This document shows positions 1-45,041 of a stretch of 45,041 nucleotides of DNA, piece by piece. A program made the translations under genes and the position numbers. Positions within the stretch are counted from its first letter, which is position 1; each line of letters begins with the position of its first letter. The notes under the pieces were generated by a model. It worked only from the letters and a program-made list of their open reading frames with translations, was not told the origin of the DNA and ran no database searches. The stretch comes from Thioclava sp. GXIMD4216 (GTDB lineage Bacteria > Pseudomonadota > Alphaproteobacteria > Rhodobacterales > Rhodobacteraceae), in assembly GCF_037949285.1 (NCBI RefSeq), contig NZ_CP149930.1, forward strand, positions 1-45,041, written 5' to 3'.

Positions 1-62
1 TGCCCGGATACTTATACTAGCGCCGCGCACGAAAAACGCACTGCGCAGATTAAGAGAACTCA
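1..62 (-). pseudogene. Decayed CDI immunity gene copy, upstream part (continues from the right edge)
   Basis: Read on the minus strand, this encodes a stretch resembling the LHSALFAAALGQV region of the intact immunity protein encoded at 4836-5558. Bases 31-53 match 5331-5353 at 20 of 23 positions. The reading frame is shifted relative to the part at the right edge, and the N-terminal third of the gene is not recognisable beyond about base 62. With the fragment at 44919-45041 it forms one alignment crossing the window ends, which indicates a circular molecule. Confidence 0.75.
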
Positions 63-135
63 TGGGAGACAGATCACTTGAAAAAATCAAAAAACCGGTT
101 AGGAGATAAGCGCATGTTTTTGCCAAGGATTTCCC

Positions 136-966
136 ATGCGCGACTGGATTGTCATCTCCACCCTTTGTTTTTCGCTTCAAACCCTCGCATTACCCGCCAA
201 TGCCGATATCAAGACTGGGGTAGATGCTCTCCAAGCTAATGATCCAGAGACCGCCGCGCGCGAGTTTCAAGACAGCTTCGAATCTGGTGATGCTGACGGA
301 GCGTTCTATCTGGGGCGGATGTTCGAGATGGGTTTGGGAACTGCCCCCGATGTAGGCCGCGCAGCACAACTGTTTCAGGCTGCAGCCGATAAAAACTCGG
401 CATTGGCGCAGAACCGACTAGGGCTGATGTACCTCGACGGACAAGGCGTTATCCGCGACTATAATACCGGTGCCAAACTCGTCTGTGACGCCGCCGCGGC
501 AGGCGAAGAAAATGGCGAATTTAATTGCGGTGTAGTGTTGATGGAGGGCCGCGGCATCGATAAGGACCCAACGCGCGCACTGACGCTTTGGGAGCAGGCC
601 GCCGACAAAGGCCATATCGCGGCGACAAACCTTTTGGCGCTGAACCTCAAGTCAGGAGAATTCGTCACGGCCGATCCGGCACGAGCCTTCTCGCTCTTCT
701 CAAAAACCGCTGAGCAAGGCAATGCGATGGGGCTCTATGAGGTGGCAGTCGCGCTGAACGAAGGTGTGGGTACCGAAACTGACAAGGTCAAGGCCTATAC
801 CTATGCCAATATCGCCGCCGCGCGGCAGCATCCTGAGGCTCCCGCCCTGCGCGACGCAATCGAGAAAGAACTCACCCCCGAACAAGTCACCGAAGGCCAG
901 AAGGCGGCGCGTGCCTGGATTGAGGCCGCGCAGGCCAAGGCCGACGCTGACCCCACCGAGAACTAA
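136..966 (+). CDS. Secreted Sel1-repeat (tetratricopeptide-like) protein
   Basis: A 276-aa protein with an N-terminal signal peptide (about residues 1-24, hydrophobic core then ALPANA). It is followed by at least four Sel1-like repeats, seen as recurring A..LF..AA..G...A...LG.MY..G.GV patterns from about residue 35 to 230. Sel1 repeats form solenoids that scaffold protein-protein contacts, here presumably in the periplasm. An AAGGA ribosome site lies about 7 bases before the ATG. The stop is 2 bases from the ATG of the short TpsA gene, so it is the first gene of a three-gene TPS operon. A role as an assembly or quality-control helper for the secretion pair is inferred from position only. Confidence 0.85.
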   Translation: MRDWIVISTLCFSLQTLALPANADIKTGVDALQANDPETAAREFQDSFESGDADGAFYLGRMFEMGLGTAPDVGRAAQLFQAAADKNSALAQNRLGLMYLDGQGVIRDYNTGAKLVCDAAAAGEENGEFNCGVVLMEGRGIDKDPTRALTLWEQAADKGHIAATNLLALNLKSGEFVTADPARAFSLFSKTAEQGNAMGLYEVAVALNEGVGTETDKVKAYTYANIAAARQHPEAPALRDAIEKELTPEQVTEGQKAARAWIEAAQAKADADPTEN

Positions 967-968
967 TC

Positions 969-3176
969 ATGCGGGGTATTCGCGGTCTTGCCGTAATTTC
1001 CGCACTTGCCTTGAGTATCGGTGAGTCTGGCGCCCAGGTGGTGCCAGACGGTTCGACTGATACAGTAGTGACGCTGGGCGCTGATGGTTCGGTCGGTGTG
1101 GCATTAGCGCCCGCAACCAGCAATGGCGTCAGTCTAAACCGTTATGATGCGTTTAACGTGGCCAAACCCGGTGTGCAGCTCGACAACCGCACCACCGCCG
1201 CACGGACCATTGTCAACGAAGTGACAGGCCCGACTGAGACAAAGATAGAAGGGCCGCTCGAGGTACTCGGCCAACGCGCCCATATCATCGTCGCGAACCC
1301 CAATGGTATTACCATCGACGGCGGGCGCTTTATTAATACTGGGCGGGTCGCGCTGACCACAGGTGCGATTGGTAGTACCACGACACAAGTTGCCCCTATG
1401 ATAACGCGCGAGGATGTAACGACCACTGTTGCCAACGGTCGGATCCATGTCCTCGGTGGAGGGCTATCAGGACAGATGGATGCGCTCGAGCTCATTGCAC
1501 ATGACCTACGCATCGAGGGGCCGATCACCAACGCCGCTAATGCTGAGGACGCTGCGATCAAGCTACGCGCGGGCAACGGTGTGACAACCTTTGACAGCGG
1601 CGTACTGCCGGGCAATGCGGCAGCCAGATGGGCAACTACGGTCTCTTCGGACAGCGCCGAAAATGGTGCGGTTCTGGTTGATTTGCTGGCGCCGGGAGTT
1701 CTTCGCTCTAATCGAATTGAAATTTTGGTAAATGGTGCGGGCGCCGGAGTGCGGATGGCTGGCGCGGGTTACGCCGATGCACAGGATTTTGTGCTGCGTA
1801 CCGATGGCCGCGTAGAGGCCGAGGGCGCCACGCTGACCGCCGCCGATGGCCTGTCGTTCGCCGCCGAAACACTCGATATACGCGACAGCACCATTACCAC
1901 TGCGGGGGTCCTTGCTCTGGCCAGCGACAACGCCCTAAACCTCACAAACAGTATGTTGCAGGCGACGACTGGGTCCGTTTCCCTGTCGTCGGGAGACGCG
2001 CTCGTGGCGCGTGACAGTGAGGTTACCGCGGCTGGTCATTTACTGATTGATGCGGATCGGGTTGATCTAGCCGCATCGGAAGAACAACACGTCTGGGCCG
2101 CACAGGGCGGAAGCCTAGTACTGAGCACTTCAGGAACCACAACCGAGGGTGACCTGACAGTCTCGGGTGTGCTGCTGCAAGGCGCGCTCGCCAACGATGG
2201 GCTAAGCAATAGCGCAGGCGTCGCGGCGGCAGGGGCTGCGACTTTTTCGATAGCAGGCGACGTCAATTTGACTAGTACCGAGAATGCGCTTGGTGTGCTC
2301 TTCGCCCCCGGGGGGGACCTACAAATCAATGCAGGCGGCGATCTGGGGAATCTGCAAGGTCGGATTATTGCAAATGGTGATCTACGACTAACTTTTGGCG
2401 GCGATCTAAACAATCGGATCAGCACCACTGACATCACCCCAGAAATTAGCAGCGAAACGAGACGCGGCAAACGCCTATGGTATACGCTGTGGCTCATGCG
2501 AGAGCGTATCGAGACGCAGGTTTATGATTTCGGTCCCCTGCTGGACGCAGATCGTAGCCCGGTGCTTCTAGCAGGTAATGGGCTGACAATCACTGCAGAC
2601 AACCTGCTCAATCAGGGTGGCGAGATCGCGGCGAATGGCGGCGACCTGCACATTACCGCGACTAATATCGAGACCCGTGGAGCACCTTCTGGACGTTTAG
2701 CGCTACGCGAGAGCTGCGCTATTATTTGTAGCTATGAGACTGAGGGGGAGGTTTCGGTTCTAGGTGGACGGATAGCAGCCTCGGGCGACGTCTCTATCGC
2801 GGCAACCGATCGCTTTGCTAACCTCGGCGGTCAAGTGCAGGCAATCGGCGGACTGACGATTAGCGCCGTCGAAGCCGAAACCACCAGTCTTGATGTACCA
2901 GTTTTGGTATCACGGCCGGCAGGACTTTATAATTTCTGGCGCTCAAAAGCTGCATGGATCTTTTTGCGTGACCAGTTCGGCACACTGATCGCAGAAACTG
3001 GACAATTGCACATTGCGAGTTCCACCCCTCTGCGCATCGACGGCGGCGAGATCGCGGCTGGCGGTGAGATCGTTCTCGACGCTGGAAAAGATCTGGTGCG
3101 CGCACCGGGTATTACCTCGCAAGCGCTTAATCACAGGGTCGGTCTGCTCCGCAAGTTGCCGTTGATCAATGACTAA
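969..3176 (+). CDS. Short TpsA exoprotein (filamentous haemagglutinin-type)
   Basis: A 735-aa protein with a signal peptide (about residues 1-22) and the TPS secretion domain. The domain has the diagnostic NPNGI motif at about residues 111-115, inside a V.NEVTGP...GP.EV.G..A..I.ANPNGI region typical of FhaB/HMW1/CdiA proteins. The rest is beta-helical, with repeated GG.I.A.G...I.A patterns. It is short for the family and shows no VENN-type motif or recognisable toxin domain; it ends shortly after the last repeats. It is probably exported by the TpsB encoded next, whose ATG lies inside its last codons (8-base overlap). Function could be adhesion or a truncated relative of the giant exoprotein at 5558-14593. 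Confidence 0.9.
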   Translation: MRGIRGLAVISALALSIGESGAQVVPDGSTDTVVTLGADGSVGVALAPATSNGVSLNRYDAFNVAKPGVQLDNRTTAARTIVNEVTGPTETKIEGPLEVLGQRAHIIVANPNGITIDGGRFINTGRVALTTGAIGSTTTQVAPMITREDVTTTVANGRIHVLGGGLSGQMDALELIAHDLRIEGPITNAANAEDAAIKLRAGNGVTTFDSGVLPGNAAARWATTVSSDSAENGAVLVDLLAPGVLRSNRIEILVNGAGAGVRMAGAGYADAQDFVLRTDGRVEAEGATLTAADGLSFAAETLDIRDSTITTAGVLALASDNALNLTNSMLQATTGSVSLSSGDALVARDSEVTAAGHLLIDADRVDLAASEEQHVWAAQGGSLVLSTSGTTTEGDLTVSGVLLQGALANDGLSNSAGVAAAGAATFSIAGDVNLTSTENALGVLFAPGGDLQINAGGDLGNLQGRIIANGDLRLTFGGDLNNRISTTDITPEISSETRRGKRLWYTLWLMRERIETQVYDFGPLLDADRSPVLLAGNGLTITADNLLNQGGEIAANGGDLHITATNIETRGAPSGRLALRESCAIICSYETEGEVSVLGGRIAASGDVSIAATDRFANLGGQVQAIGGLTISAVEAETTSLDVPVLVSRPAGLYNFWRSKAAWIFLRDQFGTLIAETGQLHIASSTPLRIDGGEIAAGGEIVLDAGKDLVRAPGITSQALNHRVGLLRKLPLIND

Positions 3177-4833
3177 AACTGCATTTTTCGCCCTCGCGGT
3201 ACTTCTATGGGCTGGGGTCGCTACCGGCCAGCAGGCCGATCCACTGCTCGAGGACCATCGCCAACGCGCGCTCGAAGAGCGAACCAATGCGCTTGGTACG
3301 ATGGTCGAGCGCGGCGCAACTCCAGATCCAGGTCCGGCACAAGCACGTGGCGGCCCCTGCTTTTCAGTCGACACGATTACTATTGAGGGTGTCACTCTTT
3401 TTCCGCCCGCACAAATTGAGGCCATGACCGCCCCCTATGCGGGACGCTGCCTCGAGGGTGCGGACATTCAGGCGCTGATCCGAGGGTTGAACGCGCTCTA
3501 CGCCGATCGTGGGTATATCACCTCACGGAGCTATATTCCGGCGCAGAACCTCGGCGGCGGGTCGCTAATATTAAGCGTGCTCGAGGGCCGTGTTGAGGAC
3601 ATATTCCTCGTCCAGAGCGGCGCGCAGGTCACCGGGCCGCGGGCCGAGCGGCTCCTGGGCAGTGCCTTCCCAAAAGCACGGGGAGGCCTGTTCCAATTAC
3701 GGGATTTCGAGCAAGGCCTTGACCAAATGAACCGCCTGCGATCGGTGGAAGCGACTTTACAGTTGCAGCCCGGCGCCGAACCTGGTGGATCTTTTGTCGT
3801 GGTGCAGCGCGAACAGGCTGATCGCTTTCGCGGCTGGTTGCGATTTGATGACTTAGGTGGCGAGAGCACAGGGCGCAATCGGATCTCGCTCGATCTTGAG
3901 CTCGACGATATGCTGGGGTGGAACGACAATTGGGGCTTTGGCTATACCGGTAGCCAGAATACCAATGCGCTCAGCCTCTATGGCTCGGTACCTAGGGGCT
4001 ATTGGACATTTGGGATGAGCGCAGGGTATTCGGAATATCTGACCCCCCTAAGCCCGAGTGCGGAGCTTTTCGGCACCACGATTGAGGGCGGAATAGAGGC
4101 GCGCCGGATGCTCAAGCGTGACCAGTTCACCACTACCGAGGCCCGTGTCGCGCTGAACCTGCGTCGCGCAGATCGCTTCGTGAATGCAGCTAGGCTTACT
4201 CCGCAAGTACTCAGCACATTCGAGATCGGCGCAACTCATATGCGCCTTAGTGCCGGAGCGCGGAATTCCTTTGATGCGACACTGCGCTTTGGCCTAGATG
4301 CCTTTGGCGCCAACAGTGACGATCCAACCGCCGTTGCAGGTACACCGCAGGCGCAATTTGCCGCACTGTCCTTCGGCTGGCAACGGCAGGGCGCACTCGG
4401 TTCACTCGGTACGATGGTCAACGACCTGCGTGGTCAGCTCTCGGCTGATGCGCTTTATGGCTCTGAGCAGATCGCATTCGGGTCCTATTCCACGGTGCGC
4501 GGTTATTCCGAGACGGCCGCGGCAGGCGACAGTGGGGTCTATATCCGCAATGATCTCTATCTCGACCAATCGATCTGGTCGCGCGTTCTGCCGGAAAAGA
4601 TTATCCCAGCTCTGGCGGGCGGCTTTCAGCCGCACCTGTTCCTCGATATGGGCGTCGCTTGGGACCGCGGGAGGCATAGCCGCGAAACCGCCGCAGGCGC
4701 CGGGCTCGGGATCTCGTGGTTTTCAGACCGGATAACACTGGGTGGGCTAATCGGCGTACCGATGATCGACGAAAACCACGTAAAGATCGGCGATCCGCTG
4801 ATGCAGGTCCGGCTGGATGTGAAGGGATGGTAG
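3169..4833 (+). CDS. TpsB outer-membrane transporter, FhaC/ShlB/HecB family
   Basis: A 554-aa protein of normal family length. It has a signal peptide (about residues 1-21, ending ATGQQ), then a periplasmic POTRA region (about 60-210; F.V..I.IEGVTLFPP and later the GG.L.LSVLEGRV segment), then a C-terminal beta-barrel of alternating hydrophobic residues. The conserved VRGY motif of loop L6 is at about residues 443-446, and the chain ends in an aromatic residue (W), as outer-membrane barrels do. TpsB proteins recognise the TPS domain of TpsA and thread it through the outer membrane. It is translationally coupled to the short TpsA by an 8-base overlap. As the only TpsB in the window, it may also serve the giant CdiA-like protein; that is inference. 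Confidence 0.92.
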   Translation: MTKTAFFALAVLLWAGVATGQQADPLLEDHRQRALEERTNALGTMVERGATPDPGPAQARGGPCFSVDTITIEGVTLFPPAQIEAMTAPYAGRCLEGADIQALIRGLNALYADRGYITSRSYIPAQNLGGGSLILSVLEGRVEDIFLVQSGAQVTGPRAERLLGSAFPKARGGLFQLRDFEQGLDQMNRLRSVEATLQLQPGAEPGGSFVVVQREQADRFRGWLRFDDLGGESTGRNRISLDLELDDMLGWNDNWGFGYTGSQNTNALSLYGSVPRGYWTFGMSAGYSEYLTPLSPSAELFGTTIEGGIEARRMLKRDQFTTTEARVALNLRRADRFVNAARLTPQVLSTFEIGATHMRLSAGARNSFDATLRFGLDAFGANSDDPTAVAGTPQAQFAALSFGWQRQGALGSLGTMVNDLRGQLSADALYGSEQIAFGSYSTVRGYSETAAAGDSGVYIRNDLYLDQSIWSRVLPEKIIPALAGGFQPHLFLDMGVAWDRGRHSRETAAGAGLGISWFSDRITLGGLIGVPMIDENHVKIGDPLMQVRLDVKGW

Positions 4834-4835
4834 TG

Positions 4836-5558
4836 TCAGGCTAACGGAATAATCCGATCCGCTGCGGCCTTGAGTTCACACAAATACCGGTCATGCGCAG
4901 GAGCAATGGGATAATCCCATGCCGCACGCAAATCGGTTACAGCATTACGATTACCGCGCATAAGATCAAGAACGGCGAAAGTCACCTGCGGGCCAAGTCG
5001 ATGGCTTGCAAAGGGATAATGCAACTCAAGCCGCGTGGGCAGAGAGGCTAGGAAGTTCCGCTCACTTGTCAGGTCATACTTGTTCCGCACGACCGTAAGG
5101 GCAGCGTCTAACACCAGATCAAGATAATCCGGAAGCTCCTCGGTCTGGAAATATCCCATTTCTGCGGACACCTCCGGATAGTCTATGTCTATGAAACTTG
5201 GCGTCCCGTATGAAAAGTACCTTTCACGTAACTTAGCTCCCACGACGGGACCGATAAACGACCAGCTTTTTAGGCTAAAATTTATCGGCCCCTCCAAAGG
5301 CTTTTCGAAAACCTGTCCCAGCGCTGCGGCGAAAAGCGCACTGTGTAGATTAACCTTTGGCTGGCTAAGACATATCAGACCGCGCTCGATATAGGTGAAA
5401 CTAGGTGTCACCACGAGGTTAATACCAGCGCAAGGCTGCTGCACAAAGCTCGAACCACCGCGTAGATAACGCCAGTTCTCCGCTTTTTTCCCTATAGCGT
5501 ATTTAGCACAGATACTTTGAACCTCTGCCTTGAGATGAGATTTCATCGTGGCCCCCAT
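4836..5558 (-). CDS. cdiI: Putative CDI immunity protein, cognate to the CdiA-like toxin tip
   Basis: A 240-aa soluble protein with no signal peptide or membrane segment and no domain I recognise. The call rests on position. Its ATG overlaps the TGA stop of the giant CdiA-like gene, the usual place for an immunity gene, and a decayed paralogue spans the window ends (44919-45041 and 1-62), as expected for orphan immunity copies. Translation may start at the first Met (5558) or at the fourth residue (MKSH), where GGGGG lies upstream as a possible ribosome site. It converges with tpsB, 2 bases apart. It would bind and block the C-terminal toxin domain. Toxin pairing is inferred, not shown. Confidence 0.6.
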   Translation of the reverse strand: MGATMKSHLKAEVQSICAKYAIGKKAENWRYLRGGSSFVQQPCAGINLVVTPSFTYIERGLICLSQPKVNLHSALFAAALGQVFEKPLEGPINFSLKSWSFIGPVVGAKLRERYFSYGTPSFIDIDYPEVSAEMGYFQTEELPDYLDLVLDAALTVVRNKYDLTSERNFLASLPTRLELHYPFASHRLGPQVTFAVLDLMRGNRNAVTDLRAAWDYPIAPAHDRYLCELKAAADRIIPLA

Positions 5559-8500
5559 CAGTTGATCCTGCGCAGTACCACAACATTGCTTGGAACAGTG
5601 GTACCCGAGTATTGTCCGGCAGCAACGACTTCACCGCCTGTAACCTGATACTCGTATACGCAGGCCTGATTACACGTCAATCCAGCGCCTCCGGTCTTTA
5701 CTTCGATGGTCAAGGCACCGCTAGCGTCAAAGGTGACCGGCTCGGTCAGCACATTGCCGTAAATATCTTCGGCTCGATAGCCATTCGGCACCGTGAAGGT
5801 TGCACCTGGTTTCTGCTCGAAGGCGATAATATCGGTGCGCGCGCGCGTCCCGTCCGGAGCGATAAGCGTGACCTCCCGTTCGGTCCTTGCGCCACCAGCC
5901 ACCAGATAGGAATCGAGATCTTTGACAGCGGTATTGTGATTTGCCTGGATTACGGCGAAGTGCTCACGTGCGGCTATATACTCAGCCACAGAACGTGGCA
6001 CCTCGCCTTTCGCTTCTTTACGCGCGACATAAGTCGCATATTCTTCAGCAGTAACAAAGGTATTGTCGAATAGGCGCGCTTCACTCAGTGCTCCACTCAG
6101 CGTCGAACCAGGACCAACTGCGGTTGCACAGCTCACCAAGTCACCATCGGCGCAGGCCGCAAGATCCGCAACCCCAGTGGCTAGCTCGGCCGAAATCGCT
6201 GCGCGTCCAAGTAGGCCACTGCAGACAGGTGATGCCGTGCAGGCTGCCATCAGACGCGCTGCCACAACCGGTGATAGCGCCACAGCTCCGCCAGCGAGCA
6301 CACGTGTCCAGAACTCCTCAGGGGTAACTTCGCTTAGGGTCTCGGCCACAGAAATGACCTGAAGCTCAGCGGGTTGCGAAGCAATATAAGCGCGATCCTC
6401 GTCGGTAAGCGGCAAGAGCTCAAGTACACTTGCGCCATAGTTAGCTGCCCCGGACGCCACGATACGATTTCGCAGAGCAACACTCAGGTCACTATCCTCG
6501 TGCAGGAGTTCCGCGCCTGTAATTAGGTCGTTCGCAGTGTCGTATGTAAAGCCTTTGATACAAACAGGGTCGTAATTACAATCAACGATCAGGGCCCGAT
6601 CATTCGCCTCGCTTCGCTTCGCAAGAAAATCGACCACCCGTTGGTCGCAGACCTTCTCGGATTGGTTTACGCGGCATTCCGCATTAAGCGCCTCCGCCTC
6701 CTCGACGTCTTTATGCGTCAGATAATTATTTACTACGGCTGACTGCGCGAGCGTCGAAGCAAAGCTGACGTTAACCGCTTTGCCATCCGACCAGAAGAAC
6801 GATGCCCAAGCGCCGACCACAGGGGCTAAGTCAAGTTTCTGCTGATCAGTCAGCCCTGACCCAGCCAATACCGACGAGCTAGCCCCTGCAAAGAAACCAG
6901 AGGCGCAATTACCGTCCATGACCTCCATTGCGACGCAGCCGAACCCGCCGTGCAGAAGCATATGCGGCAGCGAACCTTCCCAGTCGCCCTGCCCCGCACC
7001 AAGCTCACCGATGCCGAATTGCAGCACGCCCATCGTCTCGGTCACCAAGAAGGTTCGGCCAAGATCGTCGAGACCCTCGAAGAAATCCTGCCCGTTTAGA
7101 ACGTTGGTCACTCCGTTCGAGACAATCCGATCGCCAAGCCGGTCGAGCAGCTGTCCGGGCGAGAAATGACCTTGCAGATCATTGACAAAGGGGCTCGTAT
7201 CGCTCGCGCCAAGCAGGTCGCCGAGATCGATCTTTTGCGTCAGATAGGTGTTGATCGACGCACCCGCACCCGCAAGTATCGCGCCACGCAGGATCATATC
7301 CATGTCGATATCGCCAGTGATTGTCCCGCCGATGACGCCGGTGATAGTACTCGACAGGGCCGCATTGAAGCCCGAGGCGAACACTCCTTGCAGCCCGAGG
7401 CTTCCACCCACTCCGCCCGTCAGATAGGTCACGGTGATCGAGAGTAGTGCCTGGAAGGCGGGAGTCAGCTGGACCTGCTTGTCATACCAGCTGTGATCAC
7501 GCAGCAAGATCGTGTCGTATTGCGCATCATAATCGCGCACCAGCGTATCGAGATAGGAGAATTGCGCCCCATCGGCTGCGGTAGGCAACACGAAGGCCCG
7601 GGTGAACTGATCCGCAACCGCCTTGGTCGCATCAGCCGCCGCGTTTGCCTGGCTCGTGGTATAGAGCTCGGGCAGAATGTCCGAGAAATCATGCGTGCCA
7701 ATAGCGGTAACCAGCTGATCGTTCAGCGTCGCGCCACGGGCGCCTTGGATATGTACCTCGCCGCCGAGATCATATTCGATGTTCGGCGCAAAGATCTGCG
7801 GCAGCTCGGCCGTCTCGCGCTCGAACCCCTCCTGAATCGTGGTGATCGTGATCAGGTTCTGCTTCTGGGTAAAACTACTGGAGGCAGTGGAATTGATCGC
7901 AGCCTCAATGATGAGGTCATTAGCCGCGCTCAAACGGACGGTGGTACCGGAGAGGGTGCCGCCGGTAATCCGCAGGTTCTGACTGGACGACAGTGTTAGA
8001 ATTTCGTCTGCCAACAGGTTATTGCCGGTTTGCAAAATACCGGTTTCGGTATGGGTCGAGCTACTCTTACGATAGGTAATGCCAAGCCACGAGCTGCGTG
8101 TGCGAGTACTCGCGCTCATGGTGTTGGTTTCAGCATAGGTGCCAAGCCAAATCGAGCCGACCCCTGAACGGGTGCTGACCGTAACCGATTTCGCGCTCAT
8201 CTCGGTGCCAGCGGATAGGATCGTATAATCTTCGGAATCTAATGTCGCTGCGCTGGAGATCGAGATCGTACCATTCAGCGCCTTCAATGCCGTACGCTTA
8301 TAGACATCACGGTCGGCGTCGTAAGTATAGGTCTTAGTCGTTTTCTTGCCCCACCATTTACGTTTCGTGGTGGTCTTGTCGTAATGATAGACCCACTCAC
8401 CGGGGGCTGCGATCATCATCACAGTGCCCGCCAGTGATTGGACCGTTAGATCGCCGTTACTCGAGGTGATCTGGCTGCCGATTAGCTCTATATTGCCTCC

Positions 8501-11500
8501 CGCCGACAACGAGACATTACCCGCGGCGGAGAGCTGGTTCTCGTAGGCGCGCAGTTCTTCAAGATCAATGCGGCCCCAGTCATGGCTTGTCGAAATCCGC
8601 GCCTGATAGATCGAGTTATCAAAAGCCCACCCAACATATTCAGGGCGCTCGCTCCCATCATTCACCAGATACATCGGCTGGCTGATGAGCCTGCCCTCAG
8701 AGACAATGGCCAGATCGCCGCCCGAACGGATCTTACCAGAAATCAGATTGATCCCGGCGATCACCGTATCAAAATTCGCGGGCAACTTATTGGCGTTGGC
8801 AGCAGCATATAGCGTAATACCGCCCCCGCCACTTTGCAACGTACGCCCATCGGCGCCAGCAGTGGCCAGATCCCACCAGTCTCCACTGAGGTTACTCAGA
8901 CGGCTCGCGTTATTAGCGCGCCAAGAAAATGGATCGAATTCGATCAGGATACCACCGCCGGCAGAGTAAGTGATACCGCTGGCAATAACCACATGGTCAC
9001 GCTGCCACAGGCTGTTGTAAGCGCTCAGCGTCAGCGATTTAAGCGCCAACGCACCGGCGTCGTTGTAAGCGGCAAAGCGGTGATCACCAGTCACCGCGAT
9101 TGTACCCGCAAAAACCGTAACATTATACGGCACTTCGCGGCCAAACCAATCGGAAGTGTAGAACCAGCCATAGGTTTGCATCAGCTCGAGCTTATTACCC
9201 GGGTTCAGCGTCACCCCGCCATAATTCTTCAGATATCTGCTCGCCTCGAGATGCACCAACGAACCTGCGTTCAGCGTCAGGTTCTTCAAGCCGATATTTT
9301 GTCCGGCTTGAACGTAAATATCCTTGCCGGCAGTGATCTGACCCGCCAGCAGGATATCACCCTGATCTGCGATCAGTGCAATCGACCCAGTGGCATTAAT
9401 TGGGCTCGATTCGTAGAGGTGCCAGCCGCTTCTTGTATCAATGTAGGTAGCGATTATGCCCACTAAAGAATTAATTCTGTCGGAATAGAGCTGTCCGATC
9501 TCAATATCGCCGACAGTCGTTAGCTCGTCGATGTCTTGGCTGAGCGAACCGAAGCTGCCTAAACTACCCTCACGCAGCTTGACATAGAGATCGTTCTGAT
9601 TCGGATCGAAGGTACCTAGCTTGGCATTCGTGCGCTCAAATACATAACCGCTTGCGAGAGTGGTGCTGCCAGTCCAAGGCGTCGATCCCTCATAACGCAG
9701 GATATCATCAGCAATAACTGTCGTCGAAACTGAGCCCTTGAAGACCTTGGCCGCCGCGTAGACATCGTCTGCGGCCTCAACGTAAAGCGCTTTAGTGCTC
9801 AATGTGCCGCCGACACTGACATCGCCCGCCCGCGCGACAAGGCTAATCGCATCGGTGACCGTGGCGCCCCCATGAAGTAAGACATTATTGGCATTAACTA
9901 CTATCTTTCCGCCCGAGGTCAGCTTGGTGAAGCTCTCGAACCGGCCGCCATCTGCAAGAATCGAAATTTCCTGCCCATAAATAGCGCCATAGTTGGTAGT
10001 CGTGCCCCCTGAATGCAAACTGAGATTTTGCCAGCCCGAAATCTCGCCATAGTTGGTCAACCAAGTGTCGACTGCTATCGTCGTTTGGTTGCCCTTTAGA
10101 ACGGCGGTGACCGTGCTTGTGGTGACGGGATTATAGTTCGAGAGCGCATTGGCCGAGATCGTTAGCAGCTCCGTGCCGTTGATCAGGTTCTTGTTGTAGA
10201 GCGTCTTAGCGACATCGATATAGACCTCGGGGCCTCTGATTATGCCGAGGTTCTCCAGATCGCTCGCCCGCGATTGCAGGCCGATTGTGTCGCGCGCCTC
10301 GATAATCGCACTGGTAGCATTGGTGATCTTATCGTTGAGCGAAAGCTTCAGCTCTGCGCCGCGGATCGCGCCAGTATTGCTCAGCCAACTCTGTCCTGCG
10401 ATATAGATTTCTTCAGAATAAAGTGCGTTGCTGGTGGAGCTGTAGCCTAGAGAACCTGCATTGGTAATGGCTCCCGTTGCCGAGACAGAAATGATATCGC
10501 CATAAATCGCCGCGCCTTCAGCGTTGGTGAACGCCCCAGTCACATCGAGATTGACTAGTTCCGAACCGCGCAGCGTGCCTTTATTGGTCAAAGTGCCGGC
10601 GTTCAGGTCCATTTTATCGGCGCGGATCACACGGTCGGTATCATTGACCATCTCGCCGATCACGTTGACATAAAGATAACCGCCCAAAACATCGATCAAG
10701 CCGTCGGTGTTGTTGTACAAACTCGCTGCATCGAGGCCGAAGTAGGTTTGCGCACGGAACTGCCCTTGGTTGTTTAAGCTCCCTCCGATATCCCCGAAGA
10801 ACCCATAGGTATCCACCTTGCCCTTATTTGAGAAATAGGTATCGAGGTTGCTCCCGAGCGAAACAGTTTCAATCGTCGCGCCTGTATAATTGCTCAATGA
10901 GCCCGCGCGTATGTCAATCTCATGTGCGCCAAAAAGCGTGCCTTGATTGTGAAGATAACCACTCAGAGTGGCTCGCAGATCTGTTGACTGGATACTGGAA
11001 TCGACGGCATTCGTTAAATTCGCAGCGGTCACGCGAATACTATTTGCTGCCTCCATCTCGCCGATGTTGGTCATATCTCCGGTGGTCGAGATTGTAATTT
11101 TGTCGGTAGCCGATGTCAGCGCGCGTGTATAACCCGTTCCAGCGGTCGCAGTCAGCTCGATCGCGTTGGAAAATGCGTTACCCTTAAGATCGAACCTGCT
11201 GGCAGCGACCCTAAGTAAATTTCCTGCCACAAGTTCACCGCTGAGCGACGCCGCGCTGGTCCCGGTCAGGATTACATAATCAGTCGCCGAGATTGCCGCC
11301 GTACCAGCGGTGGTAATCGTCGTGCCCGTCAACTGGACCTTATCACCGGTCAGCACGCCCGACACTGAAATTGCGCCGTCCGCAGTCACCCCAAGTTTCT
11401 GCCCCGATGCCAGAAGACTGCCAGCTACGGTCGAAAAGCTACCCGCGATTAAGCGCAACTCGCCTGCCGCGTAGAGCGATCCATATATTGAGGTCGCACC

Positions 11501-14500
11501 CGTCGTAATCCAGTCGCTACGCGCAGTGCTATCGAGCGAGCCGGCACCGTAGAAAGCAAAGCTGTCTCCGGTTACATTGAGCGAGGCCGCCGCCAGCGTG
11601 CTGTCGGCGCTAGTCTTTATCGCCCCGCCGCTTAACGTCACGACGCGCTCAGCGCTGATGAAACCGCTCAGCGTTTGGCGGGCCCCCTCGGTCACTGTGG
11701 TCAGCGATACCGCCGACGCTGATTGTAGCAGCCCCGTGTTAGTAATATTACGTGCCTTCAGCGTCAGGTTGCCGCTGGTGGTAAGGAATACGCCGCTGTT
11801 AGAGAAATCACCGCTCAACGTGAATGTGCGCGTACGTTCAGTACTGATTACACCCGAATTGTTTAGTCCCCCAAAGCCCCCGTCCTCTACTAACTCATAG
11901 AGGTCAATATATCTTCCGAGTATGATGGCGCCGGAATTCGCCAATCCCTGCGTCGAAGTGAACTTTCCGATACCGCTCGCGTTCAATACCGCGTCAGTAC
12001 CAGTCTTGATTTTGTAAGCTGTTAAAACTAGTGCTCCACCAGCTTGGACTTGACCATCAACCAGAAGCTCGCCTGCCGAGAGATTACCGGTAAGGCTGAC
12101 GTTACCGCCTGCTGCGATTGTACCCGCGATAATGTTCGCCGTGAAAGTCGTGGAAACCGACTTACCTGAAATTAAGGTCTGGGTCTCATCTACGGGTGCA
12201 AGACCGGCAATCAAGCTGCTGCCCGCAGCCAGCACGAGAACCGAAGTCTCATCCCGTCCAGTCAGCCCTATAGAGCCAGCCGTTGCGAATGTGCCATAGT
12301 TCTCGAACCGATCAATATCGCCACTACGCTTGAAGTCGTTGACTAGGAAAACACTTCCCTCATTACGGATCTTCGCAGTGGTAATCGCGCCAGAGGTTGC
12401 CCGCACGAGAGCATCTGCGCCAGAGTTGAGGAAATAAGCACCGCGGATCGACAGCGTTGCATCAGCCACTAGATTGCCGGTGTTGGTGATCGTGGCATCG
12501 GAAATTAGTGTAGCTGAATGATAGGCCGCAATGTCACCGCTGTTGGTGATTGCGTTCCTGCCCGTGACGTTTAGGTCAATGCCCGCAATCAGACTGCCGC
12601 CATTGCTAAGGTTGGTTGCGCTGAACACCGCCGAGGTCTCGGCGATCATCGTGCCCACGTTAGTCAAGTTCGGCGCGGTGACGCTCAGGTTGGCTGCCGT
12701 ACCTATCTGACCTAGGTTCGACACACTCGTCGTACCGCTGACCGACAGCGTGCCAGCAACTCGGATATCACCCGCCGCAGCATTGACCACCTTAGCCGCA
12801 CTCAAAATGGCGCTAGCTGCATTAATGTAGCCTGTATTGGTCAAATCGCCGCCTGAGACCAGCTTTAGCGTACCATCGGCCAGGATCGCCCCCTCATTAA
12901 CCAACGCGCCGGTGGTAGTGATTTGCAACCCTTCGGCGGAGATTAGGCCGGTTTCAGTGTTAGTGAACTGGCTCAAATCCAGCTTGAGCGTACCCTCTGA
13001 AAGAATTGTGCCCGCGTTCTGCACCAGTCCGGCCACCGGCCAGCTAATCGCGTTGGCGGCGAGTACGCCATTCGCTTCGTTGTAGAATGCCCCATCATAG
13101 TCGATTGCGAAATCATCATAGATCCGCAAATCAGCGCTATTGTGAAAATCGCCCGTCGCCGTAACGCTGAGCTTGGTCGCAGTATCGTCGTCAAGCCCGG
13201 CCCAATAGACATTCGCACCCAACGTAAAATCATCTGCACTCAGGCTCAGGTCCGAAGTCGTGAAAATCGCCGTATCGGCTAGAACAAAATCGGCAGCTGC
13301 GGTTGAGGCGTTCAGCGCTAAGGCGACCAGCGTCAACCCATTCAGCTCAGCTGTACCGCTCGTCGTAATTGCCGCCGTATCAGCAATAGAGGCCAGTCCC
13401 GAGAAACTCAACGTCGTCGAAGCGCTGACGTTGAGCCCCGCGCCCGATTGCAAGTCGCCATTTAGATCAACCGCCGCTTTGGACGAGTTGATTGTGACTC
13501 CCGAGAAGCCATAAATGCCTGAACCCTCAGCGGTGACCACATCGCGCCGACCGGTAATCTTCACATCAGCCGCGGTCGAGACAACATCGTTCGAGACGTT
13601 AACCTCCCCATAGCTCGAGCCGATCGTGACCGCGCCTTTGGCAGCGACGGAAGATACTTCGATCGCACCTTGGTTAGAAACCTTGACGCCGCCCGCCTCG
13701 CCCTGCATCGCGCCCAGACTCCGCACACCAAATCCGCGCTCAGTACCAATGATCTGGATTCGGCCTGCTTCCATTGCCCCAAAGGCAGTGGCGTCGATCG
13801 CAAAGCCGCTCGCAGGAGCGCCTTCGGGAGCCAAGGTTGCGCTCGTAGCTCCTTTCGACAGATCGTAGCGATAGCCGCCGCCCACAATATTGAGCGCATC
13901 AACTGCGGTCACCTGACCGTCGATCACCACCTCGCGGCCAAGCAAATTGACTGTCGACACGCCCGTAGCCGCGCCATTTAGACCACTGCGCCCGATCGTG
14001 ACTTTGCCTTTAGTCACATCAAGCGTAACGGTACCGCCGTTAATGGTCGGCACACCGGTACTCAGCGTCGCTTGATCGGTATTGATAAAGCTACAACCGT
14101 TGCAGGTGATGCCATTTGGGTTGGCGATCACTACGTTGGCCCGCGCACCAGCAACCTCTACCGGACCAACCAACGACGAATCGTCGGTCGACGTGACTTC
14201 ATTGACAATCGTACTGGCGCTACCTGAAGTCAGGTTGGCGTTGCCTGCGACACTGCCTGCGACGGTTGTTGTAGAGGTTGTGGCAGAGTTGTTTAATACC
14301 ACCCCGCGCGAGGTAACGTCGAAGCGATCATACTGATTAAGTGAGACACCGCCGGAATTCGGCGTCGCGATGTCGACAATCTGCGGGCGCGATGCTCGCT
14401 TTAGCACTGGAGCCGCGTACCCAACGTTGCCGTTCGGGTCGATGACAATTTCCTGCGCTTTTGCCATCTCGGTCAGCCCGGGCTGCACGAAAATTACTGC

Positions 14501-14593
14501 GCAGAGTATGATCCTCAGACCGCGTCCAATCAGATCGGAAAAGGCATTCAGTGCAGAGCGGCGGTCGGAGAGTCGCGCAGAAATACGTTTCAT
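5558..14593 (-). CDS. cdiA: Giant CdiA-like contact-dependent inhibition exoprotein
   Basis: About 3,011 aa from an ATG at 14593 (MKRISARLSD); an upstream GTG at 14698 is open but less likely. The N-terminus is a long extended-type signal (about residues 1-46) followed by the TPS domain with NPNGI. Then come roughly 1,500 residues of haemagglutinin beta-helix repeats (N.G.I.A...L...A..LTN.G pattern), a DUF637-like region (TLVRDYDAQYDTILLRDHSW..., Gly/Ala-rich hydrophobic stretch), and a pretoxin motif VVNNYL at about base 6730, the equivalent of the VENN motif. The last 390 residues form the variable tip. They include a hydrophobic helix-rich segment (possible entry domain) and a final domain with RTD and IEVKTG motifs that could be a PD-(D/E)XK-type nuclease, though this is uncertain. 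No tpsB lies beside it in the same orientation; one lies convergently at 3169-4833. Confidence 0.88.
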   Translation of the reverse strand: MKRISARLSDRRSALNAFSDLIGRGLRIILCAVIFVQPGLTEMAKAQEIVIDPNGNVGYAAPVLKRASRPQIVDIATPNSGGVSLNQYDRFDVTSRGVVLNNSATTSTTTVAGSVAGNANLTSGSASTIVNEVTSTDDSSLVGPVEVAGARANVVIANPNGITCNGCSFINTDQATLSTGVPTINGGTVTLDVTKGKVTIGRSGLNGAATGVSTVNLLGREVVIDGQVTAVDALNIVGGGYRYDLSKGATSATLAPEGAPASGFAIDATAFGAMEAGRIQIIGTERGFGVRSLGAMQGEAGGVKVSNQGAIEVSSVAAKGAVTIGSSYGEVNVSNDVVSTAADVKITGRRDVVTAEGSGIYGFSGVTINSSKAAVDLNGDLQSGAGLNVSASTTLSFSGLASIADTAAITTSGTAELNGLTLVALALNASTAAADFVLADTAIFTTSDLSLSADDFTLGANVYWAGLDDDTATKLSVTATGDFHNSADLRIYDDFAIDYDGAFYNEANGVLAANAISWPVAGLVQNAGTILSEGTLKLDLSQFTNTETGLISAEGLQITTTGALVNEGAILADGTLKLVSGGDLTNTGYINAASAILSAAKVVNAAAGDIRVAGTLSVSGTTSVSNLGQIGTAANLSVTAPNLTNVGTMIAETSAVFSATNLSNGGSLIAGIDLNVTGRNAITNSGDIAAYHSATLISDATITNTGNLVADATLSIRGAYFLNSGADALVRATSGAITTAKIRNEGSVFLVNDFKRSGDIDRFENYGTFATAGSIGLTGRDETSVLVLAAGSSLIAGLAPVDETQTLISGKSVSTTFTANIIAGTIAAGGNVSLTGNLSAGELLVDGQVQAGGALVLTAYKIKTGTDAVLNASGIGKFTSTQGLANSGAIILGRYIDLYELVEDGGFGGLNNSGVISTERTRTFTLSGDFSNSGVFLTTSGNLTLKARNITNTGLLQSASAVSLTTVTEGARQTLSGFISAERVVTLSGGAIKTSADSTLAAASLNVTGDSFAFYGAGSLDSTARSDWITTGATSIYGSLYAAGELRLIAGSFSTVAGSLLASGQKLGVTADGAISVSGVLTGDKVQLTGTTITTAGTAAISATDYVILTGTSAASLSGELVAGNLLRVAASRFDLKGNAFSNAIELTATAGTGYTRALTSATDKITISTTGDMTNIGEMEAANSIRVTAANLTNAVDSSIQSTDLRATLSGYLHNQGTLFGAHEIDIRAGSLSNYTGATIETVSLGSNLDTYFSNKGKVDTYGFFGDIGGSLNNQGQFRAQTYFGLDAASLYNNTDGLIDVLGGYLYVNVIGEMVNDTDRVIRADKMDLNAGTLTNKGTLRGSELVNLDVTGAFTNAEGAAIYGDIISVSATGAITNAGSLGYSSTSNALYSEEIYIAGQSWLSNTGAIRGAELKLSLNDKITNATSAIIEARDTIGLQSRASDLENLGIIRGPEVYIDVAKTLYNKNLINGTELLTISANALSNYNPVTTSTVTAVLKGNQTTIAVDTWLTNYGEISGWQNLSLHSGGTTTNYGAIYGQEISILADGGRFESFTKLTSGGKIVVNANNVLLHGGATVTDAISLVARAGDVSVGGTLSTKALYVEAADDVYAAAKVFKGSVSTTVIADDILRYEGSTPWTGSTTLASGYVFERTNAKLGTFDPNQNDLYVKLREGSLGSFGSLSQDIDELTTVGDIEIGQLYSDRINSLVGIIATYIDTRSGWHLYESSPINATGSIALIADQGDILLAGQITAGKDIYVQAGQNIGLKNLTLNAGSLVHLEASRYLKNYGGVTLNPGNKLELMQTYGWFYTSDWFGREVPYNVTVFAGTIAVTGDHRFAAYNDAGALALKSLTLSAYNSLWQRDHVVIASGITYSAGGGILIEFDPFSWRANNASRLSNLSGDWWDLATAGADGRTLQSGGGGITLYAAANANKLPANFDTVIAGINLISGKIRSGGDLAIVSEGRLISQPMYLVNDGSERPEYVGWAFDNSIYQARISTSHDWGRIDLEELRAYENQLSAAGNVSLSAGGNIELIGSQITSSNGDLTVQSLAGTVMMIAAPGEWVYHYDKTTTKRKWWGKKTTKTYTYDADRDVYKRTALKALNGTISISSAATLDSEDYTILSAGTEMSAKSVTVSTRSGVGSIWLGTYAETNTMSASTRTRSSWLGITYRKSSSTHTETGILQTGNNLLADEILTLSSSQNLRITGGTLSGTTVRLSAANDLIIEAAINSTASSSFTQKQNLITITTIQEGFERETAELPQIFAPNIEYDLGGEVHIQGARGATLNDQLVTAIGTHDFSDILPELYTTSQANAAADATKAVADQFTRAFVLPTAADGAQFSYLDTLVRDYDAQYDTILLRDHSWYDKQVQLTPAFQALLSITVTYLTGGVGGSLGLQGVFASGFNAALSSTITGVIGGTITGDIDMDMILRGAILAGAGASINTYLTQKIDLGDLLGASDTSPFVNDLQGHFSPGQLLDRLGDRIVSNGVTNVLNGQDFFEGLDDLGRTFLVTETMGVLQFGIGELGAGQGDWEGSLPHMLLHGGFGCVAMEVMDGNCASGFFAGASSSVLAGSGLTDQQKLDLAPVVGAWASFFWSDGKAVNVSFASTLAQSAVVNNYLTHKDVEEAEALNAECRVNQSEKVCDQRVVDFLAKRSEANDRALIVDCNYDPVCIKGFTYDTANDLITGAELLHEDSDLSVALRNRIVASGAANYGASVLELLPLTDEDRAYIASQPAELQVISVAETLSEVTPEEFWTRVLAGGAVALSPVVAARLMAACTASPVCSGLLGRAAISAELATGVADLAACADGDLVSCATAVGPGSTLSGALSEARLFDNTFVTAEEYATYVARKEAKGEVPRSVAEYIAAREHFAVIQANHNTAVKDLDSYLVAGGARTEREVTLIAPDGTRARTDIIAFEQKPGATFTVPNGYRAEDIYGNVLTEPVTFDASGALTIEVKTGGAGLTCNQACVYEYQVTGGEVVAAGQYSGTTVPSNVVVLRRIN

Positions 14594-14858
14594 CGTAAAA
14601 AGATCTCGACAATCAATGATATCAGACACTCTTATCTCGCGAGATTGTGAGCGACAATAAAAATCTCCTGCATTGAAAAGTAGAAGGAGAAGTTTCACCG
14701 AATTAGTTGGAAAACTTTGCTCCTGTTGTGCATGAGACCCCTTGCGCTCTTTTGAAGGTTGGCACCTGTATTTTGCCTAGTTCGTAAAGGGGGCTTCCTC
14801 TGCCCTGCTGTCTCCCAAACAAATTAACCATAAGCTTGCTTTCTAAAAGAATTCTAAA

Positions 14859-14932
14859 GCATGCCATGCCTACCCTAGGCATGGCATGCACAGGGTAGGC
14901 ATGGTTAGGATTTACATTGCATGGCATGTCAT
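14859..14932. promoter_or_regulatory. Palindromic parA operator / candidate centromere (parS)
   Basis: A perfect 14-bp inverted repeat (GCATGCCATGCCTA and its complement, 3-base spacer CCC) occupies 14859-14889. Half-site copies follow: TAGGCATGG at 14896-14904 and GCATGGCATG at 14919-14928. A weak promoter for parA (TTTACA at 14911, 17 bases, CTAGAT at 14934) overlaps the third copy. Binding there would both repress parA and mark the centromere, as known for ParA/RHH partition loci with upstream sites. The function is inferred. Confidence 0.6.
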
Positions 14933-14973
14933 ACTAGATTTTAGGACAATAGAGATTCGCACAGGAGTGGCTC

Positions 14974-15642
14974 ATGCCCGTAATTTCATTTGCTTCGTCT
15001 AAAGGGGGGGCTGGAAAAACGACGTCAGCTATCATCCTCGGGACCGAGCTGGCACAAGGCACCAGTGTCACCATGATTGACGCGGATCCCGCTGGCCGCT
15101 TGGCAAGATGGTCGGAGCTTGCGCCCCTATCGGATAATCTTACAGTCCTGGTTTCTGGAGGAGAGCGGCACATCCAAGCCGAGATCGAAGAGGCCGCATC
15201 CAAAAGCACCGTCGTCATCATCGATCTAGAAGGGACCGCCTCTAGACTCACGAGTTTCGCAATTGCGGAAAGTGATTTAGTCATCATCCCCACAGCCGAG
15301 GAGCAGCAGGACGCCAACGAGGCTCTCGAGACACTCGCCGAAGTACGCCGCGAGTCCAGAGCCCGCCGACAAAAGATCCCAGCCGTCATTCTCAAGGCCC
15401 GCACCGCTGCAGCCGTCAAATCCAAGCTGGAGAAGCACATCGCGGCAGAGCTCGAGAAAGCAGGCCGAGTTCTGAAGACCGAGCTTAACCGCAGAACGGC
15501 CTTTTCATCGCTGCACAACGCGGGCGGCGGACTTCGCGAGCTCGACCCAAATGACGTTAACGGCATCGACAAGGCGATCGTGAACGCTGAGGCCTATGCG
15601 GCCGAGGTCTTCGAGATTTTGATGGAGGCCGACAATGCCTAA
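14974..15642 (+). CDS. parA: ParA-family plasmid partition ATPase
   Basis: A 222-aa P-loop ATPase of the short (type Ib-like) ParA class, without an N-terminal DNA-binding domain. The deviant Walker A motif KGGAGKTT is at residues 10-17 with the signature lysine K10. The switch region DADP (about 37-40) and Walker B-like IIDLEG (about 79-84) follow. AGGAG at 14963-14967 sets the ATG. The next gene starts inside its last codons (8-base overlap), so the two are coupled. ParA forms dynamic assemblies on the nucleoid that move and separate plasmid copies with the partner protein and centromere. Confidence 0.93.
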   Translation: MPVISFASSKGGAGKTTSAIILGTELAQGTSVTMIDADPAGRLARWSELAPLSDNLTVLVSGGERHIQAEIEEAASKSTVVIIDLEGTASRLTSFAIAESDLVIIPTAEEQQDANEALETLAEVRRESRARRQKIPAVILKARTAAAVKSKLEKHIAAELEKAGRVLKTELNRRTAFSSLHNAGGGLRELDPNDVNGIDKAIVNAEAYAAEVFEILMEADNA

Positions 15643-15988
15643 GCCTCTTAACTTCGCCGCTTTAGAAGGCCTCAACGAACGGAAGAAGGCAACCTCGCAA
15701 AAAGAGGTGCCCGTTGTCGAGCAGACAATATCAACACCTGAACTCGAACCAAAGTCAGCCCAGAAGACGGCTCACAAGCGCGCTGGTTCATCCACGCAGC
15801 GAAGAGCAGCTGCTGGTGGCAGCCGCTGGGTGTCTCGCGAGCCCGCTGCCGATGGTCAGATCTCGATCAAAGCTTCTCTCGAGTCGATTGAGCGGTTTCG
15901 TCAGATGTGCGCCGATGACCGGCGTACTTATGGCGATATGCTCGAGATTCTCATGGATAGCTTCGTGGGGAAGGGTAGGGGGGGCTAG
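15635..15988 (+). CDS. Small ribbon-helix-helix partition partner (ParB/ParG-like)
   Basis: A 117-aa protein whose N-terminal 75 residues are charged and low-complexity, with lysines, prolines and alanines suggesting a flexible tail. The C-terminal part (about residues 73-113, QISIKASLESIERFRQMCAD... then a second helix) fits a strand-helix-helix RHH DNA-binding fold. This organisation, a flexible N-terminus that stimulates ParA ATPase plus an RHH dimer that binds the centromere, is known for ParG-type partners. Overlap with parA and a repeat array upstream support the role. There is no classical ParB HTH/CTPase domain. Confidence 0.75.
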   Translation: MPKPLNFAALEGLNERKKATSQKEVPVVEQTISTPELEPKSAQKTAHKRAGSSTQRRAAAGGSRWVSREPAADGQISIKASLESIERFRQMCADDRRTYGDMLEILMDSFVGKGRGG

Positions 15989-15996
15989 CCTTCCCC
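15967..15996 (+). terminator. Possible hairpin at the end of the partition operon
   Basis: GGGGAAGG (15967-15974) and CCTTCCCC (15989-15996) pair across the stop codon of the RHH gene. There is no T-run, so this is at best a weak or Rho-assisted terminator. Confidence 0.3.
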
Positions 15997-16009
15997 CCAG
16001 AAACCTCAC
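15993..16009 (-). repeat. Outlying inverted iteron copy
   Basis: CCCCCCAGAAACCTCAC is the reverse complement of the iteron core GTGAGGTTTCTGGGG repeated at 16696-16790. It sits alone just after the partition operon. It may be a handcuffing or regulatory Rep-binding site. Confidence 0.6.
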
Positions 16010-16690
16010 ACTTGACCCAAAGGGTTACTGACGCCGAAATGTCCGCATAAAGATCCGGCTCTTGAATTCGATATCATGATTGGAAAGCCGCCATCCACAC
16101 TATGAAGCCTAGCCAAGCGAGGGCGCTTCGTCATGACTTGCGCATCCCGCTCATTCGAAGGCCCCCTTCTTCACCATTGTGGGGTCTGATCATGTCTATC
16201 GGAACGTATTTATAAGCGCATCGTGGCGTTTCTGGCGCACTCGGTGGCGGCAAATTTGATCAACGCTCTCTTTTTTCGCTTCTCCAAGAAAACACCGCGC
16301 GAACATTCACCTGTCCATTCGTCCGAGCCCAAGTTGATTTTTTGCATACTAACTTCGTTGCGACAGCCAACAGCATCGATGGCCTTCCGGCCGCGCTTCT
16401 GGATTGTTTCACAGTTTTGAAGGTTTAACCTCCACAAGGGGGAGCGCTTTCACTTTTTCGAAACAAAGTTCATTGGGCACCTTCGACTACTAGGTCAGAT
16501 CGGAAATTGTGCCTCTCATCGAAGATGGTGATCTGTGTCTGCGGGATTTGAGTCGCTTGTGGGATCGTTTTGACTTCATTTTTCGCAGTCTGACCCTTCA
16601 ATGAGGGATCGGGTTGCCCTTCTTTTATTCTATTTCATAAATTCTATTTTCAGGGCCGATTCATCGTTTAAAAACATAAGCTTACTTACT
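16010..16690. other. Gene-free stretch before the origin, AT-rich at its right end
   Basis: No convincing gene: short open frames on both strands at 16210-16437 have no recognisable motif and no ribosome site. The right end (about 16619-16690) is rich in A+T, with runs such as TTCTTTTATTCTATTTC. Next to the iterons this is a plausible duplex-unwinding element. The remainder may be replicon leader or decayed DNA. Confidence 0.5.
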
Positions 16691-16695
16691 GAAAT

Positions 16696-16809
16696 GTGAG
16701 GTATTTGGGGCGAGGGGTGAGGTTTCTGGGGCGAGGGGTGAGGTTTCTGGGGCGAAAAGTGAGGAATCTGGGGGGTGAGTTTTCTGGGGGTGGGTTCGAC
16801 TTATCCACA
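16696..16809 (+). repeat. oriV: Iteron array and DnaA box: vegetative replication origin
   Basis: Five direct copies of a GTGAGGTTTCTGGGG-type iteron begin at 16696, 16717, 16738, 16759 and 16775. The first four are spaced exactly 21 bases (two helical turns); the last is 16 bases on and degenerate. A perfect DnaA box, TTATCCACA, is at 16801-16809. An AT-rich tract precedes the array and the initiator gene starts 65 bases after the box. This is the standard arrangement of a theta-type iteron origin, in which Rep binds the iterons and recruits DnaA and helicase. Confidence 0.88.
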
Positions 16810-16873
16810 AGGACGGATGAATAAGATCATCAAATCTCTTTCACTCTTCGTCCCAGAGTGTCTATCTTGAAGT

Positions 16874-17743
16874 ATGGAATCGCAACGACTTGTAACACTG
16901 TTCCCGACGGACGTAGAGGCGATGAAGCCGTCTGAGCTGATCCGGATCTCCGGACATCAGCAGCTGTCGCTGGCGGCACGTCGTGCAATCACCTTGCTCT
17001 GGCATAATGCGCACAGACAAGGGATCGAGGAAGGCAAGGACTACACGATTGAGATCGCGTCTTTGAGGACCGACGGGCATAAAGGCTCCGGCGTTGTAGA
17101 GGAGGCCATCATCTCGTTGATGCAGACTGTGCTGACGGCCCAACTTCCGGATGGCAAGACTCGGCGCGTCCAGTTTCTCGGCGGTAACGATATGGATGAC
17201 CCAGGGAGACCTCGGGGCGTTCTGACATACTCATTCGACAAGCGTCTTGTTGAAATTCTAAAGGATTCAAGGATTTGGGGGCGCATCGCCATCCCAGTCC
17301 TGATGGCCTTTTCCTCAAAGTATGCGGTTTCGCTCTACGAGAACGCCAGTCAGTGGGCGGGCCTGTCGCACAAGACGTGGCACGAGATGAGCCTGGGCGA
17401 GTTCCGCGATCTGCTGGGTGTCGAGAAGTCAAAATACCCAGCGTTCGGTGCGCTCAACAAGCATGTAGTGAAGCCGGCGATTGAGGAGATCAACGCGCTT
17501 GCGCCTTTCAACGTCCAGGTCATTCCTCTCAAAGAGGGCAGAGCCGTGGCTCGGATCCGGCTTGGATGGTGGGCCAAGGACCAGGAGCAGCTCAAGGCGG
17601 CCTTCGCTGAGTCTCAACGGTCGCGCGTCGGCCGACGCGCCCGTATCTCCGGCACGGTGGAACATGTTGGTCCAATGCCCTCGATCGATACGATGGGCAG
17701 ACGAGCGCGTTTGGCGACGCGTGACCTGCTCGACGAAGACTGA
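16874..17743 (+). CDS. Plasmid replication initiator (Rep_3 / RepB-type)
   Basis: A 289-aa initiator of the tandem winged-helix Rep_3 superfamily. Its N-terminus (about residues 20-130) carries the dimerisation/first winged helix (ISGHQQLSLAARRAITLLWH...). The second half has the typical YAVSLYE helix followed by W..MSLGEFRDLLGV.KSKYPAFGALNKHVVKPAIEEIN (about 152-215), the iteron-reading winged helix. A basic C-terminal tail follows. Its position just after the iteron array and DnaA box fixes the function. Inverted iteron copies downstream (17746-17767) and beyond the partition operon (15993-16009) suggest copy control by Rep binding. Confidence 0.93.
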   Translation: MESQRLVTLFPTDVEAMKPSELIRISGHQQLSLAARRAITLLWHNAHRQGIEEGKDYTIEIASLRTDGHKGSGVVEEAIISLMQTVLTAQLPDGKTRRVQFLGGNDMDDPGRPRGVLTYSFDKRLVEILKDSRIWGRIAIPVLMAFSSKYAVSLYENASQWAGLSHKTWHEMSLGEFRDLLGVEKSKYPAFGALNKHVVKPAIEEINALAPFNVQVIPLKEGRAVARIRLGWWAKDQEQLKAAFAESQRSRVGRRARISGTVEHVGPMPSIDTMGRRARLATRDLLDED

Positions 17744-17745
17744 TT

Positions 17746-17767
17746 CCCCAGATTCTTCACTTTTTCG
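17746..17767 (-). repeat. Inverted iteron copy behind the rep gene
   Basis: The reverse complement reads CGAAAAAGTGAAGAATCTGG, nearly identical to the fourth iteron with its CGAAAA leader. It starts 2 bases after the rep stop codon and is probably a second Rep-binding site outside the array. Confidence 0.55.
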
Positions 17768-17800
17768 AATTTCGCGGAGAGGGGAGAGGTTGACCTCTCC

Positions 17801-18076
17801 CTAGGTCTCGCGGATGCCGTGGACTTGCATCACTTCCGTTCCGGATTTCTGCGAGCGATGCTCTCTATAGAGGAGACCGGATATCAAGGTTCTGTCGCAA
17901 AGTTTGCGGAGTGTGGGCATAAACGCCTCGGCGGGGAACTCGCCGGTCTGGTCCTTGCGCCACGGGCATCCGGCGCACTGCTGGCGGCGATAGGATCCCT
18001 TGCTGCCTTCAAGGGAGATAACCGCGTGATCGTCTCCGGCCATGCGTGTGCGGGTGATCTTGGTGCGCGAGGTCAT
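17801..18076 (-). pseudogene. Broken DUF6283-type small protein
   Basis: The N-terminal 55 residues (…LEGSKGSYRRQQCAGCPWRKDQTGEFPAEAF…) match my memory of the DUF6283 family, small proteins with a CxxCPWR motif likely to bind metal. After FPAEAF the expected continuation, an aromatic/Cys-His segment, is absent and the frame reads an unrelated 35-residue tail (…LISGLLYREHRSQ…). This suggests a deletion or frameshift. The family function is unknown. It is the only gene-like content between rep and the RHH-SNF2 unit. Confidence 0.5.
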
Positions 18077-18328
18077 ATCTTCTCAACCTACGCTGCAAGC
18101 TCCTTCTCCATGCGGTTCTGCTCATTGACCACCATCATCATCACATAGCGTTCATCGAGCCCTGCCTTGAGCCATCTCGTGCAGCTTGACCTCGACAGAA
18201 AAGGCCACGACGACCGTCTTGGGAGAGCGTGAACGTTGAGGTGGCCCCCCTTTCCGGACAGTTTTTCGGCGGTCTGCATCGGTCAGTGATGGCGTGCTAG
18301 ATGATGGCGATACCGGCCCAATTTCGGT
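18077..18328. other. Decayed coding debris
   Basis: Minus-strand fragments in two frames (ending VVAFSVEVKLHEMA, then LDERYVMMMVVNEQNRMEKELAA) look like parts of one former protein split by a frameshift. I do not recognise the family. No intact gene is present. Confidence 0.35.
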
Positions 18329-18360
18329 GTTGTCGTCACACTTTATAGTGTGACGACAAC
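18329..18360. promoter_or_regulatory. Perfect 14-bp inverted repeat upstream of the RHH-SNF2 operon
   Basis: GTTGTCGTCACACT and its exact reverse complement are separated by TTAT. There is no T-run, so a terminator is unlikely. It lies about 130-170 bases before the start of the RHH-like gene, within reach of that gene's AT-rich promoter region. A good operator candidate, perhaps for the RHH protein itself. Confidence 0.55.
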
Positions 18361-18502
18361 CGCCGATCGACCATCCTAAATTCGGCACGATTGCGCAACT
18401 AAATGCAAGAAAAGTATAAATATGAAATATGATACATATTTTATATTGTAGCGGTATGGAATGTGTAACATACTACACGCCGTAGAGCAGAGGATGATGC
18501 CC

Positions 18503-19078
18503 ATGCCTGTAGTCAGACTGAACGACGCAACTTTTGTCGATCTGAAGTGCATCTCGACTTGGATGGGGACGGAAACTCCATCAGAAACGATCGTGCAGCT
18601 GGTACGGGAGAAGATGGCAGCGCTAGACCTAGAGCGTGACATCGAGATCGGCATTGATCCCACCTCGGAAATCAGCAGCTTCATGGAGTTCAAATCCACT
18701 CCAGGCCTTTCATTTACAAAGGTCTTATCTGCGGAGGTTGATCGCAAGAAGATAGACAAGCCAAACTGGGCAGCAATTCTTCTCGGCGCAGTGAGTTCTC
18801 TTAAGGCTAAGGGCCTATCCGGAGAACGCCTAGCTGAGGCCATACAGATTCCTACCAAGCCGGCGTGCTACGAAGAGGAAGGATTCCGATATTACCCTGA
18901 CCTCGGCATCTCTATCCAAGGGCAATCAGCCCAGGAGGCTTGGAAAGAAGTTTCCAGAATAGCCGACAGGCATGGTATCGCAGTACAGGTGACATTTCAG
19001 TGGCGTGATAACGAGAAGGCCCAATATCCTGGGCAGAAGGGAATCCTTCGTGCTGGCGGATCAAGCCACAGGCCATAA
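18503..19078 (+). CDS. RHH-like small protein paired with the SNF2 helicase
   Basis: About 191 aa if translation starts at the ATG at 18503, which has AGAGG nine bases upstream; in-frame ATGs at 18461, 18494 and 18497 are alternatives. The first 45 residues (PVVRLNDATFVDLKCISTWM…SETIVQLVREKM) have strand-helix-helix character like an RHH DNA-binding module. The remainder (about 50-190) is mixed alpha/beta with no family I can name; it includes a FRYYPDLGISIQGQ…EAWKEVSRIADRHG segment. It ends 41 bases before the helicase gene, so they probably form an operon. Possible roles are repressor or specificity partner of the helicase-nuclease. Confidence 0.7.
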   Translation: MPVVRLNDATFVDLKCISTWMGTETPSETIVQLVREKMAALDLERDIEIGIDPTSEISSFMEFKSTPGLSFTKVLSAEVDRKKIDKPNWAAILLGAVSSLKAKGLSGERLAEAIQIPTKPACYEEEGFRYYPDLGISIQGQSAQEAWKEVSRIADRHGIAVQVTFQWRDNEKAQYPGQKGILRAGGSSHRP

Positions 19079-19119
19079 CTTGACAGCATTTAGAAGAACC
19101 TTCCCTTAACTAATATGCC

Positions 19120-22100
19120 TTGGAGCCTGACCTATTGCTCTTCCAGTTTTCTGAATATCAATCAAAGTTCTTTGCGCACCACCTGACATCCGAAGGCATT
19201 CAGGAAGAAGACGCTCTGACGCAGTCCCTCTCAGCAGCCAAGGTGGACCTCAACCCTCACCAAGTGGATGCTGCGACATTTGCCCTACGCTCTCCATTGT
19301 CGAAGGGCGTTCTTCTGGCTGATGAAGTCGGCTTGGGAAAGACAATCGAAGCTGCACTGGTCATTAGCCAGCGCTGGTGGGAACGTGAGAGAAACATTCT
19401 CCTCATCGTCCCTGCTTCTCTGCGCAAGCAGTGGGCGACCGAGCTGCGTGAAAAATTCTCGCTGCCATCGTTCATTCTTGATGCCAAACGCGTCAAAGAC
19501 CTTGAGAAAGAAGGCACTCCGAACCCTGTAGGGCGCGGAGAAGGCATCATCATCGTCTCCTACGAGTACGCCGCACGAATTGCAGACATTCTGCGACGTA
19601 CGCCCTGGAGCCTCGTGGTTTTCGACGAAGCTCATAAGCTGCGTAACGTCTACAAGGCCGCCGAAAACTCTCGGGCTTCGGTTCTGCGCAAGGCGCTCGC
19701 GGGGCGTCAGAAGCTCCTTCTGACTGCGACCCCTCTGCAGAACAACCTGATGGAGCTGTACGGCCTCATCAGCATCATCGACGAAACCTACTTCGGCTCG
19801 GAGCAAGCCTTCCGCAGCGAGTTTGGCGGACGAGAAGGTCTTACCTCTCAGGCCCTGCTCGCGAAACGCCTTGAGCCTATCTGCAAGAGAACCCTGCGCC
19901 GCCAAGTCCAACGCGCTGGCCTGATCAACTACACTAACCGTCTCCCCAAGACGTTCGACTTCACGCCTGGTCGACTGGAAACCGACCTCTACGAAAAGGT
20001 TTCCGAGTATCTCCAAGACCCCAGCACCATCGCCTTGGGGCAGAACGGGCGTCATCTGGTGACGCTCATGCTGCGCAAGATCCTTGGATCTTCCTCCTTC
20101 GCCGTAATGCAGACCCTCGACAAGATGATCCGCAGGCTTGAGGCGAAGCGCGTCGTCGGGGCGGACACGCTCGATGACCTTGATGGCTTCAGCGACGAAG
20201 CCGAAGACTGGCGCGAAGCGGATTCCGGTTCGGAAGCCGACGCGATCGAGGACGACACCGAAGATGCAGAGCGCGTCGATCCCGCTCAGCTCGAAGCGGA
20301 AATCAAGCGGCTCACCCAGTACCGCGATCTGGCCGCATCCATCTCGGACAACGCAAAAGGCAAGGCGCTTCTGGACTGCCTGCCGAACGTGCTCGACGAG
20401 ATCGTCTCCAAGGGCGGCCAGCGCAAGGCCGTGATCTTCACGGAATCCGTGCGGACCCAGACCTATCTGCGCGATCTGCTCGAACAAAGCGGTTTCGAGG
20501 GACAGACCGTCGTCCTCAATGGCTCCAACTCGGACGCAGACAGCAAGGCCCTCTACAAGGCCTGGCTGGACAAGCACGGCGGCACCAATGTGGTTTCGGG
20601 CTCCAAGACCGCCGACATGAAGGCCGCCATCGTCGATGCCTTCCGCAACGACCGCACCATCCTGATCGCGACCGAGTCCGGGGCCGAGGGCATCAACCTT
20701 CAGTTCTGCTCCCTGCTGATCAACTACGACCTGCCCTGGAACCCGCAGCGGGTCGAACAGCGCATTGGCCGGTGCCATCGCTACGGCCAGAAGATCGACG
20801 TGACCGTCATCAACTTCCTGAACCGGAAGAACCACGCAGAAGCGCGCATCCACCAGCTTCTGGAACAGAAGTTCAAGCTCTTCGAGGGCGTGTTCGGCTC
20901 GTCCGACGAGGTTCTGGGCGTCATTGAGTCCGGCGTCGACATCGAGCGGCGCATCCTCGACATCGTCCAGTCCTGCCGTACCACGGACCAGATCGACGCC
21001 GCTTTCGACCGTCTACAGGAAGAGTTCAGCGTCGAGATCGACGAGGCGAAGAAGAACGCCCGCGACCAGCTGCTGGCCGAGATGGACGACAAGGTGATCG
21101 AGCGGCTTCTCGGCCGGAAAGACGCCGTGCATTCCGCCATCGGCGACTTCAAGCGCGCGCTGCTTGGTGTCGCGCGGGCCGAGCTGCCGAAGGCCCGCTT
21201 CCACGACGACCATGCGCAGCGCTTCGATTACGGGGGCGAAACCTGGTCCAGCGAATGGCCCGAGGCCGACGAGCGCGGCTGGCGCTTCTTCCGCCTTGGC
21301 GACGAGGGGCTGGCCGATCAGCTGGTCCAGAAGGCCAAGTCGCGCGATCTGGCCCCTGCAATGCTGCACCTCGATTATAGCGCCTATCAGGGCAACATGG
21401 GCGACGTGGCCCTGCTTAGGGGGCAGTCGGGCTGGATGCGCGTGGCGCGGGTCCGGCTGAAAACCCCGGCCAAGGTCTATGACGAGCTGGTCTTCGCAGC
21501 CTTCAGCGACAGCGGCACGGCCATCGACCCGGAAACCGCTTCCCGGATGCTCTATGTCCCGGCGACGACCGAGGGCCTTGGCGCGGACACCCTGCCGGAA
21601 GGCGACCTGAAGGTCGCCCGCACGGTGCTCAGTGTTGTGATCCCCCAGCTCAGCAAGGAAGTGTCCTCGATCCGCGTTCTCAACGATCCAAGGGTGATCG
21701 AACGCATCGCGGAAGCAGCCATTGTAGCACAGAAACCCGAAGAAGGTTTCCTTCCCAGTATCACGAAGGAAAAGGCCGTCGCGGTCGCTCAGGAGCTGTG
21801 CAAGAACTTCGTAGAGCGGACCCTCGCGATCCCTGCTCTCACGATCACTCCGCAGCAGCAGGTTTCCTTCGGCTTCAAGCGCTTCGATCTGGACATGAAG
21901 AGCTGGAACTTCCAGCCGTTGTCCAATGAGCTCATGATCCAGGCTCTGCGTACAGAGAAGACATCGCGGATTTCCAGCGAGGATAAGGGTGACACCGCAA
22001 ACCGGCTGGAGGATTACATCGTCGCGCGGCTTATCGACTACCCTGAGATCGACTATGACGCCCATGCTGCCATTTTGTATGATCTGGCTGGGCAGGCAGT

Positions 22101-22836
22101 CATCCAAACCCGCAACCGCTTCGCGGACGACGATGAGCAAACTCGCAGTGTCGTCCGGGGTCATGCGAAGGCGATGGCCGAAAGCATTTTCTCGCAGATG
22201 AAGCAGAATATGTGGCGTGAGCACACGAACTACCGTGTCTCGCTGACATCTGCATTCGGCGAGCTGCGCCCGCAGACCTTCGATACCGCCGGTACGAGAT
22301 TCATCCGGGACTTTAAAACACCGCCAGATCAGAAGCAGGAGATCCGGAAGTATATCTTCACTGGATTCGTGAAGGGCTGCTATCAGTATGCGAAGTTCGA
22401 CTCCGATCCAGAACGCAAGCTGGCGATCATCCTTGAAAAAGACAGTTCGGTCCGCCTTTGGATGAAACCTGGTCCCAACCAGTTCAAAATTTTCGATAAT
22501 CACGGTGCGCCGTATCAGCCCGATTTCGTTGTAGAAACCGATACGGGCAAGCTGATCATCGAGGTGAAGCGCCAATCGGAAATGACCGCCGCCGAGGTTC
22601 TGCGTAAGGCAGATGCGGCAAGCCTGTGGTGCCATGTTGCGACGCAAGCCGGTGCAAAGAACGGCGAGAAACCTTGGCATTACCTCCTTGTGCCGGAATC
22701 CGACGTGCAAGAGAACTTCACGGTTTCTGGCCTAGAAGCGACGCACACGCGTGCCCCGGACACCGATCTGCTCAGTCGATATATCTTTGAGGCCCCCTCT
22801 TCCTCAGCCGGGGCGGAAACGGAAGCGGTCGGCTGA
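19120..22836 (+). CDS. SNF2-family helicase with C-terminal PD-(D/E)XK nuclease motif
   Basis: 1,238 aa from a TTG start; the frame is closed by TAA just upstream and no better start exists. Helicase core: LADEVGLGKT (about residues 66-75), DEAH (169-172), LLLTATPLQNN (about 199-209), and motifs V/VI TESGAEGINLQ…QRIGRCHRYGQ (about 517-557). This is the Swi2/Snf2-RapA group that moves along duplex DNA. A long central region follows. Near the C-terminus P1134-D1135, then E1148-V-K1150, with surrounding hydrophobic strands, form a PD-(D/E)XK nuclease signature. A duplex translocase fused to a nuclease suggests a restriction-like antiviral enzyme. DISARM-type partners (drmA/B/C, methylase) are absent. 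The middle third is visibly more GC-rich than the ends, hinting at recombination. Confidence 0.88.
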   Translation: MEPDLLLFQFSEYQSKFFAHHLTSEGIQEEDALTQSLSAAKVDLNPHQVDAATFALRSPLSKGVLLADEVGLGKTIEAALVISQRWWERERNILLIVPASLRKQWATELREKFSLPSFILDAKRVKDLEKEGTPNPVGRGEGIIIVSYEYAARIADILRRTPWSLVVFDEAHKLRNVYKAAENSRASVLRKALAGRQKLLLTATPLQNNLMELYGLISIIDETYFGSEQAFRSEFGGREGLTSQALLAKRLEPICKRTLRRQVQRAGLINYTNRLPKTFDFTPGRLETDLYEKVSEYLQDPSTIALGQNGRHLVTLMLRKILGSSSFAVMQTLDKMIRRLEAKRVVGADTLDDLDGFSDEAEDWREADSGSEADAIEDDTEDAERVDPAQLEAEIKRLTQYRDLAASISDNAKGKALLDCLPNVLDEIVSKGGQRKAVIFTESVRTQTYLRDLLEQSGFEGQTVVLNGSNSDADSKALYKAWLDKHGGTNVVSGSKTADMKAAIVDAFRNDRTILIATESGAEGINLQFCSLLINYDLPWNPQRVEQRIGRCHRYGQKIDVTVINFLNRKNHAEARIHQLLEQKFKLFEGVFGSSDEVLGVIESGVDIERRILDIVQSCRTTDQIDAAFDRLQEEFSVEIDEAKKNARDQLLAEMDDKVIERLLGRKDAVHSAIGDFKRALLGVARAELPKARFHDDHAQRFDYGGETWSSEWPEADERGWRFFRLGDEGLADQLVQKAKSRDLAPAMLHLDYSAYQGNMGDVALLRGQSGWMRVARVRLKTPAKVYDELVFAAFSDSGTAIDPETASRMLYVPATTEGLGADTLPEGDLKVARTVLSVVIPQLSKEVSSIRVLNDPRVIERIAEAAIVAQKPEEGFLPSITKEKAVAVAQELCKNFVERTLAIPALTITPQQQVSFGFKRFDLDMKSWNFQPLSNELMIQALRTEKTSRISSEDKGDTANRLEDYIVARLIDYPEIDYDAHAAILYDLAGQAVIQTRNRFADDDEQTRSVVRGHAKAMAESIFSQMKQNMWREHTNYRVSLTSAFGELRPQTFDTAGTRFIRDFKTPPDQKQEIRKYIFTGFVKGCYQYAKFDSDPERKLAIILEKDSSVRLWMKPGPNQFKIFDNHGAPYQPDFVVETDTGKLIIEVKRQSEMTAAEVLRKADAASLWCHVATQAGAKNGEKPWHYLLVPESDVQENFTVSGLEATHTRAPDTDLLSRYIFEAPSSSAGAETEAVG

Positions 22837-23061
22837 GCATTCGTCGCTCCTTCTCTCCGGCCTATAGTCTCGGAACAGTTCGCCTGTTTCCTTCATCTCT
22901 ACGGCCGGAGACGGGCAGCATATCATGGCGGTGTCGAAGCGCCATCAATTCTCAGCTGAGAAAGAAGCCCTCGCCCCTGGAACCGGTCACCGTTAATGAC
23001 CTCCTTCATGGGATCAACAAGAGCGGCTACGCCAGATTGCGGCAAGGGCTGACGGAACTAT
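22837..23061. other. Intergenic stretch with a coding scrap at the recombinase-module boundary
   Basis: A 9-bp inverted repeat (TCTCCGGCC at 22854-22862, GGCCGGAGA at 22903-22911) could act as a transcription stop after the helicase gene. On the plus strand about 22960-23085 reads LEPVTVNDLLHGINKSGYARL…, which looks protein-like but has no start and runs into the end of the next gene. It may be a gene remnant cut off by arrival of the recombinase module. Confidence 0.35.
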
Positions 23062-25047
23062 CTATCGAATTTTTCCGATTTTCGGCGGAAGCAGCCCAGA
23101 GGCCACCACCTGCGGCAGGTCATGGAGCCTGTCGAAGGCCGCGAGGTTCCGGGCAAGGGACTGGGCAAGATCAGCGCGGCCATAGGGAGGATTGTGAAGC
23201 GTCGATCGGAGCTTGCTGTGCAGATCCTGGGCCCAGGCTAGGGACACCCCCTCAGGAGCCGTTCCTGGATGCCACGCCAGGATTTTAGGGACGGGATTGT
23301 CCTTTGCACCGAGACCACTTGCCACGACCACTGTTTGGAGCTCCCGCCACGCAGGTGTCCATGGAAGGTCAAGGAACCCGCATAGGCTCTGCAGTTTGCC
23401 AGCATGGATTTTTTTTCGAGGTTCATGCTTGCCCAGATCGAGGTTCGACAAGTCCGTGCGCAGTAGATCTGTGAGAGTAATATCCGGGCGGCCAAGCGCA
23501 TCAGCGACAACCCCGACCGTGACGCGGGTATTGCGCCGTGTAGGTGGTGCCGCGTTCATGCAGTCGAGGAGTTCATCAAGGTCGGCGGCGCAGCTTTCAG
23601 GAACGCCGCCGTGTGTCCGGCCCGTCCGAACATCCGGCAAAGAGTGGTGGAACATGGCATAGCGTGGATCGTCTTGACCCAAGGCGCGCAGATGGCGCAC
23701 GGCATTTCTAAAACGGGCTTGCTCGGCAGTGGCTGTGTCCGCTTCTAGGGCTCTGAAAACCTCCTGAGTCAGATCTTCGGGTGCATGTCCTGCTGCCAGA
23801 CAACGAGCCTTGAGTGGTGCGAGGGTGGCGCCTACCTTTGAGGCACTCCATCCTCGGGCGCGAAACGCCGCGTAGAGATCTTTCCAGCCATGGTGTGCCT
23901 GGGTAGCAGCCTTACAGGTCTGTGGCTCTTCAGGAGCAAGCGCGGCTTTGCGGCGTGGAATATAGCGAATTCCCAAGGGCTGTGGGGGCAGTGCTGTTTC
24001 CGGAAGGATGCCCCGCAATGCATCGAACTGCGTGCAGCCTTTACGGCACACGGCAGGCATCGAATTCTGTTTGTAGGACCGCATGATGTCGGTCACGTCC
24101 TCGGCTGTGATCCGTGATGGCGCGATCCCCTTGGCTGCCGCAGGTTTCCCGATAGCCCAAATTTCGCTAGTCTTGCAGCCGGCGGCGCGGGCGGCTGTTC
24201 GGAGGTCGGCCCAAGCCTGTTCGACAGCGTTCAGGTGTGGATTGGGTCCGCCAAGGTCTCGCAGTAGTTGCATCACGTATATCCGAAGAACACCTTTGGT
24301 GATGGAAGGCAGGTCTAGACTTTCAGGATTTGGCAGGTTTGGAAGGTTATTTCGGAGGTCCTCCAAAGTATCGGTCTCTCCGTTAAGTCGTCCTGCCGCT
24401 AGGCACAGCCGGTTAAGGTAATCTAGCGCATTTACGCTTTTCCGAGCGGTAAGCGTAGCCCGCCACTCGCGCAAGTCGGGAGCCATTGTCACGAGACTGA
24501 AGTGATTGTGTGACTTCGGTAATCTGGCGGGCTTTTCAATCGGAAGCAGGCCAGTTCGCAGTGCCAGATCATTGTCGAATAGTCTTAAGAATGAAGCGAA
24601 CCCTGCGCGGAACCTCTGTTTTTCTAACATGGTAAGGGCGCCAAAACATTCGCGGACCAATGCCCCGGACACCTCGCACGGTAATGTCCCTGCTGGCAGA
24701 TGATTTCGAAAATCATAAAGCGTTGTGCTTCTTTTCTTGGATCCCAGAATTTCTGCGCGGCCAAGGGAGACCCATGGATCCCCATCCACGTCGCCCGGGT
24801 CAGAAAGCAATTGTGCATCAAGGATGGCCTTGCGCCACGCTTGATACTGTGGCTGGCCCATTGCAATCTTAGGTTTATTGTGCAGGGGATAGGACTGTGC
24901 AAACTGCGGAGCCGAGTAATCGAGCATCTTAACCGGGATCCCTTCGAAGGCGGCCAGCTGTTCGATCGCGACGAGCGTCGCGAAGGCCTGATCTCCGGAA
25001 AGAAGTTGTTCCGCCTCGAGGGCCGCATGGATATCGCAAAGCTTCAT
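23062..25047 (-). CDS. Third protein of a three-gene recombination module (TnpC-like position)
   Basis: A 661-aa protein, last of three overlapping minus-strand genes (4-base ATGA overlap with the preceding gene). I see no complete tyrosine-recombinase signature: there is no clear HxxR box or C-terminal catalytic Tyr. It is helical and basic, with paired Trp/Arg-rich segments (…HHGWKDLYAAFRARGWSASKVGATLAPLKARC… and …WTPAWRELQTVVVASGLG…) that could bind DNA. By analogy with Tn554, where two recombinases act with an accessory protein, it may be a DNA-binding partner; alternatively it is a very divergent recombinase. Function is inferred from operon position only. Confidence 0.6.
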   Translation of the reverse strand: MKLCDIHAALEAEQLLSGDQAFATLVAIEQLAAFEGIPVKMLDYSAPQFAQSYPLHNKPKIAMGQPQYQAWRKAILDAQLLSDPGDVDGDPWVSLGRAEILGSKKRSTTLYDFRNHLPAGTLPCEVSGALVRECFGALTMLEKQRFRAGFASFLRLFDNDLALRTGLLPIEKPARLPKSHNHFSLVTMAPDLREWRATLTARKSVNALDYLNRLCLAAGRLNGETDTLEDLRNNLPNLPNPESLDLPSITKGVLRIYVMQLLRDLGGPNPHLNAVEQAWADLRTAARAAGCKTSEIWAIGKPAAAKGIAPSRITAEDVTDIMRSYKQNSMPAVCRKGCTQFDALRGILPETALPPQPLGIRYIPRRKAALAPEEPQTCKAATQAHHGWKDLYAAFRARGWSASKVGATLAPLKARCLAAGHAPEDLTQEVFRALEADTATAEQARFRNAVRHLRALGQDDPRYAMFHHSLPDVRTGRTHGGVPESCAADLDELLDCMNAAPPTRRNTRVTVGVVADALGRPDITLTDLLRTDLSNLDLGKHEPRKKIHAGKLQSLCGFLDLPWTPAWRELQTVVVASGLGAKDNPVPKILAWHPGTAPEGVSLAWAQDLHSKLRSTLHNPPYGRADLAQSLARNLAAFDRLHDLPQVVASGLLPPKIGKIR

Positions 25048-26522
25048 GAAGCTGTCCTGTTGTTGGTATTTAGGTTTGAAATGGCAATGAGAAGCTCTGT
25101 CGGCATTAGCGTCTCACGCCGCGTTGCTGTTGCCTCTTGGACGCGCTCCACGGCCACCTGCCGTACACGCCGCGCCTGATATTTCTTGACCGTTTGCGGC
25201 GATGTCTGATGTGCGATGACCATCGCATCACGCGTGCCTTGTTCGCCGCGGCTGATTGCCTGATCGCTGTGCAGCATCGTGCGGGTCGTGGTGAAGGAAT
25301 TTCCGGTCTGTTCCTTGAACACACGCGGAATGTATGTTGGGCTCGGCTGAGAGCCGTCAGCGTGCATGATCAGTGGGCGACCTGAGGCGCAAACCTGCTT
25401 GCGCAGCGCGGGCAGGTACCTGAAGTCGAAATCGCCTTGCACCACGGCATCAACGTAACGGCCGAACGTCGGCTCCAGCGGTACCACGAGGGGGTCGGGC
25501 GACCGGTGCCGCGTCTTGCGGATCTGTGTGTTGATGATCCATGCCCCGCCTTGCCAGATCAGGGTCTCGCCAAGGATGAGAGCCGCATCGGCGTTGCGCA
25601 GCGGGACGATACTGTAGAGACCGAGGATCGCGGCGGCGTTGCGCAGCCGGTGCCGGGTTGCCGGAGCTTTCGCGCGGGCCGCCTGGGTGAGCAGGGCATC
25701 GGCACGGTCCAACAGCGTGAGGGTCGTGTTGCCGGTCTCGAGGAGGGCGGCGAACTTGAGCGCGTCCTGGCCTTTTTCAAGTAATTCGTATCGGCCGAGG
25801 CGCTTGCGCAGGTAGCTGAGGTCGGTGTCGGAAATGTCCCCGACGTAGCGCGCAAACCGGTGTAGCTCTTCGACGGTGGCGCGGAGCGTGGCCCAGCGGA
25901 TGCCATGCTCCCGGGCGCGCAGGCGCGCCTCCAGAGCCTCTAGGTATGTCCGGAGGACAGGCTCGGTGAGGCCGATCTCCAACCAAGATTCTCGGGCCGC
26001 CCAGGCCAGTTGGCAGAGCTTTTCCCGCATCCGCAGAAGGATGTGGCGGGCAGGCGCAGCGGCCTTTTCCCCCGGCAGCCCCTGCGCGGCACGCCGCAGA
26101 GCAGCTTGCCACGGCTCCGGGAGGTCCCAGGGATGAACTGACACGCGCCGTGCTCGCGGAGATGGAACACGGGCGCAGGGGTCCCAGACGGAGCCCGTCA
26201 CCTTTTGGCGCGACGGTGCCGAGCAGTCTGCAGGGGAAGTCGGGCGGAGAAGCCGCCGCGCCGCTGCAATATTTTCGAGTTCGGAGGGCAGGATTACCTC
26301 CGCGGCAACGGTCAGCGTCTCGAGCCATGCGCATGGCTCCATGCCGGAACGCTGGGCCCAGGCGGCATAATCCGAGGGGGCCGGCGCGATCGTCGCGGTT
26401 GCCTTGATCTCCTCGAATAGTCGGTCAGCGGCGAGAAGGGCAGGGACGGGCAGATCGTGCAAGCCTTCGATATGCAGAAAGTGCTGCCATACGGGGCTTG
26501 CGAAAATCCGGTCGCGTGTCAT
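25044..26522 (-). CDS. Divergent tyrosine recombinase of the three-gene module
   Basis: A 492-aa protein with a core-binding helical N-terminal half and a recombinase-like C-terminal half. An Arg box (…LYSIVPLRNADAALILGE…, about residue 300-320) is present and the C-terminal box DAMVIAHQTSPQTVKKYQ supplies His and a Tyr (about 450-465). The usual HxxR box reads TTTRTMLHS, so its His is replaced. Catalytic competence is therefore doubtful and it may act as a partner subunit. Its stop overlaps the start of the third gene by 4 bases and its ATG overlaps the stop of the upstream recombinase by 4 bases, which indicates strict co-translation. Confidence 0.75.
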   Translation of the reverse strand: MTRDRIFASPVWQHFLHIEGLHDLPVPALLAADRLFEEIKATATIAPAPSDYAAWAQRSGMEPCAWLETLTVAAEVILPSELENIAAARRLLRPTSPADCSAPSRQKVTGSVWDPCARVPSPRARRVSVHPWDLPEPWQAALRRAAQGLPGEKAAAPARHILLRMREKLCQLAWAARESWLEIGLTEPVLRTYLEALEARLRAREHGIRWATLRATVEELHRFARYVGDISDTDLSYLRKRLGRYELLEKGQDALKFAALLETGNTTLTLLDRADALLTQAARAKAPATRHRLRNAAAILGLYSIVPLRNADAALILGETLIWQGGAWIINTQIRKTRHRSPDPLVVPLEPTFGRYVDAVVQGDFDFRYLPALRKQVCASGRPLIMHADGSQPSPTYIPRVFKEQTGNSFTTTRTMLHSDQAISRGEQGTRDAMVIAHQTSPQTVKKYQARRVRQVAVERVQEATATRRETLMPTELLIAISNLNTNNRTAS

Positions 26523-28423
26523 GTAAGTCGTCCTTCCCGTGCTTTCACAATTTCGGCGCGGCGCCGGGCAGTGTCCTGCTGCACGGCCTGGACCGAGCGC
26601 TTCGCGTCGATCCAGGAGTAGAAGCGTTGGATCGTTGCGACGGTGTCGCCCATGATCCTCGCCAGATCCTCCATCGATCTCCGGCCCTCGTTAATGTCGA
26701 TCGAACAGTAGCCATGACGGAAGTTGTGGGAACTCAGCGGCAGCCCGATCTCGGCAGAGCCTTCTGCCAGCCAAACGTCAAATGTGGCGGTGAGGAAACC
26801 GCTTTCGGTGGTATGGGCACGCTCGATAGGCGGGAACAGGCAGTGCGTTCGTGACGCCTCCGGGAACAGCGGGCGGATCTGCTCCAGGTAGAAGGAGAGG
26901 ATCTCGGGGCCCAGATCTCCTGCACCCCGCTTCCGGATGGTGATCGCCTCGAGCTCTTCGCTGCGCTCACTCAACCGTTTGCCGTTTTTCAATTCTTCGT
27001 TCGGGAATTTGATGACCGCATGCGGATCTCTTTCGGACAAATGGAGCCGGAGCGTCTTGCGCGGTCCGCTATGACGAAGTGAAAGGGTATTCTGACGTCG
27101 ATACGGAGCGCCCTCAAGTGCGATGGCAGCGTAAGCCGCGAGCAGGCCGAACATGCGGGCCCGGCGCAGGAGGTGCTTGGCCTCGCTGCGTGCGTTGTCG
27201 GAAAGCATGCCCATATGCGCGGGATCCGCGAGGAAGGTCAGGTCAAAGCCCTTGGTCTTTGCGGTCGAGAGGGTCTCGAGGGCACGTCTGTAATATTCGA
27301 CATGCTGGATCTGGAAGAGGATCTTCTTTTTGGGGTCGTTCAGAAGCGCTTCGCAGAATCTGCGGGTCTTCCGGCCCATCCGCCGGCCGGCGGCCCGGCC
27401 TTCCTGCAGCCGGGTCATCACCCGCGTCAGCCCGTGCAGGTACTCGGCGGCGTCTGCGGCACCGTTTCGTGCCAACAGACTGGCAAGGTCGATCACATAC
27501 TGGAAGTTCGTGCGCGCCGCGTGGGTCTGCTCACTCGTCCACTTGCCTAGCACGGAATCGATCCGGTCTTGGGTGAAGAGCTCTTCCAGGTCGGGACCCT
27601 TGGGGATGCTCATGCCGGATGTGAGCAGTGTTTCGACGTAGAGGCAGAGCGCAGCGCGATACCGGTAGCGGGCGCTGTCGGACAGGGGCTCGGAGAGATG
27701 CTCGTAGCGCTCGTCCTCGACCTGGGTGCGGGCGGCGCGATCGACCCAGGCCAGAATGGCGGACTGCAGGTGCAGCGGCAACGTCGCGAGGCGCCCTGTT
27801 TTTTTCGGGGCAGGGGTCACCGGACCCGGTGGCAGCAGGTCGCGCAAGCGGGAAAATTTTTGCAGGCTGTCGAGCGTCTTGAGGCTCTTGCGCAGGGTCT
27901 TCCGGCTGTGGGCATCGCGGCCTGCCAACAGCTCGGCGACGGTGTCCGGGGTCAGGTCGGGCGGCGCCATTTGGCGCTCGCGGCAGACATCAATCAGGGC
28001 CGGCAGCGAGGCGCGCTGGATCGGCAGCACAAGCCCGTTGCGCACCAGTATGTCGACGCGTGCGAGCAATGCCGTCCAGGCGTCTTCCCGACTGCGGCGC
28101 TCGGCCTTCTCCGTGGTCGCACCGGTGACGGCCGCGATGAGCCGCCGCGCCGCCCGCCACGACTGTTGGTAGGTATTTTCGGAAATGCCCGCCGCATGGA
28201 TCTGCCTCTTTAGCGCCGGCATCTTGCCGGAGAGCTTCGGCACCTTCCTGTCGAAGAGTTCGAGGTCGGCCGGGAAGCTGTCGAAGTCCGGTCCCTCAAA
28301 GCCGTGGAGCGCCAGGGCGATGCGGGCCTTGCGGGGGTCCTGCCGTTGCGCCGGCGTGCCGTGCGCCTCGATGTGGGCGATGGCGGTCTGCAGCGTGAGC
28401 AGGGTCGGGATCTGGTGCATCAT
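26519..28423 (-). CDS. Tyrosine recombinase, lead gene of the three-gene module
   Basis: About 634 aa from ATG 28423 (MMHQIPTLLTLQ), with GAGG eight bases upstream; an open extension to 28471 lacks a better start. The C-terminal catalytic domain shows a box I Arg (GAPYRRQNTLSLRH), a beta-hairpin Lys region (EELKNGKR), HNFRHGYCS (HxxR) and RIMGDTVATIQRFYSWID with the nucleophilic Tyr. The second conserved His is Asp in MGD. It is long for an integrase because of a large N-terminal helical region. It would integrate, excise or transpose the element together with the two coupled proteins. Confidence 0.85.
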   Translation of the reverse strand: MMHQIPTLLTLQTAIAHIEAHGTPAQRQDPRKARIALALHGFEGPDFDSFPADLELFDRKVPKLSGKMPALKRQIHAAGISENTYQQSWRAARRLIAAVTGATTEKAERRSREDAWTALLARVDILVRNGLVLPIQRASLPALIDVCRERQMAPPDLTPDTVAELLAGRDAHSRKTLRKSLKTLDSLQKFSRLRDLLPPGPVTPAPKKTGRLATLPLHLQSAILAWVDRAARTQVEDERYEHLSEPLSDSARYRYRAALCLYVETLLTSGMSIPKGPDLEELFTQDRIDSVLGKWTSEQTHAARTNFQYVIDLASLLARNGAADAAEYLHGLTRVMTRLQEGRAAGRRMGRKTRRFCEALLNDPKKKILFQIQHVEYYRRALETLSTAKTKGFDLTFLADPAHMGMLSDNARSEAKHLLRRARMFGLLAAYAAIALEGAPYRRQNTLSLRHSGPRKTLRLHLSERDPHAVIKFPNEELKNGKRLSERSEELEAITIRKRGAGDLGPEILSFYLEQIRPLFPEASRTHCLFPPIERAHTTESGFLTATFDVWLAEGSAEIGLPLSSHNFRHGYCSIDINEGRRSMEDLARIMGDTVATIQRFYSWIDAKRSVQAVQQDTARRRAEIVKAREGRLT

Positions 28424-28533
28424 GGTAGGCGCCTCGGGGCAGGAACTGGCGTTACAGGGAGAAAACGGCATTGGCGGGGGAGCGGTAACGAAAGGTCGTG
28501 ATCTTGCAGACCCCGCAAGACGGGGACTGCTTG

Positions 28534-29133
28534 TTACAGCTGGACTTGACGGGAGCTCCCGGCGCTATCGGCACAAATCGCCGCGAAAACGTTACCGGCA
28601 CGCTCTTGGGCGGGCGTGTCCCGGTGCTGCTGGAGCGGCAATCCCGGCGCGAGAAAGGGAATGGGATCCCCGCGCAGATAGGCCTCAACCTGCACCGGCA
28701 GCCAACGTCGGCCCCGCGCGGGGGCCTGGTCCGGACCCGTGGCGGTCAGCTCGACAGGGGCAGGAAGCGGGCTTCGGTTTTCGCAGATACCGGCGCTGAG
28801 GGCCGAGGTGCTCAACCCGGTGATCTGCGACACCCAGCTGGCCTTCTGCAGGGGCATCAGCAGCAGCGCCAGGTCTTCCTGGCTCGCCGCGGTAACGCCG
28901 ATGATTTTTCGCAGAACGTCATGGATCGCGAAGCGATGGTTTTTCGCATGTCCGGTAAGCTCGCGGATCCCGAAGCGCGCCGCGAGTTGGGGAACCGCAT
29001 TCTTGCCGACTTGGGCCCAGGCGGCCAGCTCGGCAGTCGTCATGACGGCAGGAAAGCGGAGGGTGACAGGAGAGAGCCGATGGGCGTAGGTGTAGAGGGG
29101 CCGATCGGCCACGAAGTGCTGATGATGCTGCAT
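28534..29133 (-). CDS. Excisionase-like protein with two AlpA/MerR-type helix-turn-helix segments
   Basis: About 199 aa from the ATG at 29133 (MQHHQH); the frame is open to 29211, so the start is uncertain. The first DNA-binding segment is MTTAELAAWAQVGKNAVPQL…FAIHDVLRKI. The second is VSQITGLSTSALSAG…GRRWLPVQVEAYLRGD, the winged-HTH pattern of AlpA/Xis proteins, with the R-R-W…V.AYL ending. It lies about 110 bases upstream of the recombinase trio on the same strand. It probably directs excision or represses the trio promoter. GTTAC motifs between the genes could be its sites; that is inference. Confidence 0.7.
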   Translation of the reverse strand: MQHHQHFVADRPLYTYAHRLSPVTLRFPAVMTTAELAAWAQVGKNAVPQLAARFGIRELTGHAKNHRFAIHDVLRKIIGVTAASQEDLALLLMPLQKASWVSQITGLSTSALSAGICENRSPLPAPVELTATGPDQAPARGRRWLPVQVEAYLRGDPIPFLAPGLPLQQHRDTPAQERAGNVFAAICADSAGSSRQVQL

Positions 29134-29526
29134 GACAGGTCCGGGGTCAGTGTTGAAAAACACGACCTGCGGACTTCTGGTCTCAGAGAAGCCGTACGGT
29201 TTGGAAAACAAGCACGGTGAGCTCAGCCAATCAGCATGTCGCGGGGCCGCTCAGAACTGCGACCCAAAGCTCGGATCCTTGAGGTGGCGTAAGGCCGGCT
29301 CGATCCGCTTGTTCATGCTTCAGTAGTTGACCATTCAGGCACTCCCGCTCTCCCGGCGGGACCCTAGATGCAGCTAAGCACCGTGTCTTCGATAGGTTAG
29401 CTTTTCGCAGTTCTGCTGTCTAGAGAAACGCGCTGATGAGGGCAATTTCCGTGCGAGCCTCCTCACCAAGTGCGCACCTGCGCTATGCTCGATTGAAAAC
29501 GCCTAAAATTTTCTAGGTATTTCAAC

Positions 29527-29756
29527 GGTGTAACGCTGTTACAGCGGTGATACGCATCATGATACACTCGTAAGTCACTGATATAACTTATCTTATTAGG
29601 TATAAGTAACAGTGTAACGATTAATAATATAAGTATATGTATGAGAGAGTGTTAGGTACATGTTTACGCGTATAGTTATACGTTTTGAGCGTTACGCCTG
29701 TTACGGCGTTACATTTAACTAAGTAACTGTTGTTATTTGGTAATTTTGTTACGCCT
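29527..29756. repeat. Cluster of GTTAC/GTAAC inverted and direct repeats
   Basis: Copies: TGTAACGCTGTTACAG (29530-29544, inverted pair), AAGTAACAGTGTAACG (29604-29619, direct pair), GCGTTACGCCTGTTACGGCG with a third TTAC following (29690-29713), AAGTAACTG (29720-29728) and TTGTTACGCC (29747-29756). All lie in an AT-rich tract. The same pentamer recurs between the excisionase-like gene and the recombinase (about 28452 and 28485) and at 28534-28600. Plausible binding sites for the excisionase or recombinases at an attachment site. Confidence 0.6.
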
Positions 29757-30216
29757 CTTCCGACGGTCCAGGCGGTAGGTGTTACCGTTGCCTTGCAAGA
29801 TCGCGGAAGCGCTGAAGCCTTAACAGGTTCAGGCGCTTACTGGCCCCTGCGAATAGTTCATGCCGAGACCGTCCCAGTATGGTCATCCCGGCACTGCTGG
29901 GACGTGGCGAAGCAATTGCGCATGATAAGAGTGGAGGCGCGAGACATGCCTCAGGGCATCGCCCAACTGTCCTGAGTGTAGTGTAGCTCTGGGCGATCAC
30001 CAGATGCAGCGCATGATGGAACCTTCGGACTAACTGCGCGTAGTATCATCGTACGGTCTTGGTGAGACGCAGTGAAGTTATTGACTGGATAACGAACTGC
30101 GGGTATCAACATGACCATAGGGTTTCGCGATCGACTGTGAGATTCCCCCCGCTGCCGTGAGGCAGTCCAACCGCAAGGGTAGATAGGCGCAAGCCGAAGA
30201 GGTTGTCGAGATAGCC

Positions 30217-30238
30217 AAGGGGTCCTGATGGGCCCCTT
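30217..30238 (-). terminator. Hairpin after the 30247-30987 gene
   Basis: AAGGGGTCC pairs with GGGCCCCTT (one wobble) over a TGAT loop, nine bases beyond the stop of the minus-strand gene. No clear T-run follows, so efficiency is uncertain. Confidence 0.4.
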
Positions 30239-30246
30239 AGGTGTTT

Positions 30247-30987
30247 CTAGGGCCTGCGATACTTGACCGTCTTGTTCTCACGAGCCTTCCCGATGATCGC
30301 GGGCAAGCTGGTCTTCGAGCCGTCCTCTTGTTGCTCCTTGGGGTAAGCACTTTCGACGAACAGCCGGAACTTGTGGCGAATTCCATCGAACCTGCCGGCA
30401 CCCGTCTTGAGAGTGAAGTAGGCGGTATAGAAGTGCCCGTTCAGGTCGCGCAGCGTGGCGTTGTAGCAGCCATAGTTTCGATCTGTGGGGGTTACGTAGA
30501 TTTTGTTCAGCATCAGCTGCCCCATGAGTTGAGGGAGCTGAAATGATGTCTGATGTCTTATCGGATCGTAACAACGGGCACGTTGATGGTCCCAGATGGT
30601 CAGACCTCGCCACTCTTCCTGCGCTTCGTTTGCCTTGCAGGTCCAGCAGTGTGAGGAGTAGCTGATGAGAACCTTGACCACCGTCCCATCACCTAGGTCG
30701 TAGCTCTCGACGTGCGGCTTAAGGTGTGTAACCTCGACATGTTCATCCGAGAGCTGATGCCCTGTGAAGGGAGCGCCGGACGTATGATGGAATGCTCCGT
30801 TATTATGGAGCTTGAAATGAAACTCTGGCACAGTTGCATCCAGTTGGCGCAGTATTGGGGCTGGTCGCTGTGGGCGCAGCGTCCAAGATTGGCATAAATC
30901 GAACCGATCTCTCAGCACCTCATATAACGACCCAATGGGACAAGGGCCACAGAGGCAAGCAGATATTCTCGAGGGAGAACTCTTCAT
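30247..30987 (-). CDS. Hypothetical protein
   Basis: Up to 246 aa; the true start may be internal, since the first 45 residues look less protein-like and no clear ribosome site is visible. The core (about 60-246) reads like a folded soluble protein, with a CWTCK pair of cysteines, an HQTSFQLPQLMGQLML helix, and strands …YGCYNATLRDLNGHFYTAYFTLKTGAGRF. The C-terminus is basic (KARENKTVKYRR). I do not recognise the family. It stands alone between the recombination module and the CBASS operon. Confidence 0.55.
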   Translation of the reverse strand: MKSSPSRISACLCGPCPIGSLYEVLRDRFDLCQSWTLRPQRPAPILRQLDATVPEFHFKLHNNGAFHHTSGAPFTGHQLSDEHVEVTHLKPHVESYDLGDGTVVKVLISYSSHCWTCKANEAQEEWRGLTIWDHQRARCYDPIRHQTSFQLPQLMGQLMLNKIYVTPTDRNYGCYNATLRDLNGHFYTAYFTLKTGAGRFDGIRHKFRLFVESAYPKEQQEDGSKTSLPAIIGKARENKTVKYRRP

Positions 30988-31342
30988 ATCAATAAAGCGA
31001 TCTTCTAAACTTAAGTCTTGTGCTCCGGATCGCTAAGGGGATCACACCAGTCGTCCACCTCAGGAACAATTCGCGCTTGGCGAATAATGCCGCAGCCTCG
31101 TCCCAAATAATTTAGCACGACAACGCGATGAGTAACGTATTCATGCAGGATCAAAACGTACGGCTTTACGGCTTAGTGAATAAAGCCTCGGGAGATCCGT
31201 GAACTATGGCGCAGAGGTAAAACCCGATTTCAGTTGGACAAAAAGCACCATGACCTCACCCCGAAAAGTGCAGCGAGGCCTTGCGTATGTCTATCAAACA
31301 CCTTGACAAAATACAAAAGGGGAACGATAGGCTCATGTGGTA
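30988..31342. other. Gene-free stretch upstream of the CBASS promoter
   Basis: No gene or recognisable site. Only short open frames without ribosome sites occur. The CBASS promoter begins at 31343. Confidence 0.5.
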
Positions 31343-31371
31343 TTGATTTAAATGCAAATACACCATATATA
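31343..31371 (+). promoter_or_regulatory. Promoter of the CBASS operon
   Basis: A -35 TTGATT (31343-31348), exactly 17-base spacer, and a -10 TATATA (31366-31371), in an AT-rich island 57 bases before the CD-NTase ATG. A strong match to the housekeeping sigma consensus. Confidence 0.6.
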
Positions 31372-31427
31372 GTTACCCTAACCGATTGAGGGGGGCAATC
31401 GGCAACTGGGTAATAGAGGAGTTGTCC

Positions 31428-32672
31428 ATGCCCCTTGATCACACGTCCCCTGGGCTTGACGCCCTTCTGATTGCGACCGTTCTTCAGATGGAGCTAAGCC
31501 CCCGCGACAACAGGGTGGCTGAGAAGCGCTACAAGCTGATCCCATCACACATTGAGCGTGAAGGAAGTCCTTTGCGCCTCTATGTCGATAATGCTTTGGT
31601 CTACGCACAGGGCTCCAGAGCGATTGGAACCACGATCGTTCATGGTGCGGATGAGGATCGTTTCGACTTGGACGCCATTCTCGAGTTCAATACGCCGTTC
31701 GGCTGGTCACCGCGCCGGGTGTTGGATGCACTCTTCGAGGCCTTTCAAGGGTTTCCAGACGTGCAAAAGATCGAACGCTGCACGCGGTGTATTCAACTTC
31801 GCTTCGCGTTCATGCACCTCGATGTGACGCCTATGGATCCTGCGCTGAAGCCGAGGGCAGAACGGGTCGGTGACATCTATCACAGCCCTGATGAGGGGCA
31901 CGACGAACGCCACAAGGTAAACCCTTATGGATTTGCAGAATGGTTCAAAGGGCAAATTTCTCTTCCCAGCCAGATGTTCCGGGCCCAAGTCCACAGCCTG
32001 CGCAAGCAGCTTGAGATCAAGGATCGGCTGCGGCCCGGCATCATCGTCGCCGATGCCGATATTGACGACCTGCCAGAGACGGTCGACCCAATTCAAGATT
32101 CACCACAGGTACTCGCGCTGAAGTTGATGAAGCGTTATCTGAACCTCAGGTATGCCAATAGGAACGAGAAACGCCCCATCTCGGTCTATCTGTCAAAAGT
32201 TGCCGCACAAATCCCCCCGAACGCATTCGGGATTTGCGCCCAGCTTGAAGACCTTGGATCTGAACTCGATCGACGGATGAAGTACGCTCTCGATACTGGC
32301 CGTCGTCCGGAAGAGCGCAATCCAGCGCTTCTACAAGAGAACTTCAACGATCGCTGGCCTCAGAATACGTACCAGATGGAAATGTTCCGCGGGGACCTGA
32401 GATACCTCTCGACCGAACTCCAACGGGCGCGGACGTCTGATGTGGCACAGATTCAGAAGATCTTCGATGGATTGTTTGGGGAACGGATCAGTGGCAACGC
32501 CGTCAGGACATACATGGACAGCTTGTCGAATACTCCGCAGAAAAGCACGTTTGAATTGGGGAAGGGCTTTGTAGCAGCACCATCGCTCCTTTTATCTGGC
32601 GCTGCACGCGCTGCAGCAACCTCCAAGGCGCCCGCCCACAATTTCCATGTAGGTGAGCTGCGGAAGAAATGA
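31428..32672 (+). CDS. CBASS CD-NTase (cGAS/DncV-like nucleotidyltransferase)
   Basis: 414 aa from ATG 31428, set by GAGGAG seven bases upstream. The catalytic core has the GS motif (G62-S63), the D80-L-D82 pair in RFDLDAILEF, and the third metal Asp at D132 (MHLDVTP). This is the complete acid triad of cGAS/DncV-like enzymes, which make cyclic di- or trinucleotides on phage infection. A helical C-terminal domain follows. The next gene overlaps by 4 bases (ATGA). Presence of an E2-like gene without E1 and a Cap5 effector places it in the short type II CBASS group. Clade G is my guess; the exact nucleotide product cannot be read from the sequence. Confidence 0.9.
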   Translation: MPLDHTSPGLDALLIATVLQMELSPRDNRVAEKRYKLIPSHIEREGSPLRLYVDNALVYAQGSRAIGTTIVHGADEDRFDLDAILEFNTPFGWSPRRVLDALFEAFQGFPDVQKIERCTRCIQLRFAFMHLDVTPMDPALKPRAERVGDIYHSPDEGHDERHKVNPYGFAEWFKGQISLPSQMFRAQVHSLRKQLEIKDRLRPGIIVADADIDDLPETVDPIQDSPQVLALKLMKRYLNLRYANRNEKRPISVYLSKVAAQIPPNAFGICAQLEDLGSELDRRMKYALDTGRRPEERNPALLQENFNDRWPQNTYQMEMFRGDLRYLSTELQRARTSDVAQIQKIFDGLFGERISGNAVRTYMDSLSNTPQKSTFELGKGFVAAPSLLLSGAARAAATSKAPAHNFHVGELRKK

Positions 32673-33178
32673 AGCGGAGCAAGCCCAGATCAGCGGAATC
32701 CCAGGTTCAGCGGATGGAGCATAGATGGCCATCCCTAGAGATGCGCGTGTATCGCCCGCTGACCCTAAATGCGACGCCCTCGATCCAATGGATAGGGCAG
32801 ATCAGGGGCTTTCAGCGAGAGTATCGGATACTTGCCCAATGGAGTTGGCTGGAAACCGCTGCGGTACCGTATGTCTTCTTGCTCGAACCAGCTTTAAAGC
32901 CGCGGAACGGCGAGGATTATATCGACATCCCCCATCTGATCTTGGACAGCGAGGTCCCAGAGAACTCCGCGCTTTGCCTGTTCGACCCTGATGAGGGTCA
33001 ATGGGACAATACCATGTGGATTTCGGACACGATCATCCCTTGGGCATCAGAATGGCTTCACCATTATGAGTTCTGGCATGTCGACGGCATCTGGCGAGGA
33101 GCCAATGCACCGGGCCCAATCAACATACGTGAAATGCGTCGACTTGCCGAAGGAGGCCAAGATGACCAGAGGAGCTAG
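32669..33178 (+). CDS. E2-like CBASS ancillary protein (short type II)
   Basis: A 169-aa protein with the layout of bacterial E2 proteins of short type II CBASS: WIG.I…Y.I in the N-terminal strands, an IPHL segment (H89), the probable catalytic cysteine C103 in ALCLFDP, and the PWASEWLHHYEFWHVDGIWRG helix block (about 124-144) typical of the family. In characterised systems such E2 proteins act on the C-terminus of the CD-NTase, conjugating or tethering it and raising its activity, without an E1. There is no E1 or JAB isopeptidase gene here. It is coupled to both neighbours: 4-base overlap upstream, 17-base overlap with cap5. Confidence 0.85.
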   Translation: MKRSKPRSAESQVQRMEHRWPSLEMRVYRPLTLNATPSIQWIGQIRGFQREYRILAQWSWLETAAVPYVFLLEPALKPRNGEDYIDIPHLILDSEVPENSALCLFDPDEGQWDNTMWISDTIIPWASEWLHHYEFWHVDGIWRGANAPGPINIREMRRLAEGGQDDQRS

Positions 33179-34298
33179 CCCAAAGACCAAAACCCGCATG
33201 CTCGTCTGGGGCCGTGCCGCTGGTCACTGTCAATACCCGGGCTGTTCTAAACGCCTTGATGAAGACTTGATTTCCGGCGACCTACGAAAGAACAATGCCT
33301 ATCTTGCCCACATAATAGCTTCCGATCCTGGTGGAGAGCGCGGCGACCCAATTCTGTCTCATGAACTCTCGGACGACCCTGACAACATCATGCTGATGTG
33401 TGATCCACACCACCGTGAGATCGATGACCCGAAGAAGAGGGATCGATATAGCGTCAGCGTCTTGCGGCAGATGAAGCACCAGCACGAAGACAAGGTCGCG
33501 CATTTGTTCTTAAATCCTTTAATTAAACCTGCCCATGTAGTGCGGTTCGCGGCTTCCATCGGAGAGAATGAAACCAGCGTCCCGCTGGCTGACTGCATTG
33601 AGGCCATGAGGAATGAGTTCTATCTGGCAGACCGCCGCCCGATCGACATCCAGATGCGTGACATTGCGACCAAGGACAGTGACCCTGATTACTATCCGAC
33701 AGCGCTCAAGATTCTGCGTTCGAAATATGATCGCGAAATCCGAGGAAGATTTGAGGAGGGAGAACTCCAGCATCTGGCGATCTTTGGCTTTGCGCCGATG
33801 CCCATCTTGATGGAGCTGGGTCGGCTTCTATCTGACCTCTCGGCTGTCTCCCTATACGGCAAACACCGCGAACCGAAACCTGGCTGGGCCTGGCCGAACG
33901 ATCGACCGCCTCTCGGTTTCTCAATGTTCAGGGGAAGAACGGGATCGAAAAAGGTCGCACTGAAGTTGTCAGTTTCAGCAGAAATCGTCAACGAGCGCGT
34001 GATAGCCGCATATGGTGACGACGACGTTTCCATTTGGGAAGTTCGCAGTAATCGGCTCGGCACTTCGGAGCTGCGCAGCCAGAACGACTTGTCAGAGTTT
34101 CGCAAAGTCGTCGGAAAAACCTTTGACGCTATCAAAGATCAACACGGGATGGATGTCGAGCTATCCGTATTCCCGGCTGTGCCAACGGCCTGCGCCATCG
34201 AGTTCGGCCGGACATGGCAGCCGAAGGCGCACCCGGGCTTTCGAATCTTCGATCAGGTGAAAGAGCAAGGTTTCATCGAACGGCACTCGATTACCTGA
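33162..34298 (+). CDS. cap5: Cap5 effector: HNH nuclease fused to SAVED domain
   Basis: 378 aa from ATG 33162, chosen because AAGGAGG lies 6 bases upstream; the open frame extends further back only over the E2 gene. The N-terminal HNH domain has C23/C28, the AHIIA motif (H50), and NIMLMCDPHHREID (N75, C80, H83/H84). The C-terminal SAVED domain (about 165-378) contains the characteristic LAIFGFAPMPILMELGRLLSDL segment that binds the cyclic-nucleotide signal. Binding causes tetramerisation and degradation of duplex DNA, killing or halting the infected cell. Length matches known Cap5 proteins. Last gene of the operon. Confidence 0.93.
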   Translation: MTRGASPKTKTRMLVWGRAAGHCQYPGCSKRLDEDLISGDLRKNNAYLAHIIASDPGGERGDPILSHELSDDPDNIMLMCDPHHREIDDPKKRDRYSVSVLRQMKHQHEDKVAHLFLNPLIKPAHVVRFAASIGENETSVPLADCIEAMRNEFYLADRRPIDIQMRDIATKDSDPDYYPTALKILRSKYDREIRGRFEEGELQHLAIFGFAPMPILMELGRLLSDLSAVSLYGKHREPKPGWAWPNDRPPLGFSMFRGRTGSKKVALKLSVSAEIVNERVIAAYGDDDVSIWEVRSNRLGTSELRSQNDLSEFRKVVGKTFDAIKDQHGMDVELSVFPAVPTACAIEFGRTWQPKAHPGFRIFDQVKEQGFIERHSIT

Positions 34299-34625
34299 GA
34301 CTGCTTCGTCAAACATTGTAAGCACATCGGAGCCTCAAATCCAATCAAGAGCACCTTGAGCATAGTGAGAATTCGGACAAAACATACCAAAAGATGTTTG
34401 AGCTGGAAGGCCGGCCTCGCAGCTGGTCTTCCAGCTGCGGCCTCATCCAATGGCAACAACTTTCATAGGTCTAGCCGTTGTGTTCAGGGCGTGCCCCAAA
34501 GGCTATATTTTTGACCGCGATCGCGGTAGCCAAGACTGTTTGCACGACCATTTGTAGATCCTGCGCCTGCACTGTTTCCGATGTTATCCTTCGCATCCTA
34601 GCAAAGGACAATTCCGTCCGTCCTC
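34299..34625. other. Intergenic stretch between converging operons
   Basis: No gene. It holds one clear hairpin, CGCAGCTGG (34418-34426) with CCAGCTGCG (34431-34439) and loop TCTT. This is suitable as a bidirectional stop between CBASS and the minus-strand protease/GIY-YIG operon, although no T-run follows. Confidence 0.5.
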
Positions 34626-35318
34626 TTATGCGGCTTGATTTATGCTCCCGTGAAGTATGTCATTGACTGCAATAGAAGGCACCTTGAACTTCTTTACCTC
34701 GAAACATCCTGGTCTTGGCACAGCAAAATTTGGCTGAAACAAGTTTGCAATAACATGTTCATATGCACTCCATTTTTCAGAAAACTCCATGCCCCGGACG
34801 GACGCGAGCATCTTGCGACTGGGGAGTTTGCAATGACGCGCAGCCACGCCGACATCTTTAAAGATAGTTGTCATGGCATTGATGCCAAGTGAGACGTCGT
34901 GCCGCTGGCTCGGCGGCCAGACCAGGTGCTGCGATGCCCAGGCAGACAAGGGCAGGGTTTTCGCATGCTGTCTGTTGCCGAGTAGCAAGGGCAATTGATG
35001 ACCTAGGATCATCGTGTGAGCAACGGATATGCAACTCGCTTCCACTTGGTTCAGAAGAATTTTTCTCTCTTCTAGACTGAAGGCATGGTGCATTTTGCTC
35101 ATTGGCAGAAAATACACGGCGCCCCAGATGCGGCGTTCATTCTGGCTCTCTGGCACCCGACGCAGCAGGTTCCAGCTCTTTCCGATGTAGAGATTGCCAT
35201 TCATCAGGAGCACGTAGATTCCTGGTGCCTCGGGCAGATGCGGAAGGTGAGAATTCGACAGGATGCGGTAGAGATGGGAAAAGAGGGCGCCGGAAGCGCC
35301 CTGAGAAGAGTATGACAC
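34626..35318 (-). CDS. GIY-YIG nuclease-like protein
   Basis: A 230-aa protein with an N-terminal GIY-YIG core: G33-I-Y35, then Y44-I-G46, followed by the K..NLLRRV helix carrying the conserved Arg (R53/R54). The rest (about 80-230) is not recognisable and lacks an obvious second DNA-binding domain. GIY-YIG domains cut DNA with a single metal ion; the missing clear downstream Glu leaves activity open. It begins 41 bases after the stop of the AAA+/M41 protease on the same strand, so the two form an operon. The pairing is unusual and suggests a conflict system. Confidence 0.72.
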   Translation of the reverse strand: MSYSSQGASGALFSHLYRILSNSHLPHLPEAPGIYVLLMNGNLYIGKSWNLLRRVPESQNERRIWGAVYFLPMSKMHHAFSLEERKILLNQVEASCISVAHTMILGHQLPLLLGNRQHAKTLPLSAWASQHLVWPPSQRHDVSLGINAMTTIFKDVGVAARHCKLPSRKMLASVRGMEFSEKWSAYEHVIANLFQPNFAVPRPGCFEVKKFKVPSIAVNDILHGSINQAA

Positions 35319-35359
35319 GTGAGGTATTCCGAAGTTTCTTGAAAGGAGAAAGGCAGGGA

Positions 35360-37420
35360 TCAGGCTTTGAGGGTCAGTTCGCTGAGCCAGGGCCGCAGCT
35401 CTGCGGCATTCATCTCGCGCCGGACAAGCAGCTCCTCAGCAAGGCGTTCGAGCAGATCCCGGTGCGGTTGCAGGAGCTCACCCGCTCTCTGTTCGAAGCC
35501 CCAAAGCTTGACGCGCACGCGACCCCAATACTTTTCGGGTATCCGGGTCGTGTCAGGTTCTCCGAGCCAGGCGGGGCCATGAATTCCAAGTCCCGTTTGT
35601 CGATCGAAGAACATCTGCAGGTGCGTGGCGCGCTCGAGATCGCTTCCCGGACCGCCACCGCTGCCAGCACTGACATTTCCAAGGACAAGGCGCTCCGCGG
35701 CACGGCCGCTCATATGCATCATCATTTCACGCTCGAACTCTGCCAGCGTTCCCTCCCGGAGTGCAGACTGTCGTATCGTCCGTCCGTCTTCCTGTCCGAT
35801 CACCACGCGCTCGACGGCGGCGGCGCCGAGCAGCCGCGCCGCGACCAGGGTGTGCCCGGCCTCGTGCAGGGCAATGCGGCGCTCGAGGGCCGGCTGGTCC
35901 AGTCGCCCGCCGCCCAGCTGTACCGCGAGCAAGTCGGCGTCGAAGGGGGCCCCGTCGCGGCGCGCCTTGGCCCTCGCCGCGCGAAGCGTCGCGTCGATCT
36001 CGGCCGGTGTCTGCCCAGCACAGAGCCGCGCTAGGGGCGTCACATCCGCGGCACCGGGAAACACCTGCCGGAGCATGTGGGCAATCTGCGCAAGCGGCGG
36101 CCTCGTGAGCTCCACGATCTGGTCGAAGCGGCCAGGCCGGACGATCGCAGGATCGAGCGTGTCTACGGCATTGCAGGCCCCAACCAAAACGGTGCCGTCG
36201 AGTGCAAGGAACTTATCGATTTCCCTCAGTAACGTGTTGATCACCTGCCTTCGATAATTGCTGTTACGCTCACTGTCCTTGGCATCCCGGGCACCAAATG
36301 AATCGATCTCGTCGAGAAAAACAATGCAGGGACGGCGCGATGCCGCGTCCGAGAATGTCTTGAGCATGGCCCCAAGCATATCACCGAGATGACCGCGTGA
36401 TTGCCATTCGCCAGCGCTGGCAATGACAATTTCCACATCCGCCGACCGTGCGATGGCTTGCGCCAACACGGTCTTACCAGTTCCTGGCTCGCCATAAAAC
36501 AGCAAGGACCGCGGGATCTCCGACCAGCGTGCCCCACCCGTTTTGCATGCCTGAATATCCACAGCGAGGTCTCCCGCCATGCGATGCGCATGAGACGACC
36601 CTCCGATTTCTTCAAGGGTGAGGCCATCCTGACGCACGGAATGATCAGGCTGGACCATCTTTTGCAGCGCTTGGGCCGCCGCGACGGCCGTCGGCGCTCG
36701 CAAGGCCATGAGAATGGATGGGGGGGCGATTTGGGCCAGAGCGGCGTCATCCGGCAGCAGGCGCAGGACAGCTTCGCGGTCCTCTGCGCTGGAAACGTTG
36801 TAGAGCTCGCAGATCAGGACGAGCATGATGATGCGATTAATGGGTGCGAGGCGTTCCGCATATGGCAGGATGCGCTGGAGAGGTTCAGACAGCTCCAGTC
36901 CGTTGGGTAGTAAGATCAAAATGGGGGCCGACAAGGGCAGCGCTTCGCTGATGCGATTTTCAAAGGCGGCCTGCTGCGCCTTGGAAACTTCCCCGGTGTT
37001 CTGGGTGTCGGGCTTGCAGAGCTGGAGGACCGGCCCACTCGGACGGTGCGGGCTGCGCGTGTAAACCTGCACGTCTGGAGGCAGCACGCCGTGTTTCAGA
37101 AGATAGTCGATGAGGGACAGTTCGCGCGGCTTGATGCCGGCCCACATACTCACGCCTCCAGAACGCAGAAGCCGCTCCTGCAACTTTTCCCCGGGTCCGA
37201 AGCTGGCGGCCATACGGATGAGCATGAGGAGGCGGCCGGCGTGCGTGGTTATGATGGTGCGTTCCGTCCGAGAAGACCGCGTGCCGCCGCTGTCGCCATC
37301 CCAGACCTCGATCGGGGCAACGTCTTCGCTGTCGACGCTTTCACTCAGGCATCTGCTCCAGGTGACGAAACCTGGCAGCCAATCTGGCGGATAACTGCTG
37401 GTAGTATGGGTATTGGTCAT
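35360..37420 (-). CDS. Soluble FtsH-like AAA+ protease with M41 zinc-peptidase domain
   Basis: 686 aa from ATG 37420 (MTNTHTTSS), fixed by AAGGAG six bases upstream; an open extension to 37462 has no ribosome site. An N-terminal region (1-260) of unknown fold replaces the two membrane helices of FtsH. The AAA+ domain has GEPGTGKT (310-317), VFLDEID (367-373) and the RPGRFDQ arginine-finger box (428-434). The peptidase has HEAGH (519-523) and a distal Asp in GSDLERAT (about 594) as third zinc ligand. It unfolds and degrades proteins with ATP. Absence of transmembrane segments and a GIY-YIG partner downstream set it apart from housekeeping FtsH. The target is unknown. Confidence 0.88.
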   Translation of the reverse strand: MTNTHTTSSYPPDWLPGFVTWSRCLSESVDSEDVAPIEVWDGDSGGTRSSRTERTIITTHAGRLLMLIRMAASFGPGEKLQERLLRSGGVSMWAGIKPRELSLIDYLLKHGVLPPDVQVYTRSPHRPSGPVLQLCKPDTQNTGEVSKAQQAAFENRISEALPLSAPILILLPNGLELSEPLQRILPYAERLAPINRIIMLVLICELYNVSSAEDREAVLRLLPDDAALAQIAPPSILMALRAPTAVAAAQALQKMVQPDHSVRQDGLTLEEIGGSSHAHRMAGDLAVDIQACKTGGARWSEIPRSLLFYGEPGTGKTVLAQAIARSADVEIVIASAGEWQSRGHLGDMLGAMLKTFSDAASRRPCIVFLDEIDSFGARDAKDSERNSNYRRQVINTLLREIDKFLALDGTVLVGACNAVDTLDPAIVRPGRFDQIVELTRPPLAQIAHMLRQVFPGAADVTPLARLCAGQTPAEIDATLRAARAKARRDGAPFDADLLAVQLGGGRLDQPALERRIALHEAGHTLVAARLLGAAAVERVVIGQEDGRTIRQSALREGTLAEFEREMMMHMSGRAAERLVLGNVSAGSGGGPGSDLERATHLQMFFDRQTGLGIHGPAWLGEPDTTRIPEKYWGRVRVKLWGFEQRAGELLQPHRDLLERLAEELLVRREMNAAELRPWLSELTLKA

Positions 37421-37470
37421 ATTGCACTCCTTGCTTGAAGCGCGCCTTAGATGACCCCTCATAATTATGC

Positions 37471-37525
37471 AACCAATTGATATATTTGGTTTTTTCGCAA
37501 ATTCTGTGAACTTGTTTTTTTCACA
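37471..37525. promoter_or_regulatory. Inverted repeats upstream of the protease operon
   Basis: Two imperfectly spaced dyads lie in AT-rich DNA 50-105 bases before the protease ATG: AACCAA/TTGGTT (37471-37491) and TGTGAA/TTCACA (37505-37525). They are candidate operators. No confident -35/-10 pair could be assigned. Confidence 0.4.
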
Positions 37526-37690
37526 AATCCAAGATTCTGGGGTGGGGAGAGGCGTATTGATCGGCTGTTATGCGGCAATCCTCTTGATTTCATTGGGGCA
37601 GCAGTGCGGGCGGTGCAAATCGGTCGTACGATATAAAGCACAGGAAAAAGGATTTTCGCATTCTGGCACAGCGCCGATGGCATGCGTCAC

Positions 37691-38296
37691 CTACCGCCAC
37701 ATCCTGGCGGCGATGTTCTGTTCTTCCTTGCCGACGGCATCCGCGTAGATTGATGTCGTCGAGAGCTGCGCATGGCCGAGCCAGCGCTGCAGCATGTGCA
37801 GCGGCACGCCCTGAACGGTCGCATGCACGCCGAAGCCGTGCCTGAGCCCCTTCGGACTACGATGCGGGGCATCGGGAACGCCCGCCTCGATCATGACGCG
37901 CTTCACGATCTGCCAGACCCGCACCCGGCCGAGGTTCCAGATCGGCTGCGCTGCCTTCTTCCGCGAGCGCTGCGCCTCGCGGATGCCATGCGCGGTGTTG
38001 AGCGTGTCGAGGAATTCCGTCGGGACGGGCACGGAGCGGAAGATCACCTTCTGCCGCCCTTGGGCGTCCTTTCTCTTCTTCAATGAGCGGATCGCGATAC
38101 TGCCACCGGAAAGATCGACCCGGGCCGGGGTGATCTCGAGGAGCTCGGACGGCCGACAGCCGGTCCAGTGCAGCATCTCGCAAAGCGTGCGGTCACGGGC
38201 GGGCTGACGCCGGGCGGCGGCGAGATAGGCCGCCCGCTCTTCGGCGTTTAGATAAAGCCGGTTCCCAGCGGTGTCATGGAGACGCATTTCACTCAT
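37691..38296 (-). CDS. Short tyrosine-type site-specific recombinase
   Basis: A 201-aa protein that is essentially only a catalytic domain, with no N-terminal core-binding domain. Active-site residues: R48 (GCRPSELLE), K73/K74 in the beta-hairpin, R152 in SPKGLRHGF (the usual His is K149), H175 in LGHAQ and the nucleophile Y184 (TSIYADA). Such minimal integrases are common on proteobacterial plasmids and may resolve dimers or move small cassettes. A perfect 31-bp palindrome with dif-like half-sites lies 86 bases upstream (38382-38412) and could be its target or operator. Confidence 0.88.
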   Translation of the reverse strand: MSEMRLHDTAGNRLYLNAEERAAYLAAARRQPARDRTLCEMLHWTGCRPSELLEITPARVDLSGGSIAIRSLKKRKDAQGRQKVIFRSVPVPTEFLDTLNTAHGIREAQRSRKKAAQPIWNLGRVRVWQIVKRVMIEAGVPDAPHRSPKGLRHGFGVHATVQGVPLHMLQRWLGHAQLSTTSIYADAVGKEEQNIAARMWR

Positions 38297-38381
38297 GTGA
38301 AACAGAATGCCCGAATACTGTTAAGCCGGAAAGCCCAGAAAGCTTCCTGCCCCGCGGATCCGGCCTTGGTGGAGGACTACG

Positions 38382-38412
38382 AATTTAACACTATTAGTAA
38401 TAGTGTTAAATT
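38382..38412. repeat. Perfect 31-bp palindrome, candidate recombination site or operator
   Basis: Arm AATTTAACACTATTA (38382-38396) and its exact complement (38398-38412) flank a single G. The right half contains TAGTGTTAAAT, matching the XerD half-site consensus TTATGTTAAAT at 9 of 11 positions, and the left half mirrors it. Seen as a core site it is 11-7-11. It sits upstream of the short integrase gene, divergent side. Confidence 0.65.
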
Positions 38413-38559
38413 GATGCGGAACTCGGGGACGACGCACATACTGACGTCAGACGAGGCAAACCGCGAATGACCTTGATGCCTATCCTTACCCATGCGCTCG
38501 AGCGCGACGTCGACCTTCTTCTGGTGGAGAAATTGGCCTGAAATCCAGAATTCGTCCTG

Positions 38560-38690
38560 ATGACCAAGCGGGATTTTGCGTTGTGTCGACCGGTGCGGTC
38601 CCACAGTCCGACAGGCGCGGCGTTCGGAAATGCCAAGTTCCTGCCGAGGCTTTGTCAGGTTGTTGACGCTCAGACTCAGCTTGGCGTGAA
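38560..38690 (-). pseudogene. IS3-family (IS407-type) transposase OrfB remnant
   Basis: A minus-strand reading frame contains LGISERRACRTVGPHRSTQRKIP, close to the start of OrfB in IS407-group elements (…LSERRAC…LGQHRSTQR…P.G). Nothing else of the transposase, including the DDE core, is left. Flanking sequence does not show intact ends. Confidence 0.65.
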
Positions 38691-38736
38691 CATTGCCACT
38701 TAGGCGGCCAATTCTGCTGCATAGCCAGCCCATAAG

Positions 38737-39060
38737 TCAAAAGCATCGTTTCTCGCGTGGCGGTACGCTTTGGCGGACAGGCGGTGGCGTTTTGGGTGGG
38801 ACAGACAGGTAATCTGGTCATGAGCGAACAGGAATCGTTACGCTTGCCTTGGGGATTTGAAGCGCCCCATCATCTTTTCTCGCCGTCGGGTGTGTCGGTG
38901 CGATGCTTCGCTCCTGTTGTTTAGACCTTTATGCTGGCGATGCTCCAGGCCGAGCACAATCTCCACTTTAGCGGCTCCATAAGAGCGAAGCTTGTCCGTC
39001 ACCATAACGGGGCTACTTTCCACTTTAAGAACTGCACAAGAAAAAGCAGCGCTAGCAGCC
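38737..39060 (-). pseudogene. IS6-family transposase C-terminal remnant
   Basis: Minus strand: AAFSCAVLKVESSPVMVTDKLRSYGAAK…EHRQHKGLNNRSEASH…TRRREKMMGRFKSPRQA, then a stop and a readable RFLFAHDQI continuation. This is the last third of an IS6/IS240-type DDE transposase including the final catalytic Glu region. The N-terminus and both terminal repeats are missing and the frame is broken, so it is inactive. Confidence 0.8.
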
Positions 39061-39178
39061 CCTACACAAAAGAAGGGTTTCCGGAGGCGGCTTTTCGGTT
39101 AAAACTGAGCCAACAATTTAAGTTCTTCGAAATTAATCTGATGCGGCCGCCATACGGTAACAACGCCTAAGTGAACAA

Positions 39179-40081
39179 ATGCAGCTTCAGCCCGAAATTA
39201 TGGATCTCACACCAAGAGATACGAGTGCTCTTTTGGACCTTCTGTTCCAAGACGGGCGCGAGGTCTTTGTCATGTTGGACGGCGCTTTGCTCCCAGACTT
39301 ACCGGAGAGACTGCAGTCGCACCCTCATGAAGCATGCTGCCTGATCCCATCATCAGAAGAAGAAACTGCAAACGCACTGCCATGGATCGCGCGCATAGAG
39401 CGTCACGACGCTCTACTGCGGGATCTTCTCTCTGACAAAATGCCATCTGGAATGTGGTCCATAGACCCAGGGCTGTTTTTTCTATCGACAAAAAGCCTGT
39501 TGGAGCTGACACGCCATTTAAGAAAATTCCACAGACCCCGCGTTGCAGAACGCAAGTCTGCGCTTTTCCTGCGGTATTGGGAGCCCGGGTTACTTGGGCA
39601 ACTACTGAAAGCTGGCATCCCACATATACAAGCACTCATCTCACCAGACATTTCGGTGGTCAGCCGGGTCGGGTCGGATGTGTACAAGTTTACCGCCATG
39701 GAAGAGGCGTGGGATCGACCCGGACAGCTGACTACAGAGCACGTTCGGCAAATCGGCCAAATGCTTACAATGCGCCGTCGGAGTGCCTTGTCAGACAAGA
39801 TCATCGAGACCTTTCCAGATCATGTCTCTCACCTCAAACGCGCGGCTGTCGAACGCGAGGTTCAGGATGCATGGATGAGTGCAAACGACTTTGGGCTACG
39901 TAACGGACAGATACGTGCAAAATTCATCATCACGGCTGTCGCACTGGCTCCAGGTTTTCACAGACACGAAATTATAGAGACTATGTTTCGTCAATCTCCT
40001 GACCCGGATCAGACCTTCAGAGATTACGACACCGTCATTAAGCGTCGCTTCACCGCCATGGCAAAAGAGGAGCGCGATTAA
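39179..40081 (+). CDS. DUF4123 adaptor/chaperone for a T6SS effector
   Basis: A 300-aa soluble protein with the DUF4123 layout: FVMLDGALLPDLPERL near the N-terminus (about 29-44), LPWIARIE (about 67-74), W..DPGLFFLSTKSLLELTRHLRKF (about 92-114), then …RYWEPGLLGQLL (about 130-141). DUF4123 proteins hold effectors and load them onto the VgrG spike. The next gene, a nuclease toxin, begins at the stop codon, so they are translated together. No VgrG or PAAR gene is in the window; loading must use a chromosomal spike. Confidence 0.85.
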   Translation: MQLQPEIMDLTPRDTSALLDLLFQDGREVFVMLDGALLPDLPERLQSHPHEACCLIPSSEEETANALPWIARIERHDALLRDLLSDKMPSGMWSIDPGLFFLSTKSLLELTRHLRKFHRPRVAERKSALFLRYWEPGLLGQLLKAGIPHIQALISPDISVVSRVGSDVYKFTAMEEAWDRPGQLTTEHVRQIGQMLTMRRRSALSDKIIETFPDHVSHLKRAAVEREVQDAWMSANDFGLRNGQIRAKFIITAVALAPGFHRHEIIETMFRQSPDPDQTFRDYDTVIKRRFTAMAKEERD

Positions 40082-40851
40082 TGGTTCTGCCTGCTGTCGT
40101 CTGGGGAGGAATCTGGGTTGCTGGCGCGATTGGCGCGCGCTTGGCTGCACGGCAAGTCATTCGCACGGTCGTCCGCCGCGCCGCACAGATGGCCGCGAGC
40201 AGGGCAGCACAAGCGGCCTATCGCGCGGCCGTTACAGCGGGCACACTTTCACCGGAAGACTATACCGACATCGATAACCAGTTTGCAGACGATCAAGCGA
40301 AGGCAGACGCGCTCGCTAAAGAGATGGAAGCCACTTGTGCAGCAGACCCTGCTAAATGCGAAGCATGTGAGGCCAATCGAGGACACCCCCTTGCGCGAAA
40401 CTGGAACATGTCAGCCCGCGCAAGACAGTATCAGCAATTCATCACCGGTTTTCCGCGCGGAGTAGAATACAACTATAATGGCGTCTATTTCGACGGTTTC
40501 TGGCAACCGATCTGTACGCTGGTCGAGGCCAAAGACAATTATGCTTTCATGTTAGTTGTGCAGACCGATGATGGCGGATTTTTCAGCGATGCTTCCATCA
40601 CGTCCGTAGATTGGCGTTTCAAACGAGCAGCAGGTGATCCCGCCGCAAAAATACAGTTGGTTGGCGAGGCTAGGCGGCAAGACGGAGCTGCACGCCCGCG
40701 TCCGCCCATTCAGCTACAATGGCACTGCGCCCAAATATCTCTGGTCATTATTCTCACCAAAGAATTCCAGTCTGCAGGAGTGCCGATTGTGCCTATCTAC
40801 ACACCAAATCCGAACCATGCAGACCCACATAGTGGCTATATTCAGGAGTAA
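40081..40851 (+). CDS. Tox-REase-5 nuclease toxin, probable T6SS effector
   Basis: 256 aa. The N-terminal 50 residues are Ala-rich and hydrophobic, perhaps a chaperone-binding or membrane segment. A cysteine cluster (C86, C93, C96) precedes the Tox-REase-5 domain (about 105-240): RARQYQQFITGFPRGVEY, then GVYFDGFWQPICTLVEAKDNY with the metal-binding D138 and the E149-x-K151 pair of the restriction-endonuclease fold. The domain degrades target-cell DNA. It is sandwiched between the DUF4123 adaptor and an immunity gene 2 bases downstream, the standard toxin order. No PAAR or MIX domain is evident. Confidence 0.88.
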   Translation: MVLPAVVWGGIWVAGAIGARLAARQVIRTVVRRAAQMAASRAAQAAYRAAVTAGTLSPEDYTDIDNQFADDQAKADALAKEMEATCAADPAKCEACEANRGHPLARNWNMSARARQYQQFITGFPRGVEYNYNGVYFDGFWQPICTLVEAKDNYAFMLVVQTDDGGFFSDASITSVDWRFKRAAGDPAAKIQLVGEARRQDGAARPRPPIQLQWHCAQISLVIILTKEFQSAGVPIVPIYTPNPNHADPHSGYIQE

Positions 40852-40853
40852 CC

Positions 40854-41645
40854 ATGTACAGAATTGCGGGTTTTACACCCGGTGTTCGGGCCGCCAGCGA
40901 CATTGATGCAATCCGCGAAGAGTTCGACCGCATCATACGGCTTGCAAATCATGTACGCTCCTTACATCCGTTGTTCGGGCGGTTCGGCGTAATGGACACA
41001 GAGATCAGCGCACGCGGGCAAGCGCTCATGGATAAAATGAGCCTTCAGGATGATCAAAGTGCTGAAGATATTGCCGAACTTGACCGCTTGTCCGCCGCTC
41101 CGAATACGACATTTCTTTTCGATGCGCCCGAGAATTTCCTCAAATCCATGATTACAGCGCATCAACGCAAAACAGTAGATGACCCTGACGCACCCATATC
41201 ATTATCCGTGCGCACGGATGGCACCTATGAGGGCGAGATTGAACGCGTGGTGTACTGCAACGGTCGAGATTTCGGCAGTATCACGCTCCAAATGCCCATG
41301 CACGATAACACAGACTTCTGGTATCAGAACTGGACGGTCATGCGTGATATCATGTTCGGGGTCATGGATATCTGGAAAGTCGACTGGATCGTCGCCCAAC
41401 CGACCATGTATGTCGGGTTACAGAAAAACCTCTTCCACGATCGCCGGTCATTTGGGTGGATGGGCTGGACACCGCAAGACCTGTCCCGTGGGGCAAACTC
41501 TGCTCTGGCCAGAATGGAGCCTCACAAAAGCGGTACGTTCATGCTTCTTCAGGAGCGGATGATGACCATGAAAGCGCCGGATATCGACGCCTGCAACAAG
41601 GCAGAGGCCTATCTTTTGGATCGCGGGGCCTTGGCGCTCCTGTAG
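40854..41645 (+). CDS. Imm52-like immunity protein
   Basis: A 263-aa soluble protein with AGGAG just upstream of its ATG and only 2 bases after the toxin stop. Residue pattern (W…NWTVMRDIMFGVMDIWKVDWIVAQP and FGWMGWTP) agrees with the Imm52 family, which pairs with Tox-REase-5 toxins. It should bind the nuclease and protect the producer and siblings carrying the plasmid. The module therefore also acts as an addiction-like trait. Last gene of the three-gene cargo operon. Confidence 0.8.
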   Translation: MYRIAGFTPGVRAASDIDAIREEFDRIIRLANHVRSLHPLFGRFGVMDTEISARGQALMDKMSLQDDQSAEDIAELDRLSAAPNTTFLFDAPENFLKSMITAHQRKTVDDPDAPISLSVRTDGTYEGEIERVVYCNGRDFGSITLQMPMHDNTDFWYQNWTVMRDIMFGVMDIWKVDWIVAQPTMYVGLQKNLFHDRRSFGWMGWTPQDLSRGANSALARMEPHKSGTFMLLQERMMTMKAPDIDACNKAEAYLLDRGALALL

Positions 41646-41930
41646 CCCCCCGTTTCCCGCCTGCGTTGCGCTGGGGAGTGGAATGGATGTTATGGAATGC
41701 AGGAGAGACGGGAAGGGAGTCGCGCGGAACGGGTGCGCCACACATCCGGTACAAACGATAGCAATACGGACTGAGCCGCCGGACGCCGCAAAGCGTTAAC
41801 ATGTGCTGCCGTTTCGAAAAGTCTTTCCAAAATGATACAGGGCTTCCGTTCGCTATGCGTAACATTTGATATGGCATTGAACCAATTTGATCTCTAAACG
41901 TGCTGGAAACTCATTATCGGAGAACGTTTT

Positions 41931-43079
41931 TTGACCCGTTTCCGCGTTGATTTGAACACAAAGATTATTCCGAATGATGCGCGTGTCTTTCTAGCAAGAG
42001 CTGGAAAGCAAGGGCACATGTTTCAGCAAGTGTTAGAACATCGAGCAATTGGCCCCGACCTGCCGATGCTTGACCTTGACTTACGGAATGGTCTCGACGG
42101 TGATCCAAATGTCGAAGCAAAGATAAAGCGGGCACGCGCGTTCAGCAGCTGGCTACGAAAGTCCGGCGAGGCGCAAGGGGATAGGCCCTCGCAAAGCGTC
42201 AATGACTACCACGACGCCAATAAACGATCAGGTCATGCTCAGATTGACGGCATCGTCCGTTCCTATTTTCATGAATTGAATGCGGGCGATGTTTTAGTAA
42301 TCCCTAATCCATCCTACTTCGGGGACGCGATCATTGCAGAGTTGCTTCCCATCGGCAGCGCTGTAGTCAAAATTCCAGGTACGCGCCGTTTCACAGGGTT
42401 CGAGTTCGACGGTCGCCGCTTCGGCCACTTCAAAATGGTGAAGATGGCTGACCTCCCTAGATCGGTGATCGAGCTGGCAAAGGCTCCGACAGGCCTTGCT
42501 GAAATCAGCAACTCCGTTGTAAAGCGCCGCATTTTTGAACTCGGCTACGACGACTTCGTTCTTGACGATAAGTTTGTATCACGGATTTTCACAACCAAAC
42601 GCGACTTCACGCCTTTTGATGGGAACGTTCTCAACGCGCTCGTCACAATGGTCGCGGAAAACGTAGATCGCCTTGAAACAGACGGTAGGGAGGCAGAACT
42701 CCTTGGCCTAGTACAAGCGGCGTTCGAACAGCTTGAACATGACGATCTTCAAGTGAAGATCGACATTAATTCTCCGGGCTTTTTGGCTGTATTCGACCGG
42801 TCAGTTGTGCCTTTGGTAATAGGTTCAACGCTAGCAATATTGGCGTCAGTGGGTTTCGATGCAACAGCATTCGCTCAAGATACAGTGGTCGAGGTAAGCA
42901 ACAGCGGATCGGCAGAAGTAGCCGATGTATGCAGTCAGGAAGTCAGTCGACTCACTGAAAATATGCTAACGTTGCTGTCAACTGCAGAGGAAGATTTTCA
43001 GCGGACCTGTAACCTTCTGCGCGAAGCGCACGATAACACTGGCGCGCGGACGAATGTAACTGTCGAGGTTGAAAGATGA
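41931..43079 (+). CDS. Unknown protein with PUA/EVE-like sensor region and a membrane segment
   Basis: 382 aa from a TTG start preceded by GGAG at suitable spacing. Residues about 100-185 (…RSYFHELNAGDVLVIPNPSYFGDAIIAELL…FDGRRFGHFKMVKMADLPRSVI…) recall the GD-VVVP…IG.V…R.V.W…PRS pattern of the beta-barrel sensor domains in Mrr-like and EVE/PUA proteins. That is a fold-level impression, not a family match. One transmembrane helix is likely at about 288-308 (VVPLVIGSTLAILASVGF), followed by about 70 residues. Its stop overlaps the next ATG (ATGA). I cannot name the family; a sensor in a two-gene defence unit is possible. Confidence 0.6.
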   Translation: MTRFRVDLNTKIIPNDARVFLARAGKQGHMFQQVLEHRAIGPDLPMLDLDLRNGLDGDPNVEAKIKRARAFSSWLRKSGEAQGDRPSQSVNDYHDANKRSGHAQIDGIVRSYFHELNAGDVLVIPNPSYFGDAIIAELLPIGSAVVKIPGTRRFTGFEFDGRRFGHFKMVKMADLPRSVIELAKAPTGLAEISNSVVKRRIFELGYDDFVLDDKFVSRIFTTKRDFTPFDGNVLNALVTMVAENVDRLETDGREAELLGLVQAAFEQLEHDDLQVKIDINSPGFLAVFDRSVVPLVIGSTLAILASVGFDATAFAQDTVVEVSNSGSAEVADVCSQEVSRLTENMLTLLSTAEEDFQRTCNLLREAHDNTGARTNVTVEVER

Positions 43080-43633
43080 TCAAGGTTCCGAGCACTCGGA
43101 AGGAATGGAGCGCCCTCGGTCAAAAGGCCGCGTGGGGCTTCGTACGCTTCCAAGTTCTTGGGATAATTGTCGGCGCGGCCGTAACCATTATCGTCCAACT
43201 CCTTACAGGCTTCTGGGAGTTTCGGTCTAGCCATGAAGAGATGCTGCATAAGCAATGGAGCGCGGTCGTTGCAGCCCAAGAACAGTTTGAAGTGAAATTG
43301 CAGCAAATCGACATGGTGTTTGATGGTCAACCGTTGCCGACTGCAGGGCGCGAATATGCAACTGCGGCACAGACATATATTCGTTCCATGGAGGCACTCA
43401 GTCGATCATTACCAGACACCTCGACGGCAATTGCAGATTATATCGACACGATCGCTACGCTGCGCAAATACTACGACGTGACATCCCCCCCAGTTCCGAA
43501 TACGGAAGAGTGGATGATCTTCTATGGCAAGTATCGGCAAGATTATAACCGATATATGGCAGCCAGAGAGCAGTACTTAAACGTGCTAGCCGCTGATCTG
43601 GGAGACTACGTTCGATACACTATCAACTCTTAG
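43076..43633 (+). CDS. Unknown single-pass membrane protein coupled to the preceding gene
   Basis: A 185-aa protein with one transmembrane helix at about residues 25-48 (VLGIIVGAAVTIIVQLLTGFW) and a mostly helical soluble domain (50-185) rich in Gln, Tyr and charged residues, possibly a coiled coil. The 4-base ATGA overlap shows it is translated with the sensor-like protein upstream; each has one membrane helix, so they may pair in the inner membrane. No family is recognised. It could be an effector or a structural partner. Confidence 0.65.
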   Translation: MIKVPSTRKEWSALGQKAAWGFVRFQVLGIIVGAAVTIIVQLLTGFWEFRSSHEEMLHKQWSAVVAAQEQFEVKLQQIDMVFDGQPLPTAGREYATAAQTYIRSMEALSRSLPDTSTAIADYIDTIATLRKYYDVTSPPVPNTEEWMIFYGKYRQDYNRYMAAREQYLNVLAADLGDYVRYTINS

Positions 43634-43765
43634 CCCCTCCTGCTTCACTAAATATGTAGCTCTGAGATGGTCACCGTTTCCCATACAGGTTGTCGCCGGA
43701 GCAGCGATATGCAGTAGAACAGGCTTAAAGCATTAGAGCCTTCAACGGGTATTATGGAACGGAAG

Positions 43766-43795
43766 ACAAAAAGGGCGGCCCTTAGGATCGCCCTT
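43766..43795 (-). terminator. Rho-independent terminator, minus strand
   Basis: Stem AAGGGCG/CGCCCTT (43789-43795 with 43771-43777) followed on the minus strand by TTTTT. It lies 58 bases beyond the stop of the decayed minus-strand gene at 43853-44113, so the terminator has outlived its gene. Confidence 0.75.
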
Positions 43796-43852
43796 CTTCA
43801 CTGGAGATGCACATCTCCCGACGTGCAGCGTGTGGACCTCGAACGGTCGGGA

Positions 43853-44113
43853 TCAGTCCCGACCTTGGCCCAGATAGGGAACCGGCAGCGGTGCAACCTC
43901 GTTGCGGGCATCGCCCGAGAGGATGAAGGCTGCATTCTGCGCGCTGTCGTTGCGCAGAGCGCTGTCAGCAGTGACCAGCTCGGCCAGAGTATATTCGGTG
44001 GGGTTCACACCAAGTTGGGCGGCAAGCTGGGCTTTACCGGCAGAGACGGTGCTTGCGGCCTCGGTGGCGCGGTTGTCGTGGTTGAGGAAGTAGGCAACCG
44101 TGTTGCTATCACG
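43853..44113 (-). pseudogene. 5'-truncated small alphaproteobacterial secreted-type protein
   Basis: The minus strand reads 86 in-frame codons, …SNTVAYFLNHDNRATEAAST…AQLAAQLGVNPTEYTLAELVTAD… to PYLGQGRD stop. The style is that of small exported proteins I associate with Rhodobacteraceae. A TAG directly precedes it and no start codon or signal peptide is present, so the 5' end is lost. Intact codon structure and a proper terminator behind it argue for recent decay. The plus-strand open frame across it is a shadow. Confidence 0.6.
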
Positions 44114-44295
44114 CTAGGAAGGTTCTGGTTCGCGGGTCGATCAAAGTTTTGCGCTACCTCACACGTAGCTCAAAACAAAAGTCGCTTGTTTAAAAAACAC
44201 GATTGACCGATTTTATCGTTAGATGGCAGGCCGCTTGGGGAATGTAAGAAACAAAAGAACAATATAAACATTCGTTCGACTTCGGAGAAATTAAA

Positions 44296-44721
44296 ATGAA
44301 ATTTGTTTTCAGTGCATTTTGCGCCTTGATATTGCTTGGTGCCTGCACGACGGACGTAGGAAGCTCAGACCAGCTGGCTCTGCCTTACAGTCCTCAGACC
44401 TACGCTGCGCCAGGCTATGCTGGAACCTATGCGCCCGCCGTAGCTACTCCGACAAGCGCACCAATTGCCCTTACGTCGCAGGCCTATCCATCCGCAACGC
44501 CCATCGCGCTGCGCAGCATTACCGCCGATCGCTATCTCGGATGGAGCCTTTGGGATACCGAAGGTGGCTTCGAAAAGCAAATCGCGCGAAAGGCAAAACG
44601 AGCCTGTGACAACCGCCCCTATCGCGAATTCCAGCGCATTCCCGGCCAGCGATTCCGTAGCTATGGCACTGGCACCGTCTCAATTTACCAGAAATATACG
44701 ATTACCTTACAGTGTCTCTAA
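44296..44721 (+). CDS. Small lipoprotein
   Basis: A 141-aa protein with a clear lipoprotein signal: MKFVFSAFCALILLGAC, lipobox LLGAC with the acylated Cys at position 17. A Pro/Ala/Thr/Tyr-rich linker (about 25-75) is followed by a small conserved-looking domain (78-141, DRYLGWSLWDTEGGFEKQIA…). GGAGA lies eight bases before the ATG. It is probably anchored to the outer membrane facing the periplasm. Function unknown; it stands alone. Confidence 0.8.
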   Translation: MKFVFSAFCALILLGACTTDVGSSDQLALPYSPQTYAAPGYAGTYAPAVATPTSAPIALTSQAYPSATPIALRSITADRYLGWSLWDTEGGFEKQIARKAKRACDNRPYREFQRIPGQRFRSYGTGTVSIYQKYTITLQCL

Positions 44722-44895
44722 CTCACTTTGATAAATGGTGAAGCCAAGTCCTGAAGCGGCCAATGAAGATGAAAACGAAGAATGCCGTCGGGGGCATAAC
44801 GGGTTGCTAGGCGACAGTTGCTTTTTGCCTTGTTAAAGCAGCGTTCAACCATGTTGCGCAGCGTGTATAAACTGATGTCGCACGCTGCTCCGCCA
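44718..44895 (-). pseudogene. IS5-family (IS427-type) transposase C-terminal remnant
   Basis: Minus strand: ISLYTLRNMVERCFNKAKSN, then RLATRYAPDG and a tail to a stop at 44718. This corresponds to the conserved RNM(V/I)ERCFNK.K..R..ATRYD region of IS5/IS427 transposases, including the catalytic Glu. Everything upstream is missing; it abuts the decayed immunity gene. Confidence 0.8.
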
Positions 44896-44918
44896 TCGCA
44901 TCGCGCTTACCCCGCATC

Positions 44919-45041
44919 ATCTCCGGATAGTCTATGTCGATAAAATTAGACGTCCCGCGTGAAAAGCTCTTTTCGCGCAAGCGAGTCCCTACTAGGGGTC
45001 ACCCACTCTTAAAGCTAACGGCGATCATCCCATCCCATGGC
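44919..45041 (-). pseudogene. Decayed CDI immunity gene copy, downstream part (continues at base 1)
   Basis: Minus strand: PWDGMIAVSFKSG-stop-PLVGTRLREKSF…NFIDIDYPEM, aligned with PLEGPINFSLKSW…GPVVGAKLRERYF…FIDIDYPEV of the intact immunity protein. Bases 44921-44966 match 5172-5217 at 39 of 46 positions. An in-frame stop and a three-codon loss disable it; the C-terminal third is replaced by an IS5-family remnant. The alignment continues across the window edge at 1-62. Confidence 0.85.

What the first reader, a model, noticed from the sequence alone, without database searches (positions are those of the whole stretch)
34626..37420. AAA+/M41 protease without membrane anchor paired with a GIY-YIG protein
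The protease has intact Walker A/B, arginine finger and HEAGH, but a 260-residue unknown N-terminus in place of FtsH's membrane part. It is followed 41 bases later by a GIY-YIG protein. A protease releasing or destroying a nuclease, or cutting a phage protein while the nuclease cuts DNA, would be a new defence logic. It lies between CBASS and an integrase. I cannot name a described system with this pair.
Basis: partly seen in the sequence, partly recalled or inferred. Interest (0 to 1): 0.7.

Follow-up and report, generated by a model that had tools for sequence, protein, structure and literature searches.

The report
Soluble protease with swappable nuclease partner
In a bacterium of the Rhodobacter order, a protein-shredding machine sits beside a likely DNA-cutting enzyme, and its relatives keep the shredder while exchanging the cutter, which suggests an undescribed mobile two-part system, perhaps protection against invading DNA.

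Summary
Confirmed: a 686-aa AAA+/M41 protease without clear membrane segment (35360-37420, -) is followed after 41 bases by a 230-aa GIY-YIG protein (34626-35318, -). The pairing is not chance. In 110 non-redundant, mostly Rhodobacterales, loci of this protease family, 82 have a nuclease-type gene beside it: 65 a zinc-ribbon/T5orf172-like GIY-YIG upstream, 9 PD-(D/E)XK-type and 3 weakly CoiA-like upstream, and 5 (the window's clade) one of two dissimilar GIY-YIG types downstream. Of the other 28, 11 lie near contig edges. Seventy-nine phage FtsH-type loci gave no hit. The nuclease type needs 8-9 changes on the protease trees; between the window and Salipiger marinus, similarity is lost at the end of the protease gene. 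The genes travel on mobile DNA, in six loci with a serine recombinase overlapping tRNA-Met. Best reading: a portable protease-nuclease module, probably anti-invader defence, in which the AAA+ protease controls the nuclease. Module: well supported. Defence: unproven. Direction of control: inferred. In two loci of one genome an AAA+ protein without M41 takes the protease's place. Eight full-text searches listed no description of it.

The parts
35360..37420 (-). Soluble AAA+/M41 zinc protease, 686 aa
36635..37420 (-). Family-specific N-terminal domain (residues 1-262) in place of FtsH's membrane part; residues 61-256 predicted alpha/beta followed by helices
   Evidence: Residues 61-262: no Pfam family met by more than one of 47 members, best E 0.036; best PDB sequence match E 0.02; secondary structure from the AF2 model; occurs as a separate protein in G311
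36470..36493 (-). Walker A GEPGTGKT, residues 310-317
   Evidence: G310, P312, G313, G315, K316 invariant in 52 members
36302..36313 (-). Walker B end, DEID, residues 370-373
   Evidence: D370, E371, D373 invariant
35852..35866 (-). Zinc-protease motif HEAGH, residues 519-523
   Evidence: H519, E520, G522, H523 invariant in 52 members
35639..35641 (-). D594, presumed third zinc ligand (role recalled from FtsH)
   Evidence: invariant in 52 members
34626..35318 (-). GIY-YIG-type nuclease-like partner, 230 aa, 41 bases downstream
   Evidence: conserved Y35, Y44, R54, E93, N115; UvrC GIY-YIG profile match E 0.0028
35214..35222 (-). GIY motif, residues 33-35
35181..35189 (-). YIG motif, residues 44-46
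35040..35042 (-). E93, presumed catalytic glutamate (role recalled from GIY-YIG enzymes)
   Evidence: invariant in 11 aligned sequences
37691..38296 (-). Small tyrosine recombinase (201 aa), upstream member of the window-type cassette
   Evidence: Pfam Phage_integrase E 7e-20 over residues 16-187; 91.5% identical and in the same place in Alloyangia pacifica, a 56-residue match upstream in Leisingera L046

Best explanation
A portable protease-nuclease module of mobile DNA in Rhodobacterales. Shown by sequence: a soluble AAA+/M41 protease with a family-specific N-terminal domain keeps a neighbouring nuclease-type gene on the same strand, and the nuclease family has been exchanged repeatedly while the protease stayed. 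Inferred: the two act together; the AAA+ ring, probably a hexamer, binds its nuclease (or a guard of it, or an invader protein) through the N-terminal domain, holds the nuclease in check by remodelling or degradation, and lets it cut DNA when a phage or rival element titrates or triggers the ring. The likeliest purpose is defence against invading DNA by the mobile element that carries it.
For: 82 of 110 loci have a nuclease-type neighbour. Within the fetched loci, HMM hits of the five nuclease types lie within 1 kb of the protease gene, on the same strand and on one fixed side per type, with one exception at 1,244 bases. None of 79 phage FtsH-type loci matched (a control of distant hosts). Nuclease types: T5orf172 in 21 and MUG113 in 16 of 48 neighbours scanned at E 0.1 (the 48 include four PD-(D/E)XK-type proteins and one doubtful ORF), sub-threshold in the three whose scores were shown; the one zinc-ribbon protein given to PHROGs matches endonuclease family phrog_681 at E 3e-7; PDDEXK_5 above Pfam cut-off in one of two scanned. 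The tree needs 9 label changes against a minimum of 3. Downstream partner differs from the end of the protease gene on in L045. Reverse view: of 33 zinc-ribbon GIY-YIG places in 394 genomes, 22 have a protease match within 1.2 kb and one more an interrupted copy. Mobile setting: 12 plasmid records, four copies in one Paracoccus genome, serine recombinase whose 3' end overlaps tRNA-Met by 44 bases in six of six loci with that tRNA. In the window the pair lies beside CBASS, which has no match in the stretches fetched of a colinear A. pacifica plasmid.
Against: No experiment. Flanking genes give little support for defence: 116 PADLOC models were matched by 132 non-core neighbours (of 321 non-redundant), each by at most three proteins, mostly type I restriction and mads_2 among the 25 shown; how many proteins match in all is not shown, and there was no control set. 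Two nuclease places (G311) have an AAA+ lacking M41, and eight further ones had no protease found, one of them cut off by the contig end and one with a weak AAA remnant. Seventeen protease loci with upstream sequence have no recognised nuclease. Trees of the N-domain and of AAA/M41 each need 8 changes, so nothing shows that the N-domain in particular tracks the nuclease, and well-supported branches of the N-domain tree force only one change. Homing-type nucleases are themselves mobile (recalled).
Confidence: 0.5

Rival explanations
1. Mobility or persistence function of the element, not defence: the nuclease is a homing-type or DNA-processing enzyme, and the protease turns over recombinase, repressor or nuclease so that transfer is timed.
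For: Linked recombinases: serine recombinase in 36 of 110 loci, tyrosine recombinase in the window, A. pacifica and as a partial match in L046; relaxase-type neighbours; GIY-YIG with zinc ribbons and PDDEXK_5 recall homing endonucleases (recalled); several copies per genome.
Against: The module keeps its order with different recombinases or none recognised in the fetched stretch; exchange of the nuclease for other families does not suit a site-specific homing role.
Confidence: 0.27
2. Toxin-antitoxin-like addiction: the nuclease is toxic to its host and the protease, as antitoxin, destroys it.
For: Short gaps or overlaps between the genes, plasmid carriage, partner exchange.
Against: A large ATP-dependent protease is an unusual antitoxin (recalled); in G311 the AAA+ protein has no M41 hit; zinc-ribbon GIY-YIG genes occur without a protease found.
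Confidence: 0.13
3. No functional link: unrelated cargo genes that happen to travel together.
For: 17 protease loci with upstream sequence lack a recognised nuclease; 8 of 33 zinc-ribbon GIY-YIG places had no protease found beside them.
Against: Fixed side, strand and short spacing over deep divergence, replacement of one nuclease by another at the same place, and no hits in the phage FtsH-type loci.
Confidence: 0.06
4. Protein quality control by a plasmid-borne FtsH copy.
For: AAA and M41 parts superpose on FtsH.
Against: Far below the FtsH equivalog cut-off, no clear membrane segment; the genome has its own FtsH-like gene; patchy spread, 34 of 394 family genomes including the window's own.
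Confidence: 0.04

Closest known systems
Housekeeping FtsH (AAA+/M41)
   Different: No clear membrane part; family-specific N-terminal domain; 155 bits against the 600-bit FtsH equivalog cut-off; mobile, with nuclease neighbour
FtsH ternary conflict systems (eLife 2020, PMC7159879; passages seen)
   Same: An FtsH-type AAA+ with an extra N-terminal domain (there an inactive AAA copy) in a conflict setting
   Different: Those have MoxR and vWA genes and a strong tie to multicellular bacteria; no MoxR or vWA hit among the 20 window proteins scanned with Pfam; here M41 and a nuclease neighbour
IetAS (AAA ATPase plus subtilase; recalled)
   Same: AAA+ ATPase coupled to proteolysis in a small operon; the best PADLOC hits of the protease are IetA models, to the AAA part
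   Different: Here the protease part is fused zinc M41 and the partner a nuclease; 82 bits against a 510-bit cut-off
SNIPE, membrane GIY-YIG anti-phage nuclease (PMC13190303; passages seen)
   Same: GIY-YIG domain as DNA-cutting effector; upstream partners here are T5orf172/MUG113-like
   Different: No clear transmembrane segment and no DUF4041 hit in the window protein; separate AAA+ protease partner
AAA+ or GTPase plus nuclease restriction systems such as McrBC (recalled; titles seen)
   Same: Nucleotide-driven ring plus nuclease in one operon
   Different: McrB has no protease domain (recalled); nuclease families differ and are exchanged here
CalpL, SAVED-Lon protease of type III CRISPR (title seen)
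   Same: Protease as signal step in defence
   Different: No SAVED hit in the protease; the SAVED protein next door belongs to the CBASS operon

Membership tests
FtsH | AAA plus M41 catalytic residues | tested here: met
FtsH | N-terminal membrane anchor | tested here: not met
   window protein: highest hydropathy window 1.57 against 2.47 for own FtsH; borderline in some relatives, 32 of 89 above 1.6
FtsH | NCBIfam equivalog score of 600 bits | tested here: not met
   155.3 bits
GIY-YIG superfamily | Conserved GIY, YIG, R, E, N residues | tested here: met
GIY-YIG superfamily | Profile similarity to a solved GIY-YIG domain | tested here: met
   UvrC N-terminal domain E 0.0028, over 35 profile positions; best non-GIY hit E 0.21
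GIY-YIG superfamily | Fold by confident model | tested here: inconclusive
   AF2 mean pLDDT 37.9
IetAS | IetA-level score | tested here: not met
   82 bits against 510 (NF042959)
IetAS | Subtilase partner | tested here: not met
   no subtilase hit among the 20 window proteins scanned with Pfam
FtsH ternary conflict system | Inactive AAA copy before the active AAA | tested here: inconclusive
   AF2 secondary structure suggests it and one p97 row spans model 26-547, but profile comparison is not significant
FtsH ternary conflict system | MoxR and vWA genes alongside | tested here: not met
   none among the 20 window proteins scanned with Pfam; in other loci only the commonest 25 of 115 neighbour families were shown, without either
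SNIPE | Transmembrane segment and DUF4041 | tested here: not met
CBASS component | Protease or GIY-YIG protein matches a CBASS model at a level of its own | tested here: not met
   no effector model; TRIP13 models matched by the AAA part only (46.6 bits, E 8e-13), weaker than the IetA hit of 95 bits
Anti-phage defence system | Protects against phage | not testable with these tools
   needs plating assays

The most novel reading that the evidence does not exclude
A proteolysis-gated immune module: an AAA+ zinc protease with a dedicated recognition domain serves as a common chassis into which different DNA nucleases (GIY-YIG of three kinds, PD-(D/E)XK, CoiA-like) are plugged, the protease holding or destroying the nuclease until an invader disturbs it, with the whole unit carried by tRNA-targeting elements and plasmids.
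Probability: 0.27. Interest if true: 0.85.

Novelty: new variant of a known kind. Interest (0 to 1): 0.62.

Why it matters
If true it adds regulated proteolysis by an M41 enzyme to the ways in which bacteria keep a DNA-cutting weapon safe, and the natural exchange of nucleases on one protease chassis gives a ready comparative set for testing how AAA+ rings recognise partners. The family is common enough (34 of 394 family genomes, the window's own included) for testing in laboratory Paracoccus or Rhodobacter strains.

Tried and rejected
N-terminal domain as a second, degenerate AAA copy: profile comparison of residues 60-262 against 263-460 gave E 0.036 and 0.067 with about 1% probability and no sensible register, so it stays a guess from the predicted strands and helices.

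N-domain co-evolving with nuclease type: not supported, 8 changes on either tree.

Window GIY-YIG as a relocated copy of the upstream zinc-ribbon type: profiles align in register at the GIY/YIG motif but with E 0.14 and 0.4% probability; undecided.

Dense defence-island context: not shown. AF2 model of the GIY-YIG protein too poor to use. Direct repeats at the ends of the L077 element: none of 7 bases or more between the two end stretches compared, and one unrelated 16-base pair in the whole locus. Viral contigs: of 80 kept loci one (L124) joined the family set; the other 79, matched over the AAA/M41 part, served as controls.

Correction: an earlier count gave 24 zinc-ribbon GIY-YIG places with the protease; recounted it is 22 of 33, plus one interrupted copy.

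Limits. The set of 118 loci is a choice: the window, 7 of 12 plasmid records, the 29 loci other than the window's own (42 match rows in that call; only the best two candidates per genome scored), the best 80 of 391, and L124; the 12 loci were not used. Gene calls in scripts are my own codon-usage calls. Nuclease HMMs were built from neighbours first found by clustering, so one search counts spread within these families and says nothing of other nuclease types. Alignment A3, used, holds four PD-(D/E)XK-type rows and one doubtful ORF (L118) among its 48. The trees are of the quick kind with long branches, so the number of exchanges is unsure. Related loci are not independent.

Full report

Close relatives. 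Besides the window's own, the protein search gave 7 relatives of the GIY-YIG protein and 18 of the protease's N-terminal part. Shared longest-contig lengths (46,734 and 26,068; also 120,216 and 69,757) suggest that the two lie together elsewhere. In Alloyangia pacifica plasmid NZ_CP022194 the order recombinase - protease - GIY-YIG is the same, with recombinase 91.5%, protease 83% and GIY-YIG 47% identical. The region is colinear with the window: a block at 29234-31076 is 90% identical, while the CBASS proteins of the window have no match in the two stretches fetched.

The wider family. Plasmid, genome and family searches and one viral contig gave 118 loci, 110 after removing near-copies. Clustering of neighbours showed a recurrent order: a 175-aa protein of unknown function, a nuclease-type gene, the protease, often a serine recombinase, with a ribbon-helix-helix gene on the other strand (so named in the records). 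HMMs of these clusters found in the 110 loci: zinc-ribbon GIY-YIG 65 (63 upstream, two overlapping the protease ORF by my gene calls), PDDEXK-type 9, CoiA-like 3, window-type GIY-YIG downstream 3, a second downstream GIY-YIG type 2, none 28; the 175-aa protein in 59, serine recombinase in 36, ribbon-helix-helix in 46. Of the 28, 11 have under 900 bases upstream; several of the 17 others are shortened proteases or small distinct lineages.

What the neighbours are. Of 48 upstream proteins scanned, T5orf172 is matched by 21 and MUG113 by 16 at E 0.1 (four of the 48 are PD-(D/E)XK-type and one is doubtful); the three whose scores were shown lie below Pfam's cut-offs. K-L-G-x-S ... R ... E is conserved, and the one member given to PHROGs matches endonuclease family phrog_681 at E 3e-7 over the same part. 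The record names one 'GIY-YIG nuclease family protein' and one of the other type 'group I intron-associated PD-(D/E)XK endonuclease'; the latter passes the PDDEXK_5 cut-off, while L094 of the same type had no Pfam hit. The CoiA-like assignment is weak (best CoiA-type E 0.05, DUF7830 E 0.0003). The second downstream type (L044, L045) shows a GIY-YIG motif in the sequences, without a Pfam hit for L045.

Exchange of the nuclease. On a tree of 81 proteases the nuclease label needs 9 changes (least possible 3, shuffled mean 15.5); well-supported branches force at least 7 for the zinc-ribbon type. The five loci with a downstream GIY-YIG gene form one supported group among zinc-ribbon ones. Separate trees of N-domain and AAA/M41 need 8 changes each; there well-supported branches force 1 and 6 for the zinc-ribbon type. 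Between the window and Salipiger marinus L045 the six 50-base blocks before the last one of the protease gene are 82-96% identical, the last one 52%, and the blocks beyond the stop 18-52%; the BLAST match ends 21 bases before the gene's end. The partner gene thus differs from the gene boundary on.

Is it chance? Hits of the nuclease HMMs in the 1.06 Mb of family loci lie beside the protease, on one strand and one side per type, except one CoiA-type hit at 1,244 bases; 79 phage FtsH-type loci (0.79 Mb) give none, a control of distant hosts. Starting from the nuclease: 25 of 394 genomes hold 33 zinc-ribbon GIY-YIG places; 22 lie within 1.2 kb of a protease match, one beside an interrupted copy (G303), and 10 have none listed. 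Of these 10, fetched, two (both G311) are followed by a separate protein like the N-terminal domain (E 6e-10, 6e-6) and an AAA+ protein without M41 hit; one (G150) has a weak AAA remnant, one (G321:C42) is cut off downstream; in the rest no relative of the protease was found.

Mobility. Paracoccus sp. S-4012 has four copies in different surroundings. L073 and L077 share 9.75 kb at 95% with the same left edge and different left flanks; the right edge of L073 is a contig end. Of 44 loci scanned for tRNAs, 14 carry the serine recombinase cluster; six of these have a tRNA-Met, and in all six the recombinase gene overlaps it by 44 bases, the mark of an element inserted there. Relaxase-type neighbours occur. 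Among 132 of 321 non-redundant other neighbours each PADLOC model matched at most three proteins.

How it most likely works. Shown: conserved proximity, exchange of the nuclease, intact residues, mobile carriage. Inferred from AAA+ proteases in general: a ring that unfolds and cuts proteins. Inferred here: the N-terminal domain takes the place of the membrane part and serves partner or trigger recognition; the ring keeps the nuclease inactive or short-lived until invasion. The opposite sign (proteolysis removes an inhibitor, perhaps the 175-aa protein, and arms the nuclease) is possible, but none of the five loci of the window clade gave a hit to the 175-aa HMM. The G311 variant argues that remodelling may matter more than proteolysis. 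Defence is favoured because the module is exchanged, patchy, borne by mobile DNA, and in the window sits beside CBASS at a place that varies between two plasmids; mobility or persistence functions remain serious rivals.

Literature. Eight full-text searches of a library of openly licensed papers (listings only, except passages of two papers) showed no description of this pair. PMC7159879 (passages) describes FtsH-type AAA+ proteins with an inactive N-terminal AAA copy in MoxR-vWA conflict systems; PMC13190303 (passages) reports a GIY-YIG nuclease, SNIPE, that defends against phage. In PADLOC the protease matches IetA, TRIP13 and other models by its AAA part only, and the GIY-YIG protein only weakly the candidate PDC-S14 (E 0.006).

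Noticed in passing
window 31386-34298 (+): CBASS operon: cyclase (PADLOC E 5e-206), E2-like protein (7e-44) and HNH-SAVED effector (7e-134); no match in the stretches fetched of the colinear A. pacifica plasmid.
   Followed up: partly
window 19120-22836 (+): 1238-aa SNF2 helicase with DrmD-like front (PADLOC E 7e-182) and a C-terminal part like type III restriction enzymes (E 1e-78); no other DISARM gene among the window proteins scanned.
   Followed up: partly
window 39179-41645 (+): DUF4123 protein, then a Tox-REase-5 nuclease toxin (also PADLOC candidate PDC-M17A, E 2e-10), then an unknown protein in immunity position: T6SS-type effector set.
   Followed up: no
window 969-14698: Two-partner secretion set: ShlB/FhaC-type transporter 3169-4833 and, by eye, a 3046-aa filamentous protein 5558-14698 (-) and a shorter one at 969-3176; looks like contact-dependent inhibition.
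   Followed up: no
window 23062-28471 (-): Three consecutive large ORFs overlapping by four bases (661, 492, 650 aa), without Pfam hits apart from a weak UreF match; by eye like a trio of tyrosine recombinases, but a simple motif pattern did not match them. The third has a 36% match over 90 aa in A. pacifica.
   Followed up: partly
L216:2776-4811 and L217:2841-5002 (-): Variant in which the protease's N-terminal domain is a separate gene followed by a different AAA+ protein without M41 hit.
   Followed up: yes
L067:8218-9180: In Paracoccus sp. S-4012 a protein with two helix-turn-helix stretches and a possible N6-methylase part (E 0.007) follows the protease; its cluster has four members in four loci.
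   Followed up: no
L077:9166-11118 and five other loci: Large serine recombinase gene whose end lies inside tRNA-Met, overlap 44 bases in six of six.
   Followed up: partly
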